Positions 1-64,000 of a stretch of DNA of 64,000 nucleotides are shown here, piece after piece (position 1 is the stretch's first letter; every line of letters begins with the position of its first letter). The translations under genes and the position numbers were made by a program. Source of the stretch: Tribonema minus. Taxonomy: Eukaryota > Sar > Xanthophyceae > Tribonematales > Tribonemataceae. The notes beneath the pieces were generated by a model, which did not search any database, was not told the origin of the DNA, and saw nothing but the letters and a program-made list of their open reading frames with translations. Location of the stretch: NCBI GenBank assembly GCA_017506865.1, contig JAFCMP010000054.1, forward strand, positions 62,001 through 126,000, read 5' to 3'.

Positions 1-1161
1 CATCTGCGCGTGCAATAACGATCATGATGGCACCGTCTGAGGCGTGGCAGACTTGATGGCAACAGACTTGTTCAACTTAGAGTTAAAAGACAGCCCCCGT
101 GATGTTGCTGAAACGTGAAAGCTCACAAGCTGCTGACCTGTTGTTGCACCAGCATGAGGTCAACATGCACATCGTGCCATCCTGAGTGAGATCTATGGGG
201 CTAGCGCAAATGGAATTACTTTCCAACATCTGTGCATTCATGTTTGGCATTGTGATGCTGGCCACCTCTGAACTCTAGCAGTGCTTGCGAGTGCTCATAG
301 GCATGCTGCCAAATTGAACTTGCCAGCCAATCCTTTTCAAACCGCGTGTTCATTGTGCGTTACATGCATCAGCCTCATGCACTCACCCAAAAGATGCTAC
401 AAAGGCACTGCATAATACATCTACTAGTAGAAGTATACTTCGAAGTATATATTGATAGCATGCTGCATCCGCTTAATGCTGAGCTACTGCGTCGGCGCCA
501 TGTGGAGGGGTAAGAAATGCAAAGCATGAGCCTTCGTAACCAACTGCTTCGCACACTGGTATTGTACACACAAGACTCGGTGCACCTTGGTACATTGTAC
601 TGTTCGAAATGGGCACATATCATGGTTCTGAGCATGGGCACAAACGCCTATCCGCTGGCAACAAATGTATGGCGTCTGATAATGTTGAGAAGTTTATAAT
701 TGTATGTAAACATTTCAGCACTACCAGTATACCTCGTGGTAAAATGTACACAAGCCGCCTACACCAGAGAGCCCTGCAATCCATGCCTGCATCTCGGGTC
801 ACCGTAATCCATAGTATAGGTGTATGCCAACTCAGGTCATATTATGGTGCACTCAACGATGCCATGCACAGCAGCTGCTTCCGCTGTTGAAGCCAATAAT
901 TTCGGCCGCCGTTGGTTGACCTCACTCCTGCCGGGCTATCATGATGGTACTCGCATCATTGAGATGCCGTCCGATGAGTCAGGACAAGCAAGAGCACCCT
1001 AAAGCGGTCAGCATCATGACTGGCTGCAGTTCTCGCACAGTGACAACATCTGTGATCCTGACGCTGGTGCTACGGGTCACTCCAGGCTGATGCGGGTCAG
1101 AATCAACCTAGAAAATCTCAAGTTGAATTTGGTATTGATATCACAATTATGGCATACGTAC
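1..1161. other. Unassigned sequence left of the last visible gene A exon
   Basis: No exon with convincing splice borders and matching phase was found here. Gene A leaves exon 1162-1338 in phase 2, so its next exon must lie in this stretch or, more likely, beyond the window. At 540-600 there is a weak match to the GTGCACC..GGTACATTGTAC part of the foldback repeat family found elsewhere. Confidence 0.4.
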
Positions 1162-1338
1162 TTGTCGCACTGTCCAGCACCCTCGCAGCAGCTGTACGTG
1201 CCGGCGTCGCACAGGGCGAACTCAAAGTTGCCCAGGCCAGTGGCTATGGCGCCTGTAGGCGCTGTTACGCACTCAATAGTGCCCTCGCCCACAGCTGCCG
1301 TGCCCTCGGCACACAGCTCGCATGTTGTCGCCCCATAC
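1162..1338 (-). CDS. Gene A exon, Cys-rich GCC2/GCC3-like repeat
   Basis: Acceptor ACACCTGCAG, donor GACAA|GTACGT; phase 2 in, phase 2 out. The peptide starts YGATTCELCAEGTAAVGEG and contains CDAGTYSCCEGAGQC. The paired Cys and the C-x-x-C/A-E-G-T pattern fit an ephrin-receptor-like repeat. Last gene A exon visible in the window. Confidence 0.8.
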
Positions 1339-4300
1339 CTGCAGGTGTGAACAATGGGAGTAGAGTGAGCGTTTAGTATTTGCAAAGTTGGGAGTATGGG
1401 TAGGACTGTAATTCCGGGGTGATGATGAGGGTAGGATGACAGAAATTCACTGGTGTTAGATATCTACTGGCGAGGCTGGGCTGGACCTGAATGTTCAGAC
1501 TGCTGCTGCGCAGGATTCGAAGGGCGTTGCGCTGCCTGAACTGCTCCTGATCACTGAGTGTGTTCCACGCACACACAACTATGCGGCCTCCGAGTCGCCC
1601 AGTGCTCGCTCTCGTACAAATGGTCGTGACTTCAGCACTCACTTGTTGCTGTACGCGGACAGCTTCTTCTTCTCGCCCCCCTCCACACCCCCCGTGGGGC
1701 AGTCCGTGTCCGTCACAGCCCCATGCCCAGCAACGTAGCGGCCAGGCCGCGCCTTATAGCAGAAGGGCATGCCCGTCTGCGGCGCAAAGGAGCCGGGGGG
1801 GCACGGCTTCTGAGCAATGCCATCGTTGGCGTAGTGGCCCACGTCCGCAGGCGTGCAGAACCGGGCCTTGGGCTTGGAGTTGAAGTCGTCGACCAAGAGT
1901 GGCTTGAAGAGGTTGAGCTTGAAGTCCGAGGGCAGGGCGCTGCGTATGGCGGCAGCGTCGCCGTAGGTACCGGGGGGGCACTTGGGGGTCACGAATCCCC
2001 CAGCGAGCCTACGGTTGCTGCCAGGGGGTTGCCCGTTGCCGGGGGTGATGCCGGCAAACCTGGGGGGGGCACGGTACCATTGTGAGCATCCAGTCAGCGA
2101 AGAGTGCTTCAAGTTCAACGAAGTTCATGTCTAACGAAGTTCATGTCTGACATGGTGGTAGTACGTATATGGGAGGCGGTGAGAGCGGAGTGGCAGACTC
2201 CTGCGTAGCATGTCCAATAAGTTGTGTCTGCGGCAGGGCCAAGACTCTTCGCCGCGTCTGCCACCAGGGTCTCGCTTATTGCCGGGGATGGAGCCGACAA
2301 CTCTGTGGGAGTCTCGAGGACTTCATGTCAAATTCAACTCAAATGTTGGTATTTGAGGCCAACGCACCGCACTGATTAGAATAAGGAGCATTTTAGGCTG
2401 ACTGATGTCTTGCCTACTCTTATGATCCCTAGTGTGTCCACGCCACAGATGTGTAGAGACTTGAATATTCCCAGTGTTTTCTTGGTAGGCACGAGCCCAG
2501 CAGCAGACAAAGCCGTTGCTGTGGAATGTCACTTGCAGCTGTAGCGGCCCGGGGCACAACTAATGTCTGCTCGCAGTTGCATCATCAGGTTGTCAGGAGC
2601 CTTATAGTCGTGACAGCGTGTGACCGAGCATTGCAGCTGAATACACTGACAGGGTCTGTCCCTTCAGCAGGTCCTGGAGCAAGGTGGGTCTATGTCAAAC
2701 ACGGCGGAATGGTGGCGCGATTCATGATTTCACTCTGGATCATGATTAAAGTATTCAAGCGTGCAGCGGGCGCTCAAGAGCGAGTGACCGGCGGTGTACA
2801 GCCACATGCATCATCACTCACATGCGGACTCTCGGAGGTGCAGCAAGTCAAACATGCAGTCCAGTGCAAATATAATTGTAGCACCCTCTCACTACAAAGC
2901 AGGGCAGGATGGGGCTTTTAAACTTCAAGTTTGCCTTGTCGTCCTGCAACAAATTCACGTTTCGTCGCAGCAGTGCCACTGCACTCGCTGCCTTCTTGCC
3001 AAATCCACTGTTTCTTCTATTGTAGATAAACTGGCACACCACTGCAGTTCAGAATCTGTGAGGCTTCAAGTTGGCAAGGGGGACATCTATGCCTGCTGAG
3101 CATGCTCGCTTACGTGCAGAGGTCGGGCAGATCGAAGTCCAGCGCATTCCTCAGGAAAGCCAGGGGGTTGCCGAAATCGACGAGCTTGAAGTCTGGGAAA
3201 ATGTCGCTGAAGTCGAGGTTGGGCAGGTCAAGATCCCACAGTTCGATGAGGTTGAGATGCGGCAGATTCAGGTCTAGCGGCCAGCTCAGTTTGAAGACAA
3301 GGAGGTCATCGAAGACGCCGGCAAGGAAAGCCTTGATGTCGGCCAGGGGGAAGATGTAATTCAGCATGTCCTGCAGGGATGGGAAGGGGGCCCCCCGGGG
3401 GGGTCATGGTAAAACTAGATCTTACAGTTGTGAATGAAGGTTTCTCCGTAGGCACCAACGGATTGAAAGCGTTGTGTGAGATTCCAACACCAGCTTCAAC
3501 CCTTCGACCCTAAAAAACTTGCATCTGTTGCACCGAGCACAGTCATTGATGTGAACCATCCTCCAGCCTTGCCAGTTGCCCTTGATGTAACCTAGCAGCA
3601 TGATGTCCGACATACCACGGGGAGCAGAGCGGCAAGGGGAGAGGGGGGGCAGGGGTCACGGCAGGCCAATGCACACTAAGTCTTAAGTTTCTGTCAGCAA
3701 ATGGCGATGACTCGTGTGAATTGTGAAAAGGGCTAGCTGCTGACCTCTCCTTGGCCACCCGGAGCTCAACGACCTGAAAAGTTTGAACGATTTCATTCAA
3801 AGTTTGAGACCGGGGCATCCTCGTGCACTACGAAATTGCACGACGTCAAGTATGTGAGAGTACACCAGCACTTTCATTTCCGGACTTGCTGAGATACTGG
3901 AAAGATACTCATCAACATATGTCCACTCCCCCCCTTGGGGGCGCTGCTCGGCCCTTGCCCCTGTTGCGCCTGCACACAAATCAACGCGCCCTGAAAGTGA
4001 CAGTGTGTTTTGTCATTAGATTTCCAAATCTGTATTTCCCTGACGTTGCTGCTGCGCCTTGCGCAGCCACACCTGAGGCAGCGGATGGACCGCAGCTACA
4101 GAGTCCTCGTGTATTGGTGAAGCAATGTCATGTTTTGTAGCTACTAGTGCGAGAAACAAGTTCAAGTTTGTCTCCCGCAGGTTGATGTCAGGTTGGAGGT
4201 GCAGACTGAGTCCAAACAGCATCAGATGTACAACACAAGGGTACAATCCACAGGGTACAAGTGGACTAGACTCGGATCTGCATACAATGACAATGATGTA

Positions 4301-7300
4301 GTGGAGTTAGGGTTGGCATGTGCGTAGATAGTATATATACGGTATATTGGTACATACGCGTATATATACGCGTAGACGCCGAAACGGGGCGTATATTCGC
4401 GTATACGCTTTTGCACCGCTGTGGTGCTCACGAGCGCTGCCTGTGGCCCAGCGCATGCCAAGGGTAAGGTGGCTAGGGCTATCTGGGGGCCAGAAGCGGA
4501 AAGGCAGGGCTGAGCGGTGGTCTCAAGCCACAGAAGGCGCCTGCACAGCCTGAACTTGGCAATTCAGTGGCTCAGGCAGCTTCGCACCTGGCCAGCAGAG
4601 CCTGCATGAGCCTTCACGGCTTGTTCTGTCGGTGATGTGGAAGAGGACGATGGGAAGGGAGTCGCTGCACATGCTGACAGACACGCTGCCCTCTGACGAG
4701 GCACAGCTTTTCAGCGGCACCATGCGGTCGGCGCACTCAGGCCGTAACCAAGCTTCTTTTGGCATTTCGGCCAACTTCAAGAAAATCCCACACTTCAAGT
4801 GTTGCTCTGATGACACTTTATGAAGGCAATTATTTCTAGTGTCTGCATGTCTGTAATCAGCACCCTGAGCCCGTTCGAATGCACCTGGTTTCAGAGAAAT
4901 CTAAAGACGACAAGTCGTCGTAGCGAGATTTGGCTTTGTCAGATACGCTAATATACGCAGTATATACGTATTGTACGCCAAAAATACGTATATATGCGGG
5001 TATGCAAAATCCAAATATACGCAATGTGCCAACCCTAAGTGGAGTTCATTGAGCGGTGTTTTTGGGGCGGTGAATCTCAACGTGTTGCTGGCACACTGCC
5101 ATGCACAAAGCAGTGCATCCCCTGCAAGAAGTGACAAGCACTAGAACCTCAGCAGCCTGGCTGAGCTTGGCTTACGTCTTCATGCTTTTTCCATGCGACA
5201 GGCTCGTACACACTACCATTTCTACGTGTAAAATAATATTTGCACTGATCAGTGCTTATCCGAGCAGTCAGGGGCGAGGCTGCTGCAAGTTGAAGGTGAA
5301 GTGCATGGAGTGAAGGGCGATTCGGACAACCTGTAGGCTAAAGTACAGCAGCACCATTGCACCAGCAATGTTTGTCGCTGCCACCAGACTCCGACCCAAC
5401 GTTCCTTCATTGTTCCACCGACCGGTTGACGACTCTGCTGCAGCACCTGCTGTCACAACTTTCCGTGATAGAGACCTTTAAGGGCTGATGCAAACGGTCT
5501 GATCATGCGCACAGCAACGAAGAGCACAACTAAAGTGTTACATTGATTTTAAGACTCGCAAGACTGCGACTGCTATAGCGCGCCTGCGCATGAGTGACGT
5601 CAACATCATACTCCTATATGCTGACTGCCGAGATTGCAGTGGCCAACTGCTTGTCAGAGATGTAGGCGGACTGCTGCTGCAAAGTCATGCACATTGTACG
5701 CGTACGTTCAGCGAAGGGGAGTCTCGCAGCAGTGCCGAGTCGCAGATTGGAGAGGTTTGCTAAGCTTTGAGCGAGGCAGGCCCGAGGGTGCTGCCGTCAG
5801 CTTGCACACTGCAGAGCCTATGACGCACAAGCGTGACGCATGGACAGGTTTGTTAGGGGGGCGAGGTACATTATTGAACATTATGTCAATATATATACAC
5901 ACCACACATTGCTGATGTGCGAAACACAACGCGGGCACTCACCTGCAGAAAGCTCACGATGGGGGCGATGAGTGGGTCCAGAATGCCATCGATGAGCCCC
6001 ATCACTAGGTCAAAGTACTCGCCGATGCTATTGCCAATGTAGTCTAGAATGTCCCTGACGCTGTAGCCTAGGTCAATGTGCCAGGGACCAATGCTGCATG
6101 AATGGAAAGCAAATTCGATGTTCGTTGAGCTCTGGGACCTGGTGTGCAACTTGAAGGTAATGATGACACGCTATGGCATATGCTTTGCACAAACGACACG
6201 AGCCGTCATCATTGCTGACAGTCAGCCACGTGTCAAGCAATGCCACTGCGGTCACAACAGTGCCGTAGGCTTGTACCCAGTGACGCATGCATGGCATTGC
6301 AGATCAAAGCGCAGCAACGAGGCAGTTACTGTATTGGATGCCATTGCCAGTGGGTTAGCAAGTGGCTACACCGAACCTCAGCTCAAGTCTGTCTGCAAGA
6401 TGTGCTTGCGCTTTGAGGGCATCTTTGATCCGTAGCAGCTAGAGGCTGAGCAACTCATCTCACACGCCTTCATCGGGTGTCAACACTGGCAGTCAGCTTG
6501 GCGGCTGCCAGATCATGGCCACTCCAACTTGCATGGCTCATGCTGATGTAGGAATGTCAGGGCACGCTGCAACCACTCTTTAAGATGCTCTCACCGCCAG
6601 GAAAGGCTGCAAGCTGCTATGTTTGAATACTTACAAGCTTGCACCACGGAGCGCATGTCTGTGTGTGCCCAGGTGTCGTTGATACAACGCATCTCGGTAC
6701 ATTGGTGTGACAGGGAGGCACTGCTCAACTCGCAGCCAGCTCGCCAGCAATGGCGACAACCGTTTGTTTGCGGGACGCACAAGCTGCTGATCACTGTGAC
6801 ACTGTGGTGCACAGAGCTGTTCGGTTGATTATCTGGGTTTGCCAGTTGTGGTGTGCCTTGTTCACGTAGCTACAGCAGCAGCCCAATAAATAGTTGTGAC
6901 AGATTTGTTTATTTGTCATGTCACTTACTTGTTGAATTACTTCCAAATTTCTATACTTTTCAAATGTCAAAACACGAGGATCGGTTTTGTCACAAGACTC
7001 CAACATGTATGTACAAGAGTATCCAGGAGTATGTATTGTGCGTGTACACATTTATTTAATGTAAACATAAAAAGCAGCACATGCAGAGTGTTGTTTGAGC
7101 CACCAGTTCTCTAGAGCAGCTTGATGTAGGCAAAGCTGAATCGTATACTTCTATGGACAAGCCTTGAGTTGCATCACAGATGTTGCTGCTAAGATTTGCC
7201 ACTCACGAGTCCACTCGTTGGATTACAGTTCAAGCCGCAACCTTTCCTTCCAGTTGATTGGCACTGTTTTCCCCGTCTACCTTGCCAAAAGCTTGTATGC

Positions 7301-10300
7301 ATGGAAGGTTGAGGTTGTATATTATGTCCTGGACCGCATGGGCTGCGCGCACGATAAATCGGGCTTGCAATAACTAAATCTACGGAGGGGCCGGCGGTTC
7401 GGCGCTGGCCGGCGAGGGCCGCGGCACTTGCAACAGTGCGATGCGGCGGTAAGCGCTGACGTCGCCATCAGGGGCGATGACTGCGTTCCAGTTGTCGATC
7501 ACGAAGGTTGAGGTTACAGTTGCACAGGAGCTTATCGCAGCAATGCAATCCTGTCGTGACAAGTTGGGATATTCCATAAGTTATTACACCGTGGGCCTCA
7601 TTTTATTGCAATAATCCAGCCTTGAATTACTCGTAGACAGCACAGCTTCAATCAAGGCCCCGCAAGTGATCCGCACACCGTGCAACCTCTTTCAAATGAC
7701 AGTGGTGAAAGATGGTCCAATCCAACTTCTTGCCAGTGCCTATATATTGAATGTCGGATAAGCCCCATTAGGCCATGGCATGTACCACAACTGGCGCCTC
7801 TCGCAGTGCGGCACAGCAAAAGCAGGGCTGACACAGATCTATGTCCCTATCGCCTTCACAATCTGTGTTCGTACGTAAATGCATGCTGAAGCCTACGCTT
7901 TCAGCTCTCACTCTCCTACCATCTACCCAATCATGATCCAGATCGAGGACAGGCAATGTGATGTGCAAGCAGCACCTTATCTCGTCAGAACGACAGATCG
8001 TGCAAGCCATTGGTGCCACCAGGTTTTACTCTGAGGCTACTTGAAATTATGCTCAGCTCACCTGAACAGGCCCAGGTCCCAAGCTCCAATCTCAAATCTG
8101 ATTTGCCAGTTAAGTGCCTCCTCGATGGCGCTCCATACGTCCGAAAATACGTCCAAGAAGCTCTGAGAGGCACACCACCACAGTCAGATTAGTATGCCGG
8201 CATGCAGAATGACATTGTGTTTGCAGTCAGCTTTGTGGTTCTGCAGCATAGGCGCTTCTCGTCTTGTCTGGGAAAAGCACAAGTAGTTTCGCATTGTGTC
8301 TGAACACGTGCACTGGTGTTCAAGCTACACGGCTTGTCAAATTTTCACGTAGTCAAAAAGTCCAGGAAATCACATGGTCACGACCTGCAGACCACATCAG
8401 CGTCACCATTGTTGTTTCCATGTAGGGCGCCAAAATGCAAGCGCTGCGGCATGCCTCACATTTTGTTCATGACAATACATACAAACATGCTCCTTGTGTG
8501 CATCTCAGCGCCCCAACCTGCTGTTTACTATATTTGTTCCTGTCACAATACTACCAATCTTAAGAGTGTAAGACTTGTGCTCTCCTATTATATTGGTGTT
8601 GATGAGTACAGAGCTGAAAGGTGACAGATATTTATTTATAAAGCGCATGCAGAGCTCACGAACAGCCTCGTTCCTCAGTCATCATTATAGCACACCCCGC
8701 ATGTGCCACAACATGCTTTTCACGTGTGACCCGCTTGCAGACGTGACTGTCCAACGCTACGCGAATGCCATGATAGAATACTACGGTCACGTGCCATGTG
8801 CATACGCTCAAACGATAGGTCACAACTCCCAGCTTGCAAACTGTTTGCGGCGTTGAGCATCTGGCACTGCGCAAAGGCAACATGACATAGAAGTGTTGAA
8901 ATGAGCACTGTTTTGTAGCAGTCAGGTTGCACTTGAAGTTATGCACTTGACGTTGCAGTTTGTTCGAGATCTGTTTGAGGTCAATTCGAGATCAGTTCGA
9001 GATCTTTTGCATGCATGACTCAGCAATCCTGAGCTGGAATGCCCAGGCTTGCTGTGCTTTGTAATATCACTTCCTTCCTTTCCTACACACTAGCACGTGT
9101 GTGTGACTTGTTGCTGTGATGGCTCAAGCTCAGGTTCCTCTGCACGGTGATTTGCGCGATGTCAATATTGCAACGGTTATGAAGTAACCGCATAGGCTTA
9201 CAACCATGATGATATACCTGCGGAAGCATGTACAGTAACACCAAAAAGCACCCATGTGTCATTTGCATGCTGCAAAGTTTGATGCATATGCAGCCTGGCG
9301 CCTGTAGGCGCCTACACTCAGCACTAGAAGACCAAGAATGTGGTGTGAAACAAGTTTTGTCGCCTGGCCCGCCTGGCCTTCCTGGCTGCTGGCTAGTGCA
9401 GTCCAGGGCGGTCTTGGTCATGTATGGTGCCGACGCACAGAAAATAGATCAATGAGGTTACGTCATCAATATATATAGGCAACTTGAATACGCTTTGCAG
9501 CAGCTTCTGACTCCAAATTCTTCTTGCCTAAGTGATCTCAGTCTTGGGCAATGACCCCAACCGTTGTGACCACACATACGGCATAATGACATGTAAATCA
9601 TGAAGCCCATGGGGCGATCTTTTTGTTGGGACGAAAACAGGGGGTGGGGCGCCCTCTTTGTGTGCCCCAAAAATGGGTGGGGTGTATTGCAATGGAAATG
9701 TTGAGGCCTGATTAGCATGCAGCACCATCCTCCCGGGCACGCGGAAATTTGTGCTTGAAGTTAGGTGGGACCCCCCCGAAGTCAGAGTACTATGCGGTCA
9801 GGGTGGTCAGGGTAGGCGGTGACAGCAGAAGAGGCCTCTTGTGTAGGATGCTATGCTAGACGATGGCAGTGCTAGTACGTATGGACTTGTATTTATAAAG
9901 GCCCAAGGGAGGCCGGGTTGCCTATGCAATCGAAAAGCTTGCGTCAACGCAGCAGCCTAGTCTGCGCTGTGCTCTAGGAGCTTGGATACCGGCGCTGCAA
10001 CACAGCCCAGCATTCGCGCTCCGCGTGTGTACGCCATGACGCGCTCCGCCAACTCCCGCGCCAGCGATATGCTCAGCTCAATGAGGATCTGACGCTTAGC
10101 TAACCCGGCCTTGCGTAACACATCTGCCTTCCCCTCCCCCTGAGCACAGTGCTGAATGCATTGCCAACTCCTTGACAAAAAGTCTTGTCTGCTTGCCCAG
10201 CCGTCCGTACGACTCCTGCACGAATGGCACAAAAGCCCAAGATGACGTCAAGGTGCCGGTGTGGTGCTTGACCTTCGCGTCCTCCCCCACCCCAGCAGCA

Positions 10301-13300
10301 TAGCCGTCCGTGTTCGAGGCATTTGTTTTGCCGGTCAGGTACGAGCTCGCTGTGGGCGCGCGCACACTTGTGTCTAGCACTATTCCCTTGTTACGGTATG
10401 CACTGCTAAAGTGCAGACGCCCTGGGTCAATGACTGTGTCCGCCCGATACCCCGGTACCTTGAAGATGCTAGCGTCCTCATTGCGGACAATAGAGACATG
10501 GTGCTGTCTCAAGATGCGCTGCAGGCACCGCTTTTGGGCAGTGTGCGTCGCGTTGTGCCCCCGAATGTGCTGGCTGGGGCAGCTGATCGCATGCGTGGAG
10601 GTGGGGCTCACGTCACTGCACCGCCATGGGCACACCTCGCCCTGTATGCCCCACCCGCCTATGAAGATCGCAACCAAAATCATCGTGGCTGCTGCCATAC
10701 TGGACATGAGCGCCGCACCGGGGCGGTCATTGGCAGTGGGTGGCACGCTCATCCACGCCATTGCCCCAGACGCACGCTGGCTGCGCAGCTGCGCCAGGAC
10801 TTGCGGGAAGTGCAGCAAGACCAAAGTGCACCTAGCCTTACCCTATCCCATGGGTACACCATTTGGCTACTAGTAGATCCATGGGACGTCATGCCGCCGT
10901 TGCTTAGTAAGTGTGCATCGACTTTAGTTGGCCAATTGGCATTTGCGAGGAAAAAGCCATCTCTCATAGAGTTGCTCTGTATTTTTTCGCTGGAGACGGA
11001 AAACCCTGTTGAATAAGCATGCTGAAGCATGAGCCGCAGCGCCGTATGCCATGACATGCCTCACTGCTACTGTAACAGCACCATCTGCATCGCAATGGAG
11101 AGCGCAGTTCTGGTGTAGCGAGGCATCACATGAACCAGAGCCACCGCCAGGATTGTGCAGAAGCAGATCGTGAAGTGAGTGCACTTGAATGCAAATGTGT
11201 CATTGTCTCGGGCATGCACTCAAAATTGTGCAGGCCCACCACATGATTCACAAGAGTATGCAAACCCTGTATGCTGCATATGGCATATTTTGGCCATCAA
11301 GTAGGCGGCAAATTCAGGACATAGAGAACTCTGCTGCTTTTTCACACTTTTATCTGTGAATCGCGCAATATTGTGCTGCACTCGCCTGCACTTTCTCCAC
11401 CAGTGATTGAGCTTCGCCTTCAAAGAAGTCCAGAATGTTGACAATGGTATCATTGAAGGCCTTGGTGACGTTGTTGAGGCCACAGTTGCCACCCAGCACA
11501 GCCGTTACCTCGCTGGTTGTGTTGCTGATCCTTTCGGCCAGGCCTGCGGAAGCAGTGAACGAGTGAGGCAGCCTCAACCATAATAGGCAAGCATATCCCA
11601 TTCACTTGCATGATGAACGTGTGCCGACCTTTACCCAATTTGTAGTCAAATAGCAACAGATTTGCCCTTGTCAGGGCAGACGCTTTAACCCCAAATCTTT
11701 TGCCGGAATCTCATCAACGCCATTTGTTACTCAAGTTTCTGGGTGATTTAGACCACCCCAAAAAAAACAGACACAACACACATGTGACTGGACCGTGCAA
11801 GCAGCGCTGGCTCATTGGAGGCGGACAAAAGTCTAGGCCCATTCGAACCTGAGTGCAAATGAATTCACCTGGCGCTGCACAGCATACTCTTCGTGCGCTG
11901 CAACGCCAATGTTGTCAAGCGGATGTATTGCAGGCTAAGTTTGTGCATGCGCCCTGGCTGACATTTGTGCACTTGGTCTACTGGTTGAACAAGCAGCTGC
12001 ATATGCTCAAATGGCCCCTGGAACGCATGAGCAAAACATCAGCGTAAGCAGCCATCTGTGATTCACATGCGGTCGCGCACTGTTGATGTCGCACAGCACG
12101 CCTGGCTCGCACTGCTCCCCGCTGCTGTGAATGACAATCAGCATCTTTTGCAGGCGCTATGTTGCTATCCGTGGACATCGCGTGGGTTCCGTGCCTTAAG
12201 ATGGCAACCCCGTCAAGCGGACATGCAATAATGCACAGACAATTCTTCATTCATGCACGGTAACCCACCGTTGGCGTTGCACAGCACCCCCGACTCGCAC
12301 TTCTCGTCGCCGCTGCGTATGACGGTGATCATCTTCTGCAGGCGCACATCCAGGTCCGTGGGCACCTGGAAGTCCCTGATGCTGGCATCCCAGACAAGCT
12401 CACCATAGTCATACAGCAGGGGCACGAAGCACTGTCCCATGCTCAGCTCAACAGAGCCGGCGGACCACGAGGCATCCAGCATGACGTCGGGGATGTTCAA
12501 GGTGTAGTAGCTGAGGGGGTCCTGGTCCAGCGTGACGGCCAGGGGCCTGTTGAAGTCGACTTTCACCAGGCGAGAGCAAGGGGGTTAGGTCAATAAGTTT
12601 GTCTGCGGCTGGCACGTAATGGCTGGTAGAATACACGGGGCGCAGCATCGCAGCACACATGATGCCTTGTCTTCAGGTGACATGCATGTATCCTCGGCAC
12701 CATGCATGGTGAGTGGAGGCACCGATCAAAGAGGTCTCAAAACCAAGTCTTGGCACACTGACAATAAATGCTTAGGATTTGTCATGGACACACTGGCAGC
12801 GTCTCAACAATGTCATGCTGTACAATGAATGCTTAGGACTCGTCATAGACACACTGGCAACGTCTCAAGAATGTCATGCTGTACCTTCAAATGTGTGGTG
12901 TAGGGTAGCTGTGACCAAGAACAGTCATGCGGGTTTGCGGACATGTTGTAATGCATGAAGACAATAACCACTGGCAAGTTGCAACATATCAATAGATTGT
13001 GAAGCTCTGGGTGGCTAGGTATGGCTACCAGTTTATGATTCCTGCAAGAGACACTGGTCATAGTCATCGCTGACTAGTTGGCTGCAATCTCTGCCTGGGC
13101 TGCAAACACCAGGTCCCACCACTGGCAACTGTGGTTGCTGAGTGATGCATGTCCGACTGCCAGAAATGAGTGTGATTGCTGCAGACAGCAAATGAAACTC
13201 ACCGCTCTCAATGTCAAGGAAGTAGTTGACCGCATTCTCAGTGCCCGTGTAGACCACAGTCACAGCATGCACAGAATTGGCAACCACATTGAAAACCTCC

Positions 13301-16300
13301 TGTGCCCTGGAGGTGACGTTGTTGAGCGTCTGGACTGCTACGTCAACCCTCACCACCTGTTGGACACAGAGAAGAGCCCGCCGGGCAACTGTTAATCATC
13401 AGCGTTGCTGAACCACATTGCCACTCAATGACATGCAGCATATGAGACGTCAGCTAGTAGGTCACTGTGGCTCTGAGCAGTCTCACCTGAAGTCTCCATA
13501 ATCATTTCCATCCAGTATGTCCTGCAGCAATTCTTGTGAAATTGCTTTAATCTGCTTCATGATTGGGGCATTGTGCCTTTTACGTGCACTGGGATGGCCA
13601 TGGGACCCTCATCTAGCAGTGAAGGGCACTGGGCATCATGATCATAAGTGCAGATGTGCAAGCGTGCATTCAGCGATTGTGACAACCCTCACCACCTGTT
13701 GGACACAGAGAAGAGCCCGCCGGGCAACTGTTAATCATCAGCACTGCTGAACCAAATTGCCACTCAAAGACATGCAGCATATGAGACGTCAGCTAGTAGG
13801 TCACTGTGGCTCTGAGCAGTCCCACCTGAAGTCTCCATAATCATTTCCATCCAGTATGTCCTGCAGCAATTCTTGTGAAATTGCTTTAATCTGCTTCATG
13901 ATTGGGGCATTGTGCCTTTTACGTGCACTGGGACGGCCATGGGACCCTCATCTAGCAGTGAAGGGCACTGGGCATCATGATCATAAGTGCAGATGTGCAA
14001 GCGTGCATTCAGCGATTGTGACAACAAGTTTTTGCATCAGCACCCATTGTGAGTACTACATAAGGTGCGTCAGTCAGCCATATGTACATGCATGCTGTGT
14101 GGACTTTATATAATAGAAGTATGCCCCTCAAGCAGAAATTGCTAAGCTACTACTAGTACGCTTCCAGCACAGCTGCTAAACCAGCGAACGAAATGCTCGC
14201 AGAATTGCGCAAGTATGCCTACTAGTGTTGTTACACTCTGAACACCCTTCACGGAGTCATGTCCTGCACTCAGTCTGCTGCTGAGTCAAATACTTCTTGC
14301 CCTCGTGAAGGCTCATTGACAAGCAGGTCATGATGACCCCCCAGGCTTTTCATGAGCACAGCTTTGACACCGTCGATTGAGATGCTTGCAGAACAAAGCA
14401 ACGTGAAGTATCACTTACAGCGTTGTTATGCTGATTCAAAGTGGGACACCTTTGGAGCATCATGTCCTGCATCGCTGCTGAGCATGCATCATATACTCGA
14501 AGTCCCACAGCAACTAATCTACTCGAACCACATACGCAAAGTTTAACTCTGCTCTCGACCCTACTCCATCAACTCGGGGGTTCTAGCAGTATTGTCACCA
14601 TAAGTGACAACTCATTGGCTCTGTCCATGGAGCGTCATGCAATGGATTGGGCGATTGCACGCCCAAGCCTGGGTCATAACAGCAAACTCATAGGGATAGC
14701 CAATTTTGGCACAAAATGGAGTCTAAAAACCAGGAAGCAGCAGCGGGCCAGAGGAGGGGGGAGGCGATGGTTTGGGCGTGCAGGTGCGGCACTGTGAGTC
14801 TCAGCCTGAGGCAGATGTGCAGCAATCACCAACCAACTTGAACGCGGCCCACCTACAAGGCCTTGGGCACATGGGGCTTGCAGCCCAGGCAGAGGTTGCA
14901 TTGCACTGGCAACAGTCTCAGCTTGAGGCAACATGCACCAATCAGCACCCAACAAGGCCCAATGTGACACAGGGGGCTTGCAACCCAGGCTAACCCTAAC
15001 CCTAGCCATCGCGGTATAGTGTAATTGCCGCAGTGTTCCCCTGTTGATTTTGCTGCTAATCACATCAATGACGTATCAGTAACGATGTGGGTGTGTAGCA
15101 GGCCACCTGGGGTCAACTCCTGGGTTTTCATGCAGTCCTGCGAGGCGATACCTCTGCATGGTAGGCGGGTCACATGCGGACATAGATGAACTGCCAGCCC
15201 CATACAGAGACCAAACTGATTCAAGGTCGTCATAGTCACTGAGATCGTTTTGCACAATGGTTTCCCCCACCATACAGTGCTCAGCTGCCTGCTGCACTTG
15301 TGCGCTGAAAATCCACAGTGCTCATGCAGCATCAATTCTGTGCGCCGAGTATTGCATTGCGTTGTCCAACTCACAGCTAATAGCCTAGTTGCGCCGTGAG
15401 CACTCTCACATTCTGACGGAAAAGATTGCACCACCAGCACAGCTCTGCGTATCCGCAGTGAGCGTCAGGGTGGCTCTAAGACTTCGTTCTTGCAGCTACA
15501 GTAGTAGTATCGCCTTCCGCGCATAGCAGCGGGTCATTGCGGTATCGACCTCGCACTGACAGCGTCTGACTCACCTTCGCGGCACACACACACAAGAAGC
15601 ATCAGCATTACCGTGGGTGACTACCATGGGAATTCCTTAAGTCAGCTTTTTCTTGATATACTTTCAAATTGTCTGTGGTGCACCTTGCCAGTGTCCTCTT
15701 TTTGTTCGCCTCCCTTAGGGTCGCAGAACCTCTTGCCGGTCTCGTAGGGCTCTTTTATGGCCAACTTTATTACTGAGGCCACACTCTTGAAGGCCTTCGG
15801 AACCAGGGCCAGCTTGGAGATGAACTGGGCGGCTCTGTACACGCCTCCGGCGCCCTTGGTAAAACCGCACGTGTACTTTCGGACCTGCGTGCGGGGCAGC
15901 AAGAGGCGTCACTGCAAGTGTCAAAGTGGAAGACATGAAAATGGTGGCATTCAATTTGTTCGCCCTCAGGGCACGGCTTTCAAATGGCTGTAGCCGTTTG
16001 TCTAGGGAGCCCTCAGGCACAATACTATAGTAGCAACTGGAACTGGCAGGAGACAATTGAATGCACCTATGGCATGCGGACCTATCAGTGATCTGACACA
16101 ACAGCATGTTGATGGGCGGGAGAAGCCGCCACGAGAGCACAATGTGTGTGTGGAGGAGACAATTATGACTATGCATTTATTCTGCCTGGCATACAAGGCA
16201 TAGTGAGTTGCACTGGAGCGTCTCCGGCTGCAGAGCACAGCACGCAACAAGCAGATGCGCTCAGAAACCGAAACACGCATAATTCTGAATCAGTCGCGGT

Positions 16301-19300
16301 GATAGCACGGGGTAGGCAATGATTACTGTATGCCTCAGAAGTCACGGTACAGCACTGTACTGTTGGCAGGCGCACTGGCAGCCATGTATGACTTTTCACC
16401 AGCCTGAGTGAGTGAGCCTGAGACGAACTTGATGCAGAGTTGCCTCTGTCAGCCTGATGCAATGCATCCAACTGCACCGCATGTGCTTGCTGACTCAGTC
16501 AGACTTGCCGCTGGACGCTTCAGCCGTTGCAAGCCAGACAGTGGTGGCAGCGGCTTCAAGTTGGTCTGCCACCACGGCGCGCAGTCTGATTTGCACCACG
16601 TCAAAGCACACGCCTTCAAGCTGGCGTGGGCTGCTGCGTGTCTGCTGAATATCACGACACCAACTTGAAAAGACAGGAAACCGTTGTGTCTCGCAGTACG
16701 AGCAATGCTGCAGGTTTCAGGGGATGCAGGTGACTGCCACTGACTCACCTCTGAGTCAGCGAAGTCACCATGCTTGATACAATTGGGCCATAACTGGCGA
16801 TCTTATCTGGCAGTTAGCAAGCGCTGAATGCCTCATATTTTGAGGTACATAGACATCTTGGAACCAGTTCGCCTCAGGCTGGACCTTTAAGCCTGAGGGC
16901 TCACCGTGCAGAAGCCGCTGATTCTGAATCAGAAGAAAACGTTTGAGGGCAAGGTCTGACTCTGAGGTCGCTGACGGTGGAAGCAGCATCGTGCTACTAG
17001 TAGACTTTGTCGTGCCGGGTCAGACATATTAGGTCACCGGTGCCACAGTGTATGGAAGCATACAATGCTGAGTGGCATGACACACACCTACAGTACTACT
17101 AGTAGGCTTCACGTTTATGCCACCTGCTGTTACTCTTCAAGTTGGCGTGCAACCTTGATTCATGTGAGGGTGTGCAACCCTGATGTTTGTGTTCGGGGGG
17201 AGGTGATCGATCCTGAATTGTTAGTAATACACTGTACGCAGCACGAGGCTTTGGCTTTGTTTCTGTAGAACACTCAAAAGCCTCCCCCCTCAGATGGAGT
17301 ACAGACGGTTTCTTGTGCAGAATAACAGCGGAATAACAGTCACTGTCACAGTGACAGTTGCCTAGAAAGCAGCTGCACCTGGTCTAGACTTGATCAACCT
17401 TTGGAGTTGATCGTCAGCAAGTCGGACTTCAAGTTTTGCTGCATCATATACGGACCAAATCAAATCCAAAAAAGGTGACTCATAGCACAGCACTGCCATG
17501 CGTTGAATGGACATAACATACATGGACTCCGGATATGCGTAGTACCCTGAGGCTGTCAGTCAATGATAAATCCATGATATAGTTTGCGCACCCTTGAAGT
17601 TGTATATTGTGCCCTGGACCTATGTCCTGGACCGCACCCGTGAAGTTCCAGTGGGTGCTGTCACCAGTCTGAGAACCGATCAGTCACTAGAAATGGCACT
17701 TTGAAAGGTCACCGTGCAAGTTGGGGCAGAAACAGCCTAGTAGCAGAACTAGTAGCTCAGTAAAAGACCCTGGGCCATGAGGTTGCTGTACCTGCTTGGT
17801 AATGCTTGCGAGGCTCTTCACCGGCCTCGAGACGCATTGGTAGTACAGGTAGTTGGAGTCTAACAGCACGTCATCCAGGTGACGCAGAAAGAAGCCGAAG
17901 GAACCGTCATTGACCTGCACTCACGTGGAACAGGCGACACCATGCCATTGGCACAAAATATAAATTAAATGCAGGAGACTGTCAGTGAGTGTCGTCCAGG
18001 AATCTTCGCCAGCATGGTCACCGTCACCACCACGGGGGTGGCCAGGCCAGAATCATCATGATGCTCAGGTAGTATTCCTAATAAAGCTTGCTGTGCACTG
18101 CATTGTCGGCTTTTGTGATGGCAGCCATGCCGACCCCAGTCTACTCTTAAAACTAGCTAGCACGGGGCGCTGCTGTGCACGCAGGTGATCAAGTCGTCGA
18201 TGCAACGCATCTCGGTACCTGTACGACATAAAAACTTTTCAAGTAGATGCGTTGGATCGATAACATCTCGGCGTATTCTGCACTCATTTATTTTCAACAA
18301 CTTGAAGTGCCGTAGCATAGGACATTGCATTATTGATAATCAGACTTTCAAATTAGCACCAGGTCTTCGTGTTTAGCTAGGGCTGCAGAATGGCAGCAGT
18401 GATCATGGCATTCAATGATGCTCTGTGTTTTTGGTATGAAAATTCATCACATGATACTTTTACCATATCAATGCCATACGAATTGAATGTACTACCAGCA
18501 CTGCCGCGGTGCGGCAGGACCTCAGGCAGGCTGGTGCTGGTTTACTATCATTCAATGTTGTATCACAGTGACTGCCCGTTCTGAGGCAATACTTTGAATT
18601 GTGAGGACTTGAGGACCCGGTGCTATTCAACAGCCTGAGCAGTGCAGCAGCCTGAGTTCCTGGACCTAGTAGGCTATTAGTAAGCACTATGGTAGCCTGA
18701 TATTTCACACTGTTACACTAGTGTGACAGTCACAGCAGCTCTGAGTCAGCCTCAGGCTGGCACTGCAGGCACCGGGCGGGCCTCAGGCTTGCCCTGGGCC
18801 ACACGAATAAATGGTAATCTGAATAATACATGTAAAGCCAATTGGTTCATAAACATACTATCTTTCATTGAAGATTTAGCCACAGAGCTTGAAGTTCTTC
18901 CACAGTGACTGCTGCCTGCCCTTAGGCTAGGGACTGCTTGAACCGCGCCGCCCTGCTCGTTGACAAGTCCTAATTAAAGCTTAAAGCTGGCACCTGGGGC
19001 ACACTAGAACTGAATCGATTTGAAAGCATGAGTAAGTCTTGCTTTGACTGTCACATGCGCACTGCAGCCTTCAGCCTTCAGGTTCAACAGTTAGTAAGTT
19101 AACTACTAACTTAAAGCCTGCTATCACCACACACGATGTCATTATGTCATCCCTGATGACATTGTGTGAGATGCTGAGGCCACTGGCGGCATTCAATTTG
19201 GCAACTCCCATGTACCCGTGGTTTGGGCCAAAAGCACATGGCATGAGTGTCACTCACCTCATCAAAAGTTGACACAGGTCCATCGATGGGCTTCTTTAGC

Positions 19301-22300
19301 TCCTCTATGATCTTCTTCTTCACAAACTTCTTTGCGGCGTCCTTGACAGCTGTTTGACACTTCTTCTTGACCTGTAAATAGCATAAGAAGTAAATGATTA
19401 TGGGGAACACACTCAGTCACTGTCATCAACATGTGCACTGCAGATTCAGCTGCACACAGCAGCGGCTGCTGCAACGGCAGCAACCTGAGGCTGGATCATC
19501 ATGATGATGATTGTCGAACAAACCATTGCAATTGGTATAGACTCCGAGTCGGACCTCAGGACCCTGTCAGACTGAGTTTTCCGAGCACTTGCTTAGCCTA
19601 GTAGTCCAGCGAGTCACTGACGGCGAAGTTCAACCTTCTGAAGTCTTGACAATAATCTTGTTCCTACTAGATCTGATTCATTTTCATAGGCACGACTATC
19701 ACACTATAATAAACAAATGATTGATTCCACATACATATTGATTCAGAAGCAATAGAACGTCATTGAGCAGTCTGAGATTTTAAAGCCTGTTTAGTCCTCA
19801 AGGGTTGAACTTCCGAAGTCGTTGCAGCTGTCACAGTGCCAGTGGGGTCCTGTTTTGGAATTTGTTGCGCCCAGCCGGGTTGAGCAGACTGTACTTACTA
19901 ATAGTCTACGTGACTCGGAGTGCCAGGTATTCAGTTCAATCAACTAAATAAGTTCAACTTGCCAGGTCCAGGTCCTCCGGGACCTTGGGACCTTTTTTTC
20001 GCAATCGAAAGCTCACCTTTCCATAGTTGGAATCTTTTGGAGGTGCTGTGTTCAAACGCTCCTTGTAGCTGTTTTGCTTGGGCGGAAGGGTAGCGTCTAC
20101 CAAAACACGCCCCCGAGTCAGAGCAGCATCTTGCTTGAGCAGGCGAACAAGCTGATGGTCCCGTCCGCGGGCCGTCTTATCTGATCCTGAGTCACTCAAG
20201 CTGCCACCACCGTGACGGAGACCTACCAGTGCACACCGGGTACAAATATCTTTGACACCTGGTCCAGCCTGAGGTATGGCATCATGTTGAATTTCGTCCA
20301 GACTGGCATACTGACAGTCACAGTCACTGTGACTCAGTTTGTCAGTGACACCGAGACAGTGGCGCTTTAATAATTTTAAAGCAGAGCTATAGTATAGCTA
20401 TCAATTTGTCAAGTAAAAACCAGATTGAATTCTGAATCAGAATTTGTGAAGCCCAGCCTGACAGTGTCACTCACTGACACTCTGGCACTGTCAGCCAGGC
20501 CGTGAGCGCGTGCCACAGTGAGGGCCTGCACTGCACTGGCAGGCACTCGCTGTTAGTCTGGCTGTCAACGATAGCCTACTAGTCTAAGACTAAATACTAC
20601 TGTACTTCAATAGTAGACTACTTTACGGCAGTACTTGGTAAGCGCAGTAGTTACAACGGCCGCAGCGTCGACGCTCTTCACTGCGGTGCAAGCGATCTAC
20701 GCCGCAACTGCCGTCACGGAGACGGGGACCACTGAGCCAGCCCCACACACCCACGGCATTGTGCCTGGCGCCGAGGCGGCCGCTGCGGCGGCGACCGTAC
20801 CTGGCCCTCAAGCCGCTGCCGCGGCTGCCTCTTCCACGCCCGCTAAAACACAAACTAGCGCGGAAGAAAGCAGCTGCAGCGGCGGGCAGGAGGACGACGA
20901 CGACGACTGGGAGGCCTATGCTGACGAGATCTGCAGAAAGGTAGTGCCCCGCCGCCGGCGCGGTCACTTCACGCACGGACTACAAGCCGGCCTTTCAAAT
21001 GTTCTTCGACGTCAATACGAGGACTGCCTGGTGGAGGACCTAGAGGCTGCCTCGGCTGGTGCCGTGGGCAAGCCGACGCAGGCTACACTTATTGGTGACT
21101 CGCGTGACACCAGCCGCCGCCGCCAACAGGCTAGCGCGCGGGTCCTGGCGCAGCTGCGCAGCCAGCGTGCGTCCGGGGCAATGGCGTGGATGAGCGTGCC
21201 ACCCGCTGCCAATGACCGCCCGGGTGCGGCGCCCATGTCCAGTATGGCAGCAGCCACGATGATTATGGTTGCGATCTTTATAGACGGGTGGGGCATACAG
21301 GGCGAGGTGTGCCCATGGCGGTGCAGTGACGTGAGCCCCACCTCCACGCATGCGATCAGCTGCCCCAGCCAGCACATACGGGGGCACAACGCGACACACA
21401 CTGCCCAAAAGCGGTGCCTACAGCGCATCTTGAGACAGCACCATGTCTCTATTGTCCGCAATGAGGACGCTAGCGTCTTCAAGGTACCGGGGTATCGGGC
21501 GGACACAGTCATTGACCCAGGGTGTCTGCACTTTAGCAGTGCATACCGTAACAAGGGAATAGTGCTAGACACAAGTGTGCGCGCGCCCACAGCGAGCTCG
21601 TACCTGACAGGCAAAACAAATGCCTCGAACACGGACGGCTATGCTGCTGGGGTGGGGGAGGACGCGAAGGTCAAGCACCACACCGGCACCTTGACGTCAT
21701 CTTGGGCTTTTGTGCCATTCGTGCAGGAGTCGTACGGACGGCTGGGCAAGCAGACAAGCCTTTTTGTTAAGGAGTTGGCAATGCACTCAGCACTGTGCTC
21801 AGGGGGGGGGAAGGCAGATGTGTTACGCAAGGCCGGGTTAGCTAAGAGTCAGATCCACATTGAGCTGAGCATATCGCTGGCGCGGGAGTTGGCGGAGCGC
21901 GTCATGGCATACACACGTGGAGCGCGAATGCTGGGCTGTGTTGCGGCGCCGGTATCCAAACTCCTAGGGCACAGCGCAGACTAGGCTGCTGCGTTGACGC
22001 AAGCTTTTCGATTGCATAGGCAACCCGGCCTCCCTTGGGCCTTTATAAATACAAGTCCATACGCGCAGTAGTTGTGGACTTGTACTACAGTTACTGTTAC
22101 TTCTAGGTAATCAAGGCCCAAGGGAGGCCGGGCCGGGTTGCCTATGCAATCGAAAATTTTGCGTCAACGCACCTGCCAGCAGCCTAAGTCTGCACTGCGC
22201 CCTAGGAGCTTGGATACCAGCGCTGCTGCAGTCATCATGGTCATGCCATTGGTCCAAGTTGACAATAGTATCATGTTGTTGAATGGAACCCGAATCGGAC

Positions 22301-24864
22301 TTCGGATGCAGGACGGTCACTGTGACAGCAAAATCAATGTTCAAGACTTAAGACTGCGAACTACATAGTAATAGTGACTATGCAATGTTCACACTGGCAG
22401 CTGTTTACCAGTTATTAAGTTATACTTTGGTGAAAACGAATAAAAAGATCGTAGAGCTCCTAGACTAGCCTAAGGTCACGGCGACAAGGGATGGTTAGCC
22501 GCAAGTGCCTTAAAGTTCCACCAATACTATTAGTAATACCGTAGTGACTTAAGTAATTTCAGGACGTCACTGTTGATGCAAAGTGAATTCATTTGGATGC
22601 GACACTTGTCAGTGAACTTCGTTGAGCGCTCCAAAACAAAGGACTCATGCACCGGTACTACTAGTAAGTGAATTGACGTGTTCAGCAAGACTTGTTGCAC
22701 TGTGTTGGTATCATAATATATGTATACCGCCGCAGGTGTTGACGTTTAAATTGCTGAGCACCAGCTTGAAGTCTTTTCACACTTGCTGATCACATGCAAT
22801 CTGTCTGTAAGCCTTCAAGTTGCAGCCTGTCAGTGAGTGTGCATTCGATTTGTATGCATTTGCATTTGAGCTAACCGGCTGCGGAAATACTCACTCCGAG
22901 TCACGGTGTACTGTGGTCGACAAGGTATTGCGCTATCTTGGAGGCAAGAAGCAGCAGCCTGAGGGTAAGGATCAGGAACACTCGAGGAGGTGACCGTCAT
23001 GCTGATAGGCAGCACTGTACATGTTACGGACTCCCGGTTGGGCTTCATTGCAGAGCAAAAGTAGAATCTGATGTTACCGCCCCGGTCACGGTGCCGCCAC
23101 AGTGACTGCAGTGCGCTCAGTGCACTGCAGTGCGGCACTGCTTCCGCTGAGTAGTGCACTCAGTGGCACTGCACTGCAGTGCTAGCATAGTATGCCTCTA
23201 GGCTGCCTCTGGCATGGCTGTATCATGAAACATTGTCAAGCAGCACTGCGGCCCGGCACCAGTCTGAGGTAAACTGGCAGCTCATTGAGCTGCTCAAGCA
23301 TGCACTGCTGCTGCGGCAGTGCAATGCAGCAGAATCTGATCTCACTGACAGACTGGCTGGCTGGTGGGTTCTGATGTGACTGGCTGGTGGGTTTGAAATG
23401 CGACCGAGTATTACCGTATTATCTATAATTAGGCCCATGGGGCGAGTTTTTCATGAGAGCGAAAAAAGGGGGTCACGGTGGGGCGCCATTAGTATATGGA
23501 GAAAAAAATGGTGGGGTGCATGATTTTGAGCCATTTTAGCTCATTTATCACCATGATGATCACAAGGTGCCAGCATGCTTCTACGCCGCTCCTGAATCCG
23601 GTTCAACTTTCAAAAGGCAGCTGCTGCTTCTGGGAGCCTTTTTGTGAGGTTGGCTATATTCAAGTTAAGTTGTTGCCAGTGGCTGTCGTTATGCCTGCTC
23701 TGCACGCTGCTGACAGACTGAGTGCACATTCATGCGCACACACAATGTGGTCATGTGGCATGAGTCACTGAGTGTGCAGAGTACACGTACGCAGATACAT
23801 GCTGCATAAGCATGTGAGTAAAATGGGGGGGGGGGCACATTTTATGAGCGAACAATAAGCCTTAGGGTGGGGCGTCATTTTGTGAGGGCTCGGAAACTAA
23901 AAAAAATCTCGCCCCATGGACTTATAATTATAATTATAGACAATACCGTACCATCTCATGCATCTGATTCAGTGTAATATCGGGCACACATACTTACAGT
24001 ACATAGTAGCATGGACAGTACTGTTTGTAGCTTATGCAGAACGTACTACGTGTATACTATAGTGCGGCACCATTGGCAGGCGTTCTGTCAGACTGTGAAG
24101 AGTCTGCTGCAGGGCACTGGTCCAGGAGTGACTGTACTTTTTATTAATTCTCGCTCAGGGCGCGAAAAAGCCCAGATGATTGGCACCTAGCTGTAAGGAA
24201 TCTACATGTCGTATGACAGTCTGAAAGTGTCGCAACGACAACCACTCGAACGCCACCGCCGCCAAATGGCATCTCGGGGTCCTCCCCTACGTCCTCCTCC
24301 ATGTGCCCCCCCCCCCCTGTACTACTTGGTAACACTAAGTCTTGCGTTCTCTCAACTGGGTAAACTGAACACTTCATCTGTCAACACTACTTAAATCATA
24401 GCACTAGTACCTGTAGTCAACCAGTGGTCGCTGTATCAGTTATCATGAGTCAATGAAGGATTGAATAAAATACAATCATTGACAAGTGGCAGACTTCATT
24501 TTTTAACACAACAGCTTTTTGAACATCAGCACTCAGTCTGCCAGGATTAACCGGAGGTATGGGCCTGAACTCCAGACTGACTACTGATCATGTTAGCTTC
24601 GCTCGCAGGCCCATACTAGTAAGGCTTTGCCTACAAGTATTATACGTGATGATACCACACGTTGTACAATCACTGTGGCTCAATAATGTCATACACCTCA
24701 GTTCAGCTGGATCTACGAAACTTCAAGAAATTCGGCAAGTGTAGTCGTGTAGTCTACCGTAGTAGTGTAGTGCTTTTGTCTATTGCCTGACCTGACAGTG
24801 CGCTCGCCGTAGGCATCCACGCTGCCAGCACAAACCAGGTCGCCCCCCAGCGCAACACCATCAT
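1162..24864 (-). CDS. Gene A: large secreted multi-exon protein ending in Cys-rich GCC2/GCC3-like repeats (3' end outside window)
   Basis: Minus-strand gene read by hand through at least 15 exons (each listed separately) with matching phases. Exon 1 encodes a signal peptide, so the product is secreted or wall/membrane exposed. The central exons (20258 to 3114) match no family I recognise; they contain amphipathic Leu/Asp-rich stretches. The exons at 1643-2059 and 1162-1338 carry spaced CPPG-, CxxC- and TGxxxC-type motifs typical of GCC2/GCC3 (ephrin-receptor-like) repeats, common in huge extracellular proteins of green algae. About 880 residues are visible. The link between exon 1 and the exon at 22895 is not resolved (phase 1 out, phase 2 in, so at least one exon is missing). 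Introns host a LINE copy, a hAT-like element, a mariner-like element and a 339-bp tandem duplication. It is transcribed divergently from gene B. A surface/extracellular-matrix role is inference. Confidence 0.7.
1643..2059 (-). CDS. Gene A exon, Cys-rich repeats (CPPGTYGD, CPPGSFAPQTG)
   Basis: Acceptor CCCCCCCCAG|G, donor AACAA|GTGAGT; phase 2 in and out, 139 residues. Contains CPPGTYGDAA, a 50-residue segment with CTPADVGHYAND, then CPPGSFAPQTGMPFCYKARP and a TDTDCPTGG end: tandem GCC2/GCC3-type repeats. Joins exon 3114-3370 through an ACG (Thr) codon split 2+1. Confidence 0.85.
3114..3370 (-). CDS. Gene A exon, Leu/Asp-rich segment
   Basis: Acceptor CATCCCTGCAG, donor TGCAC|GTAAGC; phase 0 in, phase 2 out. 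The peptide begins DMLNYIFPLADIKAF and has a series of PxLxL and DLDLPNLDF-like steps, suggesting a regular short repeat of alternating Leu and Asp. No family recognised. Confidence 0.85.
4308..5037. mobile_element. hAT-like non-autonomous element, 730 bp, 8-bp target duplication
   Basis: Terminal inverted repeat TAGGGTTGGCA at 4308 and its complement ending at 5037, flanked by the direct repeat AGTGGAGT at 4300-4307 and 5038-5045. Subterminal regions on both sides are rich in TATACGCGTATA-type words. No transposase ORF. An 8-bp duplication and a TAGGG..GCA end are typical of the hAT superfamily. It lies in the gene A intron between exons 5943-6093 and 3114-3370. Confidence 0.85.
5943..6093 (-). 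CDS. Gene A exon
   Basis: Acceptor TTCATGCAG|C, donor CTGCAG|GTGAGT; phase 2 in, phase 0 out. Begins IGPWHIDLGYSVRDILDYIG and ends with DPLIAPIVSFLQ; a fairly hydrophobic helix-forming segment. Confidence 0.85.
6661..6708. repeat. Single arm of the TGTGCGCCCAGGTG foldback family
   Basis: Reads TGTGTGCCCAGGTGTCGTTG then ATACAACGCATCTCGGTAC, the same order of words as one arm of the complete foldback elements at 44126-44221 and 49652-49715. The matching second arm was not seen nearby, so this is a half element. Confidence 0.5.
8062..8162 (-). CDS. Gene A exon
   Basis: Acceptor GTGCCTCTCAG, donor TTCAG|GTGAGC; phase 0 in, phase 2 out. Encodes SFLDVFSDVWSAIEEALNWQ then IRFEIGAWDLGLF. Junctions with both neighbouring exons keep frame. 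Confidence 0.85.
9602..9690. repeat. Fragment of the TA-target mariner-like MITE family
   Basis: GCCCATGGGGCGA followed by a purine-rich stretch, GGGTGGGGCGCC and ATGGGTGGGGTG matches in order the left part of the complete elements at 23419-23943 and (inverted) 48114-48612. Ends are not recognisable, so this is a degraded piece. Confidence 0.5.
9878..10800 (-). pseudogene. Copy 2 of LINE 3' ORF (zinc finger plus restriction-like endonuclease), frameshifted
   Basis: The reverse complement matches 21142-22063 almost base for base over about 922 bp. Same coding features: AMAWMSVPP segment, a C-x3-C..H-x4-C zinc finger, and the endonuclease-like GYRADTVIDPG..VLDTSVRAP. It has one extra base in the G-run (GGGGGAGGGG against nine G), which shifts the frame after HSALCSGGG and ends the ORF early. 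Beyond 10800 the sequence departs from copy 1. Sits in the gene A intron between 8162 and 11386, opposite in direction to copy 1. Confidence 0.8.
11386..11543 (-). CDS. Gene A exon with GC donor
   Basis: Acceptor GCTTCCGCAG, donor GTGCAG|GCGAGT (GC-AG intron); phase 1 in, phase 0 out. Peptide starts LAERISNTTSEVTAVLGGNC; several Asn-X-Thr/Ser sites (NTT, NVT, NDT) fit an extracellular glycosylated domain. Confidence 0.85.
12269..12559 (-). CDS. Gene A exon
   Basis: Acceptor GGTGAAAG preceded by CCCCCTTGCTCTCGCC, donor CCAACG|GTGGGT; phase 1 in, phase 1 out, 97 residues. Starts VDFNRPLAVTLDQDPLSYYT and ends with CESGVLCNAN. The split Val codon joins exon 13203 in frame. Confidence 0.85.
13203..13356 (-). 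CDS. Gene A exon with two possible acceptors
   Basis: Donor GAGCG|GTGAGT, phase 1 out. The acceptor can be CCAACAG at 13357 (phase 0, joining exon 15684-15884 directly) or GTGGTGAG at 13349 (phase 2, joining the mini-exon at 13487). Both give an open frame running into VDVAVQTLNNVTSRAQEVF. The start of the exon lies inside the 339-bp duplication, so the acceptor is also present a second time. Confidence 0.8.
13487..13521 (-). CDS. Gene A candidate mini-exon, copy 1
   Basis: Acceptor AGAATTGCTGCAG, donor GACTTCAG|GTGAGA, 35 bp, phase 0 in and 2 out: DILDGNDYGDF. A longer form with acceptor ATGAAGCAG would start at 13551 and add IKAISQELLQ in the same frame. Length not divisible by three, so it can be used only with the alternative acceptor of the next exon. 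Confidence 0.5.
13826..13860 (-). CDS. Gene A candidate mini-exon, copy 2
   Basis: Duplicate of 13487-13521 shifted by 339 bp, with the same acceptor but donor GACTTCAG|GTGGGA instead of GTGAGA. Splicing both copies together would shift the frame into a stop, so they could only be used one at a time. Confidence 0.4.
14698..14780 (+). repeat. Possible diverged A-repeat of the TOC1/PAT-like element
   Basis: The words AATTTTGGCA, AAAAACCAGGAA and GGGGGGAGGCGA occur in the order seen in the A repeats at 29214-29403 and 32587-32783. Divergence is high and the ends are unclear. From about 14793 to 14995 follow two imperfect copies of a unit running from GTCTCAGC(C/T)TGAGGC to GGCTTGCA(G/A)CCCAGGC. 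Confidence 0.35.
15684..15884 (-). CDS. Gene A exon
   Basis: Acceptor CGCACGCAG, donor GGCAAG|GTGCAC; phase 0 in and out, 67 residues. Starts VRKYTCGFTKGAGGVYRAAQ; Lys-rich and ends EQKEDTGK. Confidence 0.85.
17792..17914 (-). CDS. Gene A exon
   Basis: Acceptor GTGAGTGCAG, donor AAGCAG|GTACAG; phase 0 in and out, 41 residues beginning VNDGSFGFFLRHLDDVLLDS. Most gene A exons begin with GT after CAG (Val in the phase-0 exons), a regular border style. Confidence 0.85.
18178..18232. repeat. Half foldback repeat (CGCAGGTGATCAAG..GGTACCTGTACGACA)
   Basis: Contains GATGCAACGCATCTCGGTAC and CTGTACGACA, the inner words of the foldback family, without the full TGTGCGCCCAGGTG end or a second arm. Confidence 0.4.
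19258..19371 (-). CDS. Gene A exon, Lys-rich
   Basis: Acceptor CTATTTACAG, donor GATGAG|GTGAGT; phase 0 in and out, 38 residues. Starts VKKKCQTAVKDAAKKFVKKK, a strongly basic amphipathic helix. Confidence 0.85.
20017..20258 (-). CDS. Gene A exon
   Basis: Donor GGAAAG|GTGAGC, phase 0 out. The acceptor is taken as CTGGACCAG at 20259 (phase 1 in); GCACTGGTAG at 20223 is an alternative in the same frame. Peptide begins VKDICTRCALVGLRHGGG and ends KDSNYGK. There is no in-frame ATG, so it is internal. Confidence 0.7.
20617..22063 (+). mobile_element. Copy 1 of a 5'-truncated LINE 3' region with zinc finger and restriction-like endonuclease
   Basis: The open frame runs from a TAG at 20614 to the stop ending at 21984, with no ATG before about 21181, so it is a 5'-truncated ORF. 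Order: Ala-rich linker, acidic DDDDD, basic segment, AQLRSQRASGAMAWMSVPP (like the region after LINE reverse transcriptases), a C-x3-C..H-x4-C finger (CPWRC..HAISC), then GYRADTVIDPG and GIVLDTSVRAP, which fit the PD-D motif of the R2/CRE-type restriction-like endonuclease, and FVPFVQESYGRLGK. No reverse transcriptase domain is present. Strong match to 9878-10800 (inverted) and decayed match at 28322-29119. It lies in the intron between gene A exons 20017 and 22895. Confidence 0.7.
22107..22240 (-). repeat. Inverted fragment of the LINE 3' end next to copy 1
   Basis: Contains GGCCCAAGGGAGGCCGGG, TTGCCTATGCAATCGAAAA and CTAGGAGCTTGGATACC, i.e. the last ~110 bases of copy 1 in reverse, only ~45 bp after copy 1 ends. 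The pair forms a tail-to-tail inverted repeat. It has its own short insertions (a CCGGG duplication; CCTGCCA). Confidence 0.75.
22895..23067 (-). CDS. Gene A exon (5' border uncertain)
   Basis: Donor CTCGGA|GTGAGT, phase 1 out, which matches the phase of exon 20017-20258. Encodes MKPNRESVTCTVLPISMTVT and then SSVPDPYPQAAASC..CRPQYTVTR. The acceptor is probably GTAACATCAG at 23068 (phase 2) or a CTGCAG further upstream; the internal ATG at 23048 is not taken as start because a signal peptide exon lies upstream. Confidence 0.55.
23419..23943. mobile_element. Mariner-like MITE, 525 bp, TA target duplication
   Basis: Ends TTATCTATAATTA and TAATTATAGACAA with TA on both sides. Inner ends carry CCATGGGGCGAG facing inwards on both sides. 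The same element, inverted, is at 48114-48612. No ORF. TA duplication and AT-rich TIRs fit a Tc1/mariner-type non-autonomous element. Confidence 0.75.
24135..24290 (+). repeat. Dispersed repeat starting TACTTTTTATTAATTCTCGC
   Basis: Contains TCGCTCAGGGCGCGAA, GCCCAGATGA, GACAGTCTGAAAGTGTC and CAACGACAACCACTC. Matches 41975-42112 (reverse strand, nearly full) and 54568-54622 (reverse strand, only the first ~55 bp). Confidence 0.7.
24792..24864 (-). CDS. Gene A first coding exon: signal peptide
   Basis: ATG ATG start at 24864; encodes MMVLRWGATWFVLAAWMPTA then SALS, with a donor TGTCAG|GTCAGG, phase 1 out. A basic residue, a hydrophobic core and an Ala-Ser-Ala end make a classical secretion signal. 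Same layout as gene B exon 1: an MM start and a phase-1 intron right at the predicted cleavage site. Confidence 0.7.
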
Positions 24865-25192
24865 CTCCGCTTCGAAGCTTGCGCGTTGTGACGGGTAGTG
24901 AAATGTGACTGGCTCGTTGACTTCGGCGGCGGCGAATTTGCTCTTTTTTTGTACTGCCTTACGTGTACTACATCAGCAGTCATGCAGTCACGCTTGCTTA
25001 TCAGGCACTTCACCTAACATGCCACTGGGTACGGCGCGCGATGAGCGATGAGCATGAGCGCTTATCTTACCGGCGAGCTCGTGCATGCCACGAGTGCAAG
25101 GTTGATGAAAAGCTCATAATCGAAGTTTAACCGACGCGAGATCTCGCGAGATCTCAATCAAAGCAGAGGCAGCACTAGCATTGGGCGAACAC
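24865..25192. promoter_or_regulatory. Likely bidirectional promoter between genes A and B
   Basis: 328 bp separate the two divergent start codons. It includes a perfect 18-bp palindrome GAGATCTCGCGAGATCTC at 25138-25155, GCGATGAGCGATGAGCATGA repeats near 25040 and a T-run at 24950. No TATA box is placed with confidence. The shared-promoter role is inferred from geometry. Confidence 0.5.
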
Positions 25193-25250
25193 ATGATGCT
25201 GCTGAACTTCACGATGGTGGCCACTTGCCTAATTGGCCTCGCCCTGCCAG
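25193..25250 (+). CDS. Gene B exon 1: start and signal peptide
   Basis: ATG ATG at 25193 opens MMLLNFTMVATCLIGLALPG; donor CTGCCAG|GTGTGT in phase 1. Hydrophobic core of about 14 residues ending ALPG fits a secretion signal. Confidence 0.8.
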
Positions 25251-28200
25251 GTGTGTGTCCGCCGTGTGTCCTCTGTGCCTCTCAGTGATCGCCACAGCTC
25301 TGATGATGATGCAATTTTGCAATTTTCCATTGTGATTGGATATTGGATTGGTGTCGTGTGCTCCATCAGTAAAGTACCATCACATCCGCAGACAGAGGAA
25401 GTGGAGCTCACGATGGATTCTATCTCTCCCTCAGGCTGGCTTGTCATCATGCATTTTTTTGTTTAACTAAAGCCTAATCAAAAGCTGTTGTTGGCATCAG
25501 GACCTGGAGTGGCCTTCAACGCGGACTCCGACCCTACGTGGTTGGCCATCGATAGCCTCGAGGAACAGGACTGCGGCAAAGAGCTAGGAAAGCCGTGCCG
25601 GCAGTACGCGAACGTCAAAGTTTGCTCTGAACAGGTATGCTGATGTTTGAGACCCGTTTTACACTCACTGATGGGCCTTCTCAGGAAATGCAATTTTTAA
25701 AAGTCTACACACAAGTTGTCCTGAAAATTTTGTATTGCACAGGAACAGCTGTGAACACTTCAACAGTAAATGCCAGTGAATCGGGTTTTTTGCTAGGTCT
25801 TTCGTTGCATTCAATTTGGTCACAGGGTTTTTGCTAGGTCTCCAGGACCTGTTGCATTCAATTTCAACTTGCCAAATTGGTTTTGTTATAAATGTCTACC
25901 TCAGAGTCTGCAGTGCCGGTGTCTACCTCTGCAGTGCCGGTGTGGAGCAACTAGATAGTGAGCAGCAGCTCCTACGTGCATCATCATTACAATTTAAATA
26001 AAATATAAATACATGTGGAAATTATCATAAATACACATATACAAGTAGACTAGTAGACAGTCTAATCGTTTGTGAGTTGGTTACTTAGTTTTATCAAAAT
26101 AAAGTATAAATAAATACTTACTAATAGTTTTATCACAATAAAATGTAAATACATATGGATATTAATATAATACAATTATTAAAAAAAAATTATTATTTTA
26201 TTTAAAAAAAATACAAACACACGAAACGTTACCGTATTTTTGTACAATATACAAATATTTAGCATGTAATGATATATATTCGTAACAGGAGTCAAGCGTA
26301 AAATAATTGGATCTACTACTACTGTACCGATAATCCAATGACAATCTGAAATAAATGTCTGTATAATTACCAAGATTTTTTTTTATCAATGACATCTGAT
26401 GTGCACTTGAACATCAACATCGAATTCCAAGTTTTCGGCAGTTTTGGTACTGTAACAGTAATCTTATTTCAACTGGAAGTGCTTTCGGCTGTTCAACTCC
26501 AATTTGAAAATGACCTTCAAGTAAAAAAAAAAAGTATTTTATGCTCACTAGGGAATTCCAACTTCGCTGATTCAGAACACCGTTGCTGTCACCTGATATA
26601 CCTCAACGTCATGGTGCAAAGTTGAAGTAAAGTTCAAAGTTTGAATGCAGCAGCCGGGCAAAACGGGGCCGGGCCCCGGTGTTACTAATATATTGAAAGG
26701 GGGGGGGGGTCTTATACTAATAGTATATATATGTAGTACAGTATACCGATGGTGTTGCACAGTGTCACGCGTGGGTGGCTGCCGCAGCGGTATAATAAAT
26801 TGTATCGCATGATGAATATAGCAGCACACACAATAGCTGCTGCTGCAGTGCCTTGCCAAGCAGCAGGCCACCGAAAATAATGCCAGTGGACGTTGCGGTA
26901 CTCCAAGATTTACAGCATCATCATGATGATGCATGTAGAATTTATCATTCGCATGTAGTAATCATCGAACAACAGGCCACCATGACAGCCTGAGTGATCA
27001 TTCGCTTATTGCAAGCGGTTTGCAGCGTCAAAGATTTTTTGCAATAGTAACTAGTCTAGTAGTGTGGGCGGCAGGCACCGCGGCGTCACAGCGGTGACCG
27101 GGTGGCACTCAATCTGGACAGACTCTGAGGTGCCGCGGCGCTCAACATTGGCTGCAGAAATGCTGCGCTGCGCAGCAGCTGCGGCTGCCGTAGAATCTGT
27201 CAAGTGATTCTGAATTCACTGGCAGGGCCAGCTGTCAGTGACTCAAGGTGGACTCATCAGATGATACAACAAGCGAATACAACAGCATCAGATTCTGTCA
27301 GTAATACCGTAAGTGACAGGCTGAGCGACCAATTCTGATTTGAATGACATTGTTCACTGTACCCACTCAGTCTGGCACTGCAGATGACTCCCAATGTGAT
27401 CATTGATCAAGAATATTGCGAAGTTAGGTGCAAGTCAATAATAATGTGAACTTCAAGTGCAAGTCAAGTTCAAGTACAATTGTCAATTGAATGTCTTTGA
27501 TAAGTAAAACACGAGTTAAATGTCATGTAAAAAAAAAGCGGGATAACTTGACCTGTGGCTCCGAGTCGTAGTACTACCACTAGTAAGAAGTGACTGCAGA
27601 ACCTCAAGGTACTCATGCCACGGTGACGCCTCCCGGGCTGCTACCACAAAATTTCAAGTTGAACTTTGAATAATGTCAAGTGTATTTACGCCTGTGACTG
27701 GCAGTGCGATGACTACAAAATTCATTGAACAACTTGAAGTTGAATGCGTAATATTGTTGACCAGTCAGTTCTCATTACTTAATGGATACCAGTAGCCGGC
27801 TCAGACTCTCGGAGTGCACTGAGTCCAACATACTAGTAGTTGACGTCTATTAGTAACTTGAAGACCTGCAAAATCTAAAACAATTGTTTACTGGAACTGG
27901 CCTGGCAAACCTCAACGTACTTGCTCCGAGTCGTTTAATGCTTAGTAGTACTGGCAGCAGAATGAGTGCTTGAAGTATTCAAAATTACTATTAGTTAGAA
28001 GACTTAGTACCTAAAGTAAGTTAGTAAAATCGCAAAGCCTGCGTGTCAATTTATCGGATATAATAATAACTTATTGAGTATGTGCATTATGGCATGTTTG
28101 CTTTTGATGCTATAGCACCACCATGGTCATTGACTGGCCCAGGGGTGTGGCACGTCGGAATTCCTCCTTCAGTTCACGGTGCGCCATGGTTACTGTAGTA

Positions 28201-31200
28201 TGGTACTTACTAGTACTACCCTACACATCAGCGAGTCAGTGTGGCGGTGCAGGCTGAGCATTTCATGTGATCAGACCTAAACAATTGATGAAGCTGTTAC
28301 AGTACTACTGTACCAGTTACTGGCCATGGCGTGGATTACCGTGCCGCCAATTGCCAATGTTTGCCCCGGTGCGGCGCCCAATGTCCAGCATGGCAGCAGC
28401 CACGATGATCTTGGTTGCAATATTTATAGACGGGTGGGGCATACTATGTAGTACAGGGCGAGGTGTGCCTATGGTGGTGCAGCCACCTCCGTGCACGCAC
28501 AGCTGGCCCAGCCAGCACACTGTGGCATACGGGGGCACAACGCGACGCACACGCCCAAAAACGGTGCAGCGCATCTTGAGACAGCACCATTTCTCTGTCG
28601 TCCGCAATGACTCAGAGGACGCAAGCGTCTTCAAGGTACCAGGGTATCTGGCGGACACAGTCATCGACCCACTTGCACGGTGTCTGCACTTTTAACAGCG
28701 CATACCACAACAAGGGAATAGTGCTAGTAGACAGAAGTGTGCGTGCACCCACGGCAAGCTCGTACTTGACAGGCACAATGACACGTTAAATGCCTCGAAC
28801 ACCGTGACGGATGGATATGCTGCTGGGGTGGGGGAGGGCGCAAAGGTCAAACACCACTGTGACACCGACACCTGGATGTCATCTTTGGCCCCGGGGCCTT
28901 TGTGCCATTCGTGCAGGTCCTGGAGTCATACGGACGGCTGGGCAAGCAGTCGGACAGGATTGTCAAGGAATCGGCAATGCAGTGCACTTGGCACTGTGCT
29001 CAGGCGGGGGTTAGGCAGATGTGCTGCGCTAGGCCGGGCTTGCTAAGCGCGCGCGTCAGATCCTTATTCAATCTGAGCTGAGTATGTCGTTGGCGGGGTT
29101 GTTGGCAGAGCGCATCATCATATTATAATGATACACTATGTAACGTTTTACTAGTCATTACTTTAAGTTATTTATTATAGTACTTCATTTACTTCCGCTT
29201 GAGGGGCAGAAACTCAGAGTTTTCGGCAATTTCGGAAAAAGTTGGGGCCAAAAACCAGGAACCAGCAAGGGGCACAGAAAGGGGGAGGCGAGCGTGGCAG
29301 CCATTCACATTCTGCTAGGCCGCACAAGGCCAAGCTCTCGTAGATATGGCAACACCAGCCAGGTAGCCAGCACTGTTGCCTATCTGCTCAACTTAATCAA
29401 AATGGAACGAGCGACGCGAGCGGCGAGAGCTGCAGCGAGGGGCCCAGCAGGTGTCAGGGGCCGTGGAGGAGGAGCTGGCAGAGCTCGAGGAGCTGCCAGG
29501 GCTGGCAGAGATAGAGGCGCTGCGGCTGGTAGAGGTCGAGGCGCAGCTGCTGCTGCTGCGAATGCCGCACCACCCGCAGTTGCCAACGCCATGGCAGTTG
29601 TTGCGCTGGCAGCTGCACAAATCGACGCGAAGCCTGAGCCTAATCTGCTAGCTGAGGAAGTTGTAGCAGCTGCCACCTTCGCGCGGAACGTGGAGCAGGG
29701 GTGTGGGGTATCCATCGGTGCGCTTCGGATGATACTGGAGCGGCAGGAGCAGCAGGAGAGGCAGCCAGCGCAACCTGCGGCCAACGCGTTCATCACCCCT
29801 CCTCGTCGTCCACAGGGCACCGTTCGCATGCATCCAGCCACGGCGCCCACGCAAAGCTTCTGGCAGCTGCTGCAGGGCGGGAACGTGGTGCTGCCGCCCA
29901 TCTGCGGCGACACGTCCATCTTCTACGGCTCTCTAATTTATTGAGGGATTTATTTTTATTGAGGGGATTTCCTATACAGGTGCATGACACCTCTTGCCCC
30001 GGCACAGCAGCGCGCTCTCCACAACTGGCAGTATGGCAGCAGGTGCTTCGGCACCGACGGCCTACGCCTCAACCACCTGCAGCTTTCGGCGTCGCAAAGA
30101 GACACTGCCGCGCCCCTGCCTGCCACCTCGGCAGCGCAGCACGGCCATCCACCAGCGGCGCAGTGGAGTGTGACGGATTCGGCTGCCCCGCTGCTGCTGA
30201 GCGACGCCCTGACCATTCTCAACGAAATCTTCATCGGCATGCGCGATCTGGTGCACGGCGGAGCACAGGCGCCAGGAGCTGCGGGGCCGTACGCGCTTGT
30301 GGACCTCACGGCCACGCCACGCTGCCTGTTTCTTGACGCAGCCACCGCGCCCTTAAAGCCGCTGCTGGCGGTGGGCCAGGCGCAGCGGTTCGCCACAGGA
30401 TGCGCGCTAGACCCTCGCGGTGCGGAGGGCAGCTCGGCGCAGTACATCATCCAGTCCGCCGTCGACGACGTGCACGGCGTGCTGGAGCGGTTCCACAGCG
30501 CCGTGATGGCGTGGGCACACCGCCATTTCCCCAACACCGCGGTGCCATGGGCACTTCCCCCGAGCGTCATACTTGACTTCGGCCCGACGTCGCTGCGCTT
30601 CGAGCAGCTCGTGCGCAACGCGGAGGTGCTGAAGAACCAGGCAGTCGCCATGGTAGCTTCAGCCACCGCCGCCAAGCGCCTGGCCGCTCACAACCGCCCG
30701 GGCACTGACGACCGCAATGTGCGGTCTCGCCTCATGGCACCCGCCGCCGACGGCGGCGGCGGGGACGGAGGCGGTAGCGGCTGGGGCGGCAGCGGCTATG
30801 GGATCACCCGCAACGACCTGCGGGCACGTGGTGCGTGCATCAACCACTATGCCGAGAGGCCATGCCTCAGCGACACCTGCCCCTACTAGTAGTACATTCA
30901 CATCAAGCCCGGAATGGCGCTTCCCCCGCTGCGGCGCCCGCGCGCCTTCGCGAGCGGGGGGGACTTGGGAGTGTCGGAGTCTGCGGTAGCGGCCAGCGAG
31001 GAGTGACCACCGCGACAGCGCCGGGCCAAGCAACCTAGGTCAGCCTGCACCGTACCGCTTAGCCCCCCCCCCCACACACACACACAACATAAATCAGATT
31101 TCAATTTGGTTTTTCACATACCGGTTCTGCACTCCGCTGTTTATTGCCTCTCCGCTGCGCTATGTCGCACTATCCAGTACACTGTAGTACATGCACTTGA

Positions 31201-34200
31201 AGTCTGAGCAGCGGCTTTGTACTGCTGGCATTTAGCAGTCGGCACCCACCGCCCCATGCTCCGCCTATGTCTTTTCTTATCCACTGACCAGACTCAACTT
31301 CGAGTGCTGCAGCAACTTGATCACATTGTCACTACCTCAGTCGCACCATGCCTCAACATGCAGGCAGTGACTCAGGCTGGATTTGCAATACCCGTGCATG
31401 ACATCTCTGCAGCGGCTTTGTATTGCACCATGCTGACCTTAGGCCACTGGCAATCAGCAGTCAATACCGACTGCACCATGCTCCGCCTACGTCTACTCTT
31501 ATTCACTGATCGGTCTCAAGTAAGACTTGATCACAATGTCTTGTCAATGACCTCAGTCTTACCGTGCCTCCATGCAGGCAGTGACTAGATCCTTCGCACT
31601 GTTCTCAGTCGCACCATGCCTCCATGCAGGCAGTGACTGGATCTTTAGTGCTGACCTCAGTCGCACCATGCCTCCATGCAGGCAGTGACTGGAGATCTTT
31701 ACTAGTACTTGCGCATCAGACCTGAGCAGCGGCTTTGTACTGCACCATGTCGACCTTTGGCCCACTGGCAATCAGCAGTTAGTACTGCCCACACCATTAT
31801 CCGCTTATATCTACTCTTGTCCTGCATCACTGACCAGACTCACGTGTGAGTGCAACTTGGTCACAGTGTCATGATCTCAGTTGCATCATGCCTCAACAAT
31901 GCAGGCCTGCAATACCCGCGCATGACATCTCTGCAGCGGCTCTGTATTGCACCATCATGCTGACCTTGGGCACGCTGGCGATCAGTGGTTCATAACCACC
32001 GCACCGTGCCCCGCTCACTTCCAAGTTTTCTCTGCCTGGGCTCAACTTCAAGTTCAACTTGGTCACTTGAGTTTGATGTTTCTTGCACCATGCACTTTCC
32101 TACTGTGGCAGCTGATGATTGCCATCAGTGCACAATTCTCCCTGCCTGTACCGGGCATTGCATTCCGTGCGGGCCATGTGGTGACTACATGTCCTTCTGT
32201 GCGCTCGTGCGGTTGCAGTGCCATGTGCGACGCAGGCACGGGGACATCGCGGCCGCCGTTCTACGTCTTGCTGGGCACCACAACACGGACCTGCCCCCCC
32301 CCCCCCCCCTCCTTGCCCTCGGGTCGGCTCAGAGGCTCTGGATACTTTTGTGGGGGTTCCTTCTTCTTCACCCCCTTTTTGGGGCTCGCTTCTTCCTCAC
32401 CTCCTCTGGAGGCTCGTTCTTTTCTGTGGGGCGTTTTGTGCAGCAACCCTGGGCCAGTGCGGGTTGCGCCAGGCGTTCCCTGGGGGATGGTTTGTTCACC
32501 CCCACAACGCACGCACACTCTCAAGCTTCTGCTTCTCTGCACCACCTTGCTCGCATCCTGCCGACCAGTCTGAACCCTTGCTAGTTTCAGAGTTTTCGGC
32601 AATTTTGGAAAAAACTGGGGCCAAAAACCAGGAACCAGCAAGGGGCACAGAAAGGGGGAGGCGAGCGTGGCAGCCAATTCACATTCTGCTAGGCCGCACC
32701 AGGCCAAGCTCTCGTAGATACGGCAACACCAGCCAGGTACTACTGGCCAGCACTGTCGCCTATCTGCTCAACTTAATCAAAATCCTCCCACCCACCCGGG
32801 CGTTTTGTGCAGCAACCCAGTGCGGGTTGCGCCAGGCGTTCCCTGTGGGGATGGTTTGTTTACCCCCACAACGCACACACACTCTAAAGCTTCTGCTTCT
32901 CTGCACCACCTTGCTCGCATCCTGCCGACCAGTCTGAACCCTTGCTAGTTCCTATGAAAATCAATATGCAACTCGTGTACACATGTGCTGTGTCAAGCAT
33001 GTATTACTAACACATGCGCTCTATACGCTATGAAACGATCACTGACCGTTTAACTAAGTCTAGTAGGTTTTACGTACCACTTCTGCATCAGATGCGTTAC
33101 GCAGCGTCAACGCCCCAATGGGCAAGGCTAAGCTCACCTTTGTCACGTCTTGCTGATGTCATCTGCTGCCAGGTCAACGGCAAATGCATAGACGGCAAGT
33201 CTGAGACCGTGAGTAGCGCCGAGAAGGGCCGGCTGCAGTTTGAGGCGCAAACGCAAAGCTCCGGTGGTGACTGGGCTACCATCGGCAAGGGTGCCACCCG
33301 TACCTTGCAGGTGCCATGGAACCAGGGCCTGCAGAAGCAGATGGACAATGGGAAGGTCAGTGTATGACTTACAAATTGTCTAAAACTATTATAATTATAG
33401 CATATGGCACAATGTCATGCCATTGGCATGTATGCCTTCTAGAGCTTGAGCTTCAGACATGCAATTCAAGTGCCACAGTGACTCTCGGAGTCAGTCTCGC
33501 CCACTGTGACTGGACCACTGATACCAGTTGCTGTACTACTAGTAACCACTAGTAGTTCACTGATGGCAGGCATCTCAGACTCAGTCTGGCAAAAGTTTGC
33601 CATCATGATGAAAAAATGCGGCAATCATCGCCGCTCTGAGACATGTGATCAATGGCACCTTCAAGCTGCAGCATGACATGACATTATTTTAACTTGTTGA
33701 CGTGAATGCTATGTCCGGAGTCCCTGTCACATTCAATTTTCAAATTGGACCTTATACTATATACATCAGTAACTTAATGACTGCTCATTCCTGAGGCCAC
33801 CCTTGAGAGTATATGCCATTGTGTATGCGACCCAAAGCATACAACTTGAACTTGAAAGTCTGACATGGAGCGTGCCCTGGCTGTTGCTGTGACGCTATAG
33901 CAATATAACATTCAGTCGCGAACTTTGAAAGCACTTTAGAAACTGAGTCTGCTGCTGTCACTTTGACAATGTAATACGAGGTACTCTAGCGCCTGTTACC
34001 GCCAGATTATTATGACATTTGCCACTAGCAGTTGCCAATTGCTCCACTGTGGAACGCAGCAGCTGTGTCACTGGAGTCTAAGACTTGTCGCAAGCACACT
34101 GTCAGACTGCAGTCGCACTCATGAGTGTAACACGAGGAGTCCAGCGCCTCAGGCTGTCACTGCGAATCATCATGGGATTGCCAGCGACTGCTGGGATTGC

Positions 34201-37200
34201 CAGCGACTGCTGTCAGCTGAACTAGTTGCTCCAGGACCTGTTGTGCGCCCAGGTGGTCAATGCAACGCATTTCGACCTGTACGACAATGTCAGGTGGTCA
34301 ATGCACGACAATGTCAGGTGGTCAATGCAACGCATTTCGACCTGTACGACAAGGTGGTCTATGCAACGCATTTCGACCTGTACGAGCTGTCGTACAGGTC
34401 GTACAGGTCGTACAGGTCATACAGGTCGAAATGCGTTGCATTGACCACCTGACATTGTCGTACAGGTCTGTACGACCTGTCGTACAGGTCGTACAGGTCG
34501 AAATGCGTTGCATTGACCACCTGACATTGTCGTACAGCCTGAGGTCGAAATGCGTTGCATTGACCACCTGACATTGTCGTACAGGTCGAAATGCGTTGCA
34601 TTGACCACCTGGGCGCACACTGTCGCGAGCGCTGTCTGCAGCCATTGGCACTTCATTGTGACTTGGAAGCATGCAGACTGAGTGAGGCTCAGCATAGACT
34701 CTCGGAGAAAGATTCGTATTTTTCTACATCTGATTCATATATTTCTTGACTCACCTACCGCCATGTCGCTATTTAGGCCAGCGGGTCCCCTAATTAAAAC
34801 AGGCATTTGTATAACTCGGACAAGCTAATTGAATCAAGCGTTTGTATCCCCAGGCTTAAATCAAGAGGGCCTCAATAAGACACCTTTGAACCCCACACAA
34901 CAGGCCCACGCGGATGCTGTTTTCTGGCACCGCGGCGGTTTTCGTTCGAGTTGTTGTTGAGCTTTCGCGTGAAAAAAAAGACAGAAGTCCCGCGCACGCG
35001 CACGAAGCTGAGGCAGGCTCAGAGGGCCGCAGAGGTTGGCTGGCAGTGCTGCCTCACAGATATCTTCAAAGGCGCCCTCTGCCACTCGTGCAGTGCGATA
35101 ACAGCAGCTTACAGCTCAGCGTGTGCATGCAGCTACTGTACATGCCTCACCTGGTTACCAGCAGCCGAAGTCTGGGGTCGGCTTAAGTTGAATCCAGCAA
35201 ATGTATTACCCAGGCTTAAATAGGTTTGGGGCCAAGTATTGTCTTCATTACGTGCCCCGCCGGCTTAAATAGCGACATGGCGGTATCAATATATCACATT
35301 GATTACTGTAACACCCACTGGCAGTGGACTGCGTCTGATTCACCACAATCGCGAGAAGTCCATTTGCAAGGTTCACATTTGTGCGGTCTTAGTTTTGAAT
35401 TCAGGTCCCGGTTCAAAGTTTTTGCAATACAAACCTACAGTTCCAGGCGAGTCTTAGAGCCATCGGCAATTACCTTACCATAACGGTAGCTGTCAGTGAT
35501 GCCAAGCTAAACTTTCCGTTTTCCCCCCCCTGGCAGCCTGATGGCCTGCAGTCATTATTTCCCCTGCGACTCACTGATCTCATCTTGCATGCCATTTTGT
35601 GCGCTGCTGCTTTTTTGCTGCTGGCGCGACACCGCACCATCTACTGATGGGATGCTCAGTACCATGCTGTGCTGCGGCGCCTGAATTCCGTCTTCAGGTC
35701 AGTTGCACGGTGACCGTCATCGTGTGACACACCATTTGACTAGGATGACATTGTCATGAATGCGCACATAATGACATTTTAAGGTGTATGCTGTGAGAAA
35801 GCATTCAAGTTGAGCCACAACAGACAGGCGCCACCACAGTGCATACTTCAACTGATTCACTGTACACTTATGTTGACGTTACTAACCGGCACAGGTCCGC
35901 ATGCTTAAGCAATTGCCTTGGGAACAAGAAACAACACTGTGACAGTCACTGTGCTGAACTTCGGAATGGGGGCTATCCACTGTCACAGTGTTCGATTTCA
36001 GAACATCGACTGTACCAGTGGAGCAGGCCCTCAGGCTGAGGTGCTTTAGTCCATAAATGCAGCTTGAGGTCACACATGCCATGTTATTCTGAAATCCAGG
36101 TGCACCCGGGCCATCTCAACTTTGCAGTGACACAGTATTTGCGCCGTCATTACCGTTGCCAATGACACCTGCACAAGAGTTGTATACACTACAAAGCTTC
36201 CTCTATGTTTTAGCTGTAATTAAAAAAAAATCATAACGTTCGCGGCAAGACCTTCAAGTCACTGTTGGCAAGCCGGGAAATGCAGCTCGACTGCACAGCT
36301 ACTAGCAGTACTGCAGCACCAGCTGGACTCAGTAACAGTGACTAAGAGGGGGCAAATTAGTCAATTGAGCTCAATGAGATTCACTTTGCCTTAACAATTG
36401 TGTGTGTCACTTACTCAGCTGACAATCCGAGTCGCCCGCGCAACTTCTCGCGCTCCACTCCCGCCGGGGGGCCCTAGACACCGGCGGCCCTCTATTGCTC
36501 CAACATGATGCCCTCGGATGATCGCTGTGGTATGCAATTCTTGTTGTCACACAGTGACAGCTGTTGCAGGTTGCTTATGCTCACCATGCTGTCAGAGTTC
36601 CGGTAATAGAAGTACTCAATGCTGCAAATACTGCAAGCAACTCACGCGTAGCGCTTGACGTGGAGGCGCAGGTGCATGCCTTCGATCTTCTCGTACTGTT
36701 AGTAGCTGCCGCCGCTCGCATTTGTGCCGCCGCCGCCGTAGCTCAGCAGCACGTTCATCTCGCCGATGCAGAGGTGTTTGAAAGCGACGGTCGGACACCG
36801 TTCACTCGCTGTCAATGTCCTTGCGAGCGCCGCTGCCGTTGCCCATCTGCGGGCGGAGCGGCGGCGGCGGCAGCGGCGGCGATCAGCAAATTGAATGTAT
36901 ATCACGACCAACACGTGCCACTTGGTGTCCAACGCTCTTTCCGCTGCAGGGCAATGGCCGACCAAAACATAGATGTTAACATCGACGAGAAGGACCAGAC
37001 CTTCCAGGACACTATGGCAAAGGCCCATGCCAAAGTGGGGGACGTGATCAGGAACTTGAAGCTTCCCAGTGGCATCAACATCGTGACCCCTCCTCTTGGC
37101 TATACCCACAAGTCCCCTGCTGGCAATCTGAGCAAGGGTTATGCGTACCTTAGCCACACGCCAACTCAGATGCCAGAGGTACAAACATACTAAGTCGTGC

Positions 37201-38710
37201 AGGCTGAGCTCCGAATCTCTGACCGGACCTCATGGAGCATAATGTTGATGCGCCCGTAACATAGTGTGGTTACTGATTGGTCTATTAGCCTATAGGTCAC
37301 TGGTCATGGGCTTGAAGTTGACTGCATTACTTTCACCATGTCATTGAGCAGGCAGAGCGAACAAAGATACAAGACCCTGGATTTTTGAGCCATGACTACC
37401 CGATGTTCAGGAGGTGCGCTACTGTGTGTTACTTGGCAATATTGACATCCTCATGGACCGGTGCCACCAACAGCAATTCTCGGTACACACGTATGACAAA
37501 TTGAATCCCCAGAGTCTGAAGCGCTGTTCGTGCCAGACTGACTGGTAACATCAACGCAAGCTCGAACTTGAAGTTGCCACATATACTGGCTAGCAAAATC
37601 CACAATAGGTGCCCACATGATCAATAATGGTGATTGACATATTTACTTGCTTCATGTCAGAGCAAGTGCGGCAGCGCTTCAAGTTGGCGTGTGTTTCGTA
37701 TGTACTCCGAATATGTTTGTGAAGTACTTTAGTTACTTGTTGTAGTACAAGAACATGGTTCATCATGGTTTTTGGAGCGGTGGGCATTAAACTTTGCTGC
37801 ATGCATGAGTTTGCCGTCTCAGTGCATGCGCTGCTGCACACAAACAAACTCACTTGTAGCTGTGGTGAGTGATGGCAACTTGTCTTCCTTGGAGCTTCAG
37901 CGCTGCCGGTTTGCCGCCAGCCTGTGTGTCTTGCTCTCTGAGCATGAAGCAAAATTGTGTGCTCCCCAGGCTCATGCGCGTGGTAACGTGGTAAGGCAAA
38001 TGATTGTAGAGTCGATATACCTACAGGCAGCAGTGGCGCCGAGAGCATATTTTAGAGTGTGTGCGTGTTCTACGGCTCAATAATGTATACTTCTATACAG
38101 ATATCCAGGGTACATTTAACCACTTGCACCATTTACTGTATCAGGTCATGTTTGACTGGCCGGCAGCGCTCAGAACCAGACAGCGACACTCGCAAGTACC
38201 ATTGTGCTACCAGTAGTACTAGCCCGCTTGCATGAGAATCCAGCATCATTATCTTGTTGATGATTCCACAGGCTTAACCGCCGATGTCTGAGCAAAATGT
38301 GTGTGACCTGATCCCCCCCCCCCCGCATGTCGCTTGTGCTGCCGCAGAACCCCGGCAAAGATGACATGTACAAAATCACCGTGCAACATGTGGACTGTGA
38401 CTTCATCCAGAGCAGCGAGAAGAGCGCCAAAAACACCAATGACCGCGAAAACTTCATAACCAACATGAACACGGCCTTTGCTGGGAAGTGGTGCAACGTG
38501 GCCAAGTCCTGCCTGCCACCTGGTGTCATGAAAAAGTACATAGACATTGTCGCGGATGATCAGGACGTGCCAACCAGGCTGAACTCGGCACCGTGCACAC
38601 AGGGCAGTGATACTGACTGCACAGATGCGTGCACAAAGAGCGCAAAGAAAAACAAACAGGAGGAAGCCTGCTTCTGTCTTGATCCGGACACCGATCTGCC
38701 AGTGGTCTGA
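25193..38710 (+). CDS. Gene B: novel secreted protein, at least five exons
   Basis: Exons 25193-25250, 25501-25634, 33173-33355, ~36950-37178 and 38348-38710 give about 320 residues with a signal peptide and a stop codon. Seven visible Cys lie in the last exon, with others in exons 2 and 3, which suggests a disulphide-bonded extracellular protein. No family recognised. Phases chain except between exon 3 (phase 0 out) and exon 4 (open only in phase 2), so a small exon, length 2 mod 3, is probably missing between 33356 and 36949. Intron 2 is 7.5 kb and holds a decayed LINE copy and a complete TOC1/PAT-like element. Divergent partner of gene A. Function unknown. Confidence 0.75.
25501..25634 (+). 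CDS. Gene B exon 2
   Basis: Acceptor TTGGCATCAG, donor GAACAG|GTATGC; phase 1 in, phase 0 out. Encodes PGVAFNADSDPTWLAIDSLE followed by EQDCGKELGKPCRQY..VCSEQ, with three Cys. Confidence 0.85.
25635..28321. other. First part of gene B intron 2: AT-rich and repeat debris, no gene seen
   Basis: 25990-26420 is strongly AT-rich (poly-A and TAAATA runs). 26753-26880 resembles 54194-54290 (both contain GCGTGGGTGGCTGC, GCATGATGAATA and AGCAGCAGGCCACC), a dispersed repeat. 27380-28050 is dense in short palindromic words such as AACTTGAAGTT and ACTAGT. Confidence 0.5.
28322..29119 (+). pseudogene. Copy 3 of the LINE zinc-finger/endonuclease region, decayed
   Basis: Aligns to 21175-21915 of copy 1 from GGCGTGGAT to GCAGAGCGCATCAT. 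It carries more than a dozen short insertions, several exactly 6 bp, plus a deletion after GGTGCAG and a TAA in the middle, so it is not coding. Most insertions make local palindromes (see findings). Lies in gene B intron 2. Confidence 0.85.
29214..29403 (+). repeat. Split direct repeat A1
   Basis: From TCAGAGTTTTCGGCAATTTC to CTCAACTTAATCAAAAT. Matches A2 at 32587-32783 in the same orientation; A2 has an extra 6 bp (CTACTG after CCAGGTA). Confidence 0.85.
29402..30889 (+). pseudogene. Gag-like ORF of the TOC1/PAT-like element, interrupted
   Basis: ATG at 29402 begins MERATRAARAAARGPAGVRG, then RG- and Ala-rich stretches and a coiled Gln/Glu segment. The frame is the same after two close TGA stops (29942 and about 29963), where TTTATTGAGGG is present twice, and continues to 30889. 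The end reads CINHYAERPCLSDTCPY, then TAG TAG TAC, then IHIKPG: a C-x8-C-x4-C..H finger as in DIRS-type Gag proteins, split by two stops. Without these stops it would be one reading frame of about 496 codons. High GC content compared with flanks. Confidence 0.6.
31190..32100 (+). repeat. Degenerate tandem repeats inside the retroelement
   Basis: Units recur near 31206, 31409, 31722 and 31932, each with GCAGCGGCTTTGTA(C/T)TGC, a GGCCACTGGCAATCAGCAG word, CACCATGCTCCGCCTA and TCAGTCGCACCATGCCTC. Within 31565-31695 a 60-bp subunit (CCATGCAGGCAGTGACT) repeats three times. Confidence 0.7.
32429..32586 (+). repeat. Split direct repeat B1
   Basis: From GGGCGTTTTGTGCAGCAACC to GAACCCTTGCTAGTTT. Matches B2 at 32798-32950; B1 has an extra 6 bp (TGGGCC after AACCC). 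Confidence 0.85.
32587..32783 (+). repeat. Split direct repeat A2
   Basis: Second A copy, directly joined to B1 on its left and separated by about 14 bp from B2 on its right, giving the B1-A2-B2 right end. Confidence 0.85.
32798..32950 (+). repeat. Split direct repeat B2
   Basis: Second B copy, right end of the element; homology to B1 stops at CTTGCTAGTT. Confidence 0.85.
33173..33355 (+). CDS. Gene B exon 3
   Basis: Acceptor ATCTGCTGCCAG, donor GGGAAG|GTCAGT; phase 0 in and out, 61 residues. Starts VNGKCIDGKSETVSSAEKGR and ends QKQMDNGK. The reading joins exon 2 (VCSEQ) without a gap. Confidence 0.85.
33356..36949. other. Gene B intron 3 region: foldback element, no resolved exon
   Basis: Apart from the foldback at 34242-34619 I find no confident feature. 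A small exon (phase 0 in, phase 2 out) should exist here but several weak candidates could not be told apart. 36700-36900 is GC-rich with an Ala-coding GCGGCG run that keeps the exon 4 frame open upstream; this is not taken as coding. Confidence 0.4.
34242..34619. mobile_element. Expanded foldback MITE, 378 bp, 4-bp target duplication CTGT
   Basis: Ends TGTGCGCCCAGGTGGTCAAT and its complement, flanked by CTGT at 34238-34241 and 34620-34623. Inside, the block GTGGTCAATGCAACGCATTT with CGACCTGTACGACA is repeated in direct order on the left and in reverse on the right (four reverse blocks), with GTACAGGTC steps in the centre. The whole can fold into one long hairpin with sub-hairpins. Confidence 0.85.
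36950..37178 (+). CDS. Gene B exon 4 (5' border uncertain)
   Basis: Donor CCAGAG|GTACAA, phase 0 out. The frame is MADQNIDVNIDEKDQTFQDT, continuing to YLSHTPTQMPE. The natural acceptor CCGCTGCAG at 36949 requires phase 2, while exon 3 leaves phase 0. Confidence 0.7.
38348..38710 (+). CDS. Gene B last exon
   Basis: Acceptor CTTGTGCTGCCGCAG after a C-run; phase 0 in. Encodes NPGKDDMYKITVQHVDCDFI and ends with a Cys/Lys-rich tail (CTDACTKSAKKNKQEEACFC) and LDPDTDLPVV stop (TGA at 38708). Seven Cys in 120 residues. Confidence 0.85.
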   Translation, partial: NPGKDDMYKITVQHVDCDFIQSSEKSAKNTNDRENFITNMNTAFAGKWCNVAKSCLPPGVMKKYIDIVADDQDVPTRLNSAPCTQGSDTDCTDACTKSAKKNKQEEACFCLDPDTDLPVV

Positions 38711-41502
38711 GGGCCTACATAGGCAGCCGCTTTGTGCACCACAAATTAGCAGTCTGAGAGCAGCGTTTTGAGCAGTTGCTGTAGCATTGCCAGCACATTC
38801 AGCTTCAACAGTAGTGCGGCAGCCCGGGATCTGATAGTGTGTGACACAGATCGATCATAGTGCCTCAGGCTGGTGCCTGCACTTACTAATAGGTAACTGT
38901 GCTCAGATGGATTGCCATTGGGTCAGGGTGCACACATAAGCGCAGCACGTAGTGTGTTGCATTGGGAGGCAGCTTCATGCCCTGCTCGCAATGGTACCAA
39001 GCCGATCAACATCAAGCTCTCAAAGCATGCCATGGCGGAGTGCGCTGGCCAGTGACTGTCATCGTCAGCCTGAGGGCCTGGCCAAGTCTATGGAGCGTTT
39101 GCAGAGTGCTTCCCACATTCTGTTTTTCAGTCCTTTGCTGCGCTTGGCATACCTGGTTTATAATATGATGGAATGTGAAAACACTTTTTTGAACGGCCTG
39201 GCTCTGAGGTGCTGGGACCTCCTGCAGGCTGCTGCGTGTGCAGGTAAATCTCATGTTCTCTTGTTTTTCTGATGACTGACGAAATTCAATGACTGCGCAT
39301 ATAAATCAGCATGTTAAGCAGCTCTGCCTGCCAGTGGACCAGCTGACTGCGATGTGTACGCGAGCTTGCTGCTAGCAGCAGCTGCTAGTGGTTCAAGCCA
39401 GGGCTACAATCAGGAACAACCTAACTTACAGTATTTGTGCGGTAACACTGCACATAGTATGTGTCGTGGCAGTACCCAGGTTACTGGACAAATGAGCAAG
39501 TGGTATGTATGCACATCACCAGCGCCCCCCCACCCCCCTCCCCTGCTGCTAGCCCCCGCCTTCACCGCGATCCAACCGTGGTCTTACAAGTATACTGAAG
39601 TGCAGATTAGCTGGATGCATAGCACAGCCGTTCCACAGTTTTGCATCACTCAGTCACAGCAGTCTTATCCATCATTCTGGACACCTGCTGCATCTCTATA
39701 GCTGTGATGCGTTCAACCTTTTGACGTCAATGAGAGTTTCACAGCATTCCCATCAAATTGATTTATCTACCATCACCTAGGTGAAACTGCTCGCATCTGG
39801 AACTGCTGCTGCGTGACTGCAGCGTAACCTGCAGCAGGAGCGAGTGAGCCATGTGTGTGCGTGCATTCCACCAGCCAAATTATATGTGCAGCACAGATGT
39901 TGGCTACCCAGTGGCACTCTACAGCATGTCATATACTGATGTATCAGAATTATGGTCGAACAAGCTCCAAAGAGCCAGACTAGCATAGAGCTGCGGCGCT
40001 CTTTCTCAAGAGGAGCATATGAACAAGCTACGAGCTCGCGTCCCCCAGAGGTCCGAGTAACCCGGCTCGCTGCAGCCATTTAGTGGCCCATATGCCAGGT
40101 CAATATTTGCATTTTATAAGTCATCTGCGACATACTAATTCAGACTAGAGTACTCTTACAAAGTTTTCAGCAGCGCCAGGCACACTAACTCTAGGTTGAC
40201 GTGGCTTCAAAGGACAGCTCATCGTATTGCGGACGATAGAGACAGTACCCCCCATTGAACCTGGCAAAGGGGCTGGCGTCGGCTTTGTACTTACCCTTGA
40301 TTGGGTGCCACTGCGACTAGAAGCTATTGTGAGCGAAGCCACCATCTCATGAATGATCTCAAGGTTGACCTCCGCATACGGAAGGAAGCTCACCGTGTGC
40401 TGAGGTTGATGTCACCACAATGGCACCATAACCTCAACAAAGCGGTCGGCGCCAGCCTTGTGTGTACACTTCAAGTTGAAGCCTGGATAGAAGGCACGAG
40501 CTGCCAGTGGCGCTGTTTGAGGCCGCGGCGCGGCTGCAGCATCGCGTTGTCGACCTGCGTGTGCAAGTTGATGAGTATGAGTCAAGGTGTTGTCCACCGC
40601 CACAAATGTGATGGTGCAAGCTCAGTAAATGTGCGCTGGTCGATTCTGCTGCTACAGCAGGACGCCGCCCGCCTGCAGCTGGCTCCACCTACCAAGTTTG
40701 ACAAGTGCCGGTGCATGCAAAACCACTGGCACGCATTCCTCATACAGGCGGGTGACTCTTGAAGTTTGGACACAGCGGTGCAATATTGTGGTCCGTTGGA
40801 ATATAAACACTATGCTGAGCACGCAGCAAACATTGAAGCTGCGCCTTCAAGATTGTGATCAAAACGTTGCTTCAAAGCCTTTATGTAGTTCTGCAGGCTC
40901 TCAGCTTCATTTTTTCTAGTGTTTGCCCTGCACATCCTTCAGATGTGAGCTGTACGAGACATGGGGGCAAATATCCCAGTACGCAGACTTGCCTTCTCAG
41001 CTGTAGCGGCAGATAGGTGTCCCTGGCAAGCACGTTCATGGTCGCAGGTGGGCGCTGCTTGAGAGTTGTCTGTGCCCGACCCCCAAGCTGGTGGGTAGAT
41101 GCGCACACTTCTGAACGACTGCGCCGACTGAGCCACACTGCTGTGTTGAAGTCCATGAAAGACGTTGTGGACATGGTCCTTGTTCACACTTACTGTGCGA
41201 TGTGCAGTTGCCATACATCACGTGCAACAAAACAGCACAGCAACAATCCACTTGACGGCCATGAGATCAACGTGGGCGGAACGAAATGTGTTTAGATCCA
41301 GTATAACTGCATATGTATGTACGTTGTGCTGTAGAACGGGCTGCTGTGCTCCTCTTCTGTCAAAAGCAATACTTCTGTGAATACTGCATCGAATGAGAGT
41401 ATATAGCAGACATCTGCCCTCCGCCTTGACGAATGCTGCCGAATCGCTGCGAAAAATGGCCAACCACAAAAATTGCTAATAAGCAGGCGTTGGCGCTGCT
41501 AC
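38711..41502. other. Convergent region between genes B and C
   Basis: 3' side of gene B and, on the minus strand, of gene C. The last exon or exons of gene C should lie here but none was recognised with a good border. Short open frames seen on both strands start at non-ATG codons or lack codon character. Confidence 0.4.
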
Positions 41503-41823
41503 CTGTAATACTTCCGCAGCGCAGCAGAAGCCGCACAATGCCATGGGGCATGGCACATCTAATTGCTTGTGTGCTTTAATTGAGACCAATGTGATAGATC
41601 GTTCCTGTGCCTGCCCCACACGGGCGTTGCTGCCTTGTGTCCCGTGAGGCACGTCGTCAAGCACAATGTGAGGAAACGCCAAGTGCATGAGTGCCATGCA
41701 CAGCACCAGCATCAGCGGCACAAGCCCGCAAGTAAAGCGTGGCGCGCCGGAAATGGCCGTAGCCAGCAGGGCCCCCGCCCCTAGGAAGGATAGGGCGGAG
41801 CTGGCCTCTCTGATCGAGTCCAC
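41503..41823 (-). CDS. Gene C exon, last transmembrane helices
   Basis: Acceptor CATGCTCGCAG, donor TTACAG|GTAGCA; phase 0 in and out, 107 residues. Starts VDSIREASSALSFLGAGALL; two hydrophobic helices followed by HIVLDDVPHG. Confidence 0.85.
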
Positions 41824-44800
41824 CTGCGAGCATGACGCGATTTCCGGGACAGGCAGTGCTCAGCACATGAGCGCATGCGTGGACTTGCAGCGCTGTGTCA
41901 TGGCCTGAACAGAGGCTGATGCTACAGTGCGCAAGTGGTAGTAGCATGAGGCCTCCACAAAATACCCAAGGGCGGCGGCGGCGTTTGAGTGGTTGTCGTT
42001 GAGACACTTTCAGACTGTCACACGACATATAGATTCCAGACAGCAAGCTTCAAGTTAGATGCCATTCATCTGGGCTTTTTTCGCGCCCTGAGCGAGAATT
42101 AATAAAAAGTACCCAAGGGGTAGAGCTTGAAGTTCCAACGTGTTGAGAGCGTATGCCAAATGAGCAACACATGCAGCTGCAGTTGAGAGCGAGGTCACAG
42201 ATGAAGCTACTTGGGTTGCACGCAAGAAACAGTGCAACTCACTGCAGTGGGGCAGCAATCCCATCAGTGACGTCCCGTTGGCACATAGCACTGCACACAT
42301 TGATGTTCCATAGCAGCACGTATACCTGCTAGCAACTGGGCCTTGCCGGGACTTTCACCAGCCTACATAGAAGTATATAATGCATGACCATGCGCCGAGA
42401 GTTGCAATTGCTTGTGTGGCATGTGCAAGTGCGTCAAAGGAGCTGTGTGCCAACACCTATAGCTATGACGAAGGTCATACCATGTACTGCTCACTGAGGA
42501 AGAGTTAACGCACTTTTGCACTTTTTTAGAGGTCATACTGCTTACTCAGGAAATTCAACACTTTCATTGCTACGACATTGAGGAACATTGTGATGCAGCG
42601 CTGTCACTACACAAGTACATGCACTTACATAAAGACCACACAAAGACGTGCATGAGTACATACCCAGGCATAAACCATGTTGTCCCAGCTGACAGTGTCA
42701 AGGTCAGATCCCAACGAACCACTGGAAGCGTCAGCGTCGCGCTGCAGCCACAGCACCACCTCTGGCACCATTACCTTGTAAACTGCAAGGCACAGAGACA
42801 ACGCAAATGATCACAAAGCTGCGTCAGATCAACGCTACCATGACCGCAATGTTTACATGCGGAAGTACATCATCTTGTGTGCTCAGCAGAAGAAGAGACA
42901 GGTGTGCTGCATAGCACGGTCTCTGACACCATGCACGTTGGCCGCATTCAAAGCATCGGCTGAATGGGTCAATCGAGGTGCAGCGCAAGCGCACCAACAA
43001 GCACCGCTCAAGCATAGGGACGCGTTTAAATAGAAGCAGATTTTGCAAGTTTAAGATGATGGCTCTCAGGCTGCCAGAGCTGACGCTCTTAAAGGCATAT
43101 GTGCGAGAGGCACAGACAATGGTAATTGTTGCAAGCCCGGTGGGCACGTCGATTTGCCATGACACAGCGCTGCATCAAGGAGCATGGTTGACACGCAGAT
43201 GGTGCTTGCGCGAACTACAACTGGCCTTTGTCTAGGAATTCCCTTTCACCGCATCGTGCTCAACCTGTTTAAACGTGCCTTCCCGTCCCTGCGCAGCTTT
43301 GGCTTGCGTGCAATACAATCAGCCTCCATGATTGCTTGCCAATACTCAGATGTTGACACCAGCTCGTCCCCTGGGTATGCATACAGAAAGTTATACAAGT
43401 ATGAAGCTCACCGGAGTACAGGCCGCCCAAACCCATGCCGCTGAGCAGTGCCACAACAAATACACCCCAGTTTGGCAGGTTCAGCTGCTCAAATCCCAGG
43501 CCGAACACTGCCGCGCCCAGTGCTGCCAGGCACAGCGATGCTCGCAGCACGCGGACTGGCTTCAGCACGTTGAGCGCAGCGGCCATGGCAACTTGGACAA
43601 TCGCGGTGCCCACCTGCATTGCGCCAGTGTATAGCAGGGCAAGTGAAATTTTAAGACCAGCGGCATGTTAAATTTAGGGTGACCTTTTGTGTGCACAATT
43701 GATGCCGTTTTTTCCATCACATGAACGCAATTCATTTTCCGCTGAAGCATTAATAATTAGCCGGAAAGAAACACGAGATCGAAGGTGCTTCACAAGTATC
43801 ATTATTATGCCACGCTGTGTGAGAATTGATTGCGTGTGCATGCGTAAATACGGCAGCTGTAGGCTGCTGAAGGGGAGGCCACGGCTGTGTGGAAGCACTT
43901 GGTCGGCCTGAGGCTCGTGCTTGCACTGCAGGCAGCACAGTGCATGATGGTTGCAGCACGCATGTGCAGACCAGCTACAGCTGCAGCTGCAGCAGCGTAT
44001 TGGGCACAGTGCACATTGACCGCGTGAACGAATGCACTGCCGATCAACAGTGTAATCAGTGCAGAAGCAGTCCTCTGCGTCAGCATGAGAGGGTGTGGCA
44101 ATATCATAGGTGAATGTCTTGTGGATGTGCGCCCAGGTGTTGTCGATACAATGCACCTTGGTACTGTCGTACTGTTGTACAAGTACCGAGGTGCATTGTA
44201 TGAACAACACTGGGGCGCACATGGAGTCAACTCTGACTCTAACGCAAATACGACCCTAGTTCTGACACAACTGTTTGGTGTTTGGTATATGCAACATGAT
44301 CAGGGCAAGCCCCATGTGGTGCAGAAAGTGTTGCACACCTACGGCACTTCCGGCACGGAAAGTGTCATCTCATAGTATACCCATGCACGCATGGCAGACC
44401 CACAAGGTTTGAGAGGTGCACACACATGTGGTGCGTGCAATCCCACATAGTGAGCGCGTGTCTTAGCACAGCGGCCATGGCCCTGCTCAGGCTGCTGATA
44501 GCAGATGACACGCGCACACATTTGGGCGCCGAAGATTGTGTCAAACCAGTGCCGGCAGTGCACTAAGTCCAATACAACTGACGAAAAACGGTATGCTCAC
44601 ACCAGATACGGCCCCTCCACACACAATCGCACACTGCAAACTACTCAGATTGCATCATAGTTTAAAATGCCCATGTTCATGCGTGTGCGTGCCATGGCCA
44701 AGGCTGAAGTTGACCACGCAAGTGATGGCAGCATTAGCAAACCCTGACCCTGTCTTCCCTGATCTGATCCAACTGCGGACCTTAACCTTAGCCCCAGCCC

Positions 44801-47800
44801 ATGAGCATCTGTGCCTTCATTATCATCACGCCTGAAGCTCGCCCTTTAAGCTACTCTAGCACAAGTACACGCAAGTGCCAAGCCAATCTTACTACCAGCA
44901 GTCATCATGACTATCAGTAGCTTTCAAACAAAAGACAAACCTGGACTGCCACAATGGCGACCGAGGCTGGCGGCAAAAATCCGCCAGCAGCACCTTCCCC
45001 GCTTGCGCTGCTTTCGTCGGTGCCGTGCAGACTTGTGCTGCCAAAGCTGCTGTACTCCAAGTACTCATGCACGAATGCGGGCAGTGTGGACTTGGTGAAA
45101 ATGGTCACCGCCCACACTGCGAAGTGCGATGCCAGCAGCCACCAGAACGGCGAGCAGCGAATGAGGCGCCTGGTGGCATCGGTCCACTGGCCACGCGTCT
45201 GCGCGCCGCTTGCAACTTCAAGTTGGCCAACTTCACAGGCGATGCGACTCCTCCTGCAGCAAAGAACGTTGACATTGGTGCGTGAAAGAGATTCTAAAAT
45301 TTTGCATTTGCCGGGCCCCGGCAGAAGCCCCAGCGAAACTCTACACCAAAGTTGTTTTGGGAAGCTGGTGCATCGCTTGTGACAAGGTGAGACATGAGCA
45401 AGCAGCACAAATGTATGCTCTGTATGTCTCCTGATGGGCACAGCGCTGGAATGCTGCAGGGACTCAAGTGGCTAACACTGATATCAGCTATGCCCATCTG
45501 TGTGTTATGCGGGCGCTGCAAGTCATTGCCATCATGCTATTAACAGTGTTTGATGTCCATCATATGCAGTCATAGTACATGGCGCACTTGAAGGTGGTGG
45601 CAACAGCCAACTTGCCTGGCGTTTCATGAGTTGTTGCTCTGCAACTTCATTGCAAACTGGAAGGCCGTTGTGAGTGTACAACCGGTCCTAACCCTAACCC
45701 GGACTCTCTCGCAGAAGACAACCATCAACTTGAGTGAAGTGAATGAAAACGGACCTTTGAACGATGAACCAGGGAAGCTATGCGCAGCGCCCAGCGCTTC
45801 AGCTTGAACTTGAAGTTTTGATGTCTGACGACCGCACTTTGCCGAAGATTTACCGCAGCCACTCCCGCCACTCCCAGCAGAACACTCCCCAACTTCAACT
45901 CTGCCCACTGACGCGTCCGCACATGAGCCTTTGGGGGATGACGCAGCGCTTGTCATGAAGGAAAAATGCCCCATCTGGCGCGCGTCGTCAGACGTGTCGG
46001 AGGTTGAAGCAGCCGTTGAACCAGTCGTCTCCGTCACCTGAGCTACCCAGCCGTAGAAAGTGATGCAAGCCATTGCGCCGACAATCGCGGCTACCACCAG
46101 CATTCTGGTCTGGATGGAAGGTATCACCAGACCCAGGACGGCCGCCAGCAGCACAGTGCCCACCGCGGCGGCGCTTCCGAGGAACATACGACGCGCGTTA
46201 AGTTGCTGCAGTTCCGCCTACATGTAATGAAGACAGCAACAGATACTTGCAAGGGTTGGAATCGGGAACCCTGAGCCTAGCGCGCTACCATAGAAGTTAC
46301 TATAGTGTAGTCTATGCAGCCCCTATCACAACCTCACCATGACCTTAGACTCAGCCCTTGACCGTAACCCTGGCCGTAATCCTGACCCTAAGCCTACCTC
46401 CGGCCCTCACCTGACCCTTGCCCTTCTCCTGACTCTATTATCACAGTAGTAGCGCTTGACCATAGTGCTAACTACAATTACAATAAGTTGAAACCTGTGG
46501 CCCAAATTATGACCATAACCTTAGCTCTGAGCCTGCCTTCAGGCTGACCTTAGCCCTTGTTTTGAGCGTGTCCCTAACTTAACCCCTGCCCCCATTGTGA
46601 CCCTGATCGCACCCCTCACCTCAACTTCTCACCCTAACCCTACCCCCAGTCTTGTTACAATTCTATCTGGCCTCCAGCCCTGTACCAATGTTGGTCAGGG
46701 ACAAAGGACCGCTGCTAACCCTAACCCTGACCGTTCACCCTGGCCCTAACCTCATAGTAACCCTACCGTAGTCACGATGTCCAGCAGTCACGATGTCCAG
46801 CACTTAGTGTCCGGTGTGTACTGAGACAAGACATGTGCTGAGGAGCATTTATGATACGATAGCCGACACACAAATCATTTGCGCAGTCAAGTACCGGCGT
46901 CTGACAAGAAGTCTGATCTGACATGATGGTCTGCGCACAGGATAGCAGCTGCACTTTTCACCTATATGTATGTTCCATTCCACTCTACTTCTGCAATTAT
47001 GTACACGAAGAGGCAGCGAGTACACGACAGCCCGCACTGTACCTGGCATTGCCCGCCGGGCTGATCCTACCATTCAAGTACACATCAACTATAGTATAAT
47101 CGTGCACTCGTTGGCAAACATGCTGCTTACTGCACAAGCAGTTTATTCTGGCATAATGTTTCAGTTGTCAGCCACTTCTACGGTTTGCGCTTAGGAAACT
47201 TGCCTGCAGGGAGTGCATCATTGGTATTGAGGCTTCATAGCAGCACAGCGTGTGCCCGTAGAACCAGTCGAACAGTACGAGCATGACAAAGCGGTAAGCT
47301 GCCTGCCCCCCTATCCCCAACGCTGGGGGTACCCACCTGACATGGAGGAAATGGAGGATTGTGAGCAGCGGTAGACAAGTCTCTTTCTTGGTTTCCCTGA
47401 GTAGCGTCCCAAACGTGAATGGCAAGACCGTCCGTATGAAATTGACCACCACAAACACTCCTTTCAAGTAGTTTGTTGCTGACAGGAACCAGTGCACTCC
47501 CCCTAGAGTCCATGCATCTCGAAAGTAACTTTACTGTTCACAACGAGCGCCGTCAACTCTTTTCTGTGAAAACTGACGTACTTGTGCGATTAAAATTTAG
47601 CCTGCAGCGGGGCTCTCCAAGTCCCAATTTGAATCATTACACAAGTCCATGAGCCCTGATGGTTCATGATGCGACATATGAACCACTATACACTGTGCAA
47701 GTGCGGACCGTGCCCAATAGCGAGCAGCCCAGCTTTGCAATTGCTGTTCCTCTGTGACATAATCACCGCACACCATCTCACTGTTCCAGCTGCACCTTGC

Positions 47801-50359
47801 TCATGGTAATGAGCTCAGGATCTTATGTGGCAATTGAGGTAAGCAGCTGATACCTTTCACAAATCACGCGTGTTGATGTTTGTCATTGCAAACAAGTTGG
47901 CCCGAATCAAGCAGTTCAACCACTGCAATGCAAGAAGTGGTGCAATCGCTGGCGGACAAGCATTCATACAACCTGCATTCAATATTACTACAGATGATTC
48001 ACATAGGTGTACATCCAGCAAGAGTACCCACAGCTAGAATCAGCATGCAGTGCCAAAGCCCAAAAAGGCACTCTGTCCGTCATCATCTGATACTATACTT
48101 CTGAGGTACCGTATTATCTATAATTAAGCCCATGGGGCGAGTTTTTTAATGAGTTTTCAAGCCCTCTCAAAATGACGCCCCACCCTTATTTTCAGCTGAT
48201 AAAAATGTGCCCCCCCCCCCCCTTTGTCTCACATGCATACGCAGCATGTATCCTCTGCGTACGTGTACTCTGCACACTCAGTGACTCATGCTACATCACC
48301 ACATTGTGTGTGTGCATGCATGCGCTATCAGCAACGTGCAGAGCAGACAGAACGACAGCTAACAATGTAACCAAACTCACGAAAAGGCTCCCAGAAGCAG
48401 CAGCTGGCTTTCCTAAAGTTGAACCAGTTTCAGGAGCGGCGTAGAAGGATGCTGGCACCTCATGATGGTGATAGATGAGCTAAAATGGCTCAAACAAACA
48501 TGCACCCCACCCTTTTTTTTCTCCATTATGATATATTAATGGAGCCCCACCCCGCTTTTTGCGCTCTCATAAAGAACTCGCCCCAGTGTAGACAATAATT
48601 AATTATAGATAATATCATGATACGGTAGTTGGTAATAATATGGTTTGTGAAACTCACCATAGAGCAATGAAAAAAAGCACCAGAGGAAGAGTCGTAATTG
48701 AAAGCCATGCTCTGTGCTGCCCAAATGTTTTGAAGTCGTAGTGAGCCTGCAGCACGCGCAACGACACAAAACGGTGATCAGCACAAATATAACGCCACTG
48801 ACAATTGTTAAGGCCGTCGCACACGTAAGCACATACAATGCTCTGTATATGAGTTTGCATGCAAAGTATGCCACATAATGCTTTGTAGGACACATACATC
48901 AGCGAGTGGCGCCACAAACATCAGAACGGCGCCACTGGCCCATCGAGCACACAATTCAGGATTCTGCTCTGATGGGCGATCTTCTTCATGGATTCGAACA
49001 AGACAACATGTTGCAGTGTGAAGCGACAGGCCTCCGCATAATGAGGTGGTGACAAACCGTGCCAAAAATACGAGGTAAACTGTACGTAAAGTCCATTGCA
49101 ATGCCATGGCTGCAACCGATTGTCCATGATTATTTTATGGCATCACCCCGGCTTGTAGTAATTTGCCAGTGCACTTCAGATGCTCAAGCAGCGAGTCTCA
49201 GAGTTGTTGCTGCGGCAGAGCCAGCAACTTGAAGCTCCGCAGAGTTGGCAGCAAGCAATGTTGCTGCGGCAGCACTGGCGATCGGTCTGCATGCAGCAGC
49301 CGCATGGAGGAACCACTGCAGATGTGGTAACTGCATGTTCTGCGGGCGCGCAAACATTTGGTAACATCTGCGGGCATGCAAACATGGCTTGCGCTGTGCT
49401 GCGGTGGCGCGAAGTGCCGCCATGCATTCAATTGACGTCATCAAGCGCTGTGACTGCAGCATTGCGTGCGTGCGTTGCAGGGGCTGCAGTCACTGTGGGC
49501 AGTGCCATGATAGTGACAATGGCGCCAATCAATGCTACGCCAGCAGCAGCGGCACATATGAGAACGCCGCGCTGGCAGCAGTGCCTGCAAGCAATGCACC
49601 GACCGTAGAGACGGCTGTCACAGTGGCTGCAGCGGCATCTGCGGGTGCTGCTGTGCGCCCAGGTGGTCAATGCAACGCATTTCGACCTGTACGACATTGA
49701 CCACCTGGGCGCACACTGCGTTTACGACGACGAGCTGCTATCATAATGGCGCGGCGCCGTTACGGTACCGCGTGGAACCTGCCACAGCAGCCCATCAGTA
49801 AAGCGTGGCAGCAGCACCGGCGCTTTCCGACGCTGCGGCACCGGCTGTGGCGACGTCTGGGGGATGCGTGGTGCCTGTGGGCGCTGAAGCGAGCAGTGAC
49901 TCATTACGCACGGCGACAGGGCATTGGAGTGCTGTGGCGGCAGCTGCCAGTGCGCCTTCGTGCGCTCAGCCAGCTGCAGCCCCACTGGCAGCTGTGACAA
50001 CAGCTGTCATTGGGCATGTACTGCAGCACATACTGTAGCAGTTGTGATAGCGGCGTCGGCGAGCATCGCGCGTGCAGCAGCGAACTATTGAAGCACGGCG
50101 ACGGCAGCAACATCCGCGGGCGATGTCTCGTCAGATTCTGAACTCACTGAAGCATGATAGCCTTGTGTGCATTCAATTTGTGGTGTTCTGGGTCGTTTTG
50201 GGGCCGGGAGGATCGTGCACTGTAGCATGTTGTATAAGAATTCTACACAAATTGTTGTCAACAAAGAACTTACCGTCAGAAGTGATGCCATTGGGCCTAC
50301 AACGACGTTGAACAGTCCTGACACCAGCAGCACAACTCCTGCTAGCATCCCGCCCAAAC
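41503..50359 (-). CDS. Gene C: MFS transporter of the GPH/MFS_2 type (both termini missing)
   Basis: Eight exons with matching phases give about 580 residues. Near the start comes LGGMLAGVVLLVSGLFNVVV, GPMASLLT, then AHYDFKTFGQHRAWLSITTL and a WWVPP motif. This follows the GPH family pattern of an LAG-rich helix, the DP-x-x-G-x-x-SDR loop, a GRR-like basic stretch, a helix and W-x-PP. Later come pairs of hydrophobic helices, a long Ser/Gly-rich cytosolic loop, and a VMVPEVVLWL segment like the GPH ML-PD/E-V motif between helices 10 and 11. GPH proteins are cation-coupled symporters for sugars, lipids or amino acids. The conserved Asp of the DP motif is replaced by Asn/Gly here, so the coupling ion and substrate cannot be predicted. 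The first exon and the 3' end were not found. Confidence 0.7.
41975..42112 (-). repeat. Dispersed repeat, second copy
   Basis: Reverse complement of the 24135-24290 family, from TACTTTTTATTAATTCTCGC at 42112 to the GCCGCCGCCGCC stretch near 41975. This copy has an inserted ACTTGAAGCT-type word after GGCATCTA. Confidence 0.7.
42664..42782 (-). CDS. Gene C exon, GPH-like VPEVV motif
   Basis: Acceptor GTGCCTTGCAG, donor GCCTGG|GTATGT; phase 1 in, phase 0 out. Encodes YKVMVPEVVLWLQRDADASS and ends SWDNMVYAW. Both phases match the neighbours. Confidence 0.85.
43412..43613 (-). CDS. Gene C exon, two transmembrane helices
   Basis: Acceptor GCAATGCAG, donor CTCCG|GTGAGC; phase 0 in, phase 1 out. 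Contains VGTAIVQVAMAAALNVLKPV, a short basic loop, LCLAALGAAVFGLGF and VALLSGMGLGGLYS. Confidence 0.9.
44126..44221. mobile_element. Foldback MITE, 96 bp, target duplication TGGA
   Basis: TGTGCGCCCAGGTGTTGTCG..  complement ..CAACACTGGGGCGCACA, flanked by TGGA at 44122-44125 and 44222-44225. Almost the whole length is two arms around a GTACTGTCGTACTGTTGTAC centre. Confidence 0.85.
44941..45253 (-). CDS. Gene C exon
   Basis: Acceptor TTTGCTGCAG|G, donor GTCCAG|GTTTGT; phase 2 in, phase 0 out, 104 residues. Hydrophilic start, then SPFWWLLASHFAVWAVTIFT, an acidic/Ser-rich loop and ASVAIVAVQ. Confidence 0.85.
45730..46217 (-). CDS. Gene C exon, helices plus Ser/Gly-rich loop (3' border uncertain)
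   Basis: Acceptor TTACATGTAG; phase 0 in. Starts AELQQLNARRMFLGSAAAVG, continues with two helices to FYGWVAQVTETTG, then about 110 Ser/Gly/Ala-rich residues. The donor CTCAA|GTTGAT at 45729 gives phase 2 as needed; other donors are possible nearby. Just outside lies a CCTAACCCTAACCC telomere-like motif (45688). Confidence 0.7.
46320..46770. repeat. Degenerate telomere-like CCCTAA tract
   Basis: Dozens of words such as CCTAACCCTA, CCCTGACCCT, CCTTAGCCCT and CTAACCCTAACCCTGACC follow each other. Similar short stretches are at 14993-15007 and 45686-45702. It is an interstitial tract, not a chromosome end, since gene C continues on both sides. Confidence 0.7.
47204..47336 (-). CDS. Gene C exon with GC donor
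   Basis: Acceptor CATTTCCTCCATGTCAG|G after a long pyrimidine tract, donor CTGCAG|GCAAGT (GC-AG intron); phase 2 in, phase 0 out. Encodes WVPPALGIGGQAAYRFVMLV, then LFDWFYGHTLCCYEAS. The W-x-PP after a helix and the aromatic helix fit GPH transporters. Confidence 0.8.
48114..48612. mobile_element. Mariner-like MITE, 499 bp, inverted relative of 23419-23943
   Basis: Ends TTATCTATAATTA and TAATTATAGATAA, TA on both sides. Contains a C-run (48210-48223), GCGTACGTGTACTCTGCACA and ACTCAGTGACTCATG in the order found in the reverse complement of 23419-23943. Lies in a gene C intron. Confidence 0.8.
48658..48746 (-). CDS. Gene C exon, basic loop and helix
   Basis: Acceptor GCGTGCTGCAG, donor CTATG|GTGAGT; phase 0 in, phase 2 out. 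Encodes AHYDFKTFGQHRAWLSITTL then PLVLFFIALW. Another frame is also open, but only this one gives the MFS loop pattern and joins the next exon as W-W-V-P-P. Confidence 0.75.
49652..49715. mobile_element. Minimal foldback MITE, 64 bp, target duplication CTGC
   Basis: Nothing but two arms: TGTGCGCCCAGGTGGTCAAT, a GCAACGCATTTCGACCTGTA loop part, then the complementary end ATTGACCACCTGGGCGCACA. CTGC at 49648-49651 and 49716-49719. Confidence 0.85.
50274..50359 (-). CDS. Gene C first visible exon, transmembrane helix
   Basis: Acceptor ATCATGTCCAG, donor CTGACG|GTAAGT; phase 1 in, phase 0 out. Encodes LGGMLAGVVLLVSGLFNVVV and GPMASLLT. At least one upstream exon with the start codon is missing. 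Confidence 0.8.
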
Positions 50360-53300
50360 CTGGACATGATGTCAATGCGTATGCAGCAATTTGAAATTCA
50401 ATTTGCCAATGGTCAACTTGATGATTGCAATGCCATGAGAGTTGACCTTTTCTATACTATATGACAACACTTCGTTGGCATGATGCGGCAAAGACATGAA
50501 TTATGACCACCTGTCAGTGAGACAAATGCCTTGTGGTGCAGAAGGTTAAACACGGCATGTTCACGAGCGGCCCTAAGTCTTTCTTTTTTTTTCTTGAACT
50601 TAAAGTACTACTACAGTTTCAAACTTTGTTGTTCTTTTAGAGGAGTTCATGCTCGGAGCAGGAGCCGCTCCGCCCATCCGCGACCCTGAAACCCAAAAAG
50701 CAACCGAGCACTTATGCTATAGTGAGGTCAGTCAAGACCCTCAAACTGTTGAAGTTAGATAATAGTAGGTTGTTGGCCTCACTCAGACGCACCAGAAGAG
50801 CTCTTGGTTGTTGAAGTTGAGATGGGTGGAGCCGTGCTATTGCACGTTGAGCAGTGACATGACAGTTGAAGTTGGCATGAAAATGAAGTTTGAATATCAC
50901 CGTTGAAGTTCAATATCACATCAGGATCAATATCAACTTCAACAAGTGAGTAGTCAGCAGATGCCCCTGACATAGGGCTACAGCATGCCATAACCCAACT
51001 TCAATATCAGTTCTGCCCTAGAGACTTTACTACTGGACAAGGGCCTCGGTTGCTTCTTGGCTTTCAGGGTCGCGGATGAGCGGAGCGGATCCCGGCGGCG
51101 AGAGGTATCAATCATTGCTGCTGTTGCTGCTGCACCAGCCTCAGGGTGAGTTGCCGCTGCAGCAGCACCAGCAGCTGCTGCCAGACTATGTGCAGCTGCT
51201 GCCAATTCCTGCCATAATGGTTAGCAATGCGTGACTTTACGGATGTAGAAACAACTTGAAGTTGAATTCGGACAATGTCAAGTCTTAGACACTTTGCGTG
51301 TCAAGTTGTCAGCAGACTCTGAGCTGCAGCAACTGCCTAATTTACTGGGCCACACTCATGATTGTTACTTTTACGAAGTAGTAGCACATCAACTGTTCTG
51401 TATCTGTAACTGTTACAGTTACAGTTCACTAACTTACTACTTAAAGTAAGCAAACCAAAGCGCAAGACTGTGCTAGTCACTTCACGGAACTTCACCACCG
51501 TCGCGGAGGTTCACCTGCTGGTTCAACCAGATGATCGAGGAGGTAGAACTCAAACAGGGCGTCGATGCTCTTTAGGGAGCAGCTGCATAGGCCGAAGAAG
51601 CTGCTCGACGCTGCTCCGTTGCTCCGGATGCTTGGTTGCCTCTGGTTCCGCCACCGTTAAGCATGCGAATCGTCCGTCATGACCACAGCTCCTGGTCCAG
51701 GAGCGGCTGCGCTGAGTGGCGGTGCTGCAGCAGCTGCAGCTGATGAAGATTACATGCCGCGTCAGTCGGGCACACCGTCGGCTGCTGGTGTCGCTGCTGC
51801 TGCTGTCGCCTGGCTCGGGGCTGGACGTGCCGCCTGCAGCCGTTGTTTCCACGGTCTGCTGTCGTGCAGCCGCTACTACTCGATCGCACTCACTGACAGG
51901 CTGCTGCAGGCAGAGTTCGCAGAGTTCTCGTGTGCCTCTGCCGGGTGTGCCTGCCTGCCTCGGTAGTCCCTCCCCGTGCTTGCCAAAAACGCTTGTGTTC
52001 GCTGACGCCACACAAGTTCCACCGCCGGATTTTTGCGATCACATCGAGGGGTCATTGATGACATCATTTGACGAACACAGAGGAATGATGTCATGTGTGT
52101 GTCCTGGCGAAAAGAGCACTTGTATCGTGTTGCATTGCCACACGTAACCCACACGTATGCAACTGCTACGCATGCAACTGACTGACATAAGCTGAGAAAT
52201 TTCTACGTCTTACTCCGCATGGTATATTTGCACGAAAGGACACTCTGGCCGAAAATAGTAGCGGGGATACGTTGATTACCTGTCTTCCTATTGGGCCTAA
52301 TGCTATTCCTTTAACCCAGCGTGTCTATCACACAATATTCAGGCCTTGGATGCTCCCTCAATTTGCCGGCCCAAATGCGATCTGTTACTTTCAGGTTGAA
52401 CTTGAAGTTCTGAACGTGCAAAAACAGGGGCATGACAGAAACAGGGCCTTTGAGTCTGTGCTGACTCAACTGATTGCAATTGTGTGACCAAAATATGTCC
52501 ATGTTTTTGAAAATCTTGCGAAAGTTGAAATTTGCTCAGGGCCCGCAAGGCGGCCCCGAATGATTGATGGCATGAATGCCATTGCTGTTGACAAATTAAT
52601 TGTTGAACTTTAAAGCTCGCTTAAGTTGAAGAAAGATATGTGTGTAACGTTGTCAACACGAAACTACTACTATTAGCAGACTAGCTCAAAGTAGCAATCA
52701 CTTGGCAACAACCATTAAACAAGGAAGGCCCTCCCTTAATCCTGCGGAGGTAGGGGGCGAGGGACCCATACCCATAGTGTAGAGGAGGCTATAGCAAGGG
52801 GTAAGCTGCGCTCAAAGCGTGTCAGAGACCATCGCTCACACCTCAGCAAAGGGGTTTGAACGTGCGTCAAATGCTGCTTTGCCTTGAACATGTGAGCAAA
52901 AACTACGTACCTCTTGCGAACATGGTTTCTGCCTTCCTGTGAGACGGTGTTATTCCTACGTCAAGCACTTCCAACAGCACCACTAATCTGCAAAACGTTT
53001 ACTTCAAAGCCGTTACGCACAACTTCACTTCCGAGGCGGAAAAAAGTGGGACACACGATGAGAGCGCCCTGCCGTGAGGCGTGGCCGCAGGCTTGAGACT
53101 GCAGTACGAGACGTGCCGAGCGTCGATACGCTGCACGCGCTCAGCGCCGCTCGTGCAGAAAAATCCCACGCGCTAGAGAGCCAGCGCCAGAATAAGCTCG
53201 AGGCTTCCAGGGTGTACCCGCTGGAGCGGCAACTTGACCCCAGCGCGCTGATTGGTGAACGGTTGCAGCGGTCGTACGTACGCAAACCCGGCACCGCGCA

Positions 53301-55857
53301 AAAATCAGCAAGCGTGGCATCACGCAGGTGCATCGGTAGTGTGGAGAATCGCGCGCGCCGAAATACTTAAGAAGGCTCGCGCCCTGAAGGGTCCCTCGCC
53401 TGTACATAATGGATCGTATACTTCAAAAGCCTTCGGCTGACGTCGGAAATGACGGGCGCCCAGGGGGCATTGAGTGCGTGGGAGCGCCGCGGCTCGGCGG
53501 CTCTCGCTGCCGCCAAGAATGCCAAATGAACCAACACGATCGACAAACTGGCCATACATATATGTGAGGTGCCATATGGTATATACATTGTAGAGCGTAA
53601 AGAAAAGAATGTTACTAATAGACTAATAGGGCGCCATGCGTGCATCTCACTTACAGTGAGCAACGCAATGTGCTCTAGCCCCTGACAGACTCTGAGTCTC
53701 AGCAGTGCAAAGGATTTAACGCGCATTGCCAAAGCAACTAACTTAGAGCTACATGTCCGGCCGGGCCAAGGATAAGGCGCCAGACATGTTTGCCATGTGC
53801 TTGACGTCCAACACTGCCGGTGTGGGACTAATGCAATGCTGCGCGTTGCACGACCCATCTGCTAAATGTTGCCCACTTGTACAATGTCATGTCATAGACT
53901 AAAATAATTATGTCCTCACCGGGCTTACCCCATGGGCTGCAGCTCTTCAGGAAGTGATGATACCTATGTGCGCCCAGGTGTCGTTGATACTGTAACAACG
54001 CATACGATGTCTCGGTATACCTGTACTACAGACTGAGTGTTGTCATACAACGCATCTGGGTACCTGTACGGTAGTACCGTCACGGTACTACATGACAAGG
54101 TATAACCCCCCCCCCGTCAAGCCACGCTGTCAGGCCCATGTTGGGAAAACGGGGGGCTTGTTCAAGGCGGGGGCTTACACAATTTACCCCTCGTGTTGCA
54201 CGCGCGTGGGTGGCTGCAATCGCATACATTGCATGATGAATACTGCAGCACTTCAAGCAGCAGGCCACCAACGGTCGTTCTGCAGCTCCTCAGGGGCCCA
54301 GGTACATGCAGCTGATTCGAACAGCTCCTTGCTGCACAGAAATCATTATGCACGGCTGCAGAGTCAGAGTCTGAGGGTTTTCGCAGCAATGCACTGCAGC
54401 TGCAGCATGGTACCACTTGCCGCAGGCTGTGTACGTGGCACTGCGCTGCAGCACACTTCCCCGCGCGGCTGAATTCGAGTTGAAGTTAGCGTAATTGCCA
54501 TTTCCTGCCTACAACCCCGGTCGTACACAACACGTGCCTACCCCGCCGGTCTGGTACACTGTCAGTGAGATGCCATTCATCTGGGCTTCTTCGCGCCCTG
54601 AGCGAGAATTAATAAAAAGTACAGTTTACCCCTGGTCTTGCATGCCGCATGCCCACACCTCACAGAGAGAATTGGGGATCTTGTACCACGGCATAAGATG
54701 GGGGCGTCTTATACGACAGGGAAGGTTTATACCCCGTCACGGTGAACTACGGTATACAACTTGGTGAACGCATCTCTATACCTGTACGACTGTTACAGTG
54801 TCGTATCGGTACCTGTACGACAGTGTCATACAGGTACCGAGATGCGTTGTATCGACAACACCTGGCGCACACTGTCAGTGAACACGGGTCTGGGGATACA
54901 CTCAAACAGGATGTTGCAATGGTGACGTGCACGTGGACCATCATGCAGTGCGTTGCCTCACCACCTGTATCATACGACCGACGTTCACACGTCGCTGATG
55001 TCCAAACAGGCGCCTGAGTCCGTGAGAGCCGCAGGCAGCCGGTGGCTAGCTCACTGAGAGGAGTCCTGCTAGTAGGTCCTGGAGCAGTGTGCGCCTTCAA
55101 CTTGCTCAGTTCAACAGTGCAAGCATTGTGGCAGCCAGGCTGTGACCCAAGGTAGTACCAGGAGTTGGACGTGCCCAAAGCTGTTGGAGCAAGGGTGTCC
55201 CCCCGCAGAGGCCATGACGGAGGCTGCTGCCTGCTGTTGCGGTGCTACAGTATCTAGTTACCTCAGCCTCAGGTTTAACCTTCAGGTGCACAGCCAGGTC
55301 AGCTGGCCGCTCAGGCGATGACCGCACATTGATGTCATACAGTTACCGAGATGCTTTGCATTGACAACACCTGGGCGCACTGTGATACAGGAGGAAAGTG
55401 TCAGCCTGAAGGACAATTTGAAGTCGTAATACTCACATAATGATTGACATAATCATTAGAGGCGCAAGATAACCGTTGCCGGTAGGTGTTGCCGTGATGC
55501 GCTCCCATATAAGTTAGCTGCAGCGCTGACTTCAGAACCAGTCAGTGGCGCCTGGACACAGCGCACATCAAGCTGCACCAGCACCGCACGAGACATAGTC
55601 ACGGCCTGCTTACTGTGTGTTCAAAGAACATGTGCGCGCTCAGATCATCGGGCATGCCTTGCATCCTTGCAAGAATTTCAAAGAGGAAACCGAGCACGGA
55701 GTCAGCCTGGTTGCACTGCATTCATAACTTGATGACACCCGGGCGGGCGTGATGTAATCATTACGGTACAGCTCATGTGGTCAAAACGATGCACGCACCG
55801 CACTGCTGCCAGCTGCAAACCATTGGCAAGCTCCGCATGTTCAGGACCTGGTGCTCA
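50360..55857. other. Region between genes C and D: repeats, no confident gene
   Basis: Should contain the 5' exon of gene C (minus strand), not found. 50645-50710 and 51030-51095 are inverted copies of a CGCGACCCTGAAA..AAGCAACCGAG block. GC-rich open stretches at 51679-51966 (plus, ATG start, Ala-rich) and 53074-53370 (plus, no ATG) might be exons but have no borders or recognised domains. Half foldback arms lie at 53967-54080, 54757-54871 and 55338-55380. Confidence 0.4.
54568..54622 (-). repeat. Dispersed repeat, third (short) copy
   Basis: Reverse complement begins TACTTTTTATTAATTCTCGC, then GCTCAGGGCGCGAAGAAGCC and ends ATGAATGGCATCT. Matches the first part of 42112-41975. Confidence 0.75.
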
Positions 55858-55885
55858 TTAAATGACTCGAAGCTTGAACGCAAAC
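55858..55885 (-). CDS. Gene D last exon with stop
   Basis: Acceptor GTGTGGCACAG|G, phase 2 in. Encodes FAFKLRVI then TAA. Only 28 bp, but the Y/F-x-F-x-L-R end matches the C-terminus of GH2 beta-galactosidases. Confidence 0.75.
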
Positions 55886-58800
55886 CTGTGCCACACAGCA
55901 GCAAGCGAGGAAGTGTTGACACGGCGTGAGGAGTCAATAGTTTTGAACACTTGCCTGCACGGGAAGTTTGCATTGCAGTGGAATCACCGGCAGCCTGACA
56001 GTGTAATGTGTACCATAACTTGAAGCAGCTTTCAATATGAAGTGGACTAAATGTCAAATTGCATCAAACTGAACTATATGATGGCCCCGGTGGAATCATT
56101 CTTGAAGTTTTCTACTTCAAAATCTCCTAATATCAGCTTGTACGTCCAAGCCTTGCGCAACGGTCAGGTGGTCATTGACAAGTGCATCAATCACTATGAC
56201 ATGTGCATCGCATCCCATGGCACAGCCAAGATCAATGAGTCGCGTCGGCTTCCATGCACGCCAGACTCCTTGCACCTTGACGACAACACACCACACACAC
56301 AGCGTGAGAACCACCTGCGTCAAGCACCTTGAAGCTGGCGCAAAGGCTCCCACAGTATGTGCGGCATCAAGTAGCAACTCCATGCGCCAGAATCGCGAAC
56401 CCACTTACTAATAGCCGCTTCCAACGTTTAGGTCGACATATCAAGTGCATTACCAAGCACCACGTAATACTAGCAGTATGCTGGCGGCGCCGCCCTCATC
56501 AGGGTTTACTAATTAATAGTTATGCTGTACAGAGCACTAGCTTATTTGAAAGGCACCTGCTGAAGCCTTGCTGAACACTCGCATTAGCACACTCGCATTA
56601 GCGTATACGCTGATGTACTGATTGCATGGTACTTCTGAAGTACTACTCAAAAGCAGTAGGAGTCATGCATGGCCCATTGGCAGCGCAGATGTTGATGTAC
56701 TACTGATTCTAGTGCTGTGAAGCGACTACTTGATGGAACGACTAGAACATTTTAATCAAAAAGCAGTACAATTGTCACAACATTTGTGAGTCTGCACAAT
56801 ACCTGAAGTGTCCTGGCAGAATGAGATGCTCGGCATGTACGCTAGCGCTCCAGCTGAGACAGCAACAACCGTTACGAAGGGGCGGGTAGGCGGGCTTTTG
56901 TGTGATATCATTAAAATTTGCAGCCAAGCGCAGTAGGACAGAAAACGTGGAGCTACATCGTCAGTGACCGTTCACAGAATGTTCTGCAAAATGCTCATGC
57001 ACAGAGAGTTGCGCTGTAGAGCACTACCGTAACCGTAAGCTGCGAGGACGTGCAAAGCCTGTCGTTCATCTTGCATCATGTTGCTTCTTACTTTTTGCAC
57101 TCTTACGAACCAAAATGTATGCATGCTGGTGGTCAAGCACTTTCGATCTACCTTTAAGTTAGGATATGTGCACTTAAACCATGGACTTGACTAGTGCCTT
57201 AGTAAAACTGTTCATTCATATTTCGGCTTGTGTGCCGCATCAGGACCACAGATTGAAAAAGGTCTGAATTAGAGGTCCCTGGTACTGATACTGCTGATCA
57301 TCCTTACTACTCTGCGGCGCCATTGAGCGTCCTGAGCAAGTGCTATCATGCCAACACCGTGCGGAGGCAGCAGTGAAACGGCAGCAATGCACTGCCAGGT
57401 ATAGCAGTCATTGACCATGCGCATCATTGTGAACATACTGTAACCGCTGAGGTATTTGCACGCTCAGCGTAGTGCTATTTGCTCATTGACAAGAGACCTT
57501 GGCCTTGCGACATATGAATCGAGTGTAGACGCACCTGTCATCACCACCAATGCCCATGATGCTGTGGTCCAGGTTTACAGCCGTGAAGGGGCGGGCTGGC
57601 AGCTCCTCTGAAACGACACATGAATGAGCGGAAGGGCACGGTTGTGGTAATGCTACACAGTCAGGACGAGTACGAGTCACGAGTTCTCGAGTACTACTCC
57701 CGGAAAAGTTGAAGTTTTACACGAGTACTCGAGTACTACTCCCGGAAAAGTTGAAGATTTACACACGAGTACTCGAGTACTACTCCCCCAAGGAATGAAA
57801 ATTTACCCTAGTACGAGTACTTGCTCGAGTACTTGACGAGTACTCGAGTACTTGACGAGTACCAGGAGTACTCAACGAGCACAAGAGTACTAAACGAGTA
57901 CCTGGAGTACTCAACGAGCACTAAAATTGCGATGAGTACTTCACAGCAAACAGTAATTAAGTACATATATGTTGTTGTTGCAATCATGTATGACTTCATA
58001 CACAAGCCCTCACAACCCCATGCGTGCAATGCGATGATATCTGCGCTGCCATATGTCCTCCAAACGTGCGCCTGATCAGCGAGAGGATGCAAGATCATGG
58101 ACAGCATCTGTGTTTGAGGAAATAAACATCATGTATCATGCTTCTCTTTGAAAAAGAATAACTTCAACATCAGGAAGGCTGATCTCTGCACCAAAGTGAA
58201 CCTCTGGGTATGCCAGCTGATGCGGGATGCTGCAAGAGTCAAACTGTCACAGACAACCTGCTACACCACAAATCAAAGTGTATGTTGTCCTCATAGCAGC
58301 ACTGCAATGTGAGGCGCCAGGCTCCGGGCTGCAGCACGAGATATCGAATCCCTATGCCAAGTCGCAGCAGTTGCGATACATTCAGCGGAGGAAGGCCCAG
58401 GAAAATAGCCGCTCGCAGCACAGACAATAACCAAAGTTGCTTCTATAAGGCCTACATTAGTACGCCGTGCTATGTCCCACACAAGTGTTCACCGCGTGCT
58501 GCTATTGCTTGTGCTGCAAGCTGGGTCGTATCAGCACAGCACCGCGACATCTACAGTACAGTGTAGAGATCTTGCATCAATATGTATCAGTACCTTGATG
58601 CCAACAGCAAATGCACCATACGCCATGCATGCACGAGACGCAAAAAACCCGAGGCCGCTTCGGCGCCTTTTACCGTCGAAAAGGTACTCGTCAAGTACTC
58701 GTACAGTACTCCCTTTCCTCAAAAGTACTCGTACAGTACTCGTGCAGTACTCCTTTTCCTCAAAGTACTCGTCAAGTACTTTTTATCGTCAAGTACTTGT

Positions 58801-61661
58801 GTAGTACTCCTTTTTCCTCAAGTACTCGTCAAGTACTCGAGTACTTGCTCATTTTAGGTGTACTCCCGGTGCCTGTCGGCAAAATGCACGAGTACTCGAG
58901 TACTACTCTCGACATTTTTGAAAAATTTAAACGAGTAAAAGAGTACTATACTACTCCTTGTCTTAAGGTGAGTAGTACTGGTACTCCTTACTCCTCAAAG
59001 TACTCGTACTCGTCCTGACTGTGTAATGCTAGTTAGACCTTGAGGCTCGTGCGTGTAAAACAACATATTTCGAGCAATGTGCATACTGTTAGGTGCAAGC
59101 AGGGTTGCCAAAACCGTACCTTTTTTACAAATATACTCCGTAAATCGTACCGTAATTTGACCGCAAACTCCTGCCTATTGAGGTTTTGGAGAACTTCGAT
59201 ACCATTTTTGCGTTTGGCACAGTAAGCCCGAAGATAAACCTCAGGGCACCCGAAGCTGTGGTCAAGATCAGCATGGTTTACGCTACAAATACCGTTGACC
59301 GTATTTTTTCGATAATACCGTTTTGGCAACCCTAGTGCAAGCCACCATTTTACTAACCTGCACCAGCTATAATAGTTGCTGGATTCTGCCAATGCGACGC
59401 GGCTGAACCACATACTACTGCAATTTACTTGTTTTTCGTGTAAAAGAAACCAGGCCCTGCAGTGTATTGCTACAGCTGAAGGCAACGTTTCTGCCTTTAA
59501 ATTTTGCAGCGGATCAGCTTGGCAGGTGCAGGTTGAAGTCGTAAACGCCTGAGTGTACCTCAAACTTTCACAGCAGAAGATTTTGACCTGAGAAGAACGA
59601 CAGTGCTGTGAATCGCTAGCATGCCTTCGACGAACCCTAACTGTAGCCTTGCCCGCACACCCATTCCTGGCCCTGCGTGTGATTGAAAGCATACCTAGCA
59701 GGTGCTGCTACGTCTGTTCTTCCTGCGTGTGATGTAGGTGTGGACAAATTTCAAGTACCGCGCACCGTACAAGCGCGTGAGCTGTTTCAATGTGCACTGA
59801 TGCAGAGAGCTTCTCCTCCCTCTTGTGCACTGTCACTTGCACGCGTGCTTGGCTTGAAATGCACTTGCACATGAATTGCTTGTGCCAATTGCTTGCAAGG
59901 GGTGGAGGCGTGGTCTATTGTTCACATGAAAGGTGTCATACTTCAAACCCAATGCCTTGTGTGTTTTGTAGCTGCCAGTACGCTTGACCAGCATATGAGT
60001 TGATGGTGCGCTGCAACCTGGGCACTTCAATATCGTCATTTCGCTGACAGTAACATGCGGAAAACGAGGTTTGCAGACCATCATACAACTGTTCACACCT
60101 ACTTTGAAAGATAGAAGTACTAGTAGATGTACTACAAGAATACAAGTGCTACCATGTTGGTCCGTCCTAGTGCTCCCATTCGTGTCAGAAGCACTGCTTC
60201 AAATTAATTCGAAGTGTGTTGCTTGACAGTCGCAAACAAATGCGGATTGAAGTTCTGCACTACCTGGGTGCTTCACGTCCAGATCCTCGGGGAGCAGCCG
60301 GTGCGCGCTGAACGCAAACGGCTCCGCAACAGCGATGCTCAGCGATGGAGCGCTGCTGCTGTCTCCATCTGCAGCGCTGGCCGGGGCGGGCTTGAAAGTG
60401 ACCCAGGATGTGTAGCAGCGAGCTCCACACTCGCCAGGCCTACCAAATGGAAGTGATGCAACATGTCGACACACGTGAGCACTGCTGCATCCGGTCTCTT
60501 CTGGCGCGCCGCTCCGATCTTTTGAAAACGCCTCTCTGACAACTTTGTGAAAATGTGGTCAAATGGGTGCGTGTAGTGTGTGGCAAGGGCGCTGCATTGC
60601 AGTTGCTGATGTGCTGCATCCATGCGTCTCGCCAAAGCACACCCACGACACAAGACCAGTTGGTGAGCAGCACCAGCAGTGTCCACTGTCTAGACAAGAG
60701 GGAAGCTGCATGTAGTGAAATGCTTGAGCACACTGCACAATAACAATTGGTCGCCGATGCCGCACACCAGAAGGCAGTGCAACAACCCACACTTCATGTG
60801 CCGCACACCAGAAGGCAGTGCAATAACCCACACTTCATGTGAATTGAACTTTGCAGCAAAACTTCTGCGTGAATGAGCAAGGTGCATCCTCGCACCAACA
60901 CAATGACCCCACACCATTCACTTCACCTGATGTAGGGCACAAACAGGTCACGCACGGAGCTCTCATACAATCCCACGGGCGCTGATGCGAGCCTGTCCGG
61001 ATAGTTCTCGTGGGGGCCACGGCCGAGCCACTGCACGTGTGTCAGCGGCTCAGCTGGCAGCAGCAGGCGAACGCCGACGCGCGCCAGAACCTGTTTGCGC
61101 AAGGAACAGCAAAAAAGTCAGGCGGCTTGCAGATTCAAGACTTGAAAAGAGTCATCGCCCAAATGTGCTTGTGTATACATGAACAGTCGTGGTGTCACAG
61201 GAATGCACAGACGTCGTTTCATACGGCACTCAAGACTATCAGTTGCGACCACTCACACTTTGGCGTTCGTTGTCTTGTGGCTTTTGGTGTCCAGATTTTG
61301 GTAGGTGATGGTACCCTGAGCAAGTTTCACTCTGAAAGGTGCACGATCTCCTTGCCAAACCTGCTTCAAGCCTCACAAATTTGATTGTGCAGGCATTGCT
61401 AGACAACTTTATTGTAACGCACTGGTCTGGTGCTGGTACTGCCGATCGGACAACTTGACGACAGCCCGTACCCATACTTATTTCAGTAAAACAACACAAC
61501 AGAGCCGATCGAATGTGTGCTCAAAAACTCACCGGCCACGTGGGCGGTACGCTGACGCTGTACTCAACGCTCAGCGCGCCGCTGCCGTCCAGCACGTACA
61601 GCGCCTCGCACGACACCTCGCCCAGCGCGTGCAGCAGCGCGTCCGCATTCTGCGCCTCCAA

Positions 61662-61694
<33 letters not shown>

Positions 61695-62741
61695 AGCATT
61701 GCTGCCGCTGCTGCTGGGTTGAGCGCTGCTGGTGGTGGTGCTGCCAGGCTGAGCGCTGCTGCCACTAGGCTGAGTGCTGCTGCTGCTGCTGCTGGGTTGA
61801 GCGCTGCTGCTTATGGGCTGAGCGCTGCTGCTGCTGCTGGTGGTGGTTGGCTCATGAGCTTCGGTGGCGGGCGATGTGTCTTCAGGTGCGGCAGACATGC
61901 CTTCGCCAATGGGGTGCGTGGTGCAGCTGGGGACGGAGGGGACCCAGAGGCGCACCCCCTGTGGGAGTGCATGGGCAACAAGAACATGCACACTGCAGTA
62001 AGCACACGAAGCATGCTATAGTAGAAGCACACAGAGCATTGCAAGCAGCTTATGCGCATTGCAGAGAAGACTTGCGATTGTCATCAGTGGGTGTAAGGTG
62101 GTGGTGCACCACGCATAACGGCGCATGAGTAATCTACCCATGAGGTTGAAACGTGTACGCTGCGTAGGTCATGAGTTGATAGAGCATACATGCATCTTTG
62201 GACTGCGTTGGCGTCATGCACAGTGTTTCTCACCCTGTGGTTTAAAGTGCGCGGTGTGCATGCTGCTGAGCAGTGCCATCTGCTGCGCTGCGGGCGGTGA
62301 CGCGTGTTTGAGCGTGTATGCGGCCGCCACAGCAGTCTGTGCATGCAAATGGACTGCAACAAAGCTCATTGTCTATGAGACAAATCACCGCTTCGTACAG
62401 CCTACATCACCGCATTCAAAGTCTGCTCATGATCACGAGGTGCAAATATGCGAAGTTCACGACGCTGAGCAGTGTCAAGAATCCTGCTGCAGCGAAGACC
62501 TCATTTTCTTCACATTGCCACTGCAGTATACGATCAACGTAATTCGAAGTATCTGAGTTGTCTGATCACATAAATGAACAGTATAGTTGCTGAGCGGTGT
62601 CACCTGCTGCGCTGCGGGCAGTGGCGCGTGCCCTAGCCGGTACGCCGCCGCCACCGCACGCACAAACGTTGTCTCCTCGGACGTCAGTCCCGCCATTTCC
62701 ATAGAAGCGAGCGCGACGCTGCTGACAACACCGTCCGTCTC
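55858..62741 (-). CDS. Gene D: GH2 beta-galactosidase (LacZ type), C-terminal part
   Basis: Eight minus-strand exons with matching phases encode about 350 residues that follow the last domain of LacZ-type GH2 enzymes in order: ETDGVV (position of the DND-G motif), CEALYVLDGSGALSVEYSV, then LARVGVRLLLPAEPLTHVQW, LGRGPHENYPDR, SVRDLFVPYIRPGECGARC, FAFSAHRL, LDHSIMGIGGDDSW, SASVHAEHLILPG and FAFKLRVI stop. This small-chain domain completes the active site of enzymes that cleave terminal beta-galactosides. A Ser/Pro/Gln-rich insertion of about 80 residues separates the first two blocks, which is not found in bacterial LacZ. The N-terminal domains, including the catalytic TIM barrel, are not in the window; the 5' part must be to the right. 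A 1.37-kb transposon and a hAT-like MITE sit in one intron. Confidence 0.85.
56803..56853 (-). CDS. Gene D exon, GDDSWSASVHAEHL segment
   Basis: Acceptor GCTGTCTCAG|C, donor TTCAG|GTATTG; phase 2 in and out, 51 bp. Completes the Ser of GGDDS and encodes WSASVHAEHLILPGHF, as in LacZ (GGDDSWSPSV). Confidence 0.85.
57535..57607 (-). CDS. Gene D exon, MGIGGDD motif
   Basis: Acceptor TGTCGTTTCAG, donor GACAG|GTGCGT; phase 1 in, phase 2 out. Encodes ELPARPFTAVNLDHSIMGIG then GDD. The N-L/I-D..MGIGGDDSW motif is diagnostic for GH2 beta-galactosidase. Confidence 0.9.
57655..59024. mobile_element. TIR element, 1370 bp, with GTACTCGAGTAC arrays at both ends, 6-bp target duplication
   Basis: TIRs begin ACACAGTCAGGACGAGTACG at 57655 and end with the complement at 59024; AATGCT flanks both sides (57649-57654, 59025-59030). 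Subterminal zones 57680-57945 and 58680-59010 are packed with CGAGTACTCGAGTACTACTC and AAGTACTCGTCAAGTACTCG words, in opposite orientation on the two sides. Middle 58000-58670 has short open frames but no recognised transposase. Inserted in the gene D intron between exons 60264 and 57607. Confidence 0.85.
59101..59334. mobile_element. hAT-like MITE, 234 bp, 8-bp target duplication GTGCAAGC
   Basis: AGGGTTGCCAAAACCGTA at the left and TACCGTTTTGGCAACCCTA at the right, with GTGCAAGC at 59093-59100 and 59335-59342. Inside are AAATACCGTTGACCGTA-type words. Same gene D intron as the element at 57655-59024. Confidence 0.85.
60264..60439 (-). CDS. Gene D exon
   Basis: Acceptor CATTTGGTAG|G, donor CACCCAG|GTAGTG; phase 2 in, phase 1 out, 58 residues. 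Starts PGECGARCYTSWVTFKPAPA, then a small Ser-rich insertion and AVAEPFAFSAHRLLPEDL, corresponding to the PSENG-R-C-R and SFSAHR-type blocks of GH2 enzymes. Confidence 0.9.
60927..61090 (-). CDS. Gene D exon, GRGPHENYPDR motif
   Basis: Acceptor TTGCGCAAACAG, donor ACATCAG|GTGAAG; phase 0 in, phase 2 out. VLARVGVRLLLPAEPLTHVQ, W, LGRGPHENYPDRLASAPVGL, ending VRDLFVPYI. The GPHENYPDR box is a strong signature. Confidence 0.95.
61533..61958 (-). CDS. Gene D exon with Ser/Pro/Gln-rich insertion
   Basis: Acceptor GCACTCCCACAG, donor TGGCCG|GTGAGT; phase 0 in and out, 142 residues. GVRLWVPSVPSCTTHP, then about 80 residues of S-S-S-x-A-Q-P repeats and 11 consecutive Gln, then EVSCEALYVLDGSGALSVEY. 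The tract is coded by CTG/TGC runs on the plus strand. Confidence 0.85.
62604..62741 (-). CDS. Gene D first visible exon
   Basis: Acceptor GACTGGCTGTGCAG, donor CAGCAG|GTGACA; phase 0 in and out, 46 residues beginning ETDGVVSSVALASMEMAGLT. Placed at the DND-x-G..W-x-x-x-G-L zone of the domain by order; similarity is weak. Its acceptor and first bases are repeated upstream (see 62730-63030). Confidence 0.65.
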
Positions 62742-63030
62742 CTGCACAGCCAGTCAAAGTTGAACAATGAGGAGGCGTTCACTCCGATGTTGAGCTTTTC
62801 CATCAACTTGAAGTTTACTATAACTTTTCTGATTTGAATTCTCCAACAACACGCTGAGAACGCCGTCCGTCTCCTGCACACCCGGTCAAAGTTGAGGCAA
62901 CGAGGAGGCGTGTTCACCCCAAATTTGATCTTTCCCATCAATTTCAACTTTAATACTCCGGAGTACAACTTTTCCAGTTTGAACTCTTCAACATTATGAA
63001 GACGACGCTGTCCGTCTCCTGCACAGCCAG
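62730..63030. repeat. Degenerate tandem repeats of an exon border, units of about 130-145 bp
   Basis: CCGTCCGTCTCCTGCACAGC occurs at 62731, again (CACC variant) near 62863 and, with one change, near 63008; each is followed by a (T)CAAAGTTGA or ATAATGTTGA word and the first two by AACGAGGAGGCG-like text. A shorter CTCCTGCACAGCCA is at 63283. Each unit reproduces the acceptor and the ETD start of exon 62604-62741 on the minus strand. Confidence 0.65.
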
Positions 63031-63528
63031 CGATAATGTTGAGCATTGCTGAGCCGTGACACCCACCGGTTTCTCACAACAGCGACTCCTATACAAACAT
63101 CAACTTCTCCGCGAACATCAACTTCTCTGGGACACAACGCCTTTCTAGGCTTGTAAAAGCCTACGCCTCAGACGTTGGGGCGAACCAACTTGAGAAACGG
63201 ACACTGCGCAACTACCTCTGATGGGACAAACGATGCAGCAACAGCAGGAGCGCTTCTGGGTGTTGGCCTGGAAGTTGGTTCTCCTGCACAGCCAATGACA
63301 ATTGTTGAGCGCTTGGAGACGACGGGGCGCATGTATACATGGTTATCTCAAGGGCGCAGTATGTATGTATGGACATGCTGACCCTAAGCTTAACCCTGAC
63401 CGCAACTCAATGGACTCCTGATGCTGATTTCAACCCTAGCTGAATGCTTGATTAGTGTCTCACGGTGTCACTTGCTTGTCTGAAACCTGCTGCTGGGCAA
63501 GACTGCCTCGAGTGTTTGGTCACAATTC

Positions 63529-63842
63529 GTGTTTACTAAACCGGAGCGATCAAGGCAGCGCGCATGCATCTGCAGGAGCTTCCCTGCATTCAACAAACGT
63601 GCCTCCAGCGGACTTGACGCAAGGGGGCAGCGCAGCTCGGCAGGCTCTTACTTAGAGGAGTGGCAGGCGCTCTCCGCCAGAGTGGCGCCTGACGGGGTGG
63701 GGCTGGGCCAAAACCCCCAGAAGCTGCGCAACCGCAAGATGCTGCACGTACTCCAGGATGAGGAGGCGCACCTGATGCAGCGCGCCAACAACCACAGGCG
63801 CCAGAGAGAGGGGGCGCGCAAGCAGCAGCGCGCGGCGCGCGT

Positions 63843-63877
<35 letters not shown>

Positions 63878-63966
63878 GGTTCCCCACTGCTGCTGCTGCT
63901 GCTGCCACACGTGCGCCGCGCACTGCTGCTTACGCGCCCCCTCTCTCTGGTGCCTGTGCTCGGTAG
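63529..63966 (+). CDS. Possible plus-strand exon, poly-Gln and poly-Ala
   Basis: Open frame on the plus strand ending with TAG at 63964. Best part: LEEWQALSARVAPDGVGLGQ, NPQKLRNRKMLHVLQDEEAH, a basic Arg/Gln helix, 11 Gln, GFPTAAAAAA and a Pro/Ala end. The charged helix is more protein-like than the opposite frames. The start and any splice border are not clear, no family is recognised, and the strand conflicts with gene D extending to the right, so it could be nested or spurious. Confidence 0.4.
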
Positions 63967-64000
63967 CGTGCTACATCATGCGCGCCCCCTCAACCTGAAG

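Follow-up and report, generated by a model that had tools for sequence, protein, structure and literature searches.

A decayed repeat copy at 28322-29119 (+ strand) in the Tribonema minus DNA analysed here, a single stretch of 64,000 nucleotides (the 64-kb window), is interrupted by numerous short insertions, and the question raised by this locus is what kind of event produced them. The initial annotation described the insertions as recurrent, often of 6 bp, and as non-random, with the neighbouring bases copied in inverted order about a single central base, and it was right on both counts. Alignment with the intact copy of the repeat at 21177-21905 revealed 15 insertions of at least 3 bp, of which seven measure 6 bp and the remaining eight differ from that length. 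From this alignment and those of two more repeat pairs within the window a rule for the 6-bp insertions was derived that is tighter than "palindrome", and which was later tested on other data. A target ABCD becomes ABC·D'C'B'A'·BCD (the prime denoting the complement), a net gain of 6 bp, so that in the scar the reverse complement of the target is flanked on both sides by a copy of the target's inner two bases. Four of the seven 6-bp insertions fit perfectly, all aligned on the + strand: TGACTCAGAG at 28608-28617 (target TGAG, giving TGA·CTCA·GAG), CACCGTGACG at 28800-28809 (target CACG), CACTGTGACA at 28855-28864 (target CACA) and AGGTCCTGGA at 28915-28924 (target AGGA). Another, TCAATC, misses one of the six constraints, while CACTTG and GCGCGC are off-rule, with two and four misses, respectively, as are the eight insertions of other lengths as they stand. 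The scar at 28608 is matched within three mismatches at two genomic places, i.e., one other besides the window. A Pfam search with the 449-aa ORF of the repeat, a putative LINE, gave no match. Palindromic insertions of 8 and 10 bp were also seen near 28445, 28521 and 28888, and in a copy at another locus, L030 (CTAGA-C-TCTAG), and these do not follow the 4-base rule.

The reverse reading, in which the intact copy has suffered deletions, is ruled out by the sister copies. Among 39 other matches to the repeat (40 of 1005 candidates having been scored), 36 have the uninserted length of 720-729 bases, and the three longer ones are L030, L029 and L031, at 739, 741 and 758 bases. Likewise, forty matches that cover nearly the whole intact repeat, one of them the window copy itself, are of uninserted length (40 of 1156 candidates were scored). 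When nine repeat copies were aligned, 6-bp insertions were present only in L031 (4.4% mismatches), which carries five, three of them perfect; the other eight copies have none. The L031 insertions are private, except for one scar that is identical to one in the decayed copy; a further insert differs from its nearest counterpart there but is only a few bases away from it. Across five repeat pairs there are 19 six-bp indels, of which ten are perfect and 13, these ten included, violate no more than one of the six constraints; random inserts placed at the identical sites would be expected to give 0.02 and 0.43, respectively. The other six are off-rule, as are most insertions of lengths other than 6 bp. 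Since the rule was derived from three of these pairs, independent support comes from L031 (3/5 perfect) and from a MITE pair (2/4). Within the window, a perfect scar at 32447-32456 (+, target CCCA) is missing from a 94%-identical copy at 32798-32950, and the insertion CTACTG at 32740-32745 (+, target GTAG, one constraint missed) is missing from a 93%-identical copy at 29214-29403. Two further perfect scars, at 23552-23561 (+, target CATC) and 23857-23866 (+, target AAGG), occur in only this one of 40 aligned MITE copies. That alignment contains nine 6-base insertion runs, two of them at the alignment margin, and its four perfect scars comprise the two in the window copy and one each in L065 and L068. 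The scars are true insertions.

A search of the whole window for 10-mers that fit the rule perfectly gave 276, of which 270 lie outside tandem arrays. The number falls to 19.7 (s.d. 4.6) after dinucleotide shuffling and to 21.0 after shuffling within 500-bp blocks, and Markov models of order 2, 3, 4 and 5 predict 18.5, 21.8, 39.1 and 44.4, respectively. The pattern is even stronger than first described, in that one exact rule accounts for 276 sites where about 20 are expected. When the same rule was applied with 5, 6, 7 or 8 bases there were 4, 1, 1 and 0 matches in the window, and the 3-base version is raised 1.6-fold. In a scan of inversion and overlap geometries, which reports only those with at least 15 matches, the 4-nt inverted copy with a 2-nt overlap dominates (276 vs 21). 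Other geometries of the same insertion length are raised up to about 5-fold, a good part of which is expected as a shadow of the dominant geometry. Three 9-bp geometries whose direct overlap spans 7 bases are rare but steeply raised (15-18 vs 0.4-0.7) and resemble direct repeats. Inversion lengths other than four, and many other overlap and offset geometries, gave no signal comparable in number. The window is also enriched in direct 4-bp duplications (460 vs 288) and in 4-bp hairpin products that lack a loop (9 vs 1.2). The commonest one-mismatch departures have a tip base that is uncomplemented (90 and 81, with about 17-19 expected), and adding the excess of one-mismatch remnants (about 526) to 257 perfect scars gives a rough estimate of some 780 scars in the 64 kb.

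Aligned with one another, the window scars display a weak, dyad-symmetric motif, RC[CTAG]GY, which is centred on the four target bases and includes positions that the rule leaves free. A purine occurs at -2 in 381 of 552 half-sites, as against 373 of 752 for matches in shuffled sequence; C is found at -1 in 42% and as the first target base in 38%, with G correspondingly last, and the shuffled-sequence matches have none of this preference. Outside the window the motif is weaker: the half-sites with a purine at -2 number 79 of 134 in the sampled loci L021, L025 and L027, and 93 of 154 in the other 17 loci of contig C112. The symmetry of the target about its 4-bp core points to a dimeric enzyme making a 4-base staggered cut, and the dominant geometry and the motif together fit such an enzyme acting with a 4-bp stagger and hairpin intermediates.

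The scars are regional and patchy in their distribution. Judged by 10-mer positions, most of the 276 are found between 14000 and 56000, and perfect 10-mers are absent from gaps such as 45309-48523 and 57482-61744; these scar-free stretches adjoin the scar-rich part and may be genes under selection or young DNA. The comparison set, twenty 10-kb samples of contig C112 (200 kb in total), held 145 perfect 10-mers with 69.9 expected. The idea that the excess extends beyond one repeat copy holds for the whole window (276 vs about 20) and for L021 (22 vs 3.4) and L025 (30 vs 4.4), which are clearly raised, and weakly for L027 (16 vs 9.2) and L018 (7 vs 3.2), but not for L010, which is at background (9 vs 8.8, Markov-3), or for the other C112 loci. 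With L010, L021, L025 and L027 set aside (L018 being kept), the remaining 16 loci have 68 matches, compared to 68 under Markov-3 and 55 in dinucleotide shuffles. An 8-nt version of the rule has no match in the window or in the 200 kb of C112. The 38 MITE copies from elsewhere (19.2 kb, mean 5.7% mismatches) contain eight perfect 10-mers, with about six expected by chance at the window shuffle rate, and six of the 38 have diverged further than the copy in the window that has 8.9% mismatches. The two copies in the window, each some 0.5 kb long, have three and one. Elsewhere among the samples, L011 has tandem arrays at 1-3822 and 8069-9607, the copies in the first being spaced by about 400 bp.

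These features are probably best explained if the insertions are footprints left on excision by a cut-and-paste DNA transposon with a 4-bp target duplication. The element would once have been present at each site, having inserted with duplication of the 4-bp target ABCD. At excision, the transposase would nick both flanks at a point one base into the duplication. The 3' end of each flank would then join the opposite strand to form a hairpin, the tip base being D' in the left hairpin and A' in the right one. The hairpins would then be opened past the tip, either by two bases each, followed by blunt joining, or by four bases each, followed by annealing of the complementary tails. Joining of the left flank, ABC·D'C'B'A', to the right flank, D'C'B'A'·BCD, would yield ABC·D'C'B'A'·BCD, with the net gain of 6 bp. 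Footprints of Ac/Ds studied in Candida contain palindromes whose centre is the complement of the base adjoining the transposon, a consequence of hairpin formation by the flank ends, and by that account the same is seen in plants and budding yeast; the footprints described there are heterogeneous, with 28 kinds among 128 clones (PMC5873905). Hairpin excision of an element with a 4-bp duplication predicts a palindrome centred on the complement of the element-adjoining base, as found in the scars. Counting against the excision reading, no element was found at a site that is scarred in a sister copy. Also against it are the heterogeneity of Ac/Ds footprints when set beside the nearly uniform scars, the weaker motif outside the window, the off-rule insertions, and the raised numbers of direct 4-bp duplications and loop-free hairpin products.

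A one-base rule of this kind could also be read by eye beside two of three hAT copies examined in this genome, the third having a plain 8-bp duplication. At L077:4428-4450 a hAT copy is still in place and its right duplication reads GTCA-A-TGACGAT, with one extra T that the rule leaves unexplained, and at L078:4439-4460 another copy in place has the right duplication CA-G-TGGTGAG. In both, the bases are inverted around the complement of the first base, as would be seen if a cut at one end had been followed by hairpin formation and rejoining.

Scans for inverted repeats with 4-bp duplications found one miniature family, here called TGTGCG after its ends (TGTGCGCCCAGG), and no other convincing element; inverted pairs outnumbered control pairs above a target score of 1 (245 vs 64), but largely reflect a GCAGCAG repeat, judging by the listed starts. 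In the window the family is represented by a member at 34242-34619, a palindromic element with the TIR TGTGCGCCCAGGTGGTCAATG and a 4-bp duplication, CTGT; by a 64-bp copy at 49652-49715 (duplication CTGC); and by an older copy at 44126-44221 (duplication TGGA, by eye from both flanks). Relics are found at 18174-18228 (+), 53967-54072 (+), 54766-54871 and 55333-55381 (-), and a probable relic end at 6662-6700 (+). Genome-wide, 327 ends match the 29-base TIR within three mismatches, with no mismatches at every place among the matches listed, and 775 ends match its first 14 bases exactly. Perfect 4-bp duplications flank 14 of 17 short copies sampled elsewhere in the genome, and an empty paralogous site confirms one of these duplications (L094 vs L010). 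A transposase was sought between distant TIRs and none was found: L099 has an ORF of 450 aa and L101 one of 488 aa, which were assigned to no family, and two ORFs from TIR-bounded intervals (L101 and L097) matched no Pfam family at the cut-off (one hit at E 0.086, 13.2 bits vs 29). One interval of 5.56 kb between inverted TGTGCG ends, from L100:74 to L099:2313 (G000:C35:1516553-1522113), has a CAGG duplication and holds Copia-like ORFs (by eye) in addition to the 450-aa ORF, with related pieces in L097, L098 and L101. Some miniature copies in L080-L096 contain internal repeats of their own ends together with pieces of the target duplication (L090, L092), and look as if gap repair had slipped.

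It is possible, although on balance we doubt it, that this family is itself the source of the scars, copies at RC[..]GY sites excising readily and leaving scars while others stay, which would be a special case of the excision reading. The duplication length is right, the edge base agrees with the scars (G at 282 of 775 ends), and the family clusters in the scar-rich window, with about eight copies and relics in 64 kb compared to a single likely relic (L009) in 200 kb of C112; its many exact copies are accompanied by old relics in the same window. At the outer flank, however, the family's preference is the reverse of the one seen in the scars, with a purine at -2 in 286 of 775 ends (nested internal ends included) compared to 381 of 552 scar half-sites. 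The 17 sampled sites score like random sequence on the scar matrix (mean -0.85, with -0.80 for the window and +0.79 for scars), and no relic was found in the scar-rich loci L021 and L025. The family is therefore a candidate and not the proven source, since its outer flank preference runs against that of the scars. Either excision depends on the flanks, or the scars come from a different family that shares this duplication length; we favour the second, as an unseen family with the same chemistry accounts more simply for the mismatch at -2.

An unlikely alternative is that a host enzyme with a 4-base stagger, such as a topoisomerase II-like protein or a domesticated transposase, makes regional hairpin-ended breaks with no element moving. 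It would suit scars that are much denser than any visible element, the near uniformity of the product, and a process so regional that the 38 MITE copies from elsewhere are near chance (8 vs about 6) while the window copies carry three and one. Against this, joining by hairpins offset by one base is transposase chemistry. A more specific proposal, that a host-controlled or domesticated hairpin-forming transposase breaks particular patches of the genome at RC[CTAG]GY sites with a 4-base stagger and one fixed way of resealing, would make 6-bp inverted insertions a major, region-specific class of germline mutation that arises with no element moving, and this we consider improbable. The initial annotation had suggested snap-back synthesis or template switching, whereby four neighbouring bases would be copied in inverted order during replication or break repair. 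This does yield an inverted local copy, and some related geometries are indeed raised, but a single 4-nt geometry dominates, the target is dyad-symmetric, and a one-base centre cannot form a stable loop; the suggestion is not supported and is the weaker reading, to which we give little credence. Chance, low complexity or alignment artefact is refuted for the window: even though some control geometries are raised 2-5 fold (three rare ones more) and most C112 samples are at background, the excess survives dinucleotide, block and Markov controls and the masking of tandem arrays, and the insertions were verified against sister copies.

If the scars are left by excision, then the region is a countable archive of past transposition, with (roughly) one recognisable scar per 80 bp, and one that can be read from a single genome by one 10-base rule. 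Excision of transposons could then become a leading source of short insertions in certain parts of a genome, 6-bp indels that are awkward to align would be explained, and the existence of a hairpin-excising element with a 4-bp duplication would be indicated, a combination of which we know no example. No published report of such a scar rule was found in the literature searched.

Several known systems resemble the scars in part. Inverted copies from opened hairpins are familiar as the P-nucleotides of V(D)J joining, whereas the scars have one unpaired tip base and are dispersed in the genome. Short template-switch (quasi-palindrome) mutations, a known mutation class, also insert an inverted local copy, but with variable copy length and offset, while the scars have a fixed length and offset and a symmetric target motif. 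Ginger DNA transposons are described as having TGTNR termini, targets of CCGG/CCGT or RTATAY, and a transposase with a Gypsy-like integrase. The candidate TGTGCG family shares with that description the TG...CA ends, inverted repeats and 4-bp duplications; it differs in ending with TGTGC and in its targets, which are not those given for Ginger, and no integrase-like gene is tied to it. The footprints of hAT elements (Ac/Ds, Hermes) contain P-nucleotides and, like the scars, form palindromes about the complement of the base that adjoined the element, here a putative one. The hAT target duplication is 8 bp, whereas the scars imply 4 bp, and they further differ in being nearly a single product, in their very high density, and in their target motif, RC[CTAG]GY, compared to the nTnnnnAn preference given for Hermes (PMC10368747). 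Matches to the hAT domain are present in this genome (131 among 150 of 162 candidates scored), and none is linked to scars; an 8-bp-duplicating hAT family was rejected as their source, having the wrong duplication length and target. The event is probably of a known kind, the footprint of a transposon that excises through hairpins, and what is unusual is the length of the duplication, the near uniformity of the product, and a density high enough for it to rank as a major class of mutation in parts of the genome.
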